In this document: positions 1 through 64,000 of the stretch, piece by piece
Position numbering within the stretch: position 1 is the first letter of the stretch
Layout of the letters: the number at the start of each line of letters is the position of its first letter
DNA from: Mesorhizobium kowhaii
GTDB lineage: Bacteria > Pseudomonadota > Alphaproteobacteria > Rhizobiales > Rhizobiaceae
Assembly: GCF_003253745.1 (NCBI RefSeq)
Contig: NZ_MZXV01000051.1
Span: 248,001 to 312,000, forward strand
Reading direction: 5' to 3'
Length of the DNA: 64,000 nt
The notes under the pieces: model-generated
The model's database searches: none
Seen by the model: only the letters and a program-made list of their open reading frames with translations
What the model was told of the DNA's origin: nothing
Made by a program: the position numbers and the translations under genes

Positions 1-1
1 C

Positions 2-70
2 GTCGCGGCCGGCGTCGAGTTCATCGCCGAGAACGGCGGCGGCGCCGGGGTGAGGCTGCGGAAGGGCTAG
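2..70 (+). CDS. 3' end of an XRE-family (HTH) transcriptional regulator, cut by window edge
   Basis: Only the last 22 codons are present, ending in TAG at 68-70. The reading frame gives a tail resembling AGVEFIAENGGGAGVRLRKG. From memory of rhizobial proteins, this Gly-rich ending followed by VRLRK is the usual C-terminus of small Cro/C1-type helix-turn-helix regulators; the helix-turn-helix itself would lie left of the window. It converges with the leftward phage-like operon that ends at 83. Whether it belongs to the element, for example as its repressor, or to flanking chromosome cannot be decided here. Confidence 0.5.
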   Translation, partial: VAAGVEFIAENGGGAGVRLRKG

Positions 71-82
71 GGATGGACCGGT

Positions 83-637
83 TCATACGAACGATTCGAC
101 CTTCGCTAGGCCATAGCTGACGTTTCCGCCGCCTGCCGAATAGCCGCTCACATTCACGGTGCCTGCTTCGCTCACTGCAGCCTTGGAATACCCGTTCCAG
201 TTGGTGGCGCCGGTATCAATGCCGACGGCCGATGTTGCGCTGAAATGCATCGACACGATTAAGTTCTTGCTCGCGTCGACCGTATAGGTGATCTCGTCAG
301 AAAGGATCGAATTGCCCGTCGTCACCGTGACGCCTGCGTTGCCGCCATTGAATAGCAATTGCGTTGGCGTCGTCTCGAAATCGTAGGTATCGCCCACGGA
401 TGCGCCTGCCCCAATATAGCAGGAATCGATGGTGAAACCGGCCGAACTCCCTGCTTTCAAAGTCACGCGGACTTTCGATCCGCCACCGTTGGAAAGACCG
501 GCCGCGAGTATCCGCTCGCGATGAGTGTAGCCGTTCCAACCGCCATTGTTGCCGGTAGGGTTCGCTTGGGCGTTGGTCTGCCAGGTCGCAACGTGCGACG
601 AACTATTCGCGACGACCGACGGGAAAGGAAAAGTCAT
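83..637 (-). CDS. putative small virion/tail-associated protein of the phage-like element
   Basis: The product has 184 residues. The ATG at 637 is chosen because an AAGGAG Shine-Dalgarno lies 8 nt upstream, whereas the longer frame to 742 would overlap the upstream gene. The protein is rich in Gly, Ser, Thr, Asn and Ala, has no membrane segment or signal peptide, and looks beta-rich, like phage fibre or decoration proteins. It is the last gene of the leftward operon, 13 nt after the tail-like gene. The function is inferred only from composition and position. Confidence 0.5.
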   Translation of the reverse strand: MTFPFPSVVANSSSHVATWQTNAQANPTGNNGGWNGYTHRERILAAGLSNGGGSKVRVTLKAGSSAGFTIDSCYIGAGASVGDTYDFETTPTQLLFNGGNAGVTVTTGNSILSDEITYTVDASKNLIVSMHFSATSAVGIDTGATNWNGYSKAAVSEAGTVNVSGYSAGGGNVSYGLAKVESFV

Positions 638-650
638 CTTTCGTACTCCT

Positions 651-2375
651 TCAGCGTTCAAATATGGCGATGGAATAAGGCTCACAAACGGAACGGGCGA
701 TGTCCCTGACGCCGGCCGTGATGTCGATGACAGAGCCGTCAATCATGTCGTCTAAGACACCCTCAAAGGCGATTTCAGACGCGTCGTAGCCGCCGGCCTG
801 CATGAGGGCCGTTAGAAAATCGGTTAGCTCCCCTTGCGTGCCGTCGCCCGATCCGTCGAAGAATGCGCGAAATGGCTGGGCTAACAATTGATGGGTGTTC
901 ACGGTCAGGTTGGATCGGCCGTCGTAGACCACCTTCGGCACCTCTCCCGAAGGATTGGCAATCGATGTCGTCAGGCCGGTATCGAGGTCGGTGAAACTGT
1001 AGGACGTCACGTCCTGGAAGAAAAACACCCCATCGAGGCGATGCAGGTCCGGGTCAGGAAAGCTCGCGGTGATCTGATAGGGCACGGCTTGCGTCCAGAC
1101 CGTCGCGCCGGTCGCTCCGTCAACGCGGATGATCTGCTGATCATCGGTGAAAACGATCAGATCCCCGTCATGCCAGAGAACATAAACCAGGTCGGTAGCG
1201 AAGGTCGCAAACTCGGTAGTGGTCGAGATCGCTCCCGTCGAGGTGATGACCGCTTTGACCAGCTTGTTATCGGCACACATCCATAGGTCTGCATTGTTGG
1301 AGCGAACCGCGCCGAACACCATGGATGGCACTTCGCTGTAACCCTCCCAGCCACCGGTGAATAACGTTCTGGTGATGCTTTCTTCCTTGATCAGGTAGAT
1401 CAAGAGGACGCCAAGATGGGCATGCGCGACGTAGACGGAAGCCGAGCCAAACCGACATAGGGCGCCCGTCTGGATAAACTGGATCGTGCCGCCTGTGTCT
1501 TCGGCCACGATCGCGCCGGTTTCGATGTCGATTAGAACTGCGTACCAAGTCAGGCCACCGCCGGAGCGTTGGAAGAATGCCAGGAGGCAGCCGAGTTGCG
1601 GGATCAACCGAATGGTGCCGCTATCAATATCGGAATAGCTGAAGGCGTTGAAACTGATCGGGATGGCGTAAATTTCGCGAAGGCCGGCAATGTGAAAACG
1701 GCGGATCCAGAAATCACCATCGAGAGCGTAGAAGGTGTTAGAATCCCAATCCACAACGGGCACCGTGTAGAGTCTGGTCGGCAACAGGATCGTGAAATTG
1801 TCGATGTCGACCGAAGATGCTTCTTGTATCCATTCCGCCTCGAAAACCGGCGGCGCACCGAGACCGACGATATCGAAATCAGTGACGACGATATCGAGAT
1901 AGCCACGATGGGCGGAGACGTTTTCTTCTCCTTCCTCGGCAACCATGGTTGGATCACGAAGCTGGGTCGATCGCCCATCATAAGCAGTGAACTGCAAGCC
2001 GTCCTGCCTGTAGCCCGTCGTCGCATCATAGATCAGCCTGCCGTTGGCGTAGAACTTCCGAAGCGTCCACGTCGAGTCCGGAACGAGCGGCCGCGCGAAC
2101 CGCAACCTGGCCGACATGTTGGCCGTGGTAGAGGTTGTCGATTGGATGATGCCCCAAAAACCGGATTCCTGATGCGTTTCCGTCACTGTCAGGATAGGAG
2201 CCACCCAAATATAGGCGCTAGGCAGCCGCGCCTTGAACCATACGACCGGGATCGTCTGACCGTAAGCAGACGTCGGAAGGCTTGTTTGAACCTCCGGAAT
2301 CGCAACGATTGGCGCTGGGGTGTCCTTGTGCTGGAGCCATATGCCAACGAAAGCCTTTGTGCCGGGAAGCGACAT
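651..2375 (-). CDS. shortened phage tail-tip-like protein
   Basis: The product has 574 residues. The ATG at 2375 shares its A with the TAA stop of the prohead protease gene (TAATG), so the two are translationally coupled. Residues about 25-160 resemble the N-terminus of GTA/phage tail tip proteins, with a TSAYGQTIPVVW-like motif and a YANGRLIYDATTG-like stretch. The middle, about 160-500, looks like a beta-propeller or fibre region. The last 60 residues resemble the start of the tail-III-like domain (LTALMQAGGYDASEI). The protein then stops, while typical homologues run to about 1000 residues or more. It therefore looks truncated or reworked. The assignment rests on remembered motifs. Confidence 0.5.
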   Translation of the reverse strand: MSLPGTKAFVGIWLQHKDTPAPIVAIPEVQTSLPTSAYGQTIPVVWFKARLPSAYIWVAPILTVTETHQESGFWGIIQSTTSTTANMSARLRFARPLVPDSTWTLRKFYANGRLIYDATTGYRQDGLQFTAYDGRSTQLRDPTMVAEEGEENVSAHRGYLDIVVTDFDIVGLGAPPVFEAEWIQEASSVDIDNFTILLPTRLYTVPVVDWDSNTFYALDGDFWIRRFHIAGLREIYAIPISFNAFSYSDIDSGTIRLIPQLGCLLAFFQRSGGGLTWYAVLIDIETGAIVAEDTGGTIQFIQTGALCRFGSASVYVAHAHLGVLLIYLIKEESITRTLFTGGWEGYSEVPSMVFGAVRSNNADLWMCADNKLVKAVITSTGAISTTTEFATFATDLVYVLWHDGDLIVFTDDQQIIRVDGATGATVWTQAVPYQITASFPDPDLHRLDGVFFFQDVTSYSFTDLDTGLTTSIANPSGEVPKVVYDGRSNLTVNTHQLLAQPFRAFFDGSGDGTQGELTDFLTALMQAGGYDASEIAFEGVLDDMIDGSVIDITAGVRDIARSVCEPYSIAIFER

Positions 2376-2788
2376 TAACCGGCCCCCATCTCGCAAATGG
2401 AGTCGATGAGTGCGGCCGGACAGCGAGGCTCTTCAACCAGGGAGATCTCATCAATCCGGAGCACCTGGCGAACAAAGGAAATACCGGAGGCAATCGGTCT
2501 TGCCATGGTTTCCTTGCGGCCGAGCGAAAGGCCAGGCAGTTTCCCCGACACCATGAGATCCCGCGCCAATTGAGCGCGCGGCGAATCTGAAAAGACCTCG
2601 CCCACGCAAAGAAGGCCCCGGTCGTCTTCTCGAATTTTAAGCCATCTGCCGATTTCCTCACCTTCATGCTCAAGCAACATTTGAGGTTGAAAACCGCGCT
2701 GGATCAGCTGGTGGAACGCGCCGGCGCCTACGACAAATTCATCGTTGCAGATAACACCCCAGGCGATGGCATAGCCGGCGATCATCAT
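2375..2788 (-). CDS. HK97-family prohead protease (peptidase U35-like)
   Basis: The product has 137 residues. The ATG at 2788 overlaps the upstream stop as ATGA and has GGAGG just before it. Motifs fit the family: GYAIAWG near the start, GAF at about residue 20, LLEHEGEEIGRWLKIRED at about 40-55 containing the His expected of the catalytic centre, LPGLSLG at about 90, and IDEISLVEEPRCPAA near the end. In this family the enzyme cleaves capsid and scaffold during head maturation. It is short for the family (usually 150-200 residues), lacking much of the C-terminus. It lies in the same operon as a major capsid gene, which supports the call. Confidence 0.65.
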   Translation of the reverse strand: MMIAGYAIAWGVICNDEFVVGAGAFHQLIQRGFQPQMLLEHEGEEIGRWLKIREDDRGLLCVGEVFSDSPRAQLARDLMVSGKLPGLSLGRKETMARPIASGISFVRQVLRIDEISLVEEPRCPAALIDSICEMGAG

Positions 2789-3030
2789 TTGCAAGCCGCC
2801 TCCAGATCCTGCCGGATTTCCCACATCATCGGCCAATCTGCCACCCAAGCCGTGCCGCTTCCCCACTCTGGCGGCTCCGGCCCGTCGACTTCGAGTGGAT
2901 TCGGCTGCCAAGGCTTCAGCGCCAGGGCATGGTAGAGGCCCATGCGGTCGCCGGCCTTGAATGCGTCGATCGCGGCGGGACTGATCCAGCGCTTGATGTC
3001 GCGGCGAAGTGGCGTGCGCTTTGTGGCCAT
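2785..3030 (-). CDS. small phage-element protein of unknown function (paired with next gene)
   Basis: The product has 81 residues, starting ATG at 3030 directly after the stop of the preceding gene and ending by 4-nt overlap with the protease gene. It begins MATKRTPLRR, a basic N-terminus that the preceding gene product also carries. The rest is Trp- and Pro-rich (KPWQPNPLEVDGPEPPEW) and soluble. I do not recognise a characterised domain. Its place between the small terminase and the protease suggests a head-assembly or packaging role, which is inference only. Confidence 0.6.
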   Translation of the reverse strand: MATKRTPLRRDIKRWISPAAIDAFKAGDRMGLYHALALKPWQPNPLEVDGPEPPEWGSGTAWVADWPMMWEIRQDLEAACK

Positions 3031-3285
3031 TCAGGGCGCTCCGAACTCGTCTAAGGCCCAAGGTGTTTCGCGCGTGTCGGTCGGCTTCCATGAGGCCAGG
3101 AACGCGCCTCCCAGGCGCTTCCATGCCTCGGGAGCGGCGGCTTTGACTTCAGCGTCGGTGAACAGTCCAAACGGTTCCAGATCGTTGAAGAAATCAAACT
3201 CGCATGTGAACGCGTCGGACCATGCGGCAAGCTCTGCCGCACTGCCTATCTGTCGGCGCCGAAGCGGCGTGCGTTTCGTTGCCAA
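3031..3285 (-). CDS. small phage-element protein of unknown function, TTG start
   Basis: The product has 84 residues. TTG at 3285 is preferred because a GGGAAGG ribosome site lies 8 nt upstream, the gap to the small terminase gene is then 4 nt, and the product then begins with ATKRTPLRR, matching the next gene's MATKRTPLRR. A frame to 3348 is open but would overlap the terminase gene by 59 nt. The remaining sequence contains FFNDLEPFGLFTDAEVKA and ends TPWALDEFGAP. No known domain is recognised. Confidence 0.55.
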   Translation of the reverse strand: MATKRTPLRRRQIGSAAELAAWSDAFTCEFDFFNDLEPFGLFTDAEVKAAAPEAWKRLGGAFLASWKPTDTRETPWALDEFGAP

Positions 3286-3289
3286 TTCG

Positions 3290-3661
3290 CTAGCCTTCCC
3301 ATCCGACACCGCCAGAAGGCCGGCCAGGACCGGCGCGCACCGGCTCAAGATCCAGGCCCAGGCGGGCGAGCGTGCGGATGCACAGCGAACGCGATGCGAT
3401 CTCGTGCTTCAAGCCGGGATGATCCCTGAGCCCGGCCTTGGTCCGAATGACAGCGCCGTCAGCATCGATTTGCGCCTTCAGTGCCTCGGCCCGGTCGAGC
3501 GCCTGACAGGCCGTCACCAGGAATTCAATGCCGGCGGCGTCTTCAATGCCGTATTGGCTATGGACTGACTGCCAGAGAGCGCGGCCGTGCTCGCCAAGGG
3601 GACGAGGTGGCGCCGGGCTCTTGGGCGGGTTGTTGGCTACCAGTTTGAGGTTTTTCGCCAT
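3290..3661 (-). CDS. phage terminase small subunit, P27-like
   Basis: The product has 123 residues with an ATG start at 3661. A basic, Pro-rich N-terminus (MAKNLKLVANNPPKSPAPPRPL) is followed by a helical region with GRALWQSV, YGIEDAAGIEFL and CQALDRAEAL, and then GLRDHPGLKHE and LARLGLDLEPV. This layout matches small terminase proteins of the P27-like type, which recognise DNA for packaging and hand it to the large subunit. No large terminase gene is present beside it, which is unusual for a phage and typical of a satellite. Confidence 0.6.
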   Translation of the reverse strand: MAKNLKLVANNPPKSPAPPRPLGEHGRALWQSVHSQYGIEDAAGIEFLVTACQALDRAEALKAQIDADGAVIRTKAGLRDHPGLKHEIASRSLCIRTLARLGLDLEPVRAGPGRPSGGVGWEG

Positions 3662-3763
3662 TTATTTTTTTGCCTCACCAATGAAATGCTCAATTTAATG
3701 AAAGATAATGGATGGGGGCCGGTCGCATGGTTTGCTCGCAGGAATCGGCAAAGTCCCCCCCGG

Positions 3764-3982
3764 TCAGTTGACCGCATGGGAAGGCGCGGATGGTTCGCTT
3801 GCGAAGCGCGTGATCTCACCCATCGTCTTCTTGTGCCACTCGCGCAGTAGCTCGGCGTACGCGTCGACAGATGCCTTGATCTCGTCAGCGGTGCCGCCTT
3901 TGCTTTGGATGAATTCGGCGTGCTCGTGCAGCGCCGCGCGCATCGCATCGGTTAGCTTGGCGTCGGCTTCGGTGAGCGTCAT
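3764..3982 (-). CDS. small hypothetical phage-element protein
   Basis: The product has 72 residues, largely helical and acidic-to-neutral (MTLTEADAKLTDAMRAAL then DEIKASVDAYAELLREWHKK). Its ATG at 3982 overlaps the previous stop as ATGA, so it is coupled to the 147-residue gene upstream. A 102-bp AT-richer gap (3662-3763) separates it from the small terminase gene. No domain is recognised. A scaffold-like or head-associated helper is possible on context alone. Confidence 0.55.
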   Translation of the reverse strand: MTLTEADAKLTDAMRAALHEHAEFIQSKGGTADEIKASVDAYAELLREWHKKTMGEITRFASEPSAPSHAVN

Positions 3983-4422
3983 TTGGTTGCCCTCGGGTTA
4001 GTGACGGTGACGGGCTTGTCGCCCTTGCTGGATAGCTGCCACAGTGAGGCGTTGTTGCCGGGCACGATGCCTTCCGGCACGTCGGCGAGCGCCGTCCACA
4101 TGCTGCTTTGATACGTGACGCAAGAGCCCCTCTGGTAGGGCAGCGCGCGCTGATAGGTGCCGGCATACTTCACGCCGATCACCTTGCCCTCTTCCAGGGC
4201 TTTGATGCGTGCTTCTGCTGCTTCATGTGTCTTGCGACTGATCACGTGGAATTCGGCGAGCAGATCAAACACCATCCGTGTCGACAACGGCTTGAGAAGG
4301 TCTGTGAACCCGTTGCTATCGATAAGGAGCTGGCGAACCTCACGGACTTCGGCAATAAACGCCTCGTCGTCCGCGCTTCTCTTGCCGGCCGCTTTGTCTC
4401 TGATGCGTTTTGCTTCGCTCAT
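3979..4422 (-). CDS. phage-element protein with carbohydrate-binding-like C-terminal module
   Basis: The product has 147 residues with ATG at 4422, 17 nt after the capsid gene; a longer frame to 4524 would overlap that gene. The N-terminal half is a charged helical region (MSEAKRIRDKAAGK ... EAAEARIKALEEGK). Residues about 90-140 read YAGTYQ, YQRGSCVTYQSSMWTAL and PGNNASLWQL. This pattern of aromatic residues and 'YxxGxxVTYxxSxW' resembles the small chitin-binding (ChtBD3-like) modules common on phage virion proteins. A role as a capsid-decorating or head-fibre protein is an inference. Confidence 0.55.
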   Translation of the reverse strand: MSEAKRIRDKAAGKRSADDEAFIAEVREVRQLLIDSNGFTDLLKPLSTRMVFDLLAEFHVISRKTHEAAEARIKALEEGKVIGVKYAGTYQRALPYQRGSCVTYQSSMWTALADVPEGIVPGNNASLWQLSSKGDKPVTVTNPRATK

Positions 4423-4439
4423 GATGGCGCTCCCTCCGA

Positions 4440-5489
4440 TCACGGGCTGTTTCCAGAGCCCCAATCGACGCCAGTCAGCTTGAACACGCTGTTCGCGCGG
4501 ACGGCTTTGGCGCCGGCCCAGCATGAGGCAACGATGCCGACGAGGTTGCGTTGGAACAGCGGAATGAGCGTGGTCGAGGTTGTGGCCGGGCTGTCGGGAC
4601 TGTCGTCCATCTGCACGGTCGCATGCTTGAATCGCTCGATCGTGACCGCGTCGGAATTGCCGGCAATGCCGCTGGCGTCGATCGCGTAGAACTCGCCGCT
4701 TGCAATTGCATCGGACGGGATCAACGGCGTCTTCAAAAGCGTGCCGCCGGAAACCGGGTTGATATCACTGAAGGCGAATCCGCCGTCCACTGTCATGGTT
4801 GCAAGACTTTTGATCGTGTCGGGATGCGTGGCGAAATAGAGCCGCGATTGCTGCCCCAGGTCGAGCTCCGCCAACGCAACTCGCAAATCCTGCTGCACGG
4901 CCTGGACGGTCGAGCCCGAGCTCGCCGCTGTGTTGGCCGCAGCGGCCAGGATGGCCACGAATTTCTCATCGACGGCGACGACGGTAGCGCCTCGCAGTTC
5001 ATGAGAAATCAAGGGATCGGAAAGCACGCCCAGCTTTAGCAACTCATCCGAAACGACGACGATCGAAGCCGCGCGGAACGGGTCGATGCTCTCAGTTTCG
5101 AGCGACAAGCGGCTGATCTTTTTCGCACTGCCTTCGCCGACAACATAGGCGTTGGCGCCGGCCGTGAGAGCCGTAAGCTTGCTCCTCAATGGAACGCGCA
5201 ACATGCCGCCATCGAGCAAGCGGAAAAACAGGCCGGAATTTCTCAAGCTATCAAGGAACGCCGACGTCACGATGTCGTACTGCGAAAGCTCCGAGCCCCA
5301 TGTGTCGCCGTTTGCCTGGCCGGCAGCGACAGGGCTTTTGACGATCGACACAACACGCGGCGACAGGCCGGATTGTTCTGCGATCAGGCCGCGCTCTTCG
5401 GCCATTGGGGACGAAGCCATGACGCGGGCGATGCGGGCGAAGTCCATTCCCTTGTCGATGTCCAACGGGACAGAAATTGCAGCGCGCAT
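4440..5489 (-). CDS. phage major capsid protein, HK97 fold
   Basis: The product has 349 residues. The ATG at 5489 has GGAG 6 nt upstream; the open frame to 5513 uses a weaker TTG. Features typical of the family are the SEL-then-D-I-V-T-SAFLDSL N-arm region at about 70-90, and VVVSDELLKLGVLSDPLISHELRGA at about 155-185, which matches the E-loop/spine-helix area. Near the C-terminus, TLIPLFQRNLVGIVASCWAGAKAV matches the conserved P-domain ending. The protein builds the capsid shell. It is encoded upstream of the small terminase and protease, the reverse of the usual HK97-phage order (terminase, portal, protease, capsid). Confidence 0.72.
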   Translation of the reverse strand: MRAAISVPLDIDKGMDFARIARVMASSPMAEERGLIAEQSGLSPRVVSIVKSPVAAGQANGDTWGSELSQYDIVTSAFLDSLRNSGLFFRLLDGGMLRVPLRSKLTALTAGANAYVVGEGSAKKISRLSLETESIDPFRAASIVVVSDELLKLGVLSDPLISHELRGATVVAVDEKFVAILAAAANTAASSGSTVQAVQQDLRVALAELDLGQQSRLYFATHPDTIKSLATMTVDGGFAFSDINPVSGGTLLKTPLIPSDAIASGEFYAIDASGIAGNSDAVTIERFKHATVQMDDSPDSPATTSTTLIPLFQRNLVGIVASCWAGAKAVRANSVFKLTGVDWGSGNSP

Positions 5490-5540
5490 AGTGGTCTCCA
5501 AATCACGGTTCAAATGCTCTGAAGCACACGAAAGAGTTTT

Positions 5541-5552
5541 GTCACACGTGAC
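5541..5552. promoter_or_regulatory. inverted repeat upstream of the capsid gene (possible operator)
   Basis: GTCAC-AC-GTGAC forms a perfect 5-bp inverted repeat about 52 nt upstream of the capsid start, in the only sizeable gap (5490-5561) of this part of the operon. No clear -35/-10 pair was found, so a regulatory role is a guess from position and symmetry. Confidence 0.25.
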
Positions 5553-5561
5553 GCAATAGGT

Positions 5562-5813
5562 TTATTCAGGGACGATATCAACGGCCTTCAGGCTAGCCAG
5601 CAACTCGGACACGGCTTCTGAAAGCGCCTTCCGATCATTCGAAATGTCAGGATCGATCTTCTTCAGATTAACCAGAAGTCGGGTAATGTGTTGCTTGTTC
5701 AAGGCCACGGGCAGCAGGATGATTCCCGCGTCGTAGCGGGCGCGCTCCTCTTGCTTCCGAATCCGGTCGGCCTCGCGCCGCTGATCGGCCGTTCTGGATT
5801 GGCCGCCGGTCAT
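5562..5813 (-). CDS. small hypothetical protein following the replication-like gene
   Basis: The product has 83 residues. Its ATG at 5813 overlaps the previous stop (ATGA at 5810-5813). The N-terminal half is strongly charged (RTADQRREADRIRKQEERARYDAG) and likely helical. The C-terminal half (LNKQHITRLLVNLKKIDPDISNDRKALSEAVSELLASL) could be a short helical DNA- or protein-binding unit. No family is recognised. Coupling to the replication-like gene suggests an accessory role in replication or regulation. Confidence 0.5.
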   Translation of the reverse strand: MTGGQSRTADQRREADRIRKQEERARYDAGIILLPVALNKQHITRLLVNLKKIDPDISNDRKALSEAVSELLASLKAVDIVPE

Positions 5814-6466
5814 CGTGCCAGCCCTTTGCGCTTTAGGTTGCGCAGCAGAGCATCGGAAACCTTGCCTATCGGATTGCCTACATCCTCCCGAGATATAGAG
5901 GTGCCCACGGTTTCCGTACTATGGGTAGTGCCCACGGTTTCCGTACTATGAAACGGCTCTGAGCGGTGCGGTTTCCGTACTAATCCTTGGTACGGTTTCC
6001 GATACTGGACTTTTGTTTTTTCAGACGCCTTCCGCGCGGCAGAAGCGATAAGTTCCGCCTGCTCTTTCGTGTTGATTTTGCGCCAATCGTCGGTTGCCTC
6101 AGTCAGCCGTGTAGGCCGATATGTGAGGCGATAGACGCTCGGGCGCCTCCACTCTGCATTGCCGGCTCTGCCGCGCTCTGTGATCTCCACAAAGCCCAGC
6201 GCAACCACTTCACGGATTGCAGGGGCGATGGCCTGCCGATGCACGCCGTATTCTTCGAATTGGTCGAACGTCGTCGGCAGTTTGCCGTTGTCGTCGCCGC
6301 CGTGGCTGGCAAGCTCGATTTCAAGCCTGGACAAGATCCGATGGCCCGACAGTGACAAGGCTCGGTAGGCCGGTGAGCGTTGCATGTCGATCAGCCGCCA
6401 AGAGAACTGCCCGCCGATCTGGGTGCGCTTTCCGCGCCGTGCGCGGCCTTTGTCGTCGGCCATCAC
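5810..6466 (-). CDS. putative replication-initiator-like protein of the element
   Basis: The product has 218 residues, with its start overlapping the upstream stop at 6463-6466. The N-terminus is basic (DKGRARRGKRTQIGGQF), followed by RLIDMQRSPAYRALSLSGHRILSRLEIELASHGG and a winged-helix-like block FDQFEEYGVHRQAIAPAIREVVALGFVEITERG. From memory, this resembles a family widespread in rhizobial integrative elements and usually left unnamed. The C-terminal tail (from about residue 150) is low complexity, with two STETVGT repeats encoded by iteron-like DNA. A role in replication or its control is suggested by the HTH-like block and the repeats, but is unproven. Confidence 0.5.
   Translation of the reverse strand: MMADDKGRARRGKRTQIGGQFSWRLIDMQRSPAYRALSLSGHRILSRLEIELASHGGDDNGKLPTTFDQFEEYGVHRQAIAPAIREVVALGFVEITERGRAGNAEWRRPSVYRLTYRPTRLTEATDDWRKINTKEQAELIASAARKASEKTKVQYRKPYQGLVRKPHRSEPFHSTETVGTTHSTETVGTSISREDVGNPIGKVSDALLRNLKRKGLAR
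5908..6007 (+). repeat. iteron-like direct repeats inside the replication-like gene
   Basis: CGGTTTCCGTACTA occurs exactly at 5908-5921, 5935-5948 and 5969-5982. A fourth copy with one inserted base and a changed last base lies at 5993-6007. Start-to-start spacings are 27, 34 and 24 bp. The first two copies extend to an identical 17-bp block (ACGGTTTCCGTACTATG). The repeats are direct, unit-sized and clustered at the 3' part of a gene resembling a replication protein, as plasmid and satellite origins often are. Confidence 0.6.
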
Positions 6467-6822
6467 GCATGGCCTTTACGCTTGGGCTTCAACGCGCGGC
6501 GATGGGTTTGGACATGATGCAACCTGCAAAGCCAGATTACCGCCGCCGGTTTATCATACGAACTATGGTGCCCATCTACGTTGTCGGTTGTGCCGCAGAC
6601 GCTACAAGGCTGGCGCTGGACTAGACCCCTGCGGATCGCGGCGGCAAGGCAGGAATGAGCCCAGACGGCCCATTGATTCCGAGCCTTCCAACGCGCCTGC
6701 GAAGTGTCTTTCGCTGGACGTTGGCGGGGTGTTTTGGTAATGCTGCTGCCATTGCTGTTCTGAATATCGTTCTCGCGAAGCTCGCCCTGGCCGGCGAGCT
6801 TTCGCTTTTCAGCCGCTCGCAT
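6463..6822 (-). CDS. HNH-like zinc-binding protein of the element
   Basis: The product has 119 residues. ATG at 6822 is preferred over TTG at 6861 because GGGAGG lies 5 nt upstream. The N-terminal 60 residues are basic and probably disordered. The C-terminal 45 residues hold CSVCG, then GHHSSYDKP, WLCRLHH and QTH, a Cys2/His-rich pattern like small HNH nucleases carried by phages and satellites near packaging genes. HNH proteins can assist terminase cleavage in some cos phages. Here the pattern is compact, so activity is uncertain and a purely structural zinc protein is possible. Confidence 0.55.
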   Translation of the reverse strand: MRAAEKRKLAGQGELRENDIQNSNGSSITKTPRQRPAKDTSQARWKARNQWAVWAHSCLAAAIRRGLVQRQPCSVCGTTDNVDGHHSSYDKPAAVIWLCRLHHVQTHRRALKPKRKGHA

Positions 6823-7015
6823 TCGCGCCTCCCGCAATCTGATGCGATTGGCGAATAGCAATCACAACATCAGCCGAAGACAGGTCGAACATTTCGCGCA
6901 TTGCCGGCAGCAGCGGCCTTGGCCTTGCCAGCGGTGGCGTTGTCGCCAGGAATCGAGCGCATTGGTTTATCCGCTCGTCGCCAACGTGATCGGTAGTTGC
7001 GGGGGAAGCAGCCAT
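6809..7015 (-). CDS. small hypothetical protein between excisionase and HNH-like genes
   Basis: The product has 68 residues. Its ATG at 7015 uses the last A of the preceding TAA (TAATG), and its end overlaps the HNH-like gene by 14 nt. The C-terminal half (RPLLPAMREMFDLSSADVVIAIRQSHQI) looks like a short helix-turn-helix or helical hairpin. I recall similar small ORFs directly after AlpA-type genes in rhizobial elements, without any known function. Confidence 0.5.
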   Translation of the reverse strand: MAASPATTDHVGDERINQCARFLATTPPLARPRPLLPAMREMFDLSSADVVIAIRQSHQIAGGANASG

Positions 7016-7215
7016 TATGCGGCCTCGCTTTCCGAGCGGGCGAGGGGACGCGAAGCCGTCCAGCAATCAATCTCTTCGTCTGACCAGACGCGAGTATTGG
7101 GGCCGAAATATCTTCCCGGCGGAAAGCCTTCGTCCTTGATCCAGTCGAGCAACGTCGGCCAATTGGTGACGATGCCGCGCGCCTTAAGGTCTTTGAAGCG
7201 GAGAAACGTAGTCAT
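7015..7215 (-). CDS. AlpA/excisionase-like DNA-binding protein
   Basis: The product has 66 residues. ATG at 7215 is preceded by AGAGG at a spacing of 6 nt. The sequence FLRFKDLKARGIVTNWPTLLDWIKDEGFPPGRYFGPNTRVWSDEEIDCWTASRP fits the MerR-like winged HTH of AlpA proteins: a helix pair, a 'FPxG..GPNTRVW' wing and a terminal EEI..W helix. AlpA-type proteins activate excision or satellite transcription and are a hallmark of P4-like and PICI-like satellites. It lies between the integrase side and the replication/capsid genes. Confidence 0.75.
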   Translation of the reverse strand: MTTFLRFKDLKARGIVTNWPTLLDWIKDEGFPPGRYFGPNTRVWSDEEIDCWTASRPLARSESEAA

Positions 7216-7281
7216 CGGGTGCCTCTTTGGTTGAGCGAGAGGCCACCCAGATACGTCGATCTTAGCGGAAAATAAAAAGCT

Positions 7282-7815
7282 TTAAGTCGCGCTTTGAGGC
7301 GCAATTAATTGGAAGTCTTCGAAGCGAAAGCGGTCTTCGCCAGCGGCCCTTGAACCGCTTACGGTGGTGTAACTTTCCTCAACCGCGTCCTGCGTCACCG
7401 ATTGCGCGTATTTGTTTTTGCTCAGCAGTTGCATCGCTTCGCTCAGTAGGCCGTCCCTTGTCGGCCCGTTATCCTTGCTCTTGGGCGGCCGGCCCTTTTT
7501 GGCCGGTTCTGGCAGTTCATCAAGCCCGGCAAGAAATAGGCAGCTTCTTACGGCCGACCATCGGAGATAGTGCGCATAGTCCTTTACCATTCGGCTTTTA
7601 AGGCGGGCGTGAGGGCCTTTGACTCCCGGCATGGATTTGGTGTTGAAGTTGTCAATGATCAGGTTGAGAACCGCCAGTGATGCCCATTCAGGCAGCGGAA
7701 TTTTCCATTCGGCGCACATGCCGACAGCGCTGAAAAGAACCGGAAGCAATCCGGTTTCTTCCCAGTGTTTTTTCCATCTGTTGAGGTAGCCGTCATAAAA
7801 CTCTTGGTGGTTCAT
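7282..7815 (-). CDS. hypothetical protein coupled to the integrase
   Basis: The product has 177 residues. The ATG at 7815 overlaps the integrase stop (7812-7815). A helical N-terminal domain contains FYDGYLNRWKKHWEETG and WASLAVLNLIIDNF. A basic linker with KKGRPPKSKD resembles an AT-hook-like motif, and the C-terminus is polar. No established family is recognised. The strict coupling with the integrase suggests a role in recombination control or early element functions, which is inference. Confidence 0.55.
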   Translation of the reverse strand: MNHQEFYDGYLNRWKKHWEETGLLPVLFSAVGMCAEWKIPLPEWASLAVLNLIIDNFNTKSMPGVKGPHARLKSRMVKDYAHYLRWSAVRSCLFLAGLDELPEPAKKGRPPKSKDNGPTRDGLLSEAMQLLSKNKYAQSVTQDAVEESYTTVSGSRAAGEDRFRFEDFQLIAPQSAT

Positions 7816-9017
7816 TGTGCTGCCTTCCTGATCGGCACCACGTTGGCGCTAGGGTCGTTCTTGATGATGGTATCGAGTAGGGCGCCCAGGCGTTCCAAAG
7901 CATCGCCCTTTTCGTCGCGGTAGGCGTGTCGGTCATAGATCCCTTCCACGCCGGCAATCACGTGGCCCATGACGCGCTCTGCAATGTCGGGTCGGACGCC
8001 AGCACGGGACATGAGAGAGCGGGCAGTGCGCCGCAGATCGTGAATAACCCACGGCTCTAACTTCGCCTGAGCTTCCTTCGCGCGCTTGTCGAAGTTGATT
8101 TTTGCCCGCGACATGCCGTTGAAATGGCCGTCGTCGCCGCGACCAGCGAAGACGTAGGGGTTTTTACCCATCCGGCTTTGGCTGCGGATGATTTCGAGGG
8201 CGAGGGCAGACAGCTTGAGGTCGCCGCCGGTTCCCTTCTCACGGTCGTCGCTCGGCACGTGCCAGACGCCATCAATGGACACGTCGTCCCATTTGATCGT
8301 CATCAGCTTTTCGCGGCGTTGAGCGGTCGCGAGGGCAAACCGCATCATTGCGCCGAAAGGGCCTTCCGAATGTTTCCAGATGGATCGGATTTCATCGTCG
8401 GTAAGGATGCGCTCGCGAGCCCGATCCTTCGGAACCGTGCGGCGCATTCCCCGGACGATCGGCGACACATAGTCATCGTTGCGAGCGGCAAACCAGTTGC
8501 AGACACCGCGGACGATCGCCAGCACCGAATCCGCCTGCCGGGCGCCGTTCTCGTCCTCGATCTTGTCGAGCAGGGCGGCAACGTCGCCGCGCCGGATCGA
8601 GACAAATTCCCGCTTGCCCCACTGGGGGATGACATACACGTCAAGGCAGCGGCGGATTTCATATTCTGAGAGCAAACCCTTGGCGACAACGTGGCGTTTG
8701 AGATAGCCGTCTGAAACGTCATTGAAGGTCACCGGAGCGGCCTTTTGCTCGACAGGTGGCAAACCCTGGCGGATGCGCTCAATGGCTTCCCTTGCCAGCG
8801 TGCGCGCCTTCTCAATGCCCATCTTGTCGGCGGCGCCGATGGTTGCCCAAACCTGTTTCCCGTTCGGGTCGCGCGCCACGGCAACGAATGATTTCGCCCC
8901 GGACGGCATCACCCGGACGTAGTGCCCGCGCAGCTCGGGATCGGGGGAAGTGTAGCGCGTTGCCTTGGGCTTCAGCGCCTCAACGCCTGTGTCGGAAAAC
9001 TTGCGCCTGCGGGTCAT
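7812..9017 (-). CDS. tyrosine-type site-specific integrase (P4-like)
   Basis: The product has 401 residues, starting ATG at 9017 with AGGAAG 4 nt upstream. The order of domains is an N-terminal DUF4102-like arm-binding region (about 1-90, with GHYVRVMPSGAKSFV), a SAM-like core-binding domain (about 95-185), and the catalytic domain. The catalytic domain has Arg in LATAQRREKLMTIKWDD (about 230), HDLRRTARS (about 323) and the Tyr in VEGIYDRHAYRDEK (about 360). It lies against a tRNA-Lys 3' fragment at 9165-9214, the expected attachment site for this integrase class. It is full length and appears functional. Confidence 0.9.
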   Translation of the reverse strand: MTRRRKFSDTGVEALKPKATRYTSPDPELRGHYVRVMPSGAKSFVAVARDPNGKQVWATIGAADKMGIEKARTLAREAIERIRQGLPPVEQKAAPVTFNDVSDGYLKRHVVAKGLLSEYEIRRCLDVYVIPQWGKREFVSIRRGDVAALLDKIEDENGARQADSVLAIVRGVCNWFAARNDDYVSPIVRGMRRTVPKDRARERILTDDEIRSIWKHSEGPFGAMMRFALATAQRREKLMTIKWDDVSIDGVWHVPSDDREKGTGGDLKLSALALEIIRSQSRMGKNPYVFAGRGDDGHFNGMSRAKINFDKRAKEAQAKLEPWVIHDLRRTARSLMSRAGVRPDIAERVMGHVIAGVEGIYDRHAYRDEKGDALERLGALLDTIIKNDPSANVVPIRKAAQ

Positions 9018-9030
9018 AGGACTTCCTTCC

Positions 9031-9137
9031 GGCTAACGGCTGGCTAACAATCGGTGCCGATAAGGACAACTAAAGTCAGCTAAGCTGGATAGAAGTAGTA
9101 TGCCTTTTCAGTAGGTTATGCAACGGTTGCGTTAGCC
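9031..9137. repeat. GGCTAAC repeats between integrase and att site (possible arm-type sites)
   Basis: GGCTAAC occurs at 9031-9037 and 9042-9048, and its inverted form GTTAGCC at 9131-9137; related CAGCTAAGCTGG sequence lies between. Short repeats flanking the core on the integrase side are where arm-binding sites of tyrosine integrases and excisionases are normally found. The copies are only 7 bp long, so chance is possible. Confidence 0.3.
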
Positions 9138-9164
9138 CGGTTTAGTCGGCCTTAGTGATGAGGG

Positions 9165-9214
9165 CCTGACTTTTAATCAGTAGGTCATGGGTTCGAATCC
9201 CATCGCGCTCACCA
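9165..9214 (+). other. attachment site: 3' half of a tRNA-Lys(UUU) gene
   Basis: The segment contains an anticodon stem-loop (CTGA-CTTTTAA-TCAG, anticodon TTT at 9172-9174), the variable loop, a T arm with GGTTCGAATCC, the acceptor 3' strand CGCGCTC and ACCA. Upstream there is no matching 5' acceptor strand (GAGCGCG would be needed) or D arm, so this is not a complete tRNA. It marks the right junction of the integrated element. The intact tRNA-Lys is expected at the other end, left of the window. Confidence 0.75.
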
Positions 9215-9240
9215 ACAGTTCCGAGTCCGTGGCAGCAATC

Positions 9241-10299
<1,059 letters not shown>

Positions 10300-10338
10300 T
10301 GGGTTTTCCTCGAAAAAAGTTTGATGTCGGACTGTGCC

Positions 10339-11160
10339 TCAGCCGCCCTTGACGGCGCCGGCGGTCAGTCCGGCGACGATCTGCCTTTGTGCGAACATGG
10401 TCAGAACCAGCACCGGCAACGTCACCACAAGTGCTGCGGCGGCGAGCGGCCCCCAGCTCACCTGCTCGTAGGAGAGCATGTTGTAGACGGCGACCGGCAG
10501 CGTTCTCGTCTCACGGCTGGCGAGCACCACGCCGAAGACAAAATTGTTCCATGAGAAGATGACGGACAGGATGAAGGCGACGACGATGCCCGGCTTGGCG
10601 ATGGGCAACGCGACCAGCCGGAAAACCTGCCAGGAGCTGGCGCCATCGATGTTGGCCGCCTCTTCCAGTTCCATAGGCGTGGTCTCGAAATAGCCGATCA
10701 TCACCCAGACCACGATTGGCACGGTCACCACCAGATGGATGATGATCTGCGGCCATAGCGTGCCGAGAATCCCGACCCATTGGAACAGCAGGAACAGCGG
10801 GATGAGATAGGAAAGCCCCGGTGTCATGCGGGCGATCATGATGACGACCGCCGACCGTTCGGCCTTGAGCCGTGCGATGCCATAGCCGGCCGGCACGCCG
10901 ATCAGCAGCGCCAGCAGCGTCGCCGTGCCTGTCACCAGAACCGAATTCCAGAGATAGAGCAGGAAATTGTTCTCCTCGAACACCTTTGCATAGTTCGACC
11001 AGGCGAGGTGTTCGGGGATCAGGATCGGCGGATAGGCGCCGTTGTCGATCTCGAATTTCAGCGACAGCGAGATCATCCAGAGGAAGAACAGGATCGCCGG
11101 CGAGACAAAGACCAGAGCCGCGAAAAACAGCCCGATCTGGTTGAGCAGCCGTGAACTCAT
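10339..11160 (-). CDS. sugar ABC transporter permease (MalG type)
   Basis: The product has 273 residues with six predicted membrane segments; the first spans about residues 8-30. The EAA loop EEAANIDGASSWQVFRLVALPIAKPG at about 165-190 is the site that contacts the ATPase. Size and motif fit the second inner-membrane permease of a CUT1 carbohydrate importer. It follows the MalF-type gene with no gap (start at 11160, previous stop at 11161). Confidence 0.9.
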   Translation of the reverse strand: MSSRLLNQIGLFFAALVFVSPAILFFLWMISLSLKFEIDNGAYPPILIPEHLAWSNYAKVFEENNFLLYLWNSVLVTGTATLLALLIGVPAGYGIARLKAERSAVVIMIARMTPGLSYLIPLFLLFQWVGILGTLWPQIIIHLVVTVPIVVWVMIGYFETTPMELEEAANIDGASSWQVFRLVALPIAKPGIVVAFILSVIFSWNNFVFGVVLASRETRTLPVAVYNMLSYEQVSWGPLAAAALVVTLPVLVLTMFAQRQIVAGLTAGAVKGG

Positions 11161-12099
11161 CTATTTGCCCTCCACGCCGATCCACTGGGAGCGCTGGCGC
11201 AACATCAGCAGGATGAAGGACAGGGCCACGATGACGATGAAGAAAACCACGGCCATGGCCGAGCCATAGCCGATGTCGTAGTAGGAGAAGGCGGTGTTGT
11301 AGAGGTAGATGTTGATCGTCTCCGAGGCCGTGCCTGGGCCGCCCTGGGTCATGGCGTAGATAATGTCGAAGCTCTTCAGCGCATCGATGGTGCGGATAAT
11401 GACCGCGATCATCAGGAACGGTGCGATCATCGGCAGAGTGAGGTAGCGGAATTGCTGCCAGGCATTGGCGCCGTCGATTTCGGCGCTCTCGAACGGCTCG
11501 CGCGGCACGGACGCCAGGCCGCCCAGCACGATCAGCATCACCAGCGGCGTCCACTGCCACGTCTCGACCGCAACCAGCGAAGGGATGACTGTGTTGGCGT
11601 TGAAGATCCATTCCTGCGCCGGGATGCCGACCAGCGACAGAAGGTAGTTGAGCACGCCGAGCTGGGGATGGAACATCATCGTCCAGACCAGCGCTACGGC
11701 AACAGGCGTTGCCATCATTGGCATCACGAAGACGCCGCGCAACAGGCCGCGCAGCGGGAACCTGGCGTCGAAGATCAGGGCGGCGACGGTGCCGAGGATC
11801 ATCGGCGCGGCAACCGAAAGGAAGGTGTAGGTCAAGGTATGGAAAAGCGATTCCCAGAAGCGTTGATCGACAGCCAGCCGCAGATAATTCTCCACCCCGG
11901 CAAAGCTTCGCGACTGGCCGAGCGTCCAGCGGTTGACGCTCATCCACAGCGTGAAGGCCCAGGGAAAGACGATCACGGCGCCGACGACGATGAGCGCCGG
12001 AATGACGAAGGGCCAATAGTTGGGAGCCAGCCGGATCGCCTGGCTCCCTTCGATGGCTTGCGTCGTCACCCCGGTGCGTTCTGGGGTGGTGGCGGACAT
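11161..12099 (-). CDS. sugar ABC transporter permease (MalF type)
   Basis: The product has 312 residues with about six membrane segments; the first spans about 30-52. The EAA loop ESAEIDGANAWQQFRYLTLPMIAP lies at about 208-232. The start ATG at 12099 overlaps the stop of the binding-protein gene by one base (TGATG). It forms the translocation channel together with the MalG-type partner encoded immediately downstream. Confidence 0.9.
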   Translation of the reverse strand: MSATTPERTGVTTQAIEGSQAIRLAPNYWPFVIPALIVVGAVIVFPWAFTLWMSVNRWTLGQSRSFAGVENYLRLAVDQRFWESLFHTLTYTFLSVAAPMILGTVAALIFDARFPLRGLLRGVFVMPMMATPVAVALVWTMMFHPQLGVLNYLLSLVGIPAQEWIFNANTVIPSLVAVETWQWTPLVMLIVLGGLASVPREPFESAEIDGANAWQQFRYLTLPMIAPFLMIAVIIRTIDALKSFDIIYAMTQGGPGTASETINIYLYNTAFSYYDIGYGSAMAVVFFIVIVALSFILLMLRQRSQWIGVEGK

Positions 12100-13436
12100 C
12101 AGCCTTGCTCGCTCCTGTCGAGGACCGGCTGGAATTGTTCGGTGGCTTTCTTCAGCTCTTGTGCCGGATCAGCACCGGCGATCAGGTTGGTCAGCGCGAC
12201 ACCATAGATGTCACGGAACTCGGTGACCGGGATGATGACCGGCAGCGACAGCCGGCTGACATTGCCGGAGCCGACCACCGCATCGAGCCAGCTTGCCGGC
12301 ATGATGACTCCTTCGCGCACCTTTGGATCTTCAAGCACCGATTTGCGGAACGGTACGCCGGCGCCTGCCTGCAGCAAGCGTGCGCCCATGGCCGGCGACA
12401 CTGCCCACTGACAGAACAGATAGGCGGCCTCCTTCTTCTCGCTGGCGGCCGTCACGCCGATCCCGTCGCCAAAGGTGCCCGCGGCATGCGCCTTGGGCCC
12501 CTTGGGCATGACGCCGTAGCCGACCTTGCCGACCACCCGCGATTTTTCCGGATTTTCCATCGGCGGGGCAAAGCCCACGCCGTCGAACCACATGCCGATC
12601 TTGCCTTGCAGGAAGGCGGACTGCGCTTCGGCCCAGTTGAAGCCGGTGACGCCTGGAGGCGCGGACTTGGTCATCAGCCGTTGGTAGAGGCCGGCGGCCT
12701 CGATCGCCTCGGGCGATTCCGTGCGCAGCTTCCCCTGGCCGTCGAGTGGCGTCATGTCGTAGCCGAGCATGAGTGACGTCCACACCGGCGTGTTGGCGTT
12801 CTTGATGCCGCGGGCGACGAAACCGTAGGTGTTGGTCGAGGGGTCCGTCAGCGCTTCGGCGGCGGCCACCATCTGCTCGAACGTCTCGGGATATTTCAGG
12901 CCCTTGGCCTCGAACAACTCCTTGTTCCAGTAGAGGATCCAGTAATCGACCGAGAAAGGCAGCGAGCGCAGCACGCCCTTGCCGTCCTTGGCGAACAGCA
13001 TGCCGGCATCGGCGAAATCGCTTTCGACCAGCCCCGGATCGGTCAGCGTGGGGTCGGCGAGATAGCCGGCGATGTCGGCCAGCCAGCCGCCCTTCTCGAA
13101 CTGCCGCTTCTGGACGTGATAGCTCAGATGCACGACGTCGAAGCTCGGCTTGCCGGAGCTCAGCTCGATCACCGTCTTCTGGCGCTGCTGCTGTTCGGGC
13201 GTTGCCTCGGCATTGACCTTGATGCCTGTCAGCTCCTCGAACTCGGCGAGATATTTTATAAGGGTGTCGCTGCGCGGGCTTTTGACGAGATTGACATCGA
13301 GTGTCGTGCCGGCAAAGCGTTTCCAGTCGACACCGGCGGCAAAGCCCGGGCGAATGCCTGCAAGGCCGGCGGCGGCAAGTGCCGCGGTTCCCTGGAGGAG
13401 TTGCCTCCTGGTTGGGTTGAACAGATTGGACGACAT
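12099..13436 (-). CDS. extracellular sugar-binding protein of the ABC transporter, Tat-type signal
   Basis: The product has 445 residues. The N-terminus TRRQLLQGTAALAAAGLAG carries a twin-arginine signal with cleavage likely after GFAA (about residue 34), so the folded protein would be exported by the Tat system to the periplasm. The mature part shows family-1 solute-binding features such as ELTGIKVNAEATPEQQQRQK and WILYWNKELFEAKGLKYPETFEQM. It delivers the substrate to the two permeases encoded downstream. Binding-site residues cannot be assigned by eye, so the sugar is unknown. Confidence 0.88.
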   Translation of the reverse strand: MSSNLFNPTRRQLLQGTAALAAAGLAGIRPGFAAGVDWKRFAGTTLDVNLVKSPRSDTLIKYLAEFEELTGIKVNAEATPEQQQRQKTVIELSSGKPSFDVVHLSYHVQKRQFEKGGWLADIAGYLADPTLTDPGLVESDFADAGMLFAKDGKGVLRSLPFSVDYWILYWNKELFEAKGLKYPETFEQMVAAAEALTDPSTNTYGFVARGIKNANTPVWTSLMLGYDMTPLDGQGKLRTESPEAIEAAGLYQRLMTKSAPPGVTGFNWAEAQSAFLQGKIGMWFDGVGFAPPMENPEKSRVVGKVGYGVMPKGPKAHAAGTFGDGIGVTAASEKKEAAYLFCQWAVSPAMGARLLQAGAGVPFRKSVLEDPKVREGVIMPASWLDAVVGSGNVSRLSLPVIIPVTEFRDIYGVALTNLIAGADPAQELKKATEQFQPVLDRSEQG

Positions 13437-13498
13437 TTCTTCCTCCCGGTTGCTGTCGTTGTGGATTGCACCGCGACCGCGGCGCGGCTCATGCTTCC

Positions 13499-14158
13499 TC
13501 AGATTTGCAGCGCCAGCCGGCGCGCCTTGTCGATATGCAGGCTGATCGCCTCGACCGCTTTCTGCGGCTCGCGGCTCTCCATGGCTTCGATGACCGCGAG
13601 GTGCTCGCGCATGACCGGCACGACGCGCCCGTCGATGCGGAAGCGCTCCTGATGGATCAGCCGGATCTTCACCGAGTTGACCAGATAGGCCTTGGCGATG
13701 ATCTCGTTGCCCAGCGCATTGATGAAGGTGTCGTGCATCGCCCAGTCGATGTTCTGGGCCTTGGCTTCCATTTCGGGCGTCGGCGCCTGCGACAGGGCTT
13801 GCGCCAGCATCTCCTCATGTTCGCGCCGCAGCCGAGCAAGTTCGTCATCGGAAGCGCTGGCGGTGAACAGCGCCACCGCTTCGCGCTCCATGAACAGGCG
13901 GAACTGAAAAGCCTCGCGGATCAGGCTGATGTCGATATGGGCGATCTGCATGCCGCGCTGCGGGATCGTCGTCAGAAGTCCTTCGGCCTCGAGACGCGGC
14001 ACGATTTCGCGAATGGCACCGAGCGGCAATCCGGTGAAGGCAACCAGTTCGCGTTGCGACACGAACTGGCCCGGCAGCAGGTCGCGGGCCAGCAAATGCC
14101 GCGTGAAGCTGGCATAGGCTTTTTCCCTAAGGGTGGTCGGTTCGCTGCCGTCTTCCAT
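13499..14158 (-). CDS. GntR-family regulator with FCD domain
   Basis: The product has 219 residues. ATG at 14158 is chosen so the gene does not overlap the aldolase gene that ends at 14181. Residues about 10-75 form the winged HTH (REKAYASFTRHLLARDLLPG, SQRELVAFTGLPLGAIREIVPRLEAEGLL). The remaining part is an all-helical FCD effector domain with the metal-binding type residues in DWAMHDTFINALGN and MREHLAVIEAM. Placed inside the operon it probably regulates, it likely responds to the transported sugar acid or a breakdown product. A palindromic candidate operator lies upstream of the first gene. Confidence 0.85.
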   Translation of the reverse strand: MEDGSEPTTLREKAYASFTRHLLARDLLPGQFVSQRELVAFTGLPLGAIREIVPRLEAEGLLTTIPQRGMQIAHIDISLIREAFQFRLFMEREAVALFTASASDDELARLRREHEEMLAQALSQAPTPEMEAKAQNIDWAMHDTFINALGNEIIAKAYLVNSVKIRLIHQERFRIDGRVVPVMREHLAVIEAMESREPQKAVEAISLHIDKARRLALQI

Positions 14159-14180
14159 TTCAGCGCGCTTCCTTTGCCGG

Positions 14181-15068
14181 TCAGGCCGCTTCCGTCGCAA
14201 ACAGCCGGTCATAGGCGGCCGCAAGCTGCTGTTGCCCCTGCGAAGCGATCGGCTCCAGCGGCGGACGGACCGCCAGCCAGCGCTCGTCGCCTGTCTTGCG
14301 CGCCACCATGACCTTCACCGCCGGCGTGACCGGATATTTGAGCAATTCGAGCACGAAGGTCTCGACGCGGGCATCGTCGCGTCCATCGGCCATGGCGCGA
14401 ACCTCGCCCGTTGCGAAATTGGCCATGCCGGAGATTGCGCCTTGAGCGCCAATTCGCACCGCTCGTCCCAGATGCCGCTCGTCGCCGATCAGGATCACCA
14501 GATCACGATGAGCCCCGAGCAGTGCCGCGCTGTAGTCCCAATCTCCACCGGAATCCTTGACACCGGCGACCACGTCCGGAAAGGCCGTGCGCAACCGGCT
14601 GATCAGGCCAAGCGAGAGCTGCACCATCGTGACCGAGGGAATGTTGTAGAGGAGCACGCCACGGGCGAGGGGACCAAGCGCGGCAAAGACGGCGGAAAAC
14701 CAGCCGAAAAGACCGTCTTCGCCGACATTCTTGAAGTAGCTCGGCGGCGCGAGGAGAATGTTGCGGGCGCCGTGTTGCAAGGCATGCCGGGCCTGTTCGG
14801 CGGCGTCTTCGGCTGCATCGACCAGCACGCCGGCAACAAGCTGATGCGGCAGAATCCCGGCGGCCAGCATGGCTTCGGTCACCGCCCGCCGCTCCACGGC
14901 ACCCACCGAAGCGCCTTCGCCGGTGGTGCCGAAAAGCGTCACGCTACCGCATCCCTCGGCCAGACAACTCCTAGCCTGGGCGACCATGGGGGAGATGGCG
15001 ATCTGCCCGGAGGCATCAAAAGGCGTGGTGAGGGCGGCTGAAAGGCCAAAGCGTGATGTCACCGGCAA
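14181..15068 (-). CDS. DapA-family class I aldolase/lyase (dihydrodipicolinate synthase superfamily)
   Basis: The product has 295 residues, normal for the family. The GTTGEG phosphate/carboxylate loop (about 47-52), YNIP with the conserved Tyr (about 139) and the Schiff-base Lys in AGVKDSGG (about 168) are all present, so it should be catalytic. The superfamily includes dihydrodipicolinate synthase, sialate lyase, keto-deoxy sugar acid aldolases and hydroxyproline-pathway enzymes. As first gene of an operon with an FCD regulator and sugar importer, a catabolic aldolase or dehydratase is more likely than lysine synthesis. The exact substrate is unknown. Confidence 0.82.
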   Translation of the reverse strand: MPVTSRFGLSAALTTPFDASGQIAISPMVAQARSCLAEGCGSVTLFGTTGEGASVGAVERRAVTEAMLAAGILPHQLVAGVLVDAAEDAAEQARHALQHGARNILLAPPSYFKNVGEDGLFGWFSAVFAALGPLARGVLLYNIPSVTMVQLSLGLISRLRTAFPDVVAGVKDSGGDWDYSAALLGAHRDLVILIGDERHLGRAVRIGAQGAISGMANFATGEVRAMADGRDDARVETFVLELLKYPVTPAVKVMVARKTGDERWLAVRPPLEPIASQGQQQLAAAYDRLFATEAA

Positions 15069-15092
15069 GTCTCCGAAAAGAAGTTCGCAGGC

Positions 15093-15117
15093 AGTGATAT
15101 CTCACTAACATGTCAGT
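15093..15117. promoter_or_regulatory. overlapping inverted repeats upstream of the catabolic operon (candidate FCD operator)
   Basis: AGTGA-TATC-TCACT (15093-15106) and the near-perfect palindrome ACTaACATGTcAGT (15104-15117) overlap about 25-50 nt upstream of the first gene of the operon. GntR/FCD regulators bind short symmetric sites in this position. The surrounding 15069-15320 holds no gene. Confidence 0.4.
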
Positions 15118-15320
15118 TGTAAATCAGGCTGGCCAAATTTTTTCGATGAGGCGCTCGCACACCGCCCCTTAGCCGGATCTGCCTTTTCGAGCCCGCAGGA
15201 GCGTGTAGCCCGGCCCAAGAGCCGAGCGCGCAAAGTTGATTGGCGATGCGATTGCCGAGGGCGGCGGTTTGCAAGGCCGCTAGAACCTCAGAATCCCGTC
15301 CACCGCGATAGTGGTGAGTG

Positions 15321-15352
15321 GGTGATGAGTTTGAATCCCATCGCGCTCACCA
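15321..15352 (+). repeat. second, degenerate copy of the tRNA-Lys 3' end (old attachment site)
   Basis: This 32-bp stretch matches 9183-9214 at 29 positions (mismatches at positions 4, 8 and 12). It covers the T arm, acceptor 3' strand and ACCA. It lacks the anticodon arm. The direct repeat brackets the catabolic operon, consistent with an older insertion at the same tRNA-Lys gene or a tandem accretion of islands. Confidence 0.65.
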
Positions 15353-15393
15353 TCGTTTCACAATCAGCGCAGGTATTGGTCGAGATTTCGTGG

Positions 15394-16245
15394 CTAGGCC
15401 CTGGAATGCAGACGCCCGACTTTACGCGACACGTGATTTCGGTCGCTTTCCGACATGAGTTGCTGGGCCACCGGCTGCACATTTTCCCTGTAGGTGATGC
15501 ATCTGTCGTAAAGTTTATTCGCCACGCGCTCTTTGCCGATTCGCTCCCACTCCGGCGTCCAGGGCGCATCCCAGTCAAAGTGCTGCGAGATGAGAAGTTC
15601 CCTGTCGAAGCACTGCGGATCCCGATTCAAAATCTGGCGGGCTTCGTCCGCCAATGGGGTGTAGGCTTTGACCGCAGCCATCTTTCTGGCGCGAGCAGCC
15701 GAATCCAGTTGGATTTCCACTTCGACAACCCCCGGCACGTTGGGAACCGCGGCGGAGCAAAGCTGCTTGCGCCCTGGCTTTGTGCTTTGCAGCAGCCTGT
15801 CGAGGGCATTGCCGAATGCATAGGCCAGATCATGCATAGGATTGTAGCCATCGACCGCGTCCGAGACGATTTGCACGTCCTGCATGTCAGACACATCGAC
15901 GCTGATTCTCGACAGCACATCGGTAAAGACGCCACTATCCCCAGCCAACAGCGCTTTATACCAGGTTGCGTCCGGAATATCGCCAAATACTGCGCCTGCG
16001 GTTGCGCCAGTAGCTTCCACCACGTCGCGTGAATATTGGGTTCGGGAAGAGTGATGTCCGCCCGAACCATCCGTCAAAAGGTAGATTCGTGGTTTCCTGA
16101 GCTCAAGCCAGTGATGAATCCTAAGCTCATGCCCGGGATGTGCAAGGATCAGCACATGTTGCAACTTTTCGGGCAAAAAACGGCTCCAATCCGGGTTTCG
16201 GCATACATCCCCTTCTAGATTGCATCCAAGGCGACCAGGCACCAA
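15394..16245 (-). CDS. PIG-L-like deacetylase family protein (weak assignment)
   Basis: The product has 283 residues, with a GTG start at 16245 that is not certain. HVLILAHPGHELRIHHW at about 30-46 resembles the zinc-binding AHPDDE motif of PIG-L/LmbE-type N-deacetylases, with His in place of the first Asp-Asp pair. IYLLTDGSGG at about 53 matches the following strand, and NPMHDLAYAFGNALD (about 155) could supply the third ligand. Such enzymes remove acetyl groups from sugar or lipid-linked substrates. It is divergent from a glycosyltransferase gene, which fits a surface glycan role. The altered motif leaves activity open. Confidence 0.5.
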   Translation of the reverse strand: MVPGRLGCNLEGDVCRNPDWSRFLPEKLQHVLILAHPGHELRIHHWLELRKPRIYLLTDGSGGHHSSRTQYSRDVVEATGATAGAVFGDIPDATWYKALLAGDSGVFTDVLSRISVDVSDMQDVQIVSDAVDGYNPMHDLAYAFGNALDRLLQSTKPGRKQLCSAAVPNVPGVVEVEIQLDSAARARKMAAVKAYTPLADEARQILNRDPQCFDRELLISQHFDWDAPWTPEWERIGKERVANKLYDRCITYRENVQPVAQQLMSESDRNHVSRKVGRLHSRA

Positions 16246-16386
16246 AGAGGTTCCCCAACATCGAGTTGGCGCCGGTCATTTCTGTACAAACTTGTCTGGT
16301 CAATGCCTTCAAACTAAGAACGCTGCCTAGCATCTGTTTTCCTCGCCGCCAATGCGGAGGTTGTGAAACAGCTAAGGAGGCGGCAT

Positions 16387-17733
16387 TTGCGGGTTCTCAT
16401 TACCAATCTGTTCGTGTCGAATAACAGCGGTACCGAAGCCGTTGTCGAATTGCTGGCCGACGGGCTTCGCCGTGCCGGTCATCAAACCATGTTGCTGGCT
16501 CCAACCCTTGGCGATATGGCCGACAGAATGCGCCAACGCGGACACCATGTGGTGGATCGAATTGCGGAGATCGTCGAAAAGCCCGACATAATTCACGGTC
16601 AGCATTTGACGCCTTGCCTGACCGCGCTGGCGCGGTTTCCCGATGTGCCAGCGGTGTTTTCCTGCCACAGCGCTTCCCTCGAGGTCGAAGCCCCGATGCT
16701 TCATCCGCAGATACGCCGCTGGATCGCGGTCGACGAAGCGTGCAAGGCCAAATGCCTGTCGCGCGGTGTACCGGCGGACAAGTTGGACCTCATCTACAAT
16801 GCGGTCGACCTTCAACGTTTCAAGCCCCGCCTGCCGCTGCCTTCAAGACCCGCAAGAGGGCTGCTGCTGACCAAGCATCTCGCACACCAGCAAGCGGTGC
16901 GCGAAGCCTGCTCGAAAAGCAACATTCACCTGGATGAGTTGGGTCCGGCAACGGGACGCTTTTCCTATCAACTCGAAAAGGATTTGCTCGAATACGACAT
17001 CGTGTTTGCAACCGCGCGCATGGCCATTGAAGCCGCGGCGGTGGGGTGCTCGGTCGTCGTCTGCGACGCGCGTGGCTTCGCTGGCTTGCTGGATACGGCA
17101 AACATGGAGGCATGGCGGCGAATGAACCTCGGGGTTGGTCTTCTGACGAGGCCGACCACTGTCGAAAATCTGATGGAAGCGATCTCGCGGTTCGATGCCG
17201 ACGATGCCGCGAAGGTTTCAGCCTATTTTCGCGAAGTGGCTGATGTCTCGCACTTCGTCGAAGAACATCTCAGGGTCTACAATCAGGCCATGCAGGCCGA
17301 TACGGATGCGACCGCTGACGAACGCTCACTGGCCACCGCGTGCTGGATCGAAGAAGTCGGCGTTTCGTATGCGCCGCGCAGATGGGCCGCCGTCGTGAAG
17401 GAGATACATGGATGGCGGACTGCGCCAGACCAGACTGCGCTGGTGGAATTGCTGCGATCAAGCACAAAAACGCTGGAGAGCAATGCCGCGTCGTTGATGG
17501 AGCTTGGCGAGCAGGTCAAATCCATTGGACCTGACATTGCAAAAATTGGTTCGATCCTTGATGTCTCCGCTTCGCTCGACAGCGTGGCCCAGGACAGCCA
17601 GGCTAGATTGCATCGACTTGAAGAGCAGCTGTCTGGCCTTTCAAATTTCGTCAACGAGAGCAAACGCCTCTACAACGGCGTGGTCCCGCTGTTTGTAAGA
17701 AAAATGCTTCTTCGGGCACGCGGGCGAGTTTGA
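16387..17733 (+). CDS. GT-B (GT4-like) glycosyltransferase with C-terminal coiled coil, TTG start
   Basis: The product has 448 residues. TTG at 16387 is preferred because a perfect AAGGAGG lies 6 nt upstream; GTG at 16363 in the same frame has no such site. The N-terminal Rossmann half begins RVLITNLFVSNNSGTEAVVELLADGLRRAGH, and IYNAVDLQRFKPR (about 135) is the classic GT4 hinge. The nucleotide-sugar half follows, with AAVGCSVVVCDARGFAGL (about 215-235). From about residue 350, a heptad-like tail (SLMELGEQVKSI ... ARLHRLEEQLSGL) suggests oligomerisation. It probably acts on a surface polysaccharide. The neighbour is a PIG-L-like gene. Confidence 0.7.
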   Translation: MRVLITNLFVSNNSGTEAVVELLADGLRRAGHQTMLLAPTLGDMADRMRQRGHHVVDRIAEIVEKPDIIHGQHLTPCLTALARFPDVPAVFSCHSASLEVEAPMLHPQIRRWIAVDEACKAKCLSRGVPADKLDLIYNAVDLQRFKPRLPLPSRPARGLLLTKHLAHQQAVREACSKSNIHLDELGPATGRFSYQLEKDLLEYDIVFATARMAIEAAAVGCSVVVCDARGFAGLLDTANMEAWRRMNLGVGLLTRPTTVENLMEAISRFDADDAAKVSAYFREVADVSHFVEEHLRVYNQAMQADTDATADERSLATACWIEEVGVSYAPRRWAAVVKEIHGWRTAPDQTALVELLRSSTKTLESNAASLMELGEQVKSIGPDIAKIGSILDVSASLDSVAQDSQARLHRLEEQLSGLSNFVNESKRLYNGVVPLFVRKMLLRARGRV

Positions 17734-17772
17734 AGCTGATCGCTTCAGGATTGAGCGGGGCGACGCTGCCCT

Positions 17773-18906
17773 TCAGGAACCTTCGAACACCAGCGAAACA
17801 TGTCCGCCGGCATGCCGCTCGAGCCGGCCGGCGAGGTCGAGTTCCAAGAGCACCATGAACACTTGAGCCGGATGCAGGCCGGTGTGGCGGATGATCTCGT
17901 CGACCGACACAGGCGTCGGGCCGAGCGCCTCGATGACGCGGGCGCGGTCGCTTTCGCCGGGCGGCGGTGTGGCCGAGAAATCGGGCGGGTCTTGAAACGG
18001 AGGCACATCCGGCGCTCGCATGCCGGTGAGTGGCGCAATCGCCCTGGAAATGTCCGAAGCTTCGGTGACCAGGGTGGCGCCGTCCTTGAGCAGGCCGTTG
18101 GTGCCGGCGGCGCGCGGATCGAGCGGTGAGCCCGGTACGGCGAAGACCAGCCGGCCCATTTCGCCGGCAAGCCTGGCGCTGATCAGTGATCCAGAGCGCT
18201 GCGCTGCCTCGACCACCACCAGTCCAAGGGCCGCGCCCGCGACGAGGCGGTTGCGGCGCGGAAAATCCTGGGCGCGCGGCTGCCAGCCGAACGGCATTTC
18301 CGAAATGACGGCGCCGCGCTCGGCAATTTCTTCGCACAGTCCTGCATTTTCGGGCGGATAGGGCAGGTCGAGCCCTCCGGCCAGCACACCGATCGTGCCG
18401 GTCGAGAGACTGCCCTGATGCGCCGCCGTGTCGATGCCGCGCGCCAGCCCCGAGACGATGCCATAGCCGTCGCGGCCAAGATCGGCAGCCAGCAAGCGCG
18501 CCATCTTGATGCCGGCCAGCGATGCGTTGCGCGCGCCGACAATGGCGACGCCCGGCAGCCGGAACACGGCGGCATTGCCCTTGACCGCCAACAGTGGCGG
18601 CGGATTGTCCATGCTGCGCAACAGCGGCGGATAGTCGGGTTCGCCGATGCCGACAAAGCGCGCGCCGGCCTTTCGCGCCGTCTCCAATTCGGCCTCGATT
18701 TCGGCAACGGAAGGGATGCGGGCAATGCGATTGGCGCCGCCCGAAATCATCAATTCCGGAAGGATCTCCAGCGCCACCTCGGCCGAACCGAAGCGATTGA
18801 TCAGGTCGCGAAAGGAAGCGGGCCCGACATTCTGGGTGCGGATCAGCCGCAGCCAGCTCAGCCGCTGCCGGTCGCTGAGGCGCGGCCCGGCGGCGGGTTC
18901 GCTCAC
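17773..18906 (-). CDS. dprA: DNA-processing protein DprA
   Basis: The product has 377 residues. The N-terminal helical SAM-like part (about 1-70) precedes the extended Rossmann core with [21 protein letters not shown] (about 127-147), [16 protein letters not shown] and [22 protein letters not shown], which bind single-stranded DNA and load RecA. The C-terminal 60 residues form the winged-helix DML1 domain ([28 protein letters not shown]). The start overlaps the plsY stop by 4 nt. In related genomes topA normally follows; here a glycosyltransferase converges with it, marking the edge of the variable region. Confidence 0.93.
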
Positions 18907-19490
18907 TCCTTGGCTCCGATCTTGCCCTCGGTGCCGGCAAGCAGGCGTGAAATGTTTTCCCTATGTTTGATGAAAACGATGATGCTCATCACCACGAACA
19001 GGGCGGCAATCTGCGGCGTGCTCAGGAAATACAGGGCGATCGGCACGACGATGGCCGCCGTCAGCGCTGCCAGCGAGGAGTATCGGAACAGGAAAGCCAT
19101 CACCAGCCAGACGACGGCGAAGATCAGCGCCACCTGCCAGGCAAGGCCGATGAGCACGCCGAGATAGGTCGCGACGCCCTTGCCGCCCTTGAATCCCAGC
19201 CATGCCGGGAAGAGATGACCGAGAAAGGCGCCAAGGCCGGCCCAGAGCGCCAATTCGGGTGCGAAATGGCCAGATATCAGCACGGCGGCCGTGCCCTTCA
19301 GCGCGTCGAGCAGCAGCGTTGCCGCGGCAAGCCCCTTGTTGCCGGTGCGCAGAACATTGGTGGCGCCGATGTTGCCCGAGCCGATCTTGCGCACATCGCC
19401 AAGGCCGGCCGCGCGCGTGAGCAGCAGGCCGAACGGAATCGAACCCAGGAGATAGCCGAACACCAGCGCTGGGATGAGGCTGTAAGTCAT
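18903..19490 (-). CDS. plsY: glycerol-3-phosphate acyltransferase PlsY
   Basis: The product has 195 residues, an integral inner-membrane protein with about five hydrophobic segments. The three PlsY motifs are visible: [11 protein letters not shown] with [11 protein letters not shown] (about 16-47), [18 protein letters not shown] (about 91-108), and the C-terminal [14 protein letters not shown]. It transfers the acyl group from acyl-phosphate to glycerol-3-phosphate, the first step of phospholipid synthesis. It overlaps dprA by 4 nt (ATGA) and follows pyrC, as in related genomes. Confidence 0.93.
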
Positions 19491-19548
19491 TGTTTCCCCC
19501 GCATTTCCCCCAGATAGGCCGGATCAGGCGCGATGCGCGGTGGCCGGC

Positions 19549-20835
19549 TCACACCGAGAACACTGTGCGGCCCGCCACCAGCGTTTGCAAGACCTTGCCC
19601 TGCAGCCGCGCGCCTTCGAAACAGGTGTTTTTCGAACGCGAACGAATGCCGCTCTCGGCGACGATCCAGGGTTCGTCCAGATCGACCAGCGCAAGATCGG
19701 CAATCGCACCCGGCTTCAGCGTGCCGCCGGGCAGGCCGAACAGTCTTGCCGGCGCAGTCGACAGCGTCTCGATCAGCCTGAGCAACGGCACGTCGCCATT
19801 GTGGTAGAGCCGCAATGCCGCGCCCAGCAGGGTTTCGAGCCCGATTGCACCGGCTGCCGCATCGGCAAAGGGCAGGCGCTTGGTGTCGACATCCTGCGGA
19901 TCATGTGAGGAGACGATGATGTCGATGGTACCGTCCCTGACCGCCTCGATCATCGCCAGCCGGTCTTCCTCGGCGCGCAATGGCGGCGTCAGACGGAAGA
20001 AGGTGCGGTATTCGCCGACATCGTTTTCATTGAGCGACAGATTGTGGATCGCGATGCCTGATGTCACGGTCGCGCCATCGGCTTTGGCGCGCGTCACGGC
20101 GTTTGCCGCCATCGCCGTCGAGATCTTCGCCGCATGGTACGAACCGCGCGTCAGTCGCGCCAGCGCAAGGTCGCGCTCCAGCGGGATGGATTCGGCTTCA
20201 CGCGGAATGCCGGAAAGGCCGAGCCAGCTGGCGTACAGGCCCTCGTTCATGACGCCGGACGAAGCGAGGTCGGCGTCCTGCGTTTCATGCACGATGGTGG
20301 CGCCAAAGTCGCGCGCATAGGTCAGCGCGCGGCGCATCACCAGCGCGCTTGATATGGTGTGACGGCCATCGGTGAAGGCAACGGCGCCGGCTTCGCGCAG
20401 CAAGCCGAACTCGGTCATCTCGCGCCCGTCGAGGCCCTTGGTGATCGCCGCCGCCGGAAAGACGTTGACGCTTGCCGTGTCCTTGGCGGTGCGCAGCACG
20501 AATTCGACCAGCGCCACATTGTCGATCACCGGATCGGTATCGGGCATCATCACGATGGAGGTGACGCCGCCGGCCGCTGCCGCGACACTCGCCGAAGCGA
20601 TGGTTTCGCGATGCTCGCCGCCCGGTTCGCCGATGAAGACGCGGCCGTCGACCAGGCCGGGAATGATCGCCTTGCCGGCGCAGTCGATGACGATAGCACC
20701 CTCGGGCGCGCCCTGGTTCAGCGCCGCCTTGCCGGCGGCGACGATCTTGCGGCCATCGACGATGACGGAGCCGACTTCGTCGATGCCGCGCGAGGGGTCG
20801 ACGATGCGAGCGCGCTCAAAGACTGTTATGCTCAT
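19549..20835 (-). CDS. pyrC: dihydroorotase homologue without metal-binding residues (PyrC'-like)
   Basis: The product has 428 residues, overlapping the pyrB stop by 4 nt. The fold is that of class I dihydroorotase (amidohydrolase), with PDTDPVIDN and [23 protein letters not shown]. The HxH metal motif expected after GLVD is instead GRVFIGEPG. The second His of the 'HxxHxST' strand is Lys (YHAAKIST), and the catalytic Asp of 'DHAPH' is missing (SSHDPQ). It should therefore be non-catalytic, like the Pseudomonas PyrC' subunit that is needed for assembly of the pyrB product into active transcarbamoylase. A separate active dihydroorotase is expected elsewhere. Confidence 0.85.
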
Positions 20836-21797
20836 GCGCCGCGGCCCTCGTGGTTGCGCCGAGGGTCGAGCAGCGCTTCCATGACAGCCATGCGCACGGC
20901 GACGCCCATCTCGACCTGTTCCTGGATGACGCTCTGCGGACCGTCCGCGATTTCCGAGGCGATCTCGACGCCGCGGTTCATCGGGCCGGGATGCATCACC
21001 AGCGCGTCGTCCTTGGCCGCCTTCAGTTTTTCGGCATCGAGGCCGAAATAGCGGAAATATTCGCGCACCGAAGGCACGAAGGCACCTTCCATGCGCTCGC
21101 GCTGCAGGCGCAGCATCATCACCACGTCGGCGCCCTTGAGGCCCTCGGCCATCGAGCGGGTGACGATCACGCCCATCTTCTCAACGCCACTCGGCAACAA
21201 TGTCGACGGGGCGACGACCCGCACCTGCGCGCCGAGCGCGTTGAGCAGCATGATGTTGGAGCGCGCCACGCGCGAGTGCAGGATGTCGCCGCAGATCGCC
21301 ACGATCAGCTTCGACAGCGGTCCCTTGGCGCGGCGGATGGTCAGCGCGTCGAGCAGTGCCTGTGTCGGGTGTTCATGCGCGCCGTCGCCGGCATTGACCA
21401 CCGAGCAGCCGACTTTCTGGGCAAGAAGTGCAGCCGCGCCCGCCGACTGGTGGCGGATAATCAAGATGTCGGGCCGCATGGCATTCAGCGTCATCGCCGT
21501 ATCGATGAGCGTCTCGCCCTTTTTCACCGATGAGCTCGCCACCGACATGTTCATGACATCGGCGCCGAGCCGCTTTCCGGCGAGCTCGAACGACGATTGC
21601 GTACGGGTCGAGGCTTCGTAGAAGAGGTTGATCTGGGTGCGGCCGCGCAGCGTCGAGGTTTTCTTCTCGGACTGCCGCGAGATCGCGACGGCCCGATCCG
21701 CCCGGTCAAGCAGAAGCTCGATGTCGGCGGGGGAAAGATCGCGGATGCCCAGAAGATGGCGGTGAGGGTAGAGTGGCAGGGACGAAGCGTCGGTCAT
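20832..21797 (-). CDS. pyrB: aspartate carbamoyltransferase catalytic subunit
   Basis: The product has 321 residues, normal length. Carbamoyl-phosphate loop [22 protein letters not shown] (about 59-80), [14 protein letters not shown] (about 137-150), and the C-terminal [18 protein letters not shown] are all intact. The enzyme makes N-carbamoyl-aspartate in pyrimidine synthesis. The 4-nt overlap with the inactive dihydroorotase homologue downstream suggests that both chains are made in fixed ratio and form one complex, as in Pseudomonas. Confidence 0.95.
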
Positions 21798-21975
21798 CTC
21801 AAGGCGCTGCTATAGGGTGGAGATTTTGCGGCTGCAAGCGCCAGCTTCGCATTGGAGCCGTTCTCCCCGGTATTTTCATCGCGCGCGTTGCATGGCTTGG
21901 GCTATATCTAGCCGATGGCCTCGGATTCGTGGCTTTCTGACGATAAGGGCCTTTCTACCGATAAAAGGATTGGGC

Positions 21976-23604
21976 GTGACCGACGACGTGACGAACCAGC
22001 CGCCGCCGCTGACAGGCGGCAACGCCTGGCGGGGCGATCCGTTGCTGATCCAGCTTGCGGAGCGCTTTTCCGATCCGGTGCGCAAGGACCTCGACGGGCT
22101 CGGCCGTTTCGTGCTGACGCAGGAGGCGCAGGAACTGGCCCGCCTCGCCAATGTCGAGACGCCGAAGCTCAGGACGCATGATCGCCAGGGACGGCGCATC
22201 GATGTGGTCGAGTTCCATCCCGCCTATCACGCCTTGATGCGCCGCTCGGTGGCCAATGGACTGCATTCCTCGGTGTGGGAAAACGGCGACCCCGAGATCG
22301 GCCGCCGCCATCAGGTCCGCGCTGCCCGGTTCTATCTGACGGCGGAGCTCGAGACTGGGCATCTGTGCCCCATCACCATGACCAACGCTTCGCTCGCGGC
22401 GTTGATGGCCAGCCCAAAACTGTTTCGTGAATGGGCACCGCGCGTGACGACGCGCAAATACGACCAGAGCCAGAAGCCACCGGTCGAAAAGACCGGGCTG
22501 ACGGTCGGCATGGGCATGACCGAGAAGCAGGGCGGCACGGATGTGCGCGCCAATGTGACAAGGGCGGAACGCGCCGGCAGCGGGTTCTATCGCCTGACTG
22601 GGCACAAATGGTTCATGTCGGCGCCGATGTCGGATGCGTTCCTGGTGCTCGCACAGGCGCCGGAGGGACTGTCCTGCTTCCTGGTGCCGCGCGTGCTCGG
22701 CGACGGCTCGGGCAACGGCTTCCGCTTCCAGCGGCTGAAGGACAAGCTCGGCAACCGTTCCAATGCGTCTTCCGAAGTGGAGTTCGTCAACGCCATCGGC
22801 GAGATGGTCGGCGAACCGGGTGCGGGCGTGAAGACGATCATGGACATGGTGACCTTGACCCGGCTCGACTGTGCTGTCGCATCTTCGGCGATCATGCGCG
22901 CCGGCCTCGCCGAGGCTGTTCATCACGCCCGCCACCGACAGGTGTTCGGTTCAACTTTGATCGAGCAGCCGTTGATGCAGCGCGTGCTGGCCGACATGGC
23001 GCTCGATGTCGCCGCCGCCACCGCGCTGTCGTTCCGGTTGGCGCGATCCTTCGACGAGGCGGCGAGCGATCGCGGCGAGGCTGCATTCGCCCGCGCCATG
23101 ACGCCGGTCGTCAAATACTGGGTCTGCAAGATCGCACCGCCGCTGCTCTACGAGGCGATGGAGTGCCTCGGCGGCAATGGCTATGTCGAGGAGGCGCCGC
23201 TCGCCCGCTATTATCGCGAGGCCCCGGTCAACGCGATCTGGGAAGGCTCCGGTAATGTCATGGCGCTCGACGTGCTGCGCGTGCTCGGCCGCGCGCCTGG
23301 TCTGTTCGAGGATGTGCTGGCCGGTATCGACCGTGACCTCGGCGCCGGCGGACGTGGCACGATCGGCGTGCTGAAGGCGGCGATGCAGGTTGCTGCGACC
23401 GACGACGGCTCGGCCCGGCTGCTTACCGAACAGCTGGCTCTATCGGCGGCGGCGGCGGAATTGCGCCGGCTGGGGGCAGGGCGGATCGCCGACGCCTTCG
23501 TCGAGACGCGATTGGCCGGCCAATGGCGCAACACCTATGGGATGCTCGATTCGCGCCACGACGCGCGCATGATCATCGACACGCTCTATCCGCCGGTGAA
23601 TTAA
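21976..23604 (+). CDS. aidB: AidB-type acyl-CoA dehydrogenase
   Basis: The product has 542 residues, as in E. coli AidB (541). GTG at 21976 is chosen because AAAGGA lies about 6 nt upstream. Typical motifs are LTVGMGMTEKQGGTDVRANVTRAE (about 175-198), HKWFMSAPMSDAFLVLAQAPEGLSCFLVPR and the C-terminal ECLGGNGYVEEAPLARYYREAPVNAIWEGSGNV. AidB binds FAD and DNA and takes part in the adaptive response to alkylating agents, although isovaleryl-CoA dehydrogenase activity has also been reported. It is divergent from pyrB with a 178-bp gap. Confidence 0.82.
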   Translation: MTDDVTNQPPPLTGGNAWRGDPLLIQLAERFSDPVRKDLDGLGRFVLTQEAQELARLANVETPKLRTHDRQGRRIDVVEFHPAYHALMRRSVANGLHSSVWENGDPEIGRRHQVRAARFYLTAELETGHLCPITMTNASLAALMASPKLFREWAPRVTTRKYDQSQKPPVEKTGLTVGMGMTEKQGGTDVRANVTRAERAGSGFYRLTGHKWFMSAPMSDAFLVLAQAPEGLSCFLVPRVLGDGSGNGFRFQRLKDKLGNRSNASSEVEFVNAIGEMVGEPGAGVKTIMDMVTLTRLDCAVASSAIMRAGLAEAVHHARHRQVFGSTLIEQPLMQRVLADMALDVAAATALSFRLARSFDEAASDRGEAAFARAMTPVVKYWVCKIAPPLLYEAMECLGGNGYVEEAPLARYYREAPVNAIWEGSGNVMALDVLRVLGRAPGLFEDVLAGIDRDLGAGGRGTIGVLKAAMQVAATDDGSARLLTEQLALSAAAAELRRLGAGRIADAFVETRLAGQWRNTYGMLDSRHDARMIIDTLYPPVN

Positions 23605-23799
23605 ACCGCGAGCATCGCATAAAAACCGGCGCCATCCATCATTTTGAGGTACCGGCGAGCCTCCTCACGCGTGTCATTGATCGCCGTTAACCTTAACAAA
23701 TGGTTTCCGTTGCGGTGGCGGGCGGCAAAGCTCACTGTCGCGGCGAGAGCAAGGAATGGTTCAAATTGCCATTCCCTACTTTGCGAACCAGGAATGCCG

Positions 23800-24354
23800 A
23801 TGCGACACGTACTGACCTCTTTTCTGGCCTTGCACTGGGCGATCGTTTTCGCCCTGCTTGCGCTCATCTGCATCGACGGAAACCGTGGTGTGGCGGCGGC
23901 GCTGGGCGTGTTGGGGGCCACCATAGAGGGCACTCGCTTCGTCGACCTCGACAACGTCATCGTCGTGGCGCCGCTCGCCACCGCATTGCTGGTCGTGGCG
24001 GTGCTGTTCTTCTGGGCCTTTGTCGAAACCTTGGTCAATGACGCGAGCAGCCAGGGCGTCGACAGCGTTGCCCGCATCGCTTTCATCTCCGCGTCCGGGG
24101 TGTTGTCGCTGATCGTCATCGGTGGCGCCGCGCAAGGCATCAACGGGCTGTTCATGGTTGTCGCCGTGCAACTGGCGGCGCTTCTGGCATCCTATGTCGC
24201 CATGCTTGCCGAGCGACGGTCTGTCGCGGCGGTCGCTCCGGCCGATGACGAAATCCGCGCCGCCGCGCATGGCATGGCAAAGGCCGCGGCCCACAATTCA
24301 CTGCTATCACTCATATCGGGCCGGACAGGCTCGAATCCCAGGGGAGGCCGCTGA
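23800..24354 (+). CDS. hypothetical membrane protein
   Basis: The product has 184 residues. ATG at 23800 follows CAGGA by about 6 nt; an in-frame ATG at 23794 is possible. Predicted membrane segments lie at about 5-25, 50-75 and two between 95 and 135, with a polar C-terminal tail (AEERRSVAAVAPADDEIRAAAHG). Its stop overlaps the next start as TGATG, so the two membrane proteins are co-translated. I do not recognise a characterised family. Confidence 0.7.
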   Translation: MRHVLTSFLALHWAIVFALLALICIDGNRGVAAALGVLGATIEGTRFVDLDNVIVVAPLATALLVVAVLFFWAFVETLVNDASSQGVDSVARIAFISASGVLSLIVIGGAAQGINGLFMVVAVQLAALLASYVAMLAERRSVAAVAPADDEIRAAAHGMAKAAAHNSLLSLISGRTGSNPRGGR

Positions 24355-24695
24355 TGCGTTATATCTTCGCATTGTGGGCGGCCCCGATGGCACTGTTCTG
24401 GGGCTGGTTCTACCTGTCGCTCAACGACATGAACTTCGGCTACGTCATGCTGAGCCGGCAGCTGCACGACTTCGTCTTCCAGCTCTATGGCCAGATGCTC
24501 GGTATCGATCCGGCGACCATCCCCGGTATGGTGGCAAAGGCCTGCGTCTTCGACGGGTTTCTGCTGATGGCGCTGTGGGCGTTTCGCCGCCGCCGTGAAA
24601 TCGCCGGCTGGATCAAGCAGCGCTGGGCGGGTCCGGTTCCGTTCGAGCGGATGCGTGGAGCGACTGAAGCCGGTCCAAAACTCCCTGCAGAATAA
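24354..24695 (+). CDS. DUF6105-like small membrane protein
   Basis: The product has 113 residues. It has one membrane segment at about 2-24 ([19 protein letters not shown]) and a second at about 62-80, separated by a conserved-looking block [34 protein letters not shown]. This sequence matches my memory of a family seen in Hyphomicrobiales and named DUF6105; its function is unknown. The 3' end overlaps the ruvX gene on the other strand by 83 bp. Confidence 0.7.
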
Positions 24696-25119
24696 ACGCG
24701 GCTGCCGCCGAATCGATCTTGCCGGCGCGTTTGCGGCGCGAGAAATCCATCTCGATCAGTGTCCTTTCGGCCGCGACCGTCGATAGTCTTTCATCCCAGA
24801 GCACGAAGGGCAGGTCGCTCACCTGCGCCATGTTGCGGACGAAGGCGCGCGATTTCTGCGCGCGCGGCCCTTCCGAACCGTCCATGTTAATCGGCAGTCC
24901 GATCACCACCGCGCCTGCATTCTCCTTCTGCAGCAAGGCCAGCAGCACCGCAGCGTCGAGCGAGAATTTCTTTCGCATGATGACCGGGCGCGGATGGGCG
25001 AAGGAAAACCTCTGGTCCGAGACCGCGACGCCGATCGTCTTGTCGCCGAGGTCAAGCCCCGCCAGCGTCTTGCCGCCGGCAAGCCGCGCCGGCAATTCCT
25101 CGATCGTGATAATGCCCAA
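24613..25119 (-). CDS. ruvX: putative pre-16S rRNA nuclease / Holliday junction resolvase YqgF (RuvX)
   Basis: The product has 168 residues when started at TTG 25119, which has GAAGGA 6 nt upstream and gives the [13 protein letters not shown] beginning seen in homologues; an ATG at 25158 would add 13 residues. RNase H-like fold residues are present: Asp in [12 protein letters not shown] (about 23), Glu/Asp region [18 protein letters not shown] (about 75-92), and [13 protein letters not shown] (about 115). The C-terminal [14 protein letters not shown] supplies the last Asp. The tail overlaps the convergent DUF6105-like gene. Confidence 0.87.
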
Positions 25120-25242
25120 TGGCCGTCCTTCGCCTTTCAACGTCTCGTGTTTTGCCAAACGCTCGACGGACAGAGTAACCCTTTGATTTCAGTGCCATCG
25201 GCGTTCTATCCTTTGGCAAGGCAAAAATCGAGGAAAGCATTC

Positions 25243-25950
25243 ATGAAATTGACCTGGTACGGCCACTCGGCCTTTCGCATCGAAACCGCCGATGCCAAGA
25301 TCCTCATCGATCCCTATCTGATCGGCAATCCGTCCTGGACGGGTGGCTGGGAGGGGCCGGCCGAGGGGATCACGCATGTGCTGCTGACGCATGGTCACAG
25401 CGACCACATCAGCGGAGCGGTGGAAGTGCTCGGCAAAAGCGGCGCCCAACTGGTCGCCAATTTCGAAATCTGCATGTACCTGGTCGGCAAGGGCGTCAGC
25501 GACAAGAAGATCAATCCGGGCAACATCGGCGGCACTGTCGATTGCGGCGGCTTCACCACCACGTTCGTCCAGGCGCTGCACTCCTCCTCGTTCCCCGGCG
25601 ATGGCGGCCAAAACACCTATCTCGGCAATCCCGGCGGCCTCGTCCTGCATTTCCCGGAAGACAGGACGCTCTACCACATGGGCGACACCGACATCTTTTC
25701 CGACATGGCGCTGATCAACGAGTTGCATGAACCGAAGATCGGCATCGTGCCGATCGGCGACCGTTTCACCATGGGCGGTGCGGTGGCCGCGCTCGCCTGC
25801 CGCCGCTTCTTCAAGTTCGAGACCGTGGTTCCCTGTCATTTCGGCACGTTTCCGATGATCGATCCGACCGCTGACAAGTTCGAGGCGGGCCTGGAAGGAT
25901 CCGGTGTGAAGGTGGCATTGCCGAAGATCGGTGAGACGATTACGATTTAG
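25243..25950 (+). CDS. UPF0173 family metal-dependent hydrolase (metallo-beta-lactamase fold)
   Basis: The product has 235 residues, with ATG at 25243 preceded by [21 protein letters not shown] is the typical opening, [13 protein letters not shown] (about 45) is the HxHxDH zinc motif, and GDTDIFSDM (about 147) and VPCHFGTFP (about 198) give the remaining ligands. The family hydrolyses unknown small substrates in the cytosol. It is divergent from ruvX with a 123-bp shared upstream region. Confidence 0.9.
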
Positions 25951-25975
25951 AAATCGGCTAAAGCGGAATGAAACC

Positions 25976-26392
25976 ATGGCTTTGAGGCAATCTCTTTGCG
26001 TTTCCATGTTGGTCGCGGCGTCGCCCGCGCTCGCAGCGGATGGTTTCATCGAAGGCGTCTACCTTCAGTCCGAGGAGCTTTGCGCGCAGGCGAGGAAGGC
26101 TACGCTGCAGACGCTGATCGACGCCGGCAACATCGTGCTTTCGGCGCGCGGCCTGCAGGGCGTCGAATACAATTGCGAGTTCGTTCAGGTCAGCAAGGCG
26201 ACAGCTTCGCCCAGCTGGGCGGTGACGGCCATCTGCCAGGAGCCGGGTTACGTCTTTCCCGACGTCCTTTCAGTGACCCAAATGAGCCCGACACAGATCG
26301 ATCTCGTTTCGGTCCGGCCGGCCGATGACGAAAGCGAGGCCACCGGCAACAGTGGCAGCTACTATCTGTGCGAGGGCGTTGCCCTGCCATAG
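25976..26392 (+). CDS. hypothetical secreted protein
   Basis: The product has 138 residues with ATG at 25976. A signal peptide (MALRQSLCVSMLVAASPALAADG) is likely cleaved after ALA at about residue 20. The mature part is about 118 residues with four Cys (in ELCAQA, EYNCEF, AICQEP and YLCEGV), probably forming two disulfides in the periplasm. It ends NSGSYYLCEGVALP. No known family is recognised. It follows the UPF0173 gene by 25 nt and could share its transcript. Confidence 0.72.
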   Translation: MALRQSLCVSMLVAASPALAADGFIEGVYLQSEELCAQARKATLQTLIDAGNIVLSARGLQGVEYNCEFVQVSKATASPSWAVTAICQEPGYVFPDVLSVTQMSPTQIDLVSVRPADDESEATGNSGSYYLCEGVALP

Positions 26393-26514
26393 GCAGCATC
26401 TTGTCCGCGGACCGATGGCAGAAGAGCCGGGCCGCCACCACGGCCTCGCACGATGCATGTTGCGCCGCGCGCGCGGCGCCGCTATAGCCCGAACTGGTTT
26501 TCCCGAGGCAAAAC

Positions 26515-26802
26515 ATGTCCGTTGATGTCAAGACAGTGAAGCGCGTCGCGCGTCTCGCCCGCATTGCGGTGAGCGAAGAAGATGCCGAACGCATGACCGG
26601 CGAACTGAACGCCATCCTGGGCTTCGTCGAGCAGTTGAACGAGGTCGATGTTTCCGGCGTCGAGCCAATGACCTCGGTGACGCCGATGGAAATGAAGAAG
26701 CGCAGGGATGTCGTCACCGACGGCAACAAGGCCGCCGACATCGTTGCCAATGCACCGGCGACCGAAGAGAATTTCTTCCTCGTGCCGAAGGTCGTGGAGT
26801 AG
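26515..26802 (+). CDS. gatC: aspartyl/glutamyl-tRNA amidotransferase subunit C
   Basis: The product has 95 residues, the standard length. Motifs include [20 protein letters not shown] at the start, [25 protein letters not shown] in the centre, and the C-terminal [17 protein letters not shown]. GatC stabilises GatA within the GatCAB complex, which amidates Glu-tRNA(Gln) and Asp-tRNA(Asn). It is the first gene of the gatC-GNAT-gatA group. Confidence 0.95.
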
Positions 26803-26809
26803 CGCGCCG

Positions 26810-27265
26810 ATGGCAATCGAGATCGCCATTGAAACGCCGCTGCAGGAAGACGTGCGCGGACTGGTCAACGAACTCAACGAAACGTTGCTCGAGCTGACAC
26901 CGCCGGAGCATTGCTACCACCTGACGGTCGAGCAGATGGCCGGTGAGGATACGACCGTCTTCATCGCCCGCGACAACGGCCTGGCCATCGGCTGCGGCGC
27001 GCTGAAGCGCCATGATGGCGCCATCGGCGAGGTCAAGCGTATGTACACGCGGCCTTCATATCGCGGCCTAAAGATCGGCGCCAGGATCGTCGAGCGGGTC
27101 GAGGCGCTGGCGCGCAATGAAGGGCTGAAGCGCCTGGTGCTGGAGACGGGCGATCGTCATCCCGCCGCGTGGACCGTCTACGAACGTGCCGGGTTTTCGC
27201 GCTGCGGCCCGGTGCTGGATTATCCCGATTCCGAGTGGTCGGTGTTTTACGAAAAGAGCCTTTGA
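26810..27265 (+). CDS. GNAT family N-acetyltransferase between gatC and gatA
   Basis: The product has 151 residues with ATG at 26810. The acetyl-CoA binding core reads [42 protein letters not shown] (about 75-116), followed by the final strand [16 protein letters not shown]. The stop overlaps the gatA start as TGATG, so it is co-translated with gatA. The substrate is unknown; a link to tRNA amidation is not implied by the domain itself. Confidence 0.85.
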
Positions 27266-28830
27266 TGAGCGACCTGACCCAGCTGACGATTTCGCAGGCC
27301 CGCGCCAAGCTGCGCGGCAAGGAAATCACCGCGACCGAGATCACCGAGGCCTATCTCGCGGCCATCGATCGCGCCAATCCGGCGCTCAATGCCTATGTCG
27401 CGGTGACCGGCGACAAGGCGCGAGACATGGCCAAGGCGTCCGATGCCAGGCTGGTCAAGGGCGAGGGCGGTGCGCTGGAAGGCATCCCGCTCGGCATCAA
27501 GGACCTGTTCGGCACCGAAGGCGTCCATACCCAGGCCTGCAGCCATGTGCTCGATGGGTTCAAGCCGCGCTACGAATCGACCGTTACCACCAATCTGTGG
27601 GCCGACGGCGCGGTCATGCTGGGTAAGCTCAACATGGACGAGTTCGCCATGGGCTCGTCCAACGAGACGTCCTACTACGGCCCGGTCATCAACCCGTGGC
27701 GGCGCTCGCGCCTCGACACGGTGGTGATGCCGACCACGCATCAGGGCGACGGCGGCTTCGTATCGGCCGGCGGCACCAGGACCGCGCGCAGCCTGGACAA
27801 TGCACAGCTGGTGCCGGGTGGTTCTTCCGGCGGTTCGGCAACCGCGGTCTCGGCCTTCCTGTGCGCCGGCGCGACGGCGACGGATACTGGCGGCTCGATC
27901 CGCCAGCCGGCGGCCTTCACCGGCACCGTCGGCATCAAGCCGACCTATGGCCGCTGCTCGCGCTGGGGCATCGTCGCCTTCGCCTCGTCGCTCGACCAGG
28001 CCGGGCCGATCGCCCGCGACGTGCGCGATGCCGCGATCCTGTTGAAATCGATGGCCTCGGTCGACCCGAAGGACACGACCTCGGTCGACCGGCTGGTGCC
28101 GGACTATGAGGCGGCGATCGGCAAGCCGATCAAGGGCATGAAGGTCGGCATTCCCAAAGAATACCGCGTCGACGGCATGCCCGAAGAGATCGAGGCGCTG
28201 TGGCAGAAGGGCATTGCCTGGCTGAAGGACGCCGGCGCCGAGATCGTCGATATTTCCTTGCCACACACCAAATACGCGCTGCCGGCCTATTACATCGTGG
28301 CGCCCGCCGAGGCTTCATCCAACCTCGCCCGCTACGACGGCGTCCGCTACGGGTTGCGCGTGCCGGGCAAGGACATCGTCGACATGTATGAAAAGACCCG
28401 CGCCGCCGGTTTCGGCCGCGAGGTCAAGCGCCGCATCATGATCGGCACCTATGTGCTGTCGGCCGGCTATTACGACGCCTACTATCTGCAGGCGCAAAAG
28501 GTGCGCAATCTGATCAAGCGCGACTTCGAGAATGTCTTCGCCGCCGGCGTCGATGTCATCCTGACCCCGGCGACACCATCCGCCGCTTTCGGCATCGCCG
28601 ACGAGGACATGGCCGCCGATCCGGTGAAGATGTATCTGAACGACATCTTCACCGTCACCGTGAACATGGCCGGCCTGCCAGGCATCGCCGTGCCCGCCGG
28701 GCTCGACGCCAAGGGCCTGCCGCTCGGCCTGCAGCTGATCGGCCGGCCGTTCGATGAGGAAACCCTGTTCCAGACCGCTGCGGTCATCGAGCAGGCGGCC
28801 GGCACATTTCAGCCGGAGAAGTGGTGGTAA
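27265..28830 (+). CDS. gatA: glutamyl-tRNA(Gln) amidotransferase subunit A
   Basis: The product has 521 residues. The amidase Ser-cisSer-Lys triad is present: Lys in [13 protein letters not shown] (about 78), then [38 protein letters not shown] (about 183-220). Bacterial GatA usually has about 485-495 residues. The extra length is mainly an insert at about 145-181 ([19 protein letters not shown] ... RSLDNAQ) just before the GGSSGG motif, seen also in rhizobial homologues as far as I recall. It supplies ammonia from glutamine to GatB. Confidence 0.95.
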
Positions 28831-28859
28831 GGATGTCGCTCGTCCGACGGGGGTGAGCG

Positions 28860-29657
28860 ATGTTCTTCTACCTTTCCAAGATATTCTGGTTCTTCATCCA
28901 GCCGCTCAACCTGACGATCTTCCTGCTGCTGGCCGGGCTGCTTGCCGCAATGATCGGCCGACGGCGGCTAGCGGCCACCGGCAGCGTGCTGGCGTTTCTG
29001 ATCCTTGCGCTGTCGGCTTGGACGTCGCTCGGCGCCATGATGCTCAATCCGCTGGAGGAGCGTTTTGCGCGCCCGTCGCTGCCGCAAAGGGTCGACGGCA
29101 TCGTCGTGCTTGGCGGCGGCTTCGAAGGCGCCATCAACCTGGTGCGCGGCGGCTATGAGCTGAACAGCGGCGGCGACCGGATGGTCGAGACCGCGATTCT
29201 CGCCCGGCGCTTTCCAACCGCCAAGGTGGTCGTCTCCGGCGGCACCGGCGAATTGTTCCTGGAAGGCGAGGGCGACGCCGCCACCGCGCCTCGTCTGCTC
29301 ACCGCACTTGGCGTGGCGGCCGATCGCCTGATCCTCGAAAACAAGTCCCGCAACACCTATGAGAATGCCGTCTTCACCAAGGCGCTGGTAACGCCGAAGC
29401 CCGGCGAGACTTGGCTGCTGGTGACCTCGGCCTTCCATATGCCGCGCGCCAAGGCGCTGTTCGACAAAGCCGGCTTTGCAACAATTCCCTGGCCGGTCGA
29501 CTATCGCACCACGGGGCGGGAAGGCATCGGCCTGTTCCGCGACAATCCCGCCGATTCGCTGCAGGCCACCACCATGGCCATCCGTGAATGGATCGGGCTT
29601 TTTGCCTACTGGCTGTCGGGCCGGATCGATCAACCCTTTCCAGGGCCTGGCGGCTGA
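28860..29657 (+). CDS. YdcF/SanA family membrane protein (DUF218)
   Basis: The product has 265 residues. Two N-terminal membrane segments (about 10-32 and 40-58) precede a DUF218 domain with VDGIVVLGGGFEG (about 80), KVVVSGGTGELF (about 122), ENKSRNTYENAVF (about 160) and LLVTSAFHMPRAKALFDKAGF. YdcF-type proteins act at the cell envelope, with ElyC and SanA as the studied relatives. The 3' end overlaps the convergent DUF599 gene by 28 nt. Confidence 0.85.
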   Translation: MFFYLSKIFWFFIQPLNLTIFLLLAGLLAAMIGRRRLAATGSVLAFLILALSAWTSLGAMMLNPLEERFARPSLPQRVDGIVVLGGGFEGAINLVRGGYELNSGGDRMVETAILARRFPTAKVVVSGGTGELFLEGEGDAATAPRLLTALGVAADRLILENKSRNTYENAVFTKALVTPKPGETWLLVTSAFHMPRAKALFDKAGFATIPWPVDYRTTGREGIGLFRDNPADSLQATTMAIREWIGLFAYWLSGRIDQPFPGPGG

Positions 29658-30349
29658 CCGATCACCGCCTGTCTGGCGGCCGAGAAGGACTGGCGCCGGA
29701 CCAGCACGGCGAGCAGCAACAGCGTCGACAGCACGAACACCGTGGGATCGACGAACCAGCCGAGATAGCCGATCGAGAAGAACACGCCGCGCAGGCCGGA
29801 ATTGAAATGCTTTCCGGCCAGCATGTTCATCTGCGCCGCACGCCAGACCGCCGTTTCGCTGACCGGATTGCGTGACGCTTCGCCATGCGGGATCGGCACC
29901 GCGCCGATCAGGATCGTGCAATAGTTGAACAGCCGGTACGCCCAGCCGAATTTGAAGAACGAAAACGCAAGGATCAGCACCAGCCCAAACACCTTTATCT
30001 GAAAGGCCGCGCGCGACGGGGCGCCGCCCAGGGGCAGATCGCTCAGCACTTCAAGAACCCGGTCGGATGCGCCGAGCAAGGCAAAGCAGCCGCCGATCGC
30101 GATCAATGAGCTGGAGGCGAAGAAGGCGGTTCCTTGTTGCAGGCCGCTCATGATGGCGGTGTCGACGATGCGGATCTCGCGTTCGGCCATGGTGCGCATC
30201 CAGGCTTGCCGCTGCGCATTCATCGCCGTCGTCAGCGATATCCGGCTGACCAGCTTGCCGTCGGAGGCAAGCGTGTGCAGCAGCCACGCGACGAGGAAGA
30301 AAGCCAGCGCCGCGAGATCGGCTGTCGAAAGATCGAGGGAATCGCCCAT
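29630..30349 (-). CDS. DUF599 family membrane protein
   Basis: The product has 239 residues with four predicted membrane segments (about 10-27, 75-93, 113-135 and 190-212). RQAWMRTMAEREIRIVDTAIMSGLQQGTAFFASSSL (about 47-82) and FKFGWAYRLFNYC are family-typical. The function is unknown. A 7-bp inverted repeat with 7-bp spacer (30352-30372) sits directly upstream of the ATG. Confidence 0.85.
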   Translation of the reverse strand: MGDSLDLSTADLAALAFFLVAWLLHTLASDGKLVSRISLTTAMNAQRQAWMRTMAEREIRIVDTAIMSGLQQGTAFFASSSLIAIGGCFALLGASDRVLEVLSDLPLGGAPSRAAFQIKVFGLVLILAFSFFKFGWAYRLFNYCTILIGAVPIPHGEASRNPVSETAVWRAAQMNMLAGKHFNSGLRGVFFSIGYLGWFVDPTVFVLSTLLLLAVLVRRQSFSAARQAVIGQPPGPGKG

Positions 30350-30351
30350 GG

Positions 30352-30372
30352 ACTGAATTTATCACATTCAGT
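30352..30372. promoter_or_regulatory. inverted repeat just upstream of the DUF599 gene
   Basis: ACTGAAT-ttatcac-ATTCAGT is a perfect 7-bp inverted repeat within the 180-bp divergent gap before the serine dehydratase gene. It lies 3-23 nt upstream of the DUF599 ATG. It could be an operator or an mRNA hairpin at the ribosome site; no further support is visible. Confidence 0.25.
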
Positions 30373-30530
30373 GCGATCGCTTCGATGTCCGGCAAAGAGC
30401 GATCGACAACCAATGTCGCTGCCGGAGCAAACAAGGTCGGCAGGCGCTGCGCCGCGATTGCCAAAAGAGCGGAAACATCCTGGGAATTCCTATATGTAGT
30501 CCTCGACGTGACTCCAGGAGACAACGCCGC

Positions 30531-31934
30531 GTGTTCCTTTCGGTTTTCGACCTGTTCAAGATCGGCATCGGCCCCTCGAGTTCGCACACGATGGGGCCGA
30601 TGACCGCTGCGGCGCGGTTTCTCGACGAGGTCGCGGGAAATGACTGGCCGCGTCCGGCGGGCGTCAAGGTCGACCGTCTCGCCGCCAGCCTGCATGGTTC
30701 GCTCGCCTATACCGGCATTGGTCATGGCTCGGATCGTGCTGTCATACTCGGCCTCGCCGGCCTGACGCCGCAGACTGTCGATCCCGATCAGGCTGATGGC
30801 ATTGCCAGCCGCATCACGGCGGAGAAGCGCATTTCACCGCCCGGGCACCCGTCCTATCGTTTCGACCCGGCCACCGATCTGGTGCTGGACCGCAAGACGC
30901 CGCTCACCGGCCACGCCAACGGCATGGCGTTCTACGCCTATGATTCCGGCGACCGTCTGCTGCTCAAGCGCATCTACTATTCGATCGGCGGCGGTTTCGT
31001 GGTTTCGGAAGAAGAGCTGCAGCGGATGAAGGCCAAGGGGTCGGTGACGACCGAAGGCAAGAAGGTGCCTTATCCCTTCAAGAACGCGGTCGAGATGCTG
31101 GCGATGGCCGGCAAAAGCGGCCTTTCCATCGCCGACATGAAGCGCGTCAACGAGGAATCGCAGATGTCGCGCGAGGAGCTCGACGCCGGCCTCGACGGCA
31201 TCTGGAGCGCCATGAAGGGCTGCATCGACCGTGGCCTGTCGCAGGATGGCATCATGCCGGGCGGGCTGAAGGTGCGCCGGCGGGCACGCATGCTGCACGA
31301 CAAGCTGCAGGAGCAATGGCAGCAGAACAAGCCCAATCCCTTGCTCGCCAATGACTGGCTGTCGATCTACGCCATGGCCGTCAACGAGGAGAACGCCGCC
31401 GGCGGCCGCGTCGTTACCGCGCCGACCAATGGTGCGGCTGGCACGCTGCCGGCGGTGCTGCGCTACTGGCTGCATTTCCATCCCGAGGCCGACCAGCCGA
31501 GCATCCGCGACTTCCTGCTGACGGCCGCAGCCGTCGGCGGCATCATAAAGACCAACGCCTCGATCTCCGGCGCCGAGGTCGGCTGCCAGGGCGAGGTCGG
31601 CTCCGCATCGGCGATGGCCGCGGCCGGCCTGTGCGCCGTCATGGGCGGCACACCCGAACAGGTCGAAAACGCCGCCGAGATAGCGCTCGAACACCATCTC
31701 GGCATGACCTGCGATCCGGTCGGCGGGCTGGTCCAGGTGCCTTGCATCGAGCGCAATGCGCTCGGCGCGGTCAAGGCGGTGACGGCTGCGTCACTGGCGA
31801 TCAAGGGCGACGGCATCCATTTCGTGCCGCTCGATGCGGCGATCGAGACCATGCGCCAGACCGGCCTCGACATGAACGAAAAGTACAAGGAAACCAGCCT
31901 TGGCGGGCTTGCCGTCAATGTCGTGGAGTGCTGA
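30531..31934 (+). CDS. sdaA: L-serine ammonia-lyase (single-chain, iron-sulfur type)
   Basis: The product has 467 residues. The GTG start at 30531 has AGGAG 10 nt upstream. The beta domain opens [21 protein letters not shown], and the alpha domain contains the Fe-S cluster region: [18 protein letters not shown] (about 343-360) and [19 protein letters not shown] (about 390-408), giving the three Cys ligands. The enzyme deaminates L-serine to pyruvate. Both domains are fused, as in E. coli SdaA. The final helical tail ends GLAVNVVEC. Confidence 0.94.
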
Positions 31935-32033
31935 GAGGCTCTGGGCACCACAGGCTTGGTATCTGGCTACTGGCACTGTGGAGAAGTCGATCAGGCCGTT
32001 GACGCATCCGCGCACCGGACTAAACCTTAAGCG

Positions 32034-32471
32034 ATGTCTCTCAATCTCATAAAACTCTGTGTCGGTTGCGACAGCGTCGAGGATCTCGAAGAGTGGATCG
32101 CCTTCCGCCTTGACGAGCGGCGGCGCTCCGGTGAGCCGGTCGAGCAGTATCACACGACACGCATGATGCCGACGCGCGGCGCCGAGGTTACCGATGGCGG
32201 TTCGCTCTACTGGGTGATAAAGGGCAATGTGCAGTGCCGCCAGTTGATCACCGAAATCCGGCCATTCACCGACGACGAGGGCATCGGCCGCTGCCATCTG
32301 ATCCTCGATCCACAAGTCGTGCGCACCGACTGGCAGCCGCGCCGGGCTTTTCAGGGCTGGCGCTATCTGAAACCGGCGGACGCGCCGGCTGATCTCGGCA
32401 AGGGCAAGGCCGGACTGATCGAGATGCCGCCGAAGCTCAGGCGCGAGCTTGCCGATCTCGGCCTGCTCTGA
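32034..32471 (+). CDS. DUF1489 family protein
   Basis: The product has 145 residues, soluble. The opening SLNLIKLCVGCDSVEDLEEW, the RGAEVTDGGSLYWVIKGNVQCRQ block and the QPRRAFQGWRYLKPADAPADL block are the family's conserved parts as I recall them. The family is largely alphaproteobacterial and of unknown role; some annotations link it to DNA-binding lysine-rich neighbours, but nothing in the sequence supports a specific function. Confidence 0.82.
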   Translation: MSLNLIKLCVGCDSVEDLEEWIAFRLDERRRSGEPVEQYHTTRMMPTRGAEVTDGGSLYWVIKGNVQCRQLITEIRPFTDDEGIGRCHLILDPQVVRTDWQPRRAFQGWRYLKPADAPADLGKGKAGLIEMPPKLRRELADLGLL

Positions 32472-32554
32472 CCCTCAGGAATCCAAGCGTCTGGCCCTCA
32501 ATGTTGCCTTAGGCAGGGCTTGCAAGCGGTGGAACAACGCCACATCTTGTTTTC

Positions 32555-33286
32555 ATGAGCGACAAGAAGCAGCCCGTGCCCGCAAGGGTCAATCCTGCGC
32601 CGGTCAAACCCCAATCCAATGCCGGCGAGATAGAAACCTTTGTTCGGCAGGCAAGGACGCTGGCTGCGTCGGCGACGGGTTCGGGCAGGCTGATCCTTTC
32701 GCTCGACGCGACGATGAGCCGCCAGCCGACCTGGGATCTGGCCTGTGAGCTGCAGGGCCAGATGTTCGATGCCGTCGGCAAGGCCGGAACCCTCAGCGTC
32801 CAACTGGTCTACTTTCGCGGCCTGGGCGAGTGCCGTTCGTCCGCTTTCGTGACCGATACCAATGCCTTGAAGCAACTGATGACGCGAATCGAATGCCGCA
32901 GCGGCAACACCCAGATCGGCAAGGTGCTGGCGCATTCGCTGAAACAGACGGCCAAGGCCAAGGTCAATGCGCTGGTCTATATCGGCGATGCGATGGAAGA
33001 GAACATCGACGATCTGGCGGAAAAGGCCGGCAGCCTCGGCCTGCATGGCGTACCTGTCTTCGTCTTCCAGGAAGGTCATGATTCCGGCGCAGAAAAGGCG
33101 CTTAAGGAAATCGCGCGGTTGTCCAAAGGGGCTTGGTTCCGATTTGATCGGCGGGCTGCCGCGACTCTGGCAGGACTGCTTTCGGCGGTTGCCGTGTTTG
33201 CAACCGGCGGGCTGAAGGCGCTCGAGGCCAGAGGCAGGCCGGAAGACCGGCTGATGATCGAGCATCTGCGGGGTGGCGGGGACTGA
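32555..33286 (+). CDS. VWA-domain protein coupled to a J-domain protein
   Basis: The product has 243 residues with no signal peptide, so it is cytosolic. LILSLDATMSRQPTW (about 46-60) matches the DxTxS variant of the MIDAS metal site, and ALVYIGDAMEENIDDL (about 140-155) fits the fourth strand of a von Willebrand A fold. KGAWFRFD and a C-terminal helix follow. Its TGA overlaps the next ATG (TGATG at 33284-33288), so it is co-translated with a membrane J protein. The substrate or partner is unknown. Confidence 0.75.
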   Translation: MSDKKQPVPARVNPAPVKPQSNAGEIETFVRQARTLAASATGSGRLILSLDATMSRQPTWDLACELQGQMFDAVGKAGTLSVQLVYFRGLGECRSSAFVTDTNALKQLMTRIECRSGNTQIGKVLAHSLKQTAKAKVNALVYIGDAMEENIDDLAEKAGSLGLHGVPVFVFQEGHDSGAEKALKEIARLSKGAWFRFDRRAAATLAGLLSAVAVFATGGLKALEARGRPEDRLMIEHLRGGGD

Positions 33287-33984
33287 TGGGCGCAATCATC
33301 GCATTGGTAGCATTGCATTTGGTGCTTCTCGGCGCGGCCACGATCTTCCTCCGCGCCGACCCAGCAAAATTGGCCAGCAGCATGAAGACACTCGGGCCGG
33401 TCCTTCTGGGGCTGGTCGGCATCGCTATGGTTGTGGTCGGGCGCGAAGGCATCGGCGGCATAATTCTGTCGGCGGCAATCGCCTGGTATGGTTCCATGCG
33501 GATGAAGCGGCCGACGGCAAAGCTCGCACCGGGCAAGCGTTCGACGGTGCGCACCGCAGCACTCGAAATGGAACTCGATCACGATACTGGCGGCCTTGAA
33601 GGACTGGTCCTGGCTGGCCGCCACGAAGGCAAGATGCTTGGCGCGATGGGGCTGGCGGAATTGCAGCATCTCTACCGCGAACTCTCCGGCGATCCGGAGA
33701 GTGGGCAACTGCTAGAGACGTATCTTGACGGCAGATTTCCCGTCTGGCGCAAAAACGCTGAGACGAACGGTGGCGAAGGGCTGGGTGTTGCGCCAGGTCC
33801 GGGCGCCATGACTAAGGAGGAGGCCTACAAGGTCCTTGGTCTTGAAGCGGGGGCCGCCGCGGCGGATGTCCGCAAGGCGCACCGCCGCCTGATGCAGCGC
33901 CTGCACCCCGATGTCGGTGGCACGTCTTTCCTGGCGGCGCGGATCAATGAAGCCAAGGACGTCTTGCTCTCCAATCACAATTAG
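33286..33984 (+). CDS. membrane-anchored J-domain (DnaJ-like) protein
   Basis: The product has 232 residues. Hydrophobic segments at about 2-22 and 38-66 anchor the N-terminus. A linker precedes the C-terminal J domain (TKEEAYKVLGLEAGAAAADVRKAHRRLMQRLHPDVGG), with the HPD motif at about 207 that stimulates DnaK. J domains at the C-terminus behind membrane helices resemble Tim14/DjlC-type co-chaperones. It is translationally coupled to the VWA gene, pointing to a two-protein unit. Confidence 0.85.
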   Translation: MGAIIALVALHLVLLGAATIFLRADPAKLASSMKTLGPVLLGLVGIAMVVVGREGIGGIILSAAIAWYGSMRMKRPTAKLAPGKRSTVRTAALEMELDHDTGGLEGLVLAGRHEGKMLGAMGLAELQHLYRELSGDPESGQLLETYLDGRFPVWRKNAETNGGEGLGVAPGPGAMTKEEAYKVLGLEAGAAAADVRKAHRRLMQRLHPDVGGTSFLAARINEAKDVLLSNHN

Positions 33985-34031
33985 TTCTCCTTCGACGCAG
34001 AATTTTTCCGGGAGATAACCTCCACGCCGTC

Positions 34032-35474
34032 CTACTGCTGGACGGCGTAGCACTCGATGTTCTTCTTCTTCAACGCGGTACAGGCCTTCCAGGCAGCGGT
34101 CTTCGAACCAAAGCCGCCGAAGCGGGCGCGGTAATAGGTGACGCCGTCCTTGTCGAAGGCGATGGTGAAGCCGGACGCGTCGGCCAGCACCTTGGGTGCC
34201 TGCTTGGTGGTTTTGTCGAGGAACGCCTGGGCTTCCGACTGCTTCGGCGACGAGGCAACCTGGATGGCCCAGCCCGACGGCACCGACGCGGTGTTGACAG
34301 GGTCGACAGTCGGCGTCGGCGCCGGTGTCGGTTCGGCATAGGCCGCCACGACCTGGGCCGTGGCCACCTGAGGCGCCGATACGATGACGGCCTTGACCTT
34401 CCTGGTCTTGACGACGGGGGCAGCCTCTTCGCTTTGCTCGCTCTGCGCGGTGCTGTCTTCCGCTACAGTGGCGTCTTCGGCAACGGTGGCATCGTCCTGG
34501 GTCGCATCATCCTGCGCCACCACCGGCTTGTCGTCCGGCGTCGGCGCGTCGTGCTTGGGCAGCAGCACCTTGGCAAGGGCTGTGATCGGGTTGCTGCCGC
34601 CGGCCTTGGCGACCAGATCGCCACCGCCGCGGGTTGATGCCCGCGGCATATAGGTGTTGATCAACGTGGCCATCTGGTTGTCGCGGCTGCCGCCGGAGGT
34701 GCCGCCCATGACCACGCCGACGATGCGACGATTGCCGTCGGAAACCGACGAGACGAGATTGAAGCCGGAGGCGCGGGTGTAGCCGGTCTTGATGCCGTCG
34801 ACGCCCTTGATGCGTCCCAGCAGACGGTTGTGGCCGTTGATGCGCTGACGCCCGTAGAGAAAGGAGCGCTGCGAGAAATAGCCATAGTACTGGGGAAAAT
34901 GCTCTCGCAGCGCGATGCCGAGCGTTGCCATGTCGCGAGCGGTGGTGAACTGGCCGGGGTCTGGCAGGCCATTGGCGTTTCGGAACACGGTGCCGTTCAT
35001 GCCCAGCGCCCGCGCCTTTGCCGTCATCATGCGGGCGAAATTGGTTTCATTGCCGCCGAGCATTTCGCCGAGCGCGGTCGCCGAGTCGTTCGCCGACTTT
35101 GTGACCATCGACAGGATGGCGGTCTCGACCGTGACCGAACCGCCTGCCTTCACGCCGAGCTTCGTCGGCGGCTCGGCTGCGGCATGGGCCGAAAACACAA
35201 CTTGCGAGTTCCTGCTGATCTTGCCCTTCGCCAGCGCCTCGAAGGTCAGGTAAAGCGTCATCATTTTGGTCAGCGAAGCCGGATAGCGCCTGCCGTTAGC
35301 ATCCGCGGAGTACAGCACCTTGCCAGTCTTGGCGTCCACGACAATGGCCGCCTGCCTCGCCGCCAGTGATGAAGCAACGTCACCGCAGACGAACGTCAAC
35401 GCCAGGGCGAAGATCATCATCGTTTTGAGAGGGGAGGTGGATTTGGAAACGATGCCCAACAACGCCTTACGCAC
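34032..35474 (-). CDS. D-alanyl-D-alanine carboxypeptidase with SPOR domain
   Basis: The product has 480 residues. GTG at 35474 with AAGGGA 7 nt upstream is chosen; an open frame to 35540 lacks such a site. A membrane-spanning signal lies at about 18-39. Active-site motifs are SLTK (Ser67, Lys70), SAN in KSANDSATALGEM (about 125) and KTGYTR (about 231). A Thr/Ala/Glu-rich linker leads to a C-terminal SPOR domain (about 400-480: GWAIQVASSPKQSEAQAFLDK). Penicillin-binding S11 enzymes trim peptidoglycan; SPOR directs proteins to the division septum. It has low-complexity repeats (DDATVAEDATVAED). Confidence 0.9.
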   Translation of the reverse strand: MRKALLGIVSKSTSPLKTMMIFALALTFVCGDVASSLAARQAAIVVDAKTGKVLYSADANGRRYPASLTKMMTLYLTFEALAKGKISRNSQVVFSAHAAAEPPTKLGVKAGGSVTVETAILSMVTKSANDSATALGEMLGGNETNFARMMTAKARALGMNGTVFRNANGLPDPGQFTTARDMATLGIALREHFPQYYGYFSQRSFLYGRQRINGHNRLLGRIKGVDGIKTGYTRASGFNLVSSVSDGNRRIVGVVMGGTSGGSRDNQMATLINTYMPRASTRGGGDLVAKAGGSNPITALAKVLLPKHDAPTPDDKPVVAQDDATQDDATVAEDATVAEDSTAQSEQSEEAAPVVKTRKVKAVIVSAPQVATAQVVAAYAEPTPAPTPTVDPVNTASVPSGWAIQVASSPKQSEAQAFLDKTTKQAPKVLADASGFTIAFDKDGVTYYRARFGGFGSKTAAWKACTALKKKNIECYAVQQ

Positions 35475-35671
35475 TGGTACTTCCCTTGGATTCTTCGTTG
35501 CGTTGGAGGCGGCGAAGGGTCCTGCCTCACTTCCAGCCAAAGCTACCGGGGCAGCGTTACCAATCCGTTTATGGTAACCGCCGCGTTCACCATTTTCTTC
35601 CGGCTTGAAGCTCTCTTTATTCGATTTTTAGCCATTGACTGCGCAGGCGGCGTCTGAACGCCGGCGAAATG

Positions 35672-35713
35672 TTGACTTTTGTGCGGCGCACAATATATTA
35701 GAGTGCATTGCAC
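35672..35713 (+). promoter_or_regulatory. phasin promoter with two GTGC-N3-GCAC operator-like sites
   Basis: TTGACT (35672-35677) and TATATT (35694-35699) are 16 bp apart and form a good sigma-70 promoter. GTGCGGCGCAC (35681-35691) fills the spacer, inside the longer palindrome TTGTGCGGCGCACAA, and GTGCATTGCAC (35703-35713) lies near the start point. Centres are 22 bp (two helix turns) apart. The TGC-N3-GCA core resembles reported sites of the PHA repressor PhaR, which controls phasin genes. Confidence 0.6.
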
Positions 35714-35759
35714 AAGGGCGCCCCGAAGAAGGACGCTTCAACCCAAGGGAATGCGTGAA

Positions 35760-36089
35760 ATGACCCAGACCTATGAGGACTTCAGCAAATACGGCAAAGA
35801 GTTTGCCGATACCGGATTGAAGAGCTTCGCTTCGCTCTCCAAGGGCGCGCAGGCGATCGCCACCGAAGCTGGTGAATACACCAAGAAGAGCTTCGAAGCC
35901 GGCAGCGCCGCCGTCGAGAAGATGTTTTCGGCCAAGTCGCTGGAAAAGGCGATCGAGATCCAGTCCGACTATGCCAAGCAATCCTATGAGGCGTTCGTCG
36001 CCGAGGCCACCAAAATTGGCGATCTCTATGCCGAACTCGCCAAGGAAGCCTACAAGCCGTTCGAATCGGTCGTTGCCAAGGCGAAGTAA
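35760..36089 (+). CDS. phasin family protein (polyhydroxyalkanoate granule-associated)
   Basis: The product has 109 residues. ATG at 35760 follows AAGGGA by 9 nt. The protein is helical and amphipathic, with the phasin-2 layout: FSKYGKEFADTGLKSFASLSKGAQAIATEAGEYTKKSFEAGSAAVEKM, then KAIEIQSDYAKQSYEAFVAEATKIGDLYAELAKEAYKPFE. Such proteins coat PHA granules and influence their size. It has its own promoter and terminator and so is monocistronic. Confidence 0.9.
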   Translation: MTQTYEDFSKYGKEFADTGLKSFASLSKGAQAIATEAGEYTKKSFEAGSAAVEKMFSAKSLEKAIEIQSDYAKQSYEAFVAEATKIGDLYAELAKEAYKPFESVVAKAK

Positions 36090-36155
36090 TTTCGCCCGGG
36101 CGAATTAAATTCGCCTGATGTGACCCAGATCCGGCCCTTTGGGCCCGGGACAAAG

Positions 36156-36184
36156 CCCGGCCGCGGAAGCGTGGCCGGGTTTTT
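36156..36184 (+). terminator. intrinsic terminator of the phasin gene
   Basis: CCCGGCC (36156-36162) pairs with GGCCGGG (36173-36179) across a 10-nt loop, followed by five T (36180-36184). Confidence 0.8.
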
Positions 36185-36347
36185 CCATGTCAATTTCCGC
36201 TCCAAGGCCTCGCGCGCCTTCACGATTGCGAAAATCGGCCAAGTTTGGTCACCTAGCCATATTGTCAGCTAAACAGAAGGGCTTAAAATCGTCCATCGAA
36301 CACCTACATGTCGAACTCGCATGGGGATTCGAAAGAGGCAGGAATAC

Positions 36348-36716
36348 GTGACGATCGGTTTGACTGCCACGAGACACGTGGCGCGGATGCAAAACGGCGG
36401 CGGCGACGGCAATGAGGCCGGCCGCGGGACGGCTGTCATCACGCGCACCAAAACCAAGACCAAGAAGCCCAGCCTCTACAGGGTCCTCATCCTCAACGAC
36501 GACTACACGCCCATGGAGTTCGTGGTTCACGTGCTGGAGCGTTTTTTCCAGAAGGACCGCGAAGCCGCCACACGCATCATGCTTCATGTTCACAATCATG
36601 GAGTGGGCGAGTGCGGGGTCTATACATTCGAGGTGGCCGAGACCAAAGTGTCTCAGGTCATGGATTTCGCCCGACAGAATCAGCATCCGCTGCAATGCGT
36701 GATGGAGAAGAAGTGA
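36348..36716 (+). CDS. clpS: ATP-dependent Clp protease adaptor ClpS
   Basis: The product has 122 residues. GTG at 36348 has AGGA about 5 nt upstream; ATG at 36387 in frame lacks a site, and ATG at 36321 is less likely. After a variable N-terminus come [47 protein letters not shown] and the tail [11 protein letters not shown], all typical of ClpS, including the Asp pair and Met that bind N-degron residues. It delivers N-end rule substrates to ClpA, whose gene follows 6 nt later. Confidence 0.94.
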
Positions 36717-36722
36717 GGTAAC

Positions 36723-39191
36723 ATGCCGGCTTTCTCCCAAGGCCTGGAAAAGGCGCTTCACCAGGCGCTGACGCTCGCCAATGAGCGGCACCATGAATAT
36801 GCAACCCTTGAACATTTGCTGCTCGCGCTCATCGACGACACCGAGGCCGCCGCCGTCATGCGCGCCTGCAATGTCGATCTCGATGAGCTCAAGCACACAG
36901 TTCTCACCTATATCGACACCGAGCTCGACAACCTGGTCACCGGCTACGACGAGGACTCCAAGCCGACAGCTGGTTTCCAGCGCGTCATCCAGCGCGCGGT
37001 GATCCATGTGCAGTCGTCGGGCCGCGAGGAAGTGTCTGGCGCCAACGTGCTCGTCGCCATCTTCGCCGAGCGCGAGAGCCATGCCGCCTACTTCCTGCAG
37101 GAACAGCAGATGACCCGCTACGACGCGGTCAACTATATCTCGCACGGCATTGCCAAGCGTCCGGGCGCGTCGGAGACACGCTCGCCGCGCGGCGCTGATG
37201 ACGAGCAGGGCGGCCAGAACGGCGCCGAGCCGCAGGAGGAAGGCGGCAAGAAGAAGCAGCAGCAGGATGCGCTGACCGCTTATTGCGTCAACCTCAACAA
37301 CAAGGCCAAGGCCGGCAAGATCGACCCGCTGATCGGTCGCGAGTCCGAGATCAACCGCACCATCCAGGTGCTGTGCCGCCGCTCCAAGAACAACCCGCTC
37401 TATGTCGGTGATCCCGGCGTCGGCAAGACGGCGATCGCCGAAGGCCTCGCCAAGCGCATCGTCGAGGGCGACGTTCCCGAAGTCCTGCACAACGCCACCA
37501 TCTTCGCGCTCGACATGGGCACGCTGCTCGCCGGCACGCGCTATCGCGGCGATTTCGAGGAACGGCTGAAGCAGGTCGTCAAGGAACTCGAGGACTATCC
37601 CGGCGCGGTGCTGTTCATCGACGAGATCCACACGGTGATAGGGGCAGGGGCCACATCAGGCGGCGCCATGGACGCGTCCAACCTGTTGAAGCCGGCCTTG
37701 TCCTCGGGTGCGATCCGCTGCATCGGCTCGACCACCTACAAGGAATTCCGCCAGTTCTTCGAGAAGGACCGCGCCCTGGTGCGACGCTTCCAGAAGATCG
37801 ACGTCAACGAGCCGACCATCGAGGACGCCATCGAGATCATGAAGGGCCTCAAGCCCTATTATGAGGAGTTCCACAAGGTGAAGTTCACCAACGAGGCGAT
37901 CAAGGCCTCGGTGGAGCTGTCTGCACGCTACATCAACGACCGCAAGCTGCCGGACAAGGCGATCGACGTGATCGACGAGACCGGCGCCTCGCAGATGCTG
38001 GTGCCGGAAGCCAAGCGCAAGAAGACGATCGGCATCAAGGAGATCGAAGCGACGATCGCCACCATGGCCCGCATCCCGCCGAAGACCGTTTCGGCCGACG
38101 ATGAGAAGGTGCTGCAGGGCCTCGATATCGAGCTGAAGCGCGTCGTCTATGGCCAGGACACCGCGATCTCCGCGCTGACCTCGGCGATCAAGCTGGCGCG
38201 CGCCGGCCTGCGCGAACCGGAGAAGCCGATCGGCTCCTACCTGTTCTCGGGTCCGACCGGCGTCGGCAAGACCGAAGTGGCCAAGCAATTGGCCGCCTCG
38301 CTCGGCGTCGAGCTGATCCGCTTCGACATGTCGGAATATATGGAACGCCACACGGTCTCGCGGCTGATCGGTGCCCCTCCCGGCTATGTCGGCTTCGATC
38401 AGGGCGGTCTGTTGACCGACGGCGTCGACCAGCATCCGCACTGCGTGTTGTTGCTGGACGAAGTCGAGAAGGCGCATCCGGACCTGTTCAACATCCTGTT
38501 GCAGGTGATGGACCACGGCAAGCTGACCGACCACAACGGCAAGCAGATCGACTTCCGCAATGTGATCCTGATCATGACCACCAATGCGGGCGCGTCGGAT
38601 GCGCAGCGTGCGGCGATTGGCTTCGGTTCGACCAAGCGCGAAGGCGACGACGTCGAGGCGATCAACCGGTTGTTCACGCCGGAATTCCGCAACCGTCTCG
38701 ATGCGATCATCCCGTTCGGCTCGCTGCCGGTGCCGGTCATCCATCAGGTGGTGCAGAAGTTCGTCATGCAGCTCGAGGCCCAGCTTTCCGAGCGCGGCGT
38801 CACTTTCGACCTGTCGCCCGATGCGATCGCGTGGCTGGCCGACAAGGGTTATGACGAGCGCATGGGCGCGCGGCCGCTCGGCCGTGTCATCCAGGAGCAC
38901 ATCAAGAAGCCGTTGGCCGACGAGGTGCTGTTCGGCAAGCTCAAGAAGGGCGGCACGGTGCGTGTCACCGTCGAGAAGAAGGAAACCGGCGAGACCGGCC
39001 TGAAGCTCGAATCGCTCGCCGACGAGGCGCCGGTGAAGCCGAAGAAGGAAGAGCCGGAAGAAACGCCGAAGCCCACAAAGGCCGTGGCGAAAAAGCCCGC
39101 GGCCAAGAAGCTGGTGGCGCAGAAGCCCGAAGCCAAGGGCAAGGATGGCAGCAAGCGCAGCCTCGTGCCGCAATTGCCCAGAAAGAACTGA
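36723..39191 (+). CDS. clpA: ATP-dependent Clp protease ATP-binding subunit ClpA
   Basis: The product has 822 residues. A Clp N-domain (about 1-145) is followed by AAA module 1 with GDPGVGKTA (about 226) and [13 protein letters not shown], and module 2 with GPTGVGKTE (about 512), [13 protein letters not shown] and [24 protein letters not shown]. The last 50 residues form a Lys/Ala/Pro/Glu-rich tail ([14 protein letters not shown]) absent from E. coli ClpA (758 residues). ClpA unfolds proteins for ClpP with ClpS as adaptor. The coupled clpS-clpA arrangement is standard. Confidence 0.95.
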
Positions 39192-39208
39192 CCCTGATGA
39201 AAGTCGAA

Positions 39209-39234
39209 AAAGCCCCGGAAACGGGGCTTTTTTT
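39209..39234 (+). terminator. intrinsic terminator of clpS-clpA
   Basis: AAAGCCCCG (39209-39217) pairs with CGGGGCTTT (39222-39230) over a GAAA tetraloop, followed by further T. Confidence 0.9.
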
Positions 39235-39275
39235 ATTTGAAACGGTTTTGCAGGTCGGTAAAGGAACCTGCGGCG

Positions 39276-39707
39276 TCAACTCAGCAGCGCCGTCCGTATC
39301 TTTTCGGCGTTTTGCGCCAGCAATTCCGGCTTCTCCATCCCGCCCGTATGTGGTTTCAGGGGAATGCCGTCGAAGCGCGGGATGACATGCACATGCAAAT
39401 GATAGACGGTCTGCCCCGAGGCTGGCTCGTTGAACTGCATGATGGTGACGCCGTCGGCGCCAAAACCTTGTTTGACGGCCCGCGCCACTTTCTGGACGAC
39501 CGTGAAGAGCGTGCCGAACGTTGACGGATCGGCGTCGAGCAGGTTGCGCGACGGCGCCTTCGGCACCACCAGCGTATGGCCCGGCCCCTGCGGCATCACA
39601 TCCATGAAGGCGACGACCGCTTCGTCCTCGTAGACGCGGTGCGAGGGAATTTCACCGCGCAGGATCTTGGCGAAGATGTTGTCGGTGTCATAGGCGGCCT
39701 CAGCCAT
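39276..39707 (-). CDS. HIT family protein
   Basis: The product has 143 residues. The opening DNIFAKILRGEIPSHRVYEDEAVVAFMDVMPQGPGHTLVVPKA and the triad YHLHVHVIPR (about 102-111) are those of HIT-type nucleotide-binding hydrolases (HinT-like). Members hydrolyse AMP- or acyl-adenylate linkages. It is alone in its orientation, converging with clpA. Confidence 0.92.
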   Translation of the reverse strand: MAEAAYDTDNIFAKILRGEIPSHRVYEDEAVVAFMDVMPQGPGHTLVVPKAPSRNLLDADPSTFGTLFTVVQKVARAVKQGFGADGVTIMQFNEPASGQTVYHLHVHVIPRFDGIPLKPHTGGMEKPELLAQNAEKIRTALLS

Positions 39708-39799
39708 GGCAAACGCTCCGGATTGTGCCTTTTCGTGTAGCGAAGCCGTCGAAAGTCGGCAAGACGATCGTCGCCGCTGCCATCGGGGCAGCCCGGTCG

Positions 39800-41014
39800 C
39801 TATTCCTCCAGATCCTTGCGGAATGGGGTGTGCTCTTCCAGATATTCGCTCATCCGCTCCACCTCGTGCCGTTCGCGCCTAAGATAGTCGGCAACGGCGT
39901 TGCGCAAGCCGGGGTGCGCAATGTAGTGCGCCGAATGCATGGTCACCGGCCGGTAGCCGCGCGCCAGCTTGTGCTCACCTTGCGCACCTGCCTCGACAAC
40001 CTTCAGCTTGCGTTCGATGGCGAAGTCGATCGCCTGATGATAGCAGACCTCGAAATGCAGGAAGGGATGGTCCTCGATGCAGCCCCAGTTGCGGCCGTAG
40101 AGTGCGTCGGAGCCGATGAAATTGATGGCGCCGGCAATGTAGTGCCCGTTGCGCCGGGCCATCACCAGCAGGATGTCGTCGGCCATGCGTTCGCCGATCA
40201 GCGAGAAGAACTGGCGGCTGAGATAGGGCCGGCCCCATTTGCGGCTGCCGGTGTCCATGTAGAAGGCGAAGAAGTCGTCCCAGGCCTTTTCGGTGAGGTC
40301 CTTGCCGGTCAGCCAGTCGATCGAAATGCCGTTGGCCAGCGCCTCGCGCCTTTCCTTCTTCATCGCCTTGCGCTTGCGCGAGGCAAGGGTGGCGAGGAAG
40401 TCGTCATAGGTTGAAAAGCCTTCGTTGAAGAAATGGAACTGCTGGTCGGTGCGATGCAGGAACCCTGCCGCTTCCAGCACCTCCACGTCGCTCTCCTGCG
40501 CGAAGGTGACATGCGCGGAAGAGACACTGAGTTTTTGCGTGACCGCCTTAAGGCCCGCCGCCAGCCCGGCCTTGACCGTGCCGATATCCTCGCCCTTGGT
40601 TACCAGCAGGCGAGGGCCGGTGACCGGTGTGAACGGTACCGCGCATTGCAGTTTTGGATAGTAGTGGCCGCCGGCGCGTTCGAAGGCATCCGACCAGCCA
40701 TGATCGAACACATATTCGCCCTGGCTGTGCGACTTGAGATAGCATGGGACCGCGCCGAGCAGCTTGCCTTGCGCGGTCTCCAGTCGCAAATGATGACCTT
40801 GCCAGCCGGTGCGCCGCACGGCGCAGCCGGACTCTTCGAGCGCGCTCAGAAAAGCGTATGAAACGAGCGGGTTGTAGCCGTTTTCTGTGTCACCGCGCGT
40901 GGTCCCACCGAGGCTGTTCCACTCATCCGGGGTGAAAGCGCCGATGCCAGCGGCGACGCGGATCAAATAGTCCGCATTCGCTGTCTGGTCATCGCCGTCG
41001 TCGCCTTGATCCAT
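39800..41014 (-). CDS. FemAB-like GNAT family protein (peptidogalycan-biosynthesis type)
   Basis: The product has 404 residues. Motifs include DEWNSLGG near the start, YNPLVSYAFLSALEESGC (about 47), GHYYPKLQCAVPFTPVTGPRLL, HVTFAQE (about 168), and a C-terminal acetyltransferase-like half with RNGHYIAGAINFIGSDALYGRNWGCIEDHPFLHFEVCYHQAIDFAIE. This matches a widespread alphaproteobacterial family often named peptidogalycan biosynthesis protein/DUF482 by similarity. The real acyl acceptor is unknown. Confidence 0.83.
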   Translation of the reverse strand: MDQGDDGDDQTANADYLIRVAAGIGAFTPDEWNSLGGTTRGDTENGYNPLVSYAFLSALEESGCAVRRTGWQGHHLRLETAQGKLLGAVPCYLKSHSQGEYVFDHGWSDAFERAGGHYYPKLQCAVPFTPVTGPRLLVTKGEDIGTVKAGLAAGLKAVTQKLSVSSAHVTFAQESDVEVLEAAGFLHRTDQQFHFFNEGFSTYDDFLATLASRKRKAMKKERREALANGISIDWLTGKDLTEKAWDDFFAFYMDTGSRKWGRPYLSRQFFSLIGERMADDILLVMARRNGHYIAGAINFIGSDALYGRNWGCIEDHPFLHFEVCYHQAIDFAIERKLKVVEAGAQGEHKLARGYRPVTMHSAHYIAHPGLRNAVADYLRRERHEVERMSEYLEEHTPFRKDLEE

Positions 41015-41069
41015 GCGGCTTATTTAAGCTCCGTCCGGCTGGGTACAAGTCACGTTTCAGACACCGACT

Positions 41070-41798
41070 TCAGGCGACTTTGACCAGGTCGGGTTCGAAC
41101 CCTTCGAATGTCATCTGGTCGGCATATTTGATGGTCAGGTCGACCGCCGGCTGGTCATGCACGGTCCAGGTGATGACCGGCATTTTCAGTTTTTCACGCA
41201 CGAAGCTGACGAACCGGTTCGGCAGGTCGCCGGCGGCATAGGAGGTGAACGTGATCTCGTGCGCCAGCATGGCGAAATGCGCCTCGATCAGCTTGACGTC
41301 CTTGCCGTAGGCGGTCAGTCCGGCCGGAATGCCCGGTGCGTGTTTCGGAAAATCGCGGATCAGCCAGTGGTCGAACGACATGATCGCCGCCTTGCCCTTG
41401 TAACGCTTGAGCATCTTGCCGACGATCGCCACGAGACCCTCGTCACGGCCCGGGATGCCTTTCAGCTCAATGACCATCGGCACGCGGCCATCGACCAGGT
41501 CGAGCGCTTCCTGCAGCGTCGGCACGTGATCCGATGTGCCGCCGACCTTGAGTGCCGTGAGCTCGGCCGCGGTGCGTTGCCAGACGAAGCCGTCCTGTCC
41601 GGTCAGCCTTTGCAGGTCGCCATCATGGATGATGACGGGAACACCGTCCGACGACAGGTGCACGTCGCATTCGATGGCGTAGCCGCGCTCGGCCGCGGCT
41701 GCGAAGGCGGAAAGCGTATTTTCCCAACGCGTCTTGTTCATGTCGTGAAAGCCGCGATGGGCCACGGGCCGGGCGGTCAGCCAGGATAGGTCAGTCAT
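41070..41798 (-). CDS. glycerophosphodiester phosphodiesterase family protein
   Basis: The product has 242 residues. ATG at 41798 has AGGGGA 5 nt upstream; GTG at 41816 in frame is possible but weaker. The TIM-barrel signature is clear: RPVAHRGFHD at the start, ENTLSAFAAAAERGYAIECDVHLSSDGVPVIIHD (about 28-60) and VPMVIELKG (about 105). It hydrolyses glycerophosphodiesters to glycerol-3-phosphate. No signal peptide is present, so it is cytosolic. It follows the RidA-like gene by 14 nt. Confidence 0.9.
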   Translation of the reverse strand: MTDLSWLTARPVAHRGFHDMNKTRWENTLSAFAAAAERGYAIECDVHLSSDGVPVIIHDGDLQRLTGQDGFVWQRTAAELTALKVGGTSDHVPTLQEALDLVDGRVPMVIELKGIPGRDEGLVAIVGKMLKRYKGKAAIMSFDHWLIRDFPKHAPGIPAGLTAYGKDVKLIEAHFAMLAHEITFTSYAAGDLPNRFVSFVREKLKMPVITWTVHDQPAVDLTIKYADQMTFEGFEPDLVKVA

Positions 41799-41812
41799 GG
41801 TTGTCCCCTGGC

Positions 41813-42277
41813 TCACTCGACTTCGAAGATCGCTTCGATTTCCACTGCGGCATTAAGCGGCAGCGAGGCGGTGCCGACGGCGGAGCGGGCATGCTTGCCG
41901 CGCTCGCCAAGTGCTGCAACCAGGAAATCGGAGGCGCCGTTGGCAACCAGATGCTGTTCGACAAAATCGGCTGTCGAGGCGACGAAGACGGTGATCTTCA
42001 CCAGGCGGCGGATTTTCTCGAGGTCGCCGAGTGCGGCCTTGGCCTGCGCCAGGATGTTGATCGCGCAGTATTTTGCCGCGTCCTTGCCGGCCGCGGTGTC
42101 GACGTCACGGCCGAGCAGGCCGCTCGCCTGCAGCTTGCCGTCCTTGAGCGGCAACTGCCCGGCGGTGAGCAGCAGATTGCCGGTCCTGCAATAGGGCACG
42201 TAGTTGGCGGCGGGCGCGGCGGCGACAGGAAGCGTCACGCCCAGATCGCTTAGCCGCTTTTCGATTGTTTCACTCAT
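41813..42277 (-). CDS. RidA/YjgF family protein
   Basis: The product has 154 residues with the family layout: NYVPYCRTGNLLLTAGQLPLKDGKL (about 26-50), NILAQAKAALGDLEKIRRLVKITVFVAS, and the C-terminal SAVGTASLPLNAAVEIEAIFEVE. RidA proteins hydrolyse reactive enamine/imine intermediates. In place of the usual R in 'xRsaVgv' it has HARSAVGT, with Arg retained, so deaminase activity is plausible. It forms a two-gene leftward unit with the phosphodiesterase. Confidence 0.9.
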   Translation of the reverse strand: MSETIEKRLSDLGVTLPVAAAPAANYVPYCRTGNLLLTAGQLPLKDGKLQASGLLGRDVDTAAGKDAAKYCAINILAQAKAALGDLEKIRRLVKITVFVASTADFVEQHLVANGASDFLVAALGERGKHARSAVGTASLPLNAAVEIEAIFEVE

Positions 42278-42416
42278 GGTATTTCCCTATTGCTTGGTGA
42301 CGCCGCGCTGGCCGGGGCCGAAATTGCTATTTTTGCCTCGCTTCCGCCACGACTTTTTTTAAGCTGGACCATCTTTCCCTGCGGCCTGCCATCAGCCGCG
42401 ACGATCGGAGTACCTC

Positions 42417-43244
42417 ATGCGCGCCAAGCGCCTTGCGTTCCATGCCGTCCTGTTGTCGGCGGCCTTCTCGATAGGTCCTGCTTTCGCCGTGCCGGCGCTG
42501 CAAGCCCACCGCGCCGTTTACGACCTCACCCTCAACAAGGCATCCGATCAATCCGGCATCACAGGCATATCCGGCCGCATGGTCTATGAGTTCAACGGCT
42601 CGGCCTGTGAAGGCTATACGGTGAAGTTTCGTTTCGTCACCCAGATCGTCACCAACGACAACACGAAGTTGACCGACCAGCAGACGACCACTTTCGAGGA
42701 CGCCGAAGGTAAGACCTTTTCGTTCGTGACGAAGTCCTTCGTCGACCAGAACCTCGACAAGGAGGTCAAGGGTATCGCCACGAAAGGGACCAAGGGGTTG
42801 AAGGTCGATATCGACAAGCCTGAAAAGAACAGCCTTGAGCTGGCTATGACCCAATTCCCGACCCAGCATCTGGTCGAACTGATCGGCAAGGCCGAAAAGG
42901 GCGAGAACTTCTACGAAACCAATCTCTTCGACGGTTCCGAAGACGCCAACAAGGTGATGACCACCACCGTCGTCGTCGGCAAGAAAACCGATGCCGACAA
43001 GGCCGACCCGGAGGCTCCGGCACTGGCGAAGCTCGCCACCGACAAATACTGGCCGGTCGACATCGCCTATTTCGACGACACCGACAAGACAGGTGAAGAG
43101 GTGCCGGAATACCGGATCAGCTTCAAGCTGCACGAGAACGGCATCACCCGCGACCTCGTCATGGACTATGGCGACTTCTCGATGACCGGCAAGCTGGTCA
43201 ATCTTTCGCTGTTCGACCAGTCGAAAACCTGCCCGACCAAATAG
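42417..43244 (+). CDS. eipB: cell envelope integrity protein EipB (DUF1849)
   Basis: The product has 275 residues. The N-terminal signal MRAKRLAFHAVLLSAAFSIGPAFA is cleaved near residue 24, giving a periplasmic protein. HRAVYDLTLN, SGRMVYEFNGSACEGYTV and the C-terminal LFDQSKTCPTK are the family's conserved parts. Cys64 and Cys272 match the disulfide described in Brucella EipB, which supports envelope integrity. It is monocistronic, flanked by a 10-bp-stem hairpin downstream. Confidence 0.87.
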   Translation: MRAKRLAFHAVLLSAAFSIGPAFAVPALQAHRAVYDLTLNKASDQSGITGISGRMVYEFNGSACEGYTVKFRFVTQIVTNDNTKLTDQQTTTFEDAEGKTFSFVTKSFVDQNLDKEVKGIATKGTKGLKVDIDKPEKNSLELAMTQFPTQHLVELIGKAEKGENFYETNLFDGSEDANKVMTTTVVVGKKTDADKADPEAPALAKLATDKYWPVDIAYFDDTDKTGEEVPEYRISFKLHENGITRDLVMDYGDFSMTGKLVNLSLFDQSKTCPTK

Positions 43245-43264
43245 TGCCTTAGCTGGCCAGTTGA

Positions 43265-43294
43265 TTCACCACGATACGGCGTTGTCGTGGTGAA
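43265..43294 (+). other. strong hairpin between eipB and the acyltransferase-like gene
   Basis: TTCACCACGA (43265-43274) and TCGTGGTGAA (43285-43294) form a perfect 10-bp stem with a 10-nt loop. No T-run follows, so it is not a classical terminator. It covers two upstream GTG codons (43287, 43290) of the next gene, which argues for the later TTG start. Confidence 0.5.
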
Positions 43295-43361
43295 CGACTT
43301 GAACGTGCCGCAATCGTCTCTCAACTTCCTCCCCGGCGTCGAGACGCAAGGGGGGAGCAGC

Positions 43362-44654
43362 TTGAGCAGGATCGATGTCTTCGTGGCGCCGAAGCCCAAC
43401 CCGGCACTGATCAGGGCCATGACATCAGTCAACCGGATCGTCATGCTGCGGGGGATACCGGGCTTCCGCGATATCTTGCCGTTCAACCGCCTGGCCGGGC
43501 TGCGCGGCGTCGCCAATGTCCGCCATATCGACTTTCCCCACGCCGACCTCGAGCGGCTGAGGGCCAGTTGCGGGGCGGGGAAGGCGACCTTCATCACGCC
43601 CAACCATCCCGAGTTCTTCACCGACTGGATGATCGACAAGGAGATCGTGTCGCAGGTCAGCCCGCTTGCGGCCTCCTGGGCAACAAATGGCGTCGTCAAC
43701 GGCCTTGGCCGGCTGATGCAGAAATTCTGGCTGGCCAACAATCTGATCGCCCAGATTCCCGGCAACAGCGCGGCAGCCAAGGAACACTCCGTCGCCTGGG
43801 CATTGAAAGGCCATGGCGTGCTGCTGCATCCCGAAGGCGGCGTCGGCTGGCATGCCGACATCGTGGCGCCGTTGCTGCCAGGTGCCGTCGAGATGGGGTT
43901 GGAAGCGTTGAACCGTGGCCGCGCGGCAGATCCCGATTTCCAGGTCTGGATCGCTCCCGTCGTCTGGAAACTGGCCTTCACCAGGAATGTCGAAACGGCG
44001 CTGGCGAAGGAATGCACCTATGTCGAGAAAAGCCTGAAAATAGAACACCACGCGACCGACACGCTGCCGCAGCGCATCCACCATATCTATTCGACGCTGC
44101 TGGCCCGCGACGAAGCCGCGTGGGGCCTGTCATCCAATGAAGGGGCGACCTATGCCGAGCGTCAGAAGGCGTTGGTCGCCAAGCTCGGCCGCCGGCTTGG
44201 CGAAAGCATCGCGGTCGATACGGTCGTCACCGACGATCTTCTGCGGCGGGCACGTCGCTGGCAGCGCGAAAACACCGGCGATGCGGAAAGGCAAAAGAAG
44301 GTCCGCGCGCTCGCCGATACAATTCAGAGGCTGCAACGCGTCGGGCCCTGGGCCTCGGCCAATCCGCGCATCACGCCGGAGGAGATCGCCGAGCACCTGA
44401 AGCGGATTCGCAACGACTATTGCAAAGGCGGGTTGCGTGACACGATGAACCGCTTCATTCCGCAGCCGGCCGGGCCGCGTCGCGCCCACATCCGGGTGCC
44501 GGATCCACTCGGCCTGCACGAATATGCCGGCTCGGTCGACGATGCGGTTGCCGAGTTGCACCGTCGCATGCAGGACACAGTCGCCAGCACGGTGGCTGAG
44601 CTTGCAGCCACTGGCAGCTTCATTTTCTACCCGAATCCATTCTATCGTCACTGA
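43362..44654 (+). CDS. PlsC-like acyltransferase family protein
   Basis: The product has 430 residues from TTG at 43362, chosen for its GGGGGAG ribosome site about 5 nt upstream; GTG at 43287 would add 25 residues but lies in a hairpin. FITPNHPEFFTDW (about 79-91) resembles acyltransferase block I, with an additional residue between His and Asp. HGVLLHPEGGVGWHADI (about 155-172) matches block III. The C-terminal half is helical and polar, of no known domain. A lipid acyltransferase role is inferred from these two motifs. Confidence 0.65.
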   Translation: MSRIDVFVAPKPNPALIRAMTSVNRIVMLRGIPGFRDILPFNRLAGLRGVANVRHIDFPHADLERLRASCGAGKATFITPNHPEFFTDWMIDKEIVSQVSPLAASWATNGVVNGLGRLMQKFWLANNLIAQIPGNSAAAKEHSVAWALKGHGVLLHPEGGVGWHADIVAPLLPGAVEMGLEALNRGRAADPDFQVWIAPVVWKLAFTRNVETALAKECTYVEKSLKIEHHATDTLPQRIHHIYSTLLARDEAAWGLSSNEGATYAERQKALVAKLGRRLGESIAVDTVVTDDLLRRARRWQRENTGDAERQKKVRALADTIQRLQRVGPWASANPRITPEEIAEHLKRIRNDYCKGGLRDTMNRFIPQPAGPRRAHIRVPDPLGLHEYAGSVDDAVAELHRRMQDTVASTVAELAATGSFIFYPNPFYRH

Positions 44655-44713
44655 TATCCAGACGGGCCGTGTGGCCGACTGTCGTGAAGGATGGAAGGCA
44701 GACGGCAAGCTTC

Positions 44714-44992
44714 ATGGCGGTCTATGTCGACGCGGCGATCTGGAACTGGGCCGGCCATCGCTGGTGCCATCTGATGGCCGACGACACTGATGAGTTGCAT
44801 CGCTTTGCAGCACTGCTCGGCGTCAAGCGCTCGTCCTACCAGGGACCGCCCAAGACATCGGCGCCGCATTATGACATAACCGGCTTCGAGCGCGACCGTG
44901 CGGTGCGGCTCGGCGCCATCGAATGCAGCCGCGAGGAGATCGTCGCGATCTTCCGGCGGGTGCGGGTGCCCAATGGAAAGGCTCGGCCATGA
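44714..44992 (+). CDS. DUF4031 domain protein
   Basis: The product has 92 residues. ATG at 44714 gives the typical MAVYVDAAIWNWAGHRWCHLMADD beginning; an open frame to 44669 is not needed. Further conserved elements are DELHRFAALLGVKRSSYQ and PHYDITGFERDRAVRLGA. DUF4031 proteins are small and uncharacterised. The stop overlaps the LysE start (ATGA), so they are co-translated. Confidence 0.85.
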   Translation: MAVYVDAAIWNWAGHRWCHLMADDTDELHRFAALLGVKRSSYQGPPKTSAPHYDITGFERDRAVRLGAIECSREEIVAIFRRVRVPNGKARP

Positions 44993-45600
44993 CACCAACG
45001 GCATTTCTGGCCTATTGCGCCGCGATCACGCTTGCAGCCGCAACGCCAGGACCAGCGATGTTCGCGGTCATCACCAACGGTGTTTCGCGCGGGTTCCTTC
45101 GTGCGTTCATGGCCGGAGTTGGCGTCGCCGCCGGCGATGCCGTGCTGGTCACCCTGGCATTGCTCGGACTGGTGGCGTTGGCGCAGACTTTCGAATGGGT
45201 TTTTCTCCTGCTGAAATATGCAGGCGCCGCCTATCTGGTCTTTCTCGGCATCAGGATGTGGCGAGCTGCCGCCACGCAGCCGGATGAACCACAGGCGTCG
45301 CAGGCGAGATTATCGCGATCGTTCTTCCTCGGCGCATCCATCGCGCTGGGCAACCCGAAGGCGATCCTGTTCCATGCCTCGATCATGCCGCTGATCCTGA
45401 ACCTCAACACCATGACCCTTGCCGACGGCCTGCTGGTGGTCGCCGTCGTGATCAGTGTCAACATCCTCACCATGGGTATTTATGCTGCACTTGCCGGGCG
45501 GGCTTCGGGCTGGTTCAGGACGCCAAGACGCATGCGCCTGATGAACAGATTTGCCGGCAGCGCAATGATCGGCACCGGAGCACTGATTGCCGCACGCTGA
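44989..45600 (+). CDS. LysE family amino acid exporter
   Basis: The product has 203 residues with ATG at 44989 overlapping the previous stop. Six hydrophobic segments are visible, the first containing [26 protein letters not shown], where the TPGP motif is the LysE/RhtB signature. [23 protein letters not shown] (about 128-150) is the second conserved part. It would export an amino acid or derivative; the substrate is unknown. Confidence 0.9.
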
Positions 45601-45620
45601 GTGGTGAAGCGCCACACGGC

Positions 45621-45649
45621 TTGCGTTTGTTCCGCATCCCCTCTATATG
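45621..45649 (+). promoter_or_regulatory. rpsB promoter
   Basis: TTGCGT (45621-45626) and TATATG (45644-45649) are 17 bp apart, upstream of a leader of about 120 nt before the rpsB ATG at 45777. This is a sigma-70-like promoter by sequence; the start point is not shown. Confidence 0.5.
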
Positions 45650-45776
45650 CCCGCTCATTCCACACACGGACTTTGGTGTCTGCCCGGGAGAAATCCGGCT
45701 GAAACCTCCGGTGGCGTTCGAGGACAAAGTCCAAAAATGCCTGTGTCCGTGGAGGCTAACCGGAAAGGAACTAAGA

Positions 45777-46559
45777 ATGGCACTGCCTGATTTCAGCATG
45801 CGCCAGCTTTTGGAAGCTGGCATTCACTTCGGCCACCAGACCCACCGCTGGAACCCGAAAATGGCGCCTTACATCTATGGCGCCCGCAACAACATCCACA
45901 TCATCGACCTCTCGCAGACGGTGCCTTTGCTGCACCAGGCGCTGAAGCAGGTTTCCGACACTGTCGCCAAGGGCGGCCGCGTGCTGTTTGTCGGCACCAA
46001 GCGCCAGGCGTCCGACATCGTCGCTGATGCGGCACAGCGTTCGGCCCAGTACTATGTCAATTCGCGTTGGCTCGGCGGCATGCTGACCAACTGGAAGACG
46101 ATCTCGAACTCGATCCAGCGCCTGCGCAAGCTCGACGAGATGCTGGCCGGCGAGGCCCAGGGCCTGACCAAGAAAGAGCGCCTCAACCTCGACCGCGAGC
46201 GCGAGAAGCTCGACAAGGCGCTGGGCGGCATCAAGGACATGGGCTCGACGCCCGACCTGATGTTCGTCATCGACACCAACAAGGAAGCGATCGCCATCCT
46301 CGAGGCCAAGCGCCTCGGCATCCCGGTCGTCGCCATCATCGATTCGAACTGCGACCCGGACAAGATCGACTTCCCGATCCCCGGCAATGACGACGCCGCC
46401 CGCGCCATCCAGCTCTATTGCGACCTGATCGCCAAGGCTGCGATCGACGGCATCGCCCGCCAGCAGGGCGCGCTCGGCGTCGACATCGGCGCTTCGGTTG
46501 AAGCTCCGGTCGAACCGGCGCTCGATCCGGCCCCGGCGTCGGAAGCCCCCGAAGCTTGA
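45777..46559 (+). CDS. rpsB: 30S ribosomal protein S2
   Basis: The product has 260 residues. ATG at 45777 is preceded by [62 protein letters not shown] and [23 protein letters not shown] are diagnostic for S2. The acidic Pro/Ala-rich C-terminus ([18 protein letters not shown]) is typical of alphaproteobacteria. It heads the rpsB-tsf group. Confidence 0.97.
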
Positions 46560-46564
46560 TAATC

Positions 46565-46584
46565 GAAGGCCGTTAGCGGCCTTC
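46565..46584 (+). other. hairpin between rpsB and tsf (attenuator or processing site)
   Basis: GAAGGCCG (46565-46572) pairs with CGGCCTTC (46577-46584) over TTAG. It is followed by ATCTTTCTC, a weak pyrimidine tract. It may partly terminate transcription, lowering tsf relative to rpsB. Confidence 0.55.
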
Positions 46585-46668
46585 ATCTTTCTCATATTTT
46601 GGCACGCTAAACAGACGCATCATCGAGGTTCGATGGTGCGTCGGTGCATTTAAAACAAAGAGGCGACA

Positions 46669-47592
46669 ATGAGCATTTCGGCTGCACAGGTCAAAGAACT
46701 CCGCGACTTGACCGGCGCGGGCATGATGGATTGCAAGGCGGCGTTGAACGAAACCAACGGCAACATGGAAGAGGCCATCGACTGGCTGCGCAAGAAGGGC
46801 ATTTCCAAGGCCGACAAGAAGGCCGGCCGCACCGCGGCTGAGGGCCTGATCGGCGTCGATTCCGGCCCGCGCGAAGCCGCCGTCGTCGAAGTCAACTCCG
46901 AGACCGACTTCGTTGCTCGTAACGCCGCGTTCCAGGAGATCGTTGCCAACGTAGCCAAGGTCGCGCTCGCTTATGGCGGCAAGACCGAGGCGGTTGCAGC
47001 GGCCAAGTATCCGGGTTCGGACAAGTCGGTCACCGACACCATCAAGGACGCCGTCGGCACCATCGGCGAGAACCTGGGCTTCCGCCGTTCGGCCAAGCTT
47101 ACCGTTCCGCATGGCGCAGTCGCCACCTACGTCCATAACGCGGTTGCCGATGGCCTCGGCAAGCTCGGCGTGCTGGTCGCCATCGAGACCACTGGCAACG
47201 AGCATGCCGCCAATGCCTTCGCGCGCCAGGTCGCCATGCATGTCGCCGCCACCAGCCCGATGGCGCTGACCACCGAAGAACTCGATCCGGCGGCAATCGA
47301 GCGCGAGAAGGCGATCTTCTCCGATCAGGCGCGCCAGTCCGGCAAGCCGGAAGCGATCATCGAGAAGATGGTCGATGGCCGTCTGCGCAAGTTCTACGAG
47401 GAAGTCGTGCTTCTGAAGCAGGCCTTCGTGCTCAATCCCGACATCACCGTCGAGAAGGCGCTGAAGGATGCCGAGAAGGACATCGGCGCGCCGGCCAAGA
47501 TCACCGCCTATCTGCGCTTTGCGCTGGGCGAAGGCATCGAGAAGGAAGAGACCGATTTCGCGGCGGAAGTCGCGGCGGCGGTAAAGAAGTAA
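46669..47592 (+). CDS. tsf: translation elongation factor Ts
   Basis: The product has 307 residues. [41 protein letters not shown] (about 4-45) and [13 protein letters not shown] (about 74-86) are the diagnostic EF-Ts motifs; both core subdomains follow. EF-Ts exchanges GDP on EF-Tu. It is followed by a LysR gene in convergent orientation rather than by pyrH, which usually comes next. Confidence 0.97.
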
Positions 47593-47623
47593 GCCGTCGC
47601 GGCTGCTATCCTTCCGACGAGAT

Positions 47624-48544
47624 TTATCGGCCGGGTGTCCGCAGGGATGCCCGGCCGATTTCTTGTGCGATGTCGATGAAGGCCCTGAGCTTCGGCGCCA
47701 TCGACGCCCGGCGCGGAAAATAGAGGAACAGCCCTGGCTCGTCGATCGCGGCTTCGCGCAGGATTTCGACCAACCGTCCGGCCTGGATGTCGGCTCGGAC
47801 CAGCGGCTCGAACAGATAGGCCAGCCCGATGCCGGCCAACGCCATGTCGCGCGCTGACAGCGGATCGGTGACAACGACGCTGCCACGCGTTTCGACGCCG
47901 ATATCCTTGCCCTGGTCGGACAGGTCCCAGCGGTAGAGCGCGCGCGATCGCAACAGCCGATAGCCGATGCAGTTGTGGTTGGAGAGGTCAGCCAGCGTTC
48001 GCGGCTTTCCGTGGCGGCCGACATAGGCGGGGGAGGCGACGATGACCGTTCGGAACGGCCCGGTCAGCCGCACCGTCACCATATCCTCGGCAATCATCTC
48101 GCCCAGCCTTATGCCGGCGTCGAAGCCTTCGCCGACAATGTCGCTCATGCGCTCATCGGTGAACACCTCCACCGTCACCTCGGGATAGCGCTCGGCCATT
48201 GCCGACAGGATGGGCATCAGGGCAAGCGGCAGTGCAAGGCGCGGCACATTGATCTTGAGCAGACCGCTCGCTCTGCCTTTCACAGAGCGAATGCGCTCGA
48301 TCCTGTCGGTGATGTCGTTCAGTGCAGGCTCCGCCGCCGCCACAAGCGCTTCGCCGGCCTCGGTCAGCGCGACGCTGCGCGTGGTGCGGGCAAACAGCGG
48401 CTGGCCGATCCGCTCTTCGACAAGGCGCACCGCGTGGCTGACCGCCGAAGGGCTCATGCCAAGCTCTGCGGCGGCCGACGCAAAGCCGCCGCGCCGCGCC
48501 ACGGCGACGATGACAGGAAGATGGCTGAGCAGATCGCGGTCCAT
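47624..48544 (-). CDS. LysR family transcriptional regulator
   Basis: The product has 306 residues. The N-terminal winged HTH spans about 1-60 (LPVIVAVARRGGFASAAAELGMSPSAVSHAVRLVEERIGQPLFART). An effector domain follows with VEVFTDERMSDIVGEGFDAGIRLGEMI. It is divergent from the NTF2-like and aldo-keto reductase genes, with a 115-bp region holding TGCA-containing dyads (near 48545-48580) where it may bind. The effector is unknown. Confidence 0.92.
   Translation of the reverse strand: MDRDLLSHLPVIVAVARRGGFASAAAELGMSPSAVSHAVRLVEERIGQPLFARTTRSVALTEAGEALVAAAEPALNDITDRIERIRSVKGRASGLLKINVPRLALPLALMPILSAMAERYPEVTVEVFTDERMSDIVGEGFDAGIRLGEMIAEDMVTVRLTGPFRTVIVASPAYVGRHGKPRTLADLSNHNCIGYRLLRSRALYRWDLSDQGKDIGVETRGSVVVTDPLSARDMALAGIGLAYLFEPLVRADIQAGRLVEILREAAIDEPGLFLYFPRRASMAPKLRAFIDIAQEIGRASLRTPGR
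47628..47664 (+). terminator. probable tsf terminator overlapping the LysR gene end
   Basis: CGGCCGGG (47628-47635) pairs with CCCGGCCG (47650-47657), and ATTTCTT follows. It lies 36 nt after tsf and inside the 3' end of the convergent LysR gene. The T tract is imperfect. Confidence 0.5.
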
Positions 48545-48659
48545 TCATGCACGATATCGCATAGTCCATGCAGATAATGCAATCTTATCGACGCCAGCGC
48601 GCTGGCCCACATTGTCGCCAACAGATCGGCGGCGGGCCGATGCGCAAAGGAGAAGAGAC

Positions 48660-49196
48660 ATGAATGCATTGAAGTACGCTACCTTCGCGGCGGGACTTGC
48701 GCTGGCGCCTGTCGATGCCGGCGGGGCCGAACCATCCCGTGAAATGGCGCTCGCTGATGAGCGTGCCGTCATCCGCATCGCCGATGCCATCGATCGCGCC
48801 GTCGATGCCCAGGATTGGCGGCTCGCCCGCAGCTACTTCGCCGACCGCGTCGCCGTCGACTTCAGCAGCCTGAGCGGGCAGCCACCGGCCACCATCGCCT
48901 CCGACGACCTGATCGGAACCTGGGCAGCGAACCTCAGGGGCAGCAAGACCAGCCTGCATCTGCGCACCAACCACGAGGTCGCCATCGACGCCAACGCGGC
49001 GACCGTCTTCTCCAACGCCTATGCCTGGAACCGGATGGAAGGCAATGGCGACCCGCTCTGGGAAGTCTGGGGCACCTACGAACACCATCTGACCCGTTCG
49101 GGCGCCGGCTGGATAGTGGACGGCTTCACATTCCGCATGACGCATGAGCGCGGCAATCCGTGGGTCAAGACGACCCCCGGACAAGATCTGCATTGA
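48660..49196 (+). CDS. SnoaL/NTF2-like protein with signal peptide
   Basis: The product has 178 residues. ATG at 48660 has AAAGGAG about 8 nt upstream. The first 24 residues (MNALKYATFAAGLALAPVDAGGAE) look like a signal peptide, though a short one. The rest fits a SnoaL-like cone fold: IRIADAIDRAVDAQDWRLARSYFADRVAVDFSS and a terminal strand AGWIVDGFTFRM. It precedes the aldo-keto reductase by 20 nt, opposite the LysR gene. Confidence 0.7.
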   Translation: MNALKYATFAAGLALAPVDAGGAEPSREMALADERAVIRIADAIDRAVDAQDWRLARSYFADRVAVDFSSLSGQPPATIASDDLIGTWAANLRGSKTSLHLRTNHEVAIDANAATVFSNAYAWNRMEGNGDPLWEVWGTYEHHLTRSGAGWIVDGFTFRMTHERGNPWVKTTPGQDLH

Positions 49197-49216
49197 ACAA
49201 GGATCGGAACGACATC

Positions 49217-50323
49217 ATGACCATGTCCTACTACACCCTTGGCAACAGCGGGCTGCGAGTGACCCGCCTGGCACTCGGGACCATGACCTTCGGCACCGAA
49301 TGGGGCTGGGGCGCCGACAAGGAGACGGCGCGCGCCCTGGTCGATGCCTACGTCGGGGCAGGCGGGAATTTCTTCGACACCGCCGACGCCTATACCGGCG
49401 GCACCTCCGAGACCTGGCTTGGCGAGTTCATCGCCGAGCGCGGCCTGCGCGACAAGGCGGTGATCAGCACCAAGTTCAGCATGAATTTCGAGCAGGGCAA
49501 TCCGAATGCCGGCGGCAATGGCCGCAAGAACATCATCCGCGCCGTCGAAAGCTCGCTGAAGCGGCTCGGTACCGACTATATCGACCTCTATATCCTGCAT
49601 GCCTGGGACAGGCTGACCTCGCCGGAAGAGGTGATGCGGACGCTTGACGATCTGGTGCGCGCCGGAAAGATCCGCCATGTCGGCCTCTCCGACGTTCCCG
49701 CTTGGTACGCAAGCAGGGCGCAGTCCGTCGCCGAACAGCGCGGCTATGAACCGGTTTCGGCGTTGCAGCTCGAATATTCGCTGGCCGAGCGCAACATCGA
49801 GCATGAATTCGTGCCGTTCGGCACGCGCTACGGCGCCGGCATCATGGTCTGGAGCCCGCTGGCAAGCGGCCTTCTGAGTGGCAAATATCGTTCAGATACA
49901 ACCAATAAGGCCGATGGCAGGCTGGAGACGATGCGCGGTTCGACCAATCCTGGCTTCCAGAAATTCACCGACCGCAACTGGGCAATCGTAGCCGAACTGG
50001 AGAAGGTTGCCGGCGAACTCGGCCGCGGCATGGCCCAAATCGCCTTGAACTGGGCGGCGACCAGGCCCGGTGTCGCCTCGGTGATCATCGGTGCGACCAG
50101 GCTGGATCAGCTCAAGGACAATCTCGGCGCGCTGGATTTCGACATCCCGCCGGAGCTTCTGGCAAGGCTCGACGCAGTCAGCCGGCCGGTCACGCCGTTC
50201 CCGTATTCGTTCTTTGGTCCGGAAATCCAGGGCGGCCTCACAGGCGGCCAGGCGGTCGGCGACAAGCCGGTCGGCTACTTCCCGGACCTGCTCATGAAAG
50301 GCGCTTTTGCCGGCGTGAGTTAA
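49217..50323 (+). CDS. aldo/keto reductase
   Basis: The product has 368 residues. ATG at 49217 is used; a second ATG at 49223 is possible. The catalytic tetrad is visible: Asp and Tyr in NFFDTADAYTGG (about 52-63), Lys in AVISTKFS (about 87), His in YILHAWD (about 128). NADPH-binding residues fall in the C-terminal PGVASVIIGATRLDQLKDNL. It probably reduces a carbonyl substrate; the LysR gene nearby suggests inducible expression. Confidence 0.92.
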   Translation: MTMSYYTLGNSGLRVTRLALGTMTFGTEWGWGADKETARALVDAYVGAGGNFFDTADAYTGGTSETWLGEFIAERGLRDKAVISTKFSMNFEQGNPNAGGNGRKNIIRAVESSLKRLGTDYIDLYILHAWDRLTSPEEVMRTLDDLVRAGKIRHVGLSDVPAWYASRAQSVAEQRGYEPVSALQLEYSLAERNIEHEFVPFGTRYGAGIMVWSPLASGLLSGKYRSDTTNKADGRLETMRGSTNPGFQKFTDRNWAIVAELEKVAGELGRGMAQIALNWAATRPGVASVIIGATRLDQLKDNLGALDFDIPPELLARLDAVSRPVTPFPYSFFGPEIQGGLTGGQAVGDKPVGYFPDLLMKGAFAGVS

Positions 50324-50485
50324 TGATTGGCAGAGCGTCTCGATCTCGAATTTCCGGCTCGGGCGCCGCGTGACATCGCGGCGCCCTTCGTGTATCGGAA
50401 CACGGCATCGCGCCATGTTTCGGAGCGGCGCCTGCGCGAGGGTAGCCACCCGGAAACGCGTCACATGCAAAATGACGAGGACCAG

Positions 50486-51208
50486 ATGACGGTGAAGCCC
50501 CTCTACCGACGTGTCTTGTTGAAAGCGTCGGGCGAAGCGTTGATGGGCGAACAGCATTTCGGCATCGACGTTTCGGTCGTCGATCGCATCGCCGCCGATA
50601 TCGCCGAGGCCCGCGCCTTGGGTATCGAGGTCGGCGTCGTCATCGGCGGCGGCAACATCTTCCGCGGCGTGGCCGTTGCCTCCAAGGGCGGTGACCGCGT
50701 CACCGGCGACCACATGGGCATGCTTGCCACGGTCATCAATTCGCTGGCGCTGCGCACGTCGCTGAACAAGATCGGTGTCGACGCCGTGGTGCTTTCGGCG
50801 ATCGCCATGCCCGAACTCTGCGAGAGTTTCTCACAGCGCCAGGCAACCGCCTACATGAACCAGGGCAAGGTGGTGATCTTTGCCGGCGGCACCGGCAATC
50901 CGTTCTTCACCACTGATTCGGCTGCCGCACTTCGCGCGGCTGAAATCGGCGCCGACGCGCTGTTCAAGGGCACTCAGGTCGACGGTGTCTACTCGGCGGA
51001 CCCGAAGAAGGACCCGAATGCGACGCGTTTCGAGCGCATCAGCCATGGCGAAGTCATAAAACGCGGCCTCTCCATCATGGATACGGCTGCGATTGCACTT
51101 GCGCGCGAAAACAACATTCCGATAATCGTCTATTCGATCCACGAAAAAGGTGGGTTTGGCGATATTCTGAGGGGCGGCGGCCGCTGCACGGTCGTCGCGG
51201 ACGATTGA
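50486..51208 (+). CDS. pyrH: uridylate kinase
   Basis: The product has 240 residues. ATG at 50486 (MTVKPLYRRVLLKASGEALMG) is the usual start, with GAGGA upstream; ATG at 50465 in frame has none. VGVVIGGGNIFRG, the GDHMGMLATVINSLAL helix and IFAGGTGNPFFTTDSAAALRA are the family motifs. It phosphorylates UMP to UDP and is regulated by GTP and UTP in bacteria. It begins the frr-uppS-cdsA series. Confidence 0.96.
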   Translation: MTVKPLYRRVLLKASGEALMGEQHFGIDVSVVDRIAADIAEARALGIEVGVVIGGGNIFRGVAVASKGGDRVTGDHMGMLATVINSLALRTSLNKIGVDAVVLSAIAMPELCESFSQRQATAYMNQGKVVIFAGGTGNPFFTTDSAAALRAAEIGADALFKGTQVDGVYSADPKKDPNATRFERISHGEVIKRGLSIMDTAAIALARENNIPIIVYSIHEKGGFGDILRGGGRCTVVADD

Positions 51209-51318
51209 TCCGGGGCCTGATCCCGAAAAAAGGGAAGCCGGTTTTCGAAAATCAGGCTCGAATACGGGGCCTTGCCCCGAAGCAGTGAACCCGCGCTAGA
51301 CGGGTCGAGGAGATTAGG

Positions 51319-51873
51319 ATGAGTGGTGAGTACGACGATCTCAAGCGGCGCATGGATGGGGCAATCGCTGCGTTCAAGCATGATCTGGCTTCGCTGCGGA
51401 CCGGTCGCGCCTCCAGCAATCTGCTCGACGCGATCCAGGTGCAGGCGTATGGCACCAGCATGCCGATCAACCAGGTCGCTAACGTCTCGGTGCCGGAGCC
51501 GCGCATGATCTCGGTGTCGGTCTGGGATAAGTCGATGGTCGGCGCGGTCGATCGCGCCATCCGCGAATCCAATCTGGGTTTCAACCCGATCGTCGACGGC
51601 ACCAATCTCAGGATTCCGCTGCCCGAGCTCAACGAGCAGCGCCGCAAGGAACTGGTCAAGATCTCGCACGGCTACGCCGAGAACGCCCGCGTCGCCGCGC
51701 GCCATGTGCGCCGCGATGGCATGGATTTCCTGAAGAAGGCGGAAAAGGACGGCGACATCAGCGAGGACGATCAGCGCAAGCGCTCCGACCAGGTCCAGAA
51801 ACTTACCGACGAAACGATCAGCACCATCGACCACCTGCTTTCCGATAAGGAAGCTGAAATCATGCAGGTTTAG
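51319..51873 (+). CDS. frr: ribosome recycling factor
   Basis: The product has 184 residues, standard length. [34 protein letters not shown], then [20 protein letters not shown] and the C-terminal [36 protein letters not shown] are diagnostic. It splits post-termination ribosomes together with EF-G. It follows pyrH by 110 nt. Confidence 0.97.
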
Positions 51874-51907
51874 GGTTTTGGCCATCGGCTGACCCGAAAG
51901 CGAGAAC

Positions 51908-52642
51908 ATGGCAACGCCCGCGCATGTCGCGATCATCATGGACGGAAACGGACGCTGGGCCAAGGCGCGCGGCATGCCTCGTCTTGCTGGCCATCGGGCC
52001 GGTGTCGAAGCGCTGCGCAAGACGGTGCGCGCCGCACCCGGGCTCGGCATCTCTTTCCTGACTGTCTATGCCTTCTCGTCGGAGAACTGGTCGCGGCCGA
52101 AGTCCGAGGTCAGCGACCTGATGGGCCTGCTGAAACTGTTCATCCGCCGTGATCTCGCCGACTTGCACCAGAGCGGTGTGCGGGTCAGAATCATCGGCGA
52201 CCGGGCAGGGCTGCAATCCGACATCAGGGGGCTGCTCGACGAGGCCGAATCGCTGACCGCCGCAAATGAAGCGCTGACGTTGGTCATCGCCTTCAACTAT
52301 GGCGGACGCGACGAGATCGTGCGCACGGCGCGCAAGCTTGCCGCAGCCGTGGCGCGTGGCGAACTCGACAGCGAGGCGATCACCGCCGAAAGCTTTGCCG
52401 GCGCTCTCGACACGCAAGGCATTCCCGACCCGGAACTGGTCATCCGCACCAGCGGTGAGCTCCGGCTGTCGAACTTCCTTCTGTGGCAGGCTGCCTATAG
52501 CGAGCTCGTCTTCCTGCCTTGCTACTGGCCCGACTTCAGCCGCGAGCATCTTGCCGAGGCCTTGCGCGAATTTGCCAGCCGCGAACGCCGTTTCGGGGGA
52601 CTTGGCCCGCAGGACGTTGCCTCGCGACCGGCCGCAGGATGA
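51908..52642 (+). CDS. uppS: isoprenyl transferase (undecaprenyl diphosphate synthase)
   Basis: The product has 244 residues. [27 protein letters not shown] (about 5-31) contains the catalytic Asp; FSSENWSRP (about 56) and the C-terminal [27 protein letters not shown] complete the motifs. It makes the C55 lipid carrier for peptidoglycan and O-antigen. Its stop overlaps the cdsA start (ATGA). Confidence 0.96.
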
Positions 52643-53454
52643 GCAATCTCCAGCTTCGCGTCATTTCGGCAGTCGTGCTTGCCATCATCACCCTTGGCTT
52701 GACCTGGGTTGGGGGGCTGCCGTTCCGGTTGCTGTGTGCCGTGATGGCGGCGGTGATCTTCTATGAATGGACACGCATGTCGCGCCCGGCCGAGGCCACG
52801 GGCCTTGGTTTCCTGCCGGAAGCGCTGCTGGTTGTTTTCATTGGCGCCTTGATCGTTGGCTTTGCCGGATCGTTGCTGCTGCCGCTTGCCGTGGTCATGG
52901 TTGCCGCAACGGCGATTGCCGCCTCGGTTCGCAAGAGCGGGCAATGGGATGCGGCCGGTCTTGCCTATGCCAGCGTTTCCGGCCTGTCGCTTGCCCTGTT
53001 GCGCGATGGTGATCGTTCAGGCCTCGTCGCCATCCTGTTCCTGTTCGCGATCGTCTGGGCCACCGATATCTTTGCCTACTTCGTTGGCCGTGCCGTCGGC
53101 GGCCCAAAACTGGCGCCGTCGATCTCGCCCGGCAAGACGCGCAGCGGCGCGCTCGGCGGCGCTGTTGGCGGTGTTGTAGCCGGGCTTATCCTGGCCGCGG
53201 TTGCCGGCGTCGGCAATCTGGCATTGCTCGGCCTGGTGGCGCTGGTGCTGTCGATCGTCGCCCAGGCCGGCGACCTGTTTGAATCCTGGGTCAAGCGCCG
53301 CCACGGCCGCAAGGATTCGGGTGCGCTCATCCCGGGCCATGGCGGCGTCATGGACCGTGTCGACGGGCTTGTCGCGGCGGCTTTCGCCCTATACTTCATC
53401 GGCTGGATTTCGGCGACCGCCGATCATCCGGCGCAGGGTCTGTTTCCCGTTTGA
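52639..53454 (+). CDS. cdsA: phosphatidate cytidylyltransferase
   Basis: The product has 271 residues with several membrane segments. ATG at 52639 overlaps the uppS stop by 4 nt. The signature [18 protein letters not shown] (about 157-175) and [30 protein letters not shown] (about 215-245) are those of CdsA. It makes CDP-diacylglycerol for phospholipid synthesis. Confidence 0.95.
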
Positions 53455-53557
53455 GTGGTATCATTTCAGGGTCCGATGCGCGCCGTGCCTTGGATTCGCC
53501 TGGATTGATGCCACAGTCACGGCGCTACCGCGTCGCGGAAGAATTTGAGGGTTTATC

Positions 53558-54700
53558 TTGAACGAGATTCTTCACGCGCTTTTCAGCACAGAAGGCTTTG
53601 TCCTCGGCACGCTCGTGCCGTTCCTCTTTGTGCTGACCGTGGTCGTGTTCGTCCATGAAATGGGCCATTACCTGGTCGGGCGCTGGTGTGGCATTGGGGT
53701 CAAGGCCTTCTCGATCGGCTTCGGCCCGGAGCTCTTCGGCTTCAACGACAGCCACGGCACGCGCTGGAAACTGTGCGCGATACCGCTTGGCGGCTATGTC
53801 AAATTCGTCGGCGACATGAACGCCACCTCGAGCCAGCCCACTTCGGAAGCGATCGAAACGCTGACCGAGGAGGAGCGCAAGGTCGCCTTTCACACGCAGC
53901 CGATCTGGAAGCGCGCGGCGACGGTGGTCGCCGGGCCGCTGTTCAATTTCCTGCTGTCGATCGTCGTCTTCGCCGTGTTGTTTTCCGCCTATGGCCGCTA
54001 TGTAGCGGAGCCCATGGTCGCAGAGGTGACCGCTGACAGCCCGGCGGCGAAAGCCGGTATCCTGCCCGGTGACCGATTCGTCAGCGTCGACGGCAGCAAG
54101 GTCGAAACCTTTGGTGACGTCCAGCGCCTGGTTTCCGGCCGCGCCGGCGACACCATCACCTTCGTCATGCTGCGCGACGGCAAGGAGGTCACGGTGACCG
54201 CGGCGCCGCGGCTGATGGAACAGCAAGACGCGCTCGGCAACAAGGTCAAGGTCGCCGTGATCGGCGTCGTAAACAACAAGGAACTCGGCCAGCCACGGCT
54301 CGTCACCTACACGCCCGTCGGGGCAGTTGCAGCGGCGGTCGAGGAAACCGGGCACGTCATCCAGCGCACTGGCCAGTTCCTGCAGCGTTTCGTTGTCGGG
54401 CGCGAGGACAAATGTCAGCTGGGCGGCCCGGTGAAGATCGCCGACATGGCCGGCAAGGCGGCGAAACTGGGGTTCGAATGGCTCGTGCAACTGGTTGCGC
54501 TGCTGTCGGTTGGCATCGGGTTTTTGAACCTTTTGCCGATTCCCCCTCTCGACGGCGGCCATCTCTTGTTCTACGGGGTGGAGGCCGTCATTCGCCGGCC
54601 TGTGTCGGATCGGATGATGGAAATGGCCTATCGGGCCGGGCTGCTTCTGGTGCTGTGCTTCATGGGTTTCGTTTTCTGGAACGATCTGTTTGGATGCTGA
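53558..54700 (+). CDS. rseP: RIP metalloprotease RseP
   Basis: The product has 380 residues with TTG start at 53558 (GAGG 7 nt upstream). VVFVHEMGHYLVGRW (about 30) holds the HExxH zinc site in the first membrane segment; a PDZ domain (about 145-215) contains ADSPAAKAGILPGDRFVSVDG; NLLPIPPLDGGHLLFY (about 327) provides the Asp ligand. It cleaves membrane-bound anti-sigma factors. Only one PDZ domain is evident, versus two in E. coli. Confidence 0.94.
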   Translation: MNEILHALFSTEGFVLGTLVPFLFVLTVVVFVHEMGHYLVGRWCGIGVKAFSIGFGPELFGFNDSHGTRWKLCAIPLGGYVKFVGDMNATSSQPTSEAIETLTEEERKVAFHTQPIWKRAATVVAGPLFNFLLSIVVFAVLFSAYGRYVAEPMVAEVTADSPAAKAGILPGDRFVSVDGSKVETFGDVQRLVSGRAGDTITFVMLRDGKEVTVTAAPRLMEQQDALGNKVKVAVIGVVNNKELGQPRLVTYTPVGAVAAAVEETGHVIQRTGQFLQRFVVGREDKCQLGGPVKIADMAGKAAKLGFEWLVQLVALLSVGIGFLNLLPIPPLDGGHLLFYGVEAVIRRPVSDRMMEMAYRAGLLLVLCFMGFVFWNDLFGC

Positions 54701-54704
54701 AATC

Positions 54705-54797
54705 ATGAAGAAATTTGGCTTTGGCATGGGCGATGTTGAGACGCCGTTTACCATGCACGGGGATATGAGTGACGCGAAAGCCACGCCGCGAGGTTAA
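54705..54797 (+). CDS. possible 30-residue small ORF downstream of rseP
   Basis: ATG at 54705 opens 30 codons reading MKKFGFGMGDVETPFTMHG and ending KATPRG. It begins 5 nt after the rseP stop. The Shine-Dalgarno region is weak, and it lies in the 217-bp leader before bamA. It could be a real small protein or a chance frame; no homologue is known to me. Confidence 0.25.
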   Translation: MKKFGFGMGDVETPFTMHGDMSDAKATPRG

Positions 54798-54917
54798 GTA
54801 AATTCAAATTAACCAGAAGCCTTGCGTGTAGGGAAAATCCGGTTAATACGGTAGGAGAAATTACCGCACGTCCGGTTTTCTCGCCGTGGGGACTACGAGA
54901 AAAGGTTATTAAGCCCG

Positions 54918-57284
54918 ATGAAGGCAGCATCCAAGTTTCTGAGCGCCGCGTCCGCGGTGACCCTGTCCGCGGCTCTTGTCGTGCCAGGCGCGCTCGCAGT
55001 GCAGTTCGTTGCCACATCGGCGGCCGAAGCCGCTGTCGTCAGCAGAGTCGAAGTGAGCGGCAACCAGCGTGTCGACGCTGATACCATCCGCAATTACATC
55101 ACCATTAAGCCGGGCAAGGCCTTCTCCAGTTCCGATATCGACAGTGCGATCAAGGCGCTGTTCGGCACGGGCCTGTTCTCGGATGTGCAGATCAACCAGG
55201 TCGGTTCGACGCTGGTGGTCAAGGTCGCCGAATACCAGGTCGTCAACCAGGTGCTGTTCCAGAACAACAAGAAGCTCAAGGACAATGCGCTGGCGATGGC
55301 GGTGCAGCTGAAGCCGCGCGGAACGTTTTCGCAGGCGACGCTCGATGCCGACGTCGAGGCGGTCAAGGCTGCCTACAGGCGCATTGGTCGCGACGATGTG
55401 ACTGTGACCACGCAGGTCATGCAGCTTGGCGACAACCGCGTGAACGTGGTCTTCAACATTACTGAAGGCGACCGCACGCAGATCGCGGCGATCAATTTCG
55501 TCGGCAACAGCGCCTATTCCAGCCGCCGCCTGTCAGATGTGATCAATACCAAGCGCTCATCCTGGGTTTCGTTCATCCTGCGCGACGACGTTTATGACGA
55601 CGACAAGCTGCGCGCCGACCAGGAGCTGCTGCGCCGCTTCTATTACAATCATGGCTATGCCGATTTCCAGGTTGTGTCCGCTGTCGGCGAACTCGACAAC
55701 ACGACGAACAAATACACGGTCACCATCACCGTCCAGGAAGGCGACCGCTACACGTTCGGCGATGTCAGCGTCGAAAGCACAATCCCGGAAGTCGACAGCA
55801 AGTCGCTGGAATCGGTGGTCGAGACCCGCAAGGGCGACGTCTACAATGCCAAGGACGTCGAGGACACCATCGTCGCGCTGACCGAGAAGGTGGCCGGTTC
55901 CGGCTATGCCTTCGCGCAGGTGACGCCGCGCGGCGACCGTAATTTCGAGAACCACACCATTTCGGTGGTCTACACCATCGACCAGGGCACCAAAGCCTAT
56001 ATCGAGCGCATCGAGATCCGCGGAAACGATCGCACGCGTGACTATGTCATTCGCCGCGAGTTCGATGTCAGCGAAGGTGACGCCTTCAATCAGGTTCTCA
56101 TCCAGCGCGCGAAGAAGCGCCTGGAAGATCTTAATTACTTTGAAAAAGTCGATATCTCGACCGTGCCGGGCTCACAGCCTGACCAGGTCGTGCTGGTGGT
56201 CGACGTTGTCGAGAAGTCGACCGGTGAGTTCTCGGTCGGCGCCGGCTATTCAACCGGCGGCGACACGGCGGGCCCATCCGTCGAAGGTTCGGTCACCGAG
56301 CGCAACTTCCTCGGCCGCGGCCAGTTCATCAAGCTGTCGGCGGGCGGCGGCAAGAATTCGCGCGACTACAGCCTGTCTTTCACCGAGCCCTATTTCCTCG
56401 GAAGGCGCATCGCCGCCGGCTTTGACATCTACAAGCAGACGCGGGAATACGACAACTACGACAGCGATACCACGGGTGCTACGGTGCGCTTCGGCCTGCC
56501 GATCACCAATAGTATATCGACCCAGCTGGCGTACAACATCTCGCAAGAAAAATATGAGTTGGATGACAGCTGCGACGCCAATGGTGACGGGATTCCCGAC
56601 GCCGGCTGCAGTGTTTCAACGGCGATCCTCGATGGCATCGAGCAAAGCCCATGGATCAAGTCGTCGATCAGCCTCGGGCTGGTCTACAACACCATCGACG
56701 ACATGAAGAACCCGCACGAAGGCATCTACGCCACCACGACAGCCGAATTCGCCGGTGTCGGCGGCGATGCCAAGTACGTAAAAGTGACCGGGCGCGGCAG
56801 CGTCTACCAGACTCTTTCGGAGCAGTTCGATCTGGTTGGACTCGTCTCGGCTGGCGCAGGTCATGTCGAGGGTTATGGTGGAGACGGCCTCCGTATCTTC
56901 GACCAGTTTCAGAGCACCGACCGCATGATCCGCGGTTTCGAGTATGGCGGTATTGGCCCGGCGGACAGTATTACCGGTGACCATCTCGGCGGCACGACGT
57001 ATTTCAACGCCTCGGCGGAAGCCCAGTTCCCGCTGCCGGTCATTCCGGAGAGCTTCGGCCTGCGCGGCGCTGTGTTCGCGGACGCTGCAACGCTCTATGG
57101 CAGCAAGCTCAGCACGGCTGTCGCTCAGACCTCGACTGACTTGAAGCTGCGCGCCTCGGTCGGCCTCGGCCTGATGTGGGCGTCGCCGTTCGGTCCGATC
57201 CGTATCGACTATGCGATCCCGGTCAAGAAGGAAGCAACCGACAACGTGCAGGAATTCAACTTCGGCATATCGACCCGTTTCTGA
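54918..57284 (+). CDS. bamA: outer membrane protein assembly factor BamA
   Basis: The product has 788 residues. A signal peptide (about 1-38, ending near TSAAEAA) precedes five POTRA repeats (about 40-360), of which VSRVEVSGNQRVDADTIRNYI is the first. The barrel (about 365-788) contains GAGYSTGGDTAGPSVEGSVTERNFLGRG, the RGFEYGGIGP motif on loop L6 and the C-terminal strand ending in Phe (NFGISTRF). It inserts beta-barrels into the outer membrane. The rseP-bamA-lpxD order is standard. Confidence 0.96.
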   Translation: MKAASKFLSAASAVTLSAALVVPGALAVQFVATSAAEAAVVSRVEVSGNQRVDADTIRNYITIKPGKAFSSSDIDSAIKALFGTGLFSDVQINQVGSTLVVKVAEYQVVNQVLFQNNKKLKDNALAMAVQLKPRGTFSQATLDADVEAVKAAYRRIGRDDVTVTTQVMQLGDNRVNVVFNITEGDRTQIAAINFVGNSAYSSRRLSDVINTKRSSWVSFILRDDVYDDDKLRADQELLRRFYYNHGYADFQVVSAVGELDNTTNKYTVTITVQEGDRYTFGDVSVESTIPEVDSKSLESVVETRKGDVYNAKDVEDTIVALTEKVAGSGYAFAQVTPRGDRNFENHTISVVYTIDQGTKAYIERIEIRGNDRTRDYVIRREFDVSEGDAFNQVLIQRAKKRLEDLNYFEKVDISTVPGSQPDQVVLVVDVVEKSTGEFSVGAGYSTGGDTAGPSVEGSVTERNFLGRGQFIKLSAGGGKNSRDYSLSFTEPYFLGRRIAAGFDIYKQTREYDNYDSDTTGATVRFGLPITNSISTQLAYNISQEKYELDDSCDANGDGIPDAGCSVSTAILDGIEQSPWIKSSISLGLVYNTIDDMKNPHEGIYATTTAEFAGVGGDAKYVKVTGRGSVYQTLSEQFDLVGLVSAGAGHVEGYGGDGLRIFDQFQSTDRMIRGFEYGGIGPADSITGDHLGGTTYFNASAEAQFPLPVIPESFGLRGAVFADAATLYGSKLSTAVAQTSTDLKLRASVGLGLMWASPFGPIRIDYAIPVKKEATDNVQEFNFGISTRF

Positions 57285-57300
57285 TCGACGGCCAACGATG

Positions 57301-57326
57301 CTCCCGGATTTTTTCAGGTCCGGGAG
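57301..57326 (+). other. hairpin between bamA and lpxD
   Basis: CTCCCGGA (57301-57308) pairs with TCCGGGAG (57319-57326) across a T-rich loop. No T tract follows on the plus strand, so an mRNA processing or stabilising element is more likely than a terminator. Confidence 0.45.
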
Positions 57327-57360
57327 AAATGTTCCGACCTAGCTGGATATAGCTTTTGGA

Positions 57361-58419
57361 ATGACCGATCCGGTGTTCTTCGCGCCATCACGCCGGTATA
57401 CGGCGGGCGAAGTCGCGAATCTGACCGGCTCGGTGCTTGTCGATTCCGGCCAATCCGACGTTTCGATCGAAGCGCTCGCGCCAGCCAATGAAGGCGGCGA
57501 GAATGCGCTCGTTTTCGTCGATGGCAAACGCAATTCCGCGCTGATGCCGTCGCTGCGGGCGGCCGCGGTCCTGTGTCCGGCGGAATTCGCCAGCAAGGCG
57601 CCGGCCGGCATCGCGGTTCTCATTCATCCGCGTCCGCAACAGGCATTCGCGCTGGTCGGCCGCCTGCTCTTTCCGACGGCCGCGACACCGGGACCAATGA
57701 CCAGTGAAACCGGTGTCTCGCCGCATGCCCATATCGATCCGACCGCGCATGTCGAGGCAGGTGCTGTCATCGAGGCAGGTGCTGTCATCGGGCCGGGGGC
57801 TTCGATCGGCAGCGGTACCGTCATCGCGCCCAATGCGGTCATCGGACAATCCTGCCAGATCGGCCGCGACGGCTATGTCGGCCCAGGCGCCAGCATCCAG
57901 TATGCCTTGATCGGCAACCGCGTCATCATCCATGGTGGTGCCAGGATCGGCCAGGACGGTTTTGGCTTCGTCGGCGGCGCCAAGGGACCCGAACGCGTGC
58001 CGCAGGTCGGCCGTGTCGTCATTCAGGACGATGTCGAGATCGGCTCCAACACCACTGCCGATCGCGGCGCCATGTCCGATACGATCATCGGCCAAGGCAC
58101 CAAGATCGACAATCTCGTGCAGATCGCCCATAACGTCCGCATCGGCCGCAATTGCATAATAGCCGGGCTTTCGGGTATTTCGGGTTCCGTGATCGTGGGT
58201 GACAATGTCACCATGGGCGGCGGCGTCGGGCTTGCGGATCACCTGACCATCGGGTCTGGGGCCAAGCTTGCCGCCAGAAGTGGGTTTATGAGCAATGTCC
58301 CTGCGGGCGAGATCTGGGGCGGTTATCCGGCACAGCCGATGGCGGAAGCCATGCGGGAGATAGCCATGCTGCGCAAGCTCGCCAGGACCCGCAAACAGGG
58401 CGAGGGAGGCAATGGCTGA
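57361..58419 (+). CDS. lpxD: UDP-3-O-(3-hydroxyacyl)glucosamine N-acyltransferase
   Basis: The product has 352 residues. A uridine-binding N-domain (about 1-100) leads into a left-handed beta-helix of hexapeptides (about 115-310), with the catalytic His in [15 protein letters not shown] (about 257) and [21 protein letters not shown]. It adds the N-linked acyl chain in lipid A synthesis. An exact 18-bp tandem duplication within the helix doubles one EAGAVI hexapeptide. The stop overlaps fabZ by 8 nt. Confidence 0.95.
57754..57789 (+). repeat. exact 18-bp tandem repeat inside lpxD
   Basis: GAGGCAGGTGCTGTCATC at 57754-57771 is repeated without change at 57772-57789. Each copy encodes one hexapeptide (EAGAVI), so the frame is kept and one beta-helix rung is added. 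The exact match suggests a recent duplication. Confidence 0.9.
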
Positions 58420-58879
58420 TATGATCGAGTCGACGACGCTGGAAGCGGTCGACATCATGGGGCTGATGAAGCTCCTGCCGCACCGCTATCCGTTCCTGAT
58501 GATCGATCGCATCGTCGACATCGATGGCGACGAGTCAGCCGTCGGCATCAAGAACGTGACCATAAACGAGCCGCATTTTCAGGGCCATTTCCCCGAACAG
58601 CCGGTCATGCCGGGTGTGCTCATCGTCGAGGCGATGGCGCAGACGGCCGGCGCCATCTGTATCCGCAGCCTGGGCACTGAAAAGCCGTCATTGGTCTATT
58701 TCCTGACCATCGATAACGCCAAATTCCGCAAACCGGTCGTTCCGGGTGACCAGTTGAAGATTTATGTCAAGAAAATCAAGAAACGCGGCAACCTGCTCAA
58801 ATTCGCTTGTGAAGCCATGGTCGACGGCGCCAAGGCTGCCGAGGCCGAGATTTCAGCCATGATGGTCACCAGCGACTGA
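58412..58879 (+). CDS. fabZ: 3-hydroxyacyl-ACP dehydratase FabZ
   Basis: The product has 155 residues. [14 protein letters not shown] (about 20-33) and [25 protein letters not shown] (about 60-84), holding the His/Glu catalytic pair, define FabZ. It dehydrates hydroxyacyl-ACP in fatty acid synthesis, sharing substrates with the lipid A acyltransferases. It lies between lpxD and lpxA, as usual. Confidence 0.96.
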
Positions 58880-58886
58880 CGATCGA

Positions 58887-59726
58887 ATGCTTATGAAAAT
58901 CATGACATCTATCCATGCTTCCGCAGTCGTGGAGGAAGGCGCCCAGATCGGCCAAGGCGTGCGCATTGGTCCGTTTTGTCATGTCGGCGCCGAGGCGGTG
59001 ATCGGCGACGGCGTCGAACTGGTCAGCCATGTGTCGGTGATGGGCGCGACCACCATCGGTGCCTCGACCAAGGTCTACCCGATGGCGATACTGGGCGGAC
59101 CGCCGCAGAACACCAAGCACAAGGGCGGCCGCACCACCCTGGTCATAGGCAAGAACTGCACGATCCGCGAAGGCGTGACCATGCATCTCGGCACCGATTC
59201 CAGCCGCGGCGAGACGACGATCGGCGACAATGGCAATTTCCTTGCCTACGCCCACATCGCCCATGATTGCGTCGTCGGCAACAATGCAACGTTCGCCAAT
59301 GGGGCGACGCTGGGCGGCCACTGCGAGGTCGGCAACAACGTCTATATTGGCGGCCTGACGGCGGTTCATCAGTTTGTCCGCGTCGGCGACAACGCCTTTC
59401 TGGGTGGCTGCTCCGCGATCGTGGGCGATGTCATTCCCTATGCCATCGCGGTCGGCAACCGCGCCAGCTTGCGCGGCCTCAACATCATTGGCCTGAAGCG
59501 TTCCGGCCTGCCGAGGTCAGAAATCCATCTATTGCGCAAGGCCTACAGGATGATCTTCGATCGCTCTCGCACCGTTGGCGAGAACATCGAGTTCGCCAAG
59601 GCCGAGTTCGCGTCGTCGCCAACCGCCATGAAGATCGTCGATTTCATCACCAGTCGCGGCAAGCGGCATTATGCTGTGCCGTCGCTCAAGGGCGGCGATG
59701 GCGACGACGTCGATGACGAAGGCTGA
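58887..59726 (+). CDS. lpxA: UDP-N-acetylglucosamine O-acyltransferase
   Basis: The product has 279 residues. ATGs at 58887, 58893 and 58902 are possible starts; none has a strong ribosome site. Left-handed beta-helix hexapeptides fill about 10-190, with the catalytic His in LAYAHIAHDCVVGN (about 122-135) and GGLTAVHQFVRVGDNAFLGG. The C-terminal helices contain GLKRSGLPRSEIHLLRKAYRMIF. It adds the first acyl chain of lipid A. The tail (residues about 268-279) is Asp-rich. Confidence 0.95.
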   Translation: MLMKIMTSIHASAVVEEGAQIGQGVRIGPFCHVGAEAVIGDGVELVSHVSVMGATTIGASTKVYPMAILGGPPQNTKHKGGRTTLVIGKNCTIREGVTMHLGTDSSRGETTIGDNGNFLAYAHIAHDCVVGNNATFANGATLGGHCEVGNNVYIGGLTAVHQFVRVGDNAFLGGCSAIVGDVIPYAIAVGNRASLRGLNIIGLKRSGLPRSEIHLLRKAYRMIFDRSRTVGENIEFAKAEFASSPTAMKIVDFITSRGKRHYAVPSLKGGDGDDVDDEG

Positions 59727-60615
59727 GACCGCGGCAGCGGGTCTTGATCTTCCGCCGGGCTCCAGGGTCGGCATCATCGCCGGCGGCGGCAGCCTGCCGG
59801 TCGAAGTCGCGGCCGGCTCGGCGGAACGAGGTTACCCTCCCTTTGTCATCCTGATGGAAGGCGAGGTGGACCGCATGGCGGAGCTCTCCCGGTATGAGCA
59901 TGAAAGCCTTGCTCTGGAAGGCATCGGCTCGCTGATTCCATTGTTGAGGCGGCACCGGATTACCCATCTGGTGCTTGCAGGCGAGATCAAGCGCCGGCCA
60001 CGATTGCTTGCGCTGCGCCCCAGTCTCAGCCTGCTCGCGGTGATCCCACTGGTGGTCATGGCGCTGGCGCGTGGCGACGATGGTCTGCTGAAGGTCGTGG
60101 CAAGAGGCCTCGAAGCGCGCGGCATAAAGGTCGTCGGCGCCCATGAAATCGTGCCGGACCTTGTCGCCGCCGAAGGCGTCCTGACCAAAGCCACGCCACG
60201 CAAATCGGACTGGCGTGACATCGAGGCAGCCCTTGCAGCGGCAAAGGCGATAGGGGCGCTGGATATTGGCCAGGCGGCGATCGCGGTCGGCGGCCGGGCC
60301 ATTGCGCTCGAAGGCATCGAGGGGACAGCCGGACTGCTCGATCGCGCGAAGCTGTTGCGTGGCCACGGCCGTATTGCGGGCAAGACCCGCGGCGTCCTGG
60401 TCAAATGCGCCAAGCCGGGCCAGGAACTGCGCGCGGATCTTCCTTCCATCGGTCCGCAGACGATCGAGGCGGTGCATGCGGCCGGGCTTGCCGGCATTGC
60501 CGTCGAGGCGGGACGTTCGCTGGTTCTCGAAGGCCCTGAAACCATCGCGCGCGCCAACGCACTCGGCCTGTTCGTCATTGGTCTGCCTGCCGCTACGGAG
60601 CCGCATCATGGCTGA
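59698..60615 (+). CDS. lpxI: UDP-2,3-diacylglucosamine pyrophosphatase LpxI
   Basis: The product has 305 residues from ATG 59698, which has AAGGG 5 nt upstream; ATG 59713 is the other option. GSRVGIIAGGGSLPVEVA (about 20-37) opens the domain, LVLAGEIKRRPRLLALRPSL is next, and GTAGLLDRAKLLRGHGRIAGKTRGVLVKCAKPGQELRADLPSIGPQTIEAVHAAGLAGIAVEAG ends it. LpxI is the alphaproteobacterial replacement for LpxH. It overlaps lpxA by 29 nt and lpxB by 8 nt. Confidence 0.92.
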   Translation: MATTSMTKAETAAAGLDLPPGSRVGIIAGGGSLPVEVAAGSAERGYPPFVILMEGEVDRMAELSRYEHESLALEGIGSLIPLLRRHRITHLVLAGEIKRRPRLLALRPSLSLLAVIPLVVMALARGDDGLLKVVARGLEARGIKVVGAHEIVPDLVAAEGVLTKATPRKSDWRDIEAALAAAKAIGALDIGQAAIAVGGRAIALEGIEGTAGLLDRAKLLRGHGRIAGKTRGVLVKCAKPGQELRADLPSIGPQTIEAVHAAGLAGIAVEAGRSLVLEGPETIARANALGLFVIGLPAATEPHHG

Positions 60616-61783
60616 CAGGGCATTGAAGATCGCGATCGTTGCCGGCGAAGAGTCCGGCGATCTGCTTGGCGCCGACATCGTGCGTTCGCTCAAGCAGGCT
60701 ACCGGGCGCGAGGTGCAACTCGTCGGTCTCGGCGGCCGCCATTTGCAGGCGCTTGGACTGGTGTCGCCATTCGATGCCGGCGAGATCGCCCTGATGGGTT
60801 TCAGCGCCATCCTGCGCGATCTGCCGCGCTTGATGCGACGGATCAACCAGCTGGCTAAAACCATTGCGGGCGAGAAGCCAGATTGCCTCGTCACCATCGA
60901 TAGCCCTGACTTTTCGTTGCGCGTCGCCAGGAAGGTGCGTGCGGCCAATCCGTCGATCCCGATCATCCACTATGTCTGCCCGAGCGTGTGGGCGTGGCGG
61001 CCGGGCAGGGCGGTGGCAATGAAGCCCTATGTCGATCATATCCTCTGCATCCTGCCGTTCGAGGTGAAGGAGCTCGAGCGGTTAGGCGGCCCGCCCGGAA
61101 CCTATGTGGGCCATCGCCTCACCCATGATGCGGGCGTGCTCAGCGCCGCGAAGGCGCAGGACCTGCCGCGAGACCTTGCTTCTCCGGACCGCGTCAAGAC
61201 GGTGCTCGTCCTGCCCGGTTCGCGGCGCGGCGAGGTGCGGCGGCTGCTCGAGCCGTTCGGCGAGACGGTGTCGATGCTGCACGCGCGCGGGCATCGGCTG
61301 CGGCTGCTGCTGCCGACCGTGCCGCATGTCGCCGACCTGGTCAGATCCTCGGTCACGCGGTGGGATGAGAAACCCGAGATCATCCTTGATCCCCAACGCA
61401 AATGGCAGGCCTTCGGCAAGGCCGATGCGGCGCTGATCGCATCCGGGACGGTATCGCTGGAGCTGGCGCTGGCGGGCGTGCCGATGGTCTCCTGCTACAG
61501 GCTCGATCCGGTCGCCCGTGTCGTGGCGCCTTACCTGTTGTCTGTCTGGTCGGCGCTGCTGCCCAACCTGATCGCGGATCGGGCGCTGGTCCCGGAATTC
61601 TACAACGAGTACGTCAAGCCGAACAATCTGGCCAGACAACTGGAAGCGCTGTTCGCCGATAGCGGGATGCGCGCCTGGCAGAAGCAAGGCTTTGCCGAGA
61701 TCGCGCGACGTATGGCGACCGACAAGCCGTCCGGCGAGATCGCGGCGGGCGTCGTGCTTCGTCACATAAAAAAGGCGCCCTGA
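60608..61783 (+). CDS. lpxB: lipid-A-disaccharide synthase
   Basis: The product has 391 residues with ATG at 60608. KIAIVAGEESGDLLGADIV (about 7-25), YVCPSVWAWRPGRA (about 122) and the C-terminal ASGTVSLELALAGVPMVSCYRLDPVARVVAPYLL (about 278-312) are the GT19 motifs. It condenses lipid X with UDP-diacylglucosamine. The last codons and the stop lie inside the transcription terminator. Confidence 0.95.
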   Translation: MADRALKIAIVAGEESGDLLGADIVRSLKQATGREVQLVGLGGRHLQALGLVSPFDAGEIALMGFSAILRDLPRLMRRINQLAKTIAGEKPDCLVTIDSPDFSLRVARKVRAANPSIPIIHYVCPSVWAWRPGRAVAMKPYVDHILCILPFEVKELERLGGPPGTYVGHRLTHDAGVLSAAKAQDLPRDLASPDRVKTVLVLPGSRRGEVRRLLEPFGETVSMLHARGHRLRLLLPTVPHVADLVRSSVTRWDEKPEIILDPQRKWQAFGKADAALIASGTVSLELALAGVPMVSCYRLDPVARVVAPYLLSVWSALLPNLIADRALVPEFYNEYVKPNNLARQLEALFADSGMRAWQKQGFAEIARRMATDKPSGEIAAGVVLRHIKKAP

Positions 61784-61797
61784 CGGGGCGCCTTTTT
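61769..61797. terminator. two-way terminator between lpxB and gltA
   Basis: AAAAAGGCGCCC (61769-61780) pairs with GGGCGCCTTTTT (61786-61797) over TGACG. The A and T runs at both ends make it work for lpxB on the plus strand and for gltA on the minus strand. The lpxB stop codon (61781-61783) is in the loop. Confidence 0.85.
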
Positions 61798-61815
61798 CAA
61801 TCCGGAAAGTCTCGA

Positions 61816-63144
61816 TCAGCGCTTGGCGATCGGCACGTAGTCACGCTCCGGCGCGCCGGTATAGAGCTGGCGCGGGCGGCCGATCTTCTGGCGCGGGTCT
61901 TCGATCATCTCCTTCCACTGCGCGATCCAGCCGACGGTGCGGGCGACCGCGAACAGTACGGTGAACATGGTGGTGGGGAAGCCCAGCGCCTTCAGTGTGA
62001 TGCCGGAATAGAAGTCGACGTTCGGGTAGAGCTTCTTCTCGATGAAATAGGGGTCGGTCAGCGCGATCTTTTCCAGCTCCATGGCGATATCGAGCAGCGG
62101 ATCGTCCTTGATGCCGAGCTCGCCCAGCACCTCATGCGCCGTCTTCTGCATGATCTTGGCGCGTGGATCGTAGTTCTTGTAGACGCGGTGGCCAAAGCCC
62201 ATCAGCCGGAACGGGTCGTTCTTGTCCTTGGCGCGGGCGATGAATTCCGGGATGTGATCGACATGGCCGATCTCGCCCAACATATTCAGCGCCGCTTCAT
62301 TGGCGCCGCCATGCGCCGGGCCCCACAGGCAAGCGATGCCGGCGGCGATGCAGGCGAACGGGTTGGCGCCCGAGGAGCCGGCAAGACGAACGGTCGAGGT
62401 CGAGGCGTTCTGCTCGTGATCGGCGTGCAGGATGAAGATGCGCTCCATGGCGCGCGCCAGCACCGGATTGATCTTGTATTCCTCGCACGGCACGGCAAAG
62501 CACATGTGCAGGAAGTTGGCGGCGAAGTTCAGCTCGTTCTTCGGGTAAATGAAGGGCTGGCCGATATGGTATTTGTAGGCCATCGCCGCAATCGTCGGCA
62601 TCTTGGCGATCAGCCGCATGGAGGCGACCATGCGCTGGTAGGGGTCGGAGATGTCGGTGGAGTCGTGGTAGAAGGCCGACAGCGCACCGACCACGCCGCA
62701 CATCACCGCCATCGGGTGCGCATCGCGGCGGAAGCCGGTGAAGAAGCGCGACATCTGCTCGTGCACCATGGTGTGGCGCGTCACGCGGTAATCGAAATCG
62801 TCCTTCTGCGCCTTGGTCGGCAATTCGCCGTAGAGCAGGAGATAGCAGACCTCGAGGAAGTCGCCGTGTTCGGCCAACTGGTCGATCGGATAGCCGCGGT
62901 GCAAGAGGATGCCGGCGTCGCCGTCGATGAAGGTGATCTCGGACTCGCAGCTTGCGGTCGAGGTGAAGCCGGGATCGTAGGTGAAGGCGCCGGTGGTGCT
63001 GTAGAGCGAGGCGATATCGATGACATCGGGCCCGACCGAGCCGCTTCGCACCTTGAACTCGTGAGTCTTGCCGGCGAATTCAAGCGTTGCCGTGGCCCCT
63101 TGGGTCGTGCCGCCCAAATCCAGTTTTTTCGCAGCTTCGGTCAT
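61816..63144 (-). CDS. gltA: citrate synthase
   Basis: The product has 442 residues. ATG at 63144 has AAGGAG upstream. [12 protein letters not shown] (about 230), [13 protein letters not shown] (about 270) and [15 protein letters not shown] (about 306) hold the catalytic His, His and Asp regions, in the long hexameric NADH-sensitive type of enzyme. It condenses acetyl-CoA with oxaloacetate in the TCA cycle. It follows gltX in the leftward direction after 183 bp. Confidence 0.96.
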
Positions 63145-63327
63145 TGCAAACTCCTTCTTGTTTCCTCATGCCGGCAAAGGCAAATTCTGCAGAGCGACAC
63201 GTCGAAATCACCGCAATGCGCCTATTCGCCACCGCATTCTAGGAGGTGCGTGCCAGATTGGGCCAAGGCCTAATGTTGCACTGCGAAACGCGCCTTTCAA
63301 TGCCAATCTTCTTGGGCCAGTTTGCTC

Positions 63328-64000
63328 CTAATCGATTTGATCCGCTATGCGCGCCAGGCTTTCCTCGCGCCCGAGCACGGCAAGCACGTCGAACACGCCC
63401 GGCGAGGTGCTTTTGCCGGTCAGGGCGGCGCGCAAAGGCTGGGCCACGGCGCCAAGCTTGTGACCGCCGGCCTGCGCATAGTCGCGGACCGCGGCCTCAG
63501 CCGCAGTGGCCGTCCAGTCGCCTGAAAGCGCATTCAAAGCTTCGTGAGCGCCGCGCAGGACTTTGCGTGCGTCGTCGTTGAGCAAAAGTGCCGCCTTGTC
63601 GTCGATCGGCAGCGGGCGGGTGGCAAACAGGAAGGCGGCGCCATCGACAAGCTCGACCAGTGTCTTGGCGCGCTCCTTCAGACCCGGCAGTGCGGCCAGC
63701 AGCTGCGCCTTGTTGTTGTCGTCGAGGCGCGCGGCCATTGCCGGACCACCCTCGAGATAGGGCAAGGTGGCGAGGAAGATGTCGAACAGATCGGCATCGC
63801 TCATGCGGCGCATATGGACGCCGTTCAGCGCCTCGAGCTTGGCGAAGTCAAAGCGGGCCGCGCCCTTGTTGACGTCGCCGATGTCGAACCACGAGATCAT
63901 GTCCTTGATCGACATGATCTCGTCGTCACCATGGCTCCAGCCGAGCCGCGCCAGGTAGTTGAGCAGCGCCTCCGGCAGATAGCCCATGGCGCGATAGGCC
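63328..64000 (-). CDS. gltX: glutamate-tRNA ligase, 5' part beyond the window
   Basis: The visible 223 residues are the C-terminal half. [30 protein letters not shown] near the window edge is the conserved part after the KMSKR loop, and the all-helical anticodon-binding domain ends [18 protein letters not shown]. The Rossmann half with HIGH and KMSKR lies right of 64000. gltX next to gltA and lpxB is a common alphaproteobacterial order. Confidence 0.92.

Follow-up and report, generated by a model that had tools for sequence, protein, structure and literature searches.

The element at the left end of the window (i.e. the whole 64,000-nucleotide stretch of Mesorhizobium kowhaii DNA that was analysed) is well supported as a phage satellite, and it seems, with a probability of roughly 70%, that it is an intact PICI-like satellite at tRNA-Lys(TTT), whose own major capsid protein (MCP) forms small heads on helper portals while the large terminase (TerL) of the helper packages its DNA. 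The packaging motor and portal are probably borrowed from a helper phage, since the element has a capsid gene of its own but neither motor nor portal. It looks like a member of a family found in many relatives and like a variant of known lone-capsid satellites. The initial annotation, which had presented it as an undescribed phage satellite, was therefore right about the satellite but too strong in 'undescribed', because lone capsid homologues are already described in the available text on SaPIbov5 (Ccm; PMC5052747), on PmCI172 and EcCICFT073 (PMC6092414), and on the HE-PICI 11capE (PMC10111431). The chief novelty is a tape-measure gene in 5 of the 17 satellite loci.

The element is small and integrative, with its own integrase and with att sites that form an exact 49-bp repeat, the spacing of which gives a length of 10,647 bp (Table 1). 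Its left att copy was found by the leftward extension that had been proposed, 1,481 bp to the left of the first base of the window and within an intact tRNA-Lys gene (C85:246492-246567, = L009 8492-8567). The range first given for the element (70-9214) thus holds an att copy at its right end but is incomplete on the left, where the element overruns the window edge by ~1.5 kb. A large terminase, portal or tail tube gene in this overrun had been named as evidence against a satellite; only an XRE regulator and three small ORFs lie there, without a match to any of these. A 'tRNA-Ser' called by ARAGORN at 9125-9214 was rejected as integration site, being spurious (its last 49 bases are the 3' half of tRNA-Lys). 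In the empty-site comparison, the left flank and tRNA-Lys are kept in relatives and the right flank has no continuity there, a mismatch that could perhaps be explained by another island between tRNA-Lys and the right flank.

The leftward gene run proved real, with 16 in-window genes in the ORF list instead of the 15 counted before, and the order of capsid, small terminase and protease is as had been claimed. Among the functions originally assigned, integrase, HNH, MCP, small terminase (TerS) and protease are matched, but the AlpA and replication labels are weak, and the tail-type gene had gone unnamed. The integrase reads into the element and the AlpA-like gene stands two genes on from it, so that, with these two labels weak, the order follows that described for Gram-negative PICIs in the consulted part of PMC10111431 (integration, regulator, replication, late zone, integrase inward). 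No primase was recognised in the element, whose one sign of a replication gene is the weak replication-initiator-like match; as to a gene of primase type, a DUF3631 match came from the relative G052. The N-terminal part of the 574-aa protein resembles 'tail/host specificity' proteins of phiCbK-group phages (best tblastn E against Caulobacter phages 2e-8, 43% of the query covered), and the TerS had no phage match in tblastn at E 0.01. A complete virion or packaging gene set is lacking: Pfam, PHROGs and the TerL and portal profiles gave no match for large terminase, portal, connector, tail tube, tape measure or lysis.

Table 1. Features of the element, in window positions unless marked otherwise.
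Feature	Position	Strand	Basis
attR, 49-bp copy of tRNA-Lys(TTT) 3' half	9166..9214	+	
Tyrosine integrase, 401 aa	7812..9017	-	PF00589 E 1.4e-11; Arm-DNA-bind_3 3.7e-11; phrog_1 1.4e-54
177-aa protein	7282..7815	-	ORF; no PHROGs or Pfam family match
AlpA-like small HTH protein (weak label)	7015..7215	-	PF05930 15.4 bits vs cut-off 21
75-aa protein	6809..7036	-	BLASTP homologues in G008, G052, L032; no family match
HNH-type endonuclease	6463..6861	-	phrog_2340 endonuclease 4.7e-17; 50% identity to L032 HNH; no match in Pfam search
Replication-initiator-like protein, 218 aa (weak label)	5810..6466	-	phrog_270 E 0.021; 60% identical homologue in G296 (BLASTP)
Small protein upstream of MCP	5562..5813	-	BLASTP homologues likewise upstream of MCP in G008, G052
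MCP, HK97 fold, 357 aa	4440..5513	-	PF05065 2.1e-12; phrog_617 6.1e-24
Tail-fibre-like protein (weak label)	3979..4524	-	phrog_5073 E 0.021; BLASTP 6e-18 to G008 protease ORF; domain common to G008/G052 proteases and, in other elements, to small ORFs that follow MCP
72-aa protein	3764..3982	-	G008 homologue, BLASTP 1.4e-4
TerS	3290..3661	-	phrog_1496 4.8e-5; PF05119 (Terminase_4) E 7.9e-4, 20.2 bits vs cut-off 24.7 (sub-threshold)
84-aa protein	3031..3285	-	No PHROGs or Pfam family match
81-aa protein	2785..3030	-	No PHROGs or Pfam family match
Prohead protease, S78, 137 aa	2375..2788	-	PF04586 1.1e-9, above cut-off
Tail-type protein, 574 aa	651..2375	-	phrog_4271 2.2e-19
184-aa protein	83..637	-	phrog_3545 (phage family, function unknown) 1.7e-5
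XRE/HTH_3 regulator, 3' end	1..70	+ (opposite to run)	PF01381 4.7e-9; whole gene L009:9843-10070
Three small ORFs left of window, up to C85:246519	L009 9266-9781, 8907-9269, 8708-8914	-	ORF calls
attL	G000:C85:246519-246567 (window -1481 to -1433)		

TerL and portal profiles built for this analysis were run on MCP-bearing loci. The control consisted of 57 loci with an MCP and a length of 18 kb or more that were not on the satellite list; a portal was found in 56 of them and TerL in 55 (they do not amount to 57 independent phages, since certain IMG/VR loci derive from one and the same contig), and the single locus with neither is the M. waimense satellite itself (L024). By the same profiles 16 of the 17 satellite loci have neither gene; the exception, L208, lies within a prophage, and only the split portal gene of that prophage is matched. 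Outside the satellite list neither gene was found in 19/187 loci, which are L024 and 18 stretches of ~3-4 kb around MCPs that are too short to judge and mostly duplicate satellites already counted. Two candidates from relatives were set aside: a 263-aa protein of L032 as large terminase (phrog_13702, E 2.1e-9; the family covers only 218 positions and the TerL profile does not match), and a portal on the L031 contig as sign of a full phage, which by ORF reading belongs to a cluster of GTA type that is separated from the element by host genes.

Ten relatives have repeat-bounded or circular ends and measure 9.0-11.2 kb, with six kinds of tRNA gene occupied: tRNA-Gln (G008, 10,569 bp), tRNA-Leu (G052, 11,076 bp), tRNA-Lys (G296, 10,463 bp; G909, 10,490 bp; G1095, 10,177 bp), tRNA-Ser (L033, 10,399 bp; G678, 10,654 bp, with a 26-bp repeat), tRNA-Arg (G911, 8,957 bp) and tRNA-Pro (G981, 11,235 bp), as well as L032, a contig whose 56-bp terminal repeat gives a 10,700-bp circle. 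The att repeats are 96-100% identical in 9 of the 10 tRNA-bounded elements (the present one included) and 88% identical in G678; the repeat search found none for G150, G768 and G1191. The head module varies, because the S78 protease occurs in only 4/17 satellite loci (here and in G008, G052 and L033), and no TerS was recognised in G008, L032 or L033. The tape measures have 540-670 aa in the sister elements and in L032 adjoin tail proteins of HK97-gp10 and GTA-gp10 type. A scan of viral contigs with the present MCP alone, or with that of G296, gave no relatives.

The capsid protein itself starts with a short helical N-terminal segment. By HMM alignment (whole-ORF MAFFT alignment being uninformative on N termini), 68 of the 73 MCP ORFs longer than 420 aa have at least 83 N-terminal residues more than the satellite MCPs, 21 of these having 83-98 extra residues and the others a larger surplus, which is what protease fusions would give; the G052 frame is open 61 codons further upstream than the start used. 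Nine satellite MCPs cluster apart from 79 other MCPs (SH-aLRT 94; 90/90 rows kept). This grouping depends on a profile for which six of these nine served as seeds, the phage rows of the tree are mostly taken from the best 80 of 507 viral relatives, and the satellite MCP of G678 falls among phage MCPs. Structure prediction for the MCP reached pLDDT 86 with 54 sequences (54 of 59 non-redundant MCP references were taken in), against a poor pLDDT 48 with 6 sequences. With this model Foldseek matched HK97 (4.1e-10) as well as the capsids of SaPI1 and of the cf-PICI EcCI2, at low TM-scores (query-normalised about 0.29-0.45 among the matches listed). Judged by a dN/dS of about 0.24-0.25 (NG86), the MCP is under purifying selection.

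That the element is merely a decaying or deletion-reduced full prophage, which kept capsid genes by chance, is very unlikely and already largely refuted. Captured virion genes are present in it, the relatives differ in the late genes they retain, the MCP of G1095 has one in-frame TGA, and 4 of the 12 bounded elements (G008, L033, L031 and G1194) have the integrase in the outward orientation that prophages show. Decay is nevertheless unlikely because the ten bounded relatives are all of 9.0-11.2 kb and none shows a large terminase or portal, and a single decaying prophage, the other objection that had been raised beforehand, does not account for a gene set that recurs in relatives complete at different tRNA genes. 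Also against it are the att repeats (96-100% identical in all but G678) at six kinds of tRNA gene in elements of similar size, the intact ORFs, the purifying selection on the MCP, the grouping of MCPs apart from those of phages, the lack of any TerL or portal remnant in the profile search, and the PICI-like arrangement of inward integrase (8/12 bounded elements, the present one included) and AlpA-like gene in the present element. It is still more improbable that this is a GTA-like or domesticated particle locus serving the host rather than the element. Among the listed matches to the 574-aa protein, two bear the annotation 'gene transfer agent host specificity protein', but the locus has an integrase and att repeats, lacks TerL and portal, and varies in site with a patchy presence (satellite-type MCPs in 8/394 family genomes, own genome included).

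More weight must be given to the possibility, short of probable, that the satellite resembles SaPIbov5 in that its MCP acts purely as an interference or size-redirection factor, co-assembling with or poisoning a shell made of helper MCP. According to the available text of PMC5052747, Ccm is an MCP homologue with a Delta-domain 44 residues shorter, is required for small capsids, and cannot replace the helper MCP; in that of PMC6092414, deletion of the EcCICFT073 capsid gene left transfer unaffected. A satellite MCP thus need not form the shell, and the present MCP likewise is a homologue with a shortened Delta-type domain, while 13/17 satellite loci have an MCP but no detected protease. However, the four loci with an S78 protease would have no obvious need of it for a mere poison, and the MCP is only about 24-31% identical to phage-collection MCPs among the matches listed, an identity that casts doubt on mixed assembly with phages of this kind.

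For the favoured reading, i.e. a PICI-like satellite with small heads of its own MCP, the following course is proposed. Upon helper infection or induction, the element would be excised by its own integrase and then replicate. Its MCP, with a scaffold-like N-terminal segment far shorter than that of phage relatives, would together with the maturation protease form small heads on portals of the helper, either by itself or in a mixture with helper MCP. The satellite TerS and HNH protein would make the helper's large terminase act on satellite DNA. The particle would be finished with tails from the helper, perhaps together with the tail-type protein of the satellite, and be released by helper lysis. 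Apart from the satellite MCP, the own genome gave no match to PF05065, and none to PF04860 or PF03354 (the three families searched); a resident helper of that type was thus not seen, in a search whose PF05065 sensitivity was limited (it also missed the known satellite MCP of G008). A broader proposal, made tentatively and at rather less than even odds, is that an old alphaproteobacterial lineage builds hybrid virions, with head and tail each partly its own, on the portal, motor and tail tube of the helper, by means of a short-prodomain MCP (in some with protease) that gives a small head, packaging choice by TerS or HNH, and a tail-determining protein (the 574-aa tail-type protein or a tape measure). 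If so, a satellite-set tail length or entry could shift host range independently of the helper.

VEIMEs, tycheposons, PICMIs and MulchRoom/MiniFlayer are other recent satellite families, some of them capsid-encoding. In contrast to the present element, MulchRoom/MiniFlayer encode TerL, portal and scaffold, and PICMIs encode no capsid-remodelling genes, as far as the consulted portions of their descriptions go. The comparison with own-capsid satellites (cf-PICIs) made in the initial annotation was apt with regard to the MCP, maturation protease, TerS and HNH, but cf-PICIs, as described in the available text of PMC10690885, have genes for large terminase, portal and head-tail connectors as well and lack nothing but tails; none of these three was found here, which separates the element from them and places it outside their definition. 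Like Ccm (about 355 aa), the MCP is a lone HK97 homologue with a shortened N-terminal Delta-type region, although Ccm belongs to a staphylococcal SaPI (cos SaPIs) and the consulted text of PMC5052747 does not speak of a satellite protease. Close in plan are the Gram-negative PICIs and HE-PICIs, of about 10-11 kb, with integrase, AlpA-type gene, replication gene and a late zone often containing a capsid gene, at tRNA or prophage late-gene sites (PMC6092414, PMC10111431, as far as available); the present element, in tRNA-Lys, does not interrupt a prophage late gene. It differs from them in its alphaproteobacterial host, separate MCP group, weak AlpA match, unrecognised primase, and protease and tail-type genes, and some members of its family in the tape measures and outward integrases.

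The results suggest that Alphaproteobacteria of soil and symbiosis harbour a satellite family, beyond the Gram-negative PICIs of PMC6092414, all gammaproteobacterial in the text available. Some members have the MCP alone, others have it with a protease or with a tape measure, and this natural series lends itself to probing how shortening of the scaffold segment relates to capsid size, a question that is open for Ccm in the consulted part of PMC5052747. Pseudomonas phage PAJU2 (Detrevirus) has an MCP 31% identical over 75% of the present one and a TerS 43% identical to that of G052 (both among the matches listed), but it is a full phage with TerS, TerL, protease-MCP fusion, portal and tail genes, from which the satellite differs in gene order and gene set, its own TerS having no phage match. 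PAJU2-like phages are nominated as helpers because a further relative (G1194) sits inside the portal gene of such a prophage, and this makes the satellite idea directly testable; G1194 splits that gene at an 8-bp core, and the joined empty site gives a portal frame of 479 aa.

The candidate satellite is bounded by an exact 49-base repeat (window 9166-9214 and C85:246519-246567 of the same contig, on which the window spans 248001-312000), so that its att-to-att length is 10,647 bp, of which 1.5 kb lies beyond the left window edge. The left att site, which the initial annotation had expected in that direction, was thus located and sits within an intact tRNA-Lys(TTT) gene. By sequence comparison, related genomes conserve this gene and the left flank, which are therefore backbone; among the loci compared in relatives, the right flank does not continue from the tRNA. 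A large terminase, portal or tail tube gene before the left att site had been named as evidence against a satellite, and no match to terminase, portal or tail families was found in that 1.5-kb stretch, which contains three small ORFs besides an XRE gene. The leftward arrangement of the gene run (9017 to 83) stands, but it comprises sixteen genes by the present reading instead of fifteen. Family searches matched an integrase, an HNH protein, the major capsid protein (MCP), the small terminase (TerS), an S78 protease and a tail-type protein, with weak matches for the AlpA and replication labels, while a large terminase (TerL), portal, connector, tail tube, tape measure and lysis gene were all not found by them. 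A tRNA-Ser call at 9125-9214 was rejected as a misfold over attR.

TerL and portal profiles, iterated from the proteins of the full Pseudomonas phage PAJU2 over every ORF of the loci collected, gave 157 and 169 matches, respectively. Among the control loci (MCP-bearing, at least 18 kb and outside the satellite list; n = 57) a portal was recognised in 56 and TerL in 55, the only locus without both being the M. waimense satellite itself (L024). Neither profile matched in 16 of the 17 satellite loci, some of which are partial contigs (L025, L210); the remaining locus, L208, has two portal pieces, because the satellite of genome G1194 interrupts a prophage portal gene there. In Pfam searches of whole genomes or records, PF04860 and PF03354 were not found in M. 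kowhaii, G008, G150 and the viral contigs L032 and L033; both are present in G052 and G296, but on contigs other than that of the satellite. A PF04860 match in the contig of L031 (also viral) lies beyond host genes from the element and, by reading of the ORFs, belongs to a GTA-type cluster. In M. kowhaii no PF05065 match was found besides the element, in a search that missed the G008 satellite MCP as well and is therefore not exhaustive.

An MCP search at E 0.001 matched 6 of 150 genomes, i.e. M. kowhaii, two of the same genus (G008 and G052, 60-61% identity) and three with phage-type proteins; a 60% identical relative occurs in M. waimense. With the own genome included each time, 18 of 394 genomes matched at family level (E 1e-30), 4 of 397 at order level (E 1e-30; new were G150, G296 and G309, the last a 4.7-kb fragment) and 3 of 385 at class level (E 1e-25; new were G678 and G768). 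A satellite-type MCP, with an open frame of 352-395 aa and at least 261 bits, is encoded in 8 of the 18 family-level genomes; the remaining matches are phage-type (open frame 508-705 aa), except in G150, where an additional, weaker match is 375 aa long. L031, L032 and L033 stood out as relatives among the viral contigs. Repeats of att bound nine of the relatives and lie at genes for tRNA-Gln, Leu, Lys, Ser, Arg and Pro; none was found in G150, G768 and G1191.

Ends of the related elements and positions of tape-measure protein genes
Locus	Feature	Position or length (bp)	Site or remark
G008	att spacing	10,569	tRNA-Gln
G052	att spacing	11,076	tRNA-Leu
G296	att spacing	10,463	tRNA-Lys
L033	att spacing	10,399	tRNA-Ser
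G911	att spacing	8,957	tRNA-Arg
G909	att spacing	10,490	tRNA-Lys
G981	att spacing	11,235	tRNA-Pro
G1095	att spacing	10,177	tRNA-Lys
G678	att spacing	10,654	tRNA-Ser; 26-bp repeat, 88%
L032	circle	10,700	from terminal repeat
L031	repeat spacing	11,906	73-bp repeat, 88%; without tRNA
L032	tape-measure protein gene	4818-7619	IMG/VR contig, 10,756 bp
L033	tape-measure protein gene	6185-8131	
L031	tape-measure protein gene	5771-7387	

The AlphaFold model of the MCP (pLDDT 86, from 54 aligned sequences) matched HK97 (4.1e-10), SaPI1 (6.7e-10) and the capsid of the cf-PICI EcCI2 (3.8e-8) in Foldseek, with low TM-scores (~0.29-0.45 by query length) among the matches listed. In a tree of 90 MCPs, the phage rows of which are mostly the best 80 of 507 viral relatives, nine satellite MCPs form one group (SH-aLRT 94), divided from 79 others by a branch of 98. 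The G678 MCP is placed among these others, which suggests a separate capture, and that of G768 forms a long unplaced branch. By HMM alignment, satellite MCPs start at or near the profile start (0 to ~26 residues beyond it; 58 in G052 when counted from the first start codon). Of 73 ORFs longer than 420 aa, 68 have at least 83 more N-terminal residues and five carry fewer; the surplus is 83-98 in 21 of the long ORFs and ~267-297 in a large group, the latter as expected with a fused protease. The remaining N-terminal ~60 residues of the M. kowhaii MCP are helical in the model and in this resemble the end of a Delta domain. Among this MCP and those of G008 and G052, dN/dS is ~0.24-0.25 (NG86), at dS above 1.

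The late genes vary. The S78 protease was found in 4 of the 17 satellite loci (M. kowhaii, G008, G052 and L033). TerS was recognised in M. kowhaii, in G052 (phrog_12559, 6.1e-30) and in G296, where it is 41% identical to the G052 protein with a sub-threshold Pfam match, but not in G008, L032 or L033; in G678 one ORF resembles TerS on visual inspection only and has no Pfam match. Tape-measure genes are found in five of the 17 loci (L031, L032, L033 and, partially, G1191 and G309); L032 has HK97-gp10-like and GTA-gp10-type tail genes as well, and neither L032 nor L033 gave a portal or TerL match. Further late genes encode a 574-aa tail-type protein (M. kowhaii), a head-decoration match (G008), a laminin-G protein (G052) and, close to the late end in G150 (L027 6000-8167), MauJ-family and DUF5677-family proteins, possibly anti-phage cargo. 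The integrase points inward in eight bounded elements, that of M. kowhaii among them, and outward in four (G008, L033, L031 and G1194); a prophage int points outward (PMC10111431).

Known cf-PICIs carry MCP, protease, portal, connectors, both terminase subunits and HNH (PMC10690885), whereas portal and large terminase were not found in the present element, which is therefore not a cf-PICI. A PICI or HE-PICI is organised in zones (integration, Bro, replication and late), and the late gene that occurs most often in Gram-negative PICIs is a capsid gene (PMC10111431). EcCICFT073 has genes for a capsid and a decoration protein that can be deleted without effect on transfer; PmCI172 has a homologue of the MCP and gives heads of ~38 nm (PMC6092414). 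In SaPIbov5, the MCP homologue Ccm has a Delta domain 44 residues shorter than that of the helper; Ccm is required for small capsids and is no substitute for the helper MCP (PMC5052747). The element, of which the boundaries, intact gene set, family, lack of a detectable motor or portal and short MCP are established, probably works most like PICIs and HE-PICIs, EcCICFT073, PmCI172 and Ccm, and is by analogy best called a PICI-like satellite. Among the papers listed, no title or abstract opening describes such elements in rhizobia, which does not imply absence from print.

A clue to the helper comes from the G1194 satellite (L208 7359-16914; 9,548 bp), which splits the portal gene of a PAJU2-like prophage into two pieces with 49% and 41% identity to the PAJU2 portal. 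When the flanks are joined at an 8-bp core, a 479-aa frame is regained; PMC10111431 describes this helper-embedded configuration for HE-PICIs. The TerL profile found no match over the 20 kb that follow (L209), and the prophage may therefore be incomplete. Among the matches listed, PAJU2 TerS is 43% identical to that of G052, and PAJU2 MCP 31% to that of M. kowhaii. For the PICI-like satellite, a helper phage would trigger excision, after which it would replicate; small heads would form on helper portals, TerS/HNH would direct packaging, and the helper would supply tail and lysis. This overall explanation is given a probability of roughly 70%, its least secure step being that the satellite MCP forms the shell or changes its size.

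M. kowhaii has another satellite-like locus (C23; L010 5497-10153), with an ORF that resembles an integrase by eye, a Rep gene (DNA 70% identical to that of the element) and a Terminase_2 small subunit (PF03592, 2.1e-7), and with no capsid gene by PF05065 search. A partial third copy of the tRNA-Lys 3' end (window 15317-15352; 36 bp, 89%) suggests a second island at 9215-15317, in tandem behind the satellite, in which ABC-transporter-like ORFs were seen by eye. Copies of this 3' end also lie ~17 kb apart in two relatives (G001:C129 and G010:C51), and the same tRNA-Lys seems to house other islands there, i.e. to be an integration hot spot. Five other genome loci have ~60-70-bp stretches with 88-96% identity to the XRE gene's 3' end (window 2-75), and a sixth has a 29-bp match; these are perhaps XRE paralogues.
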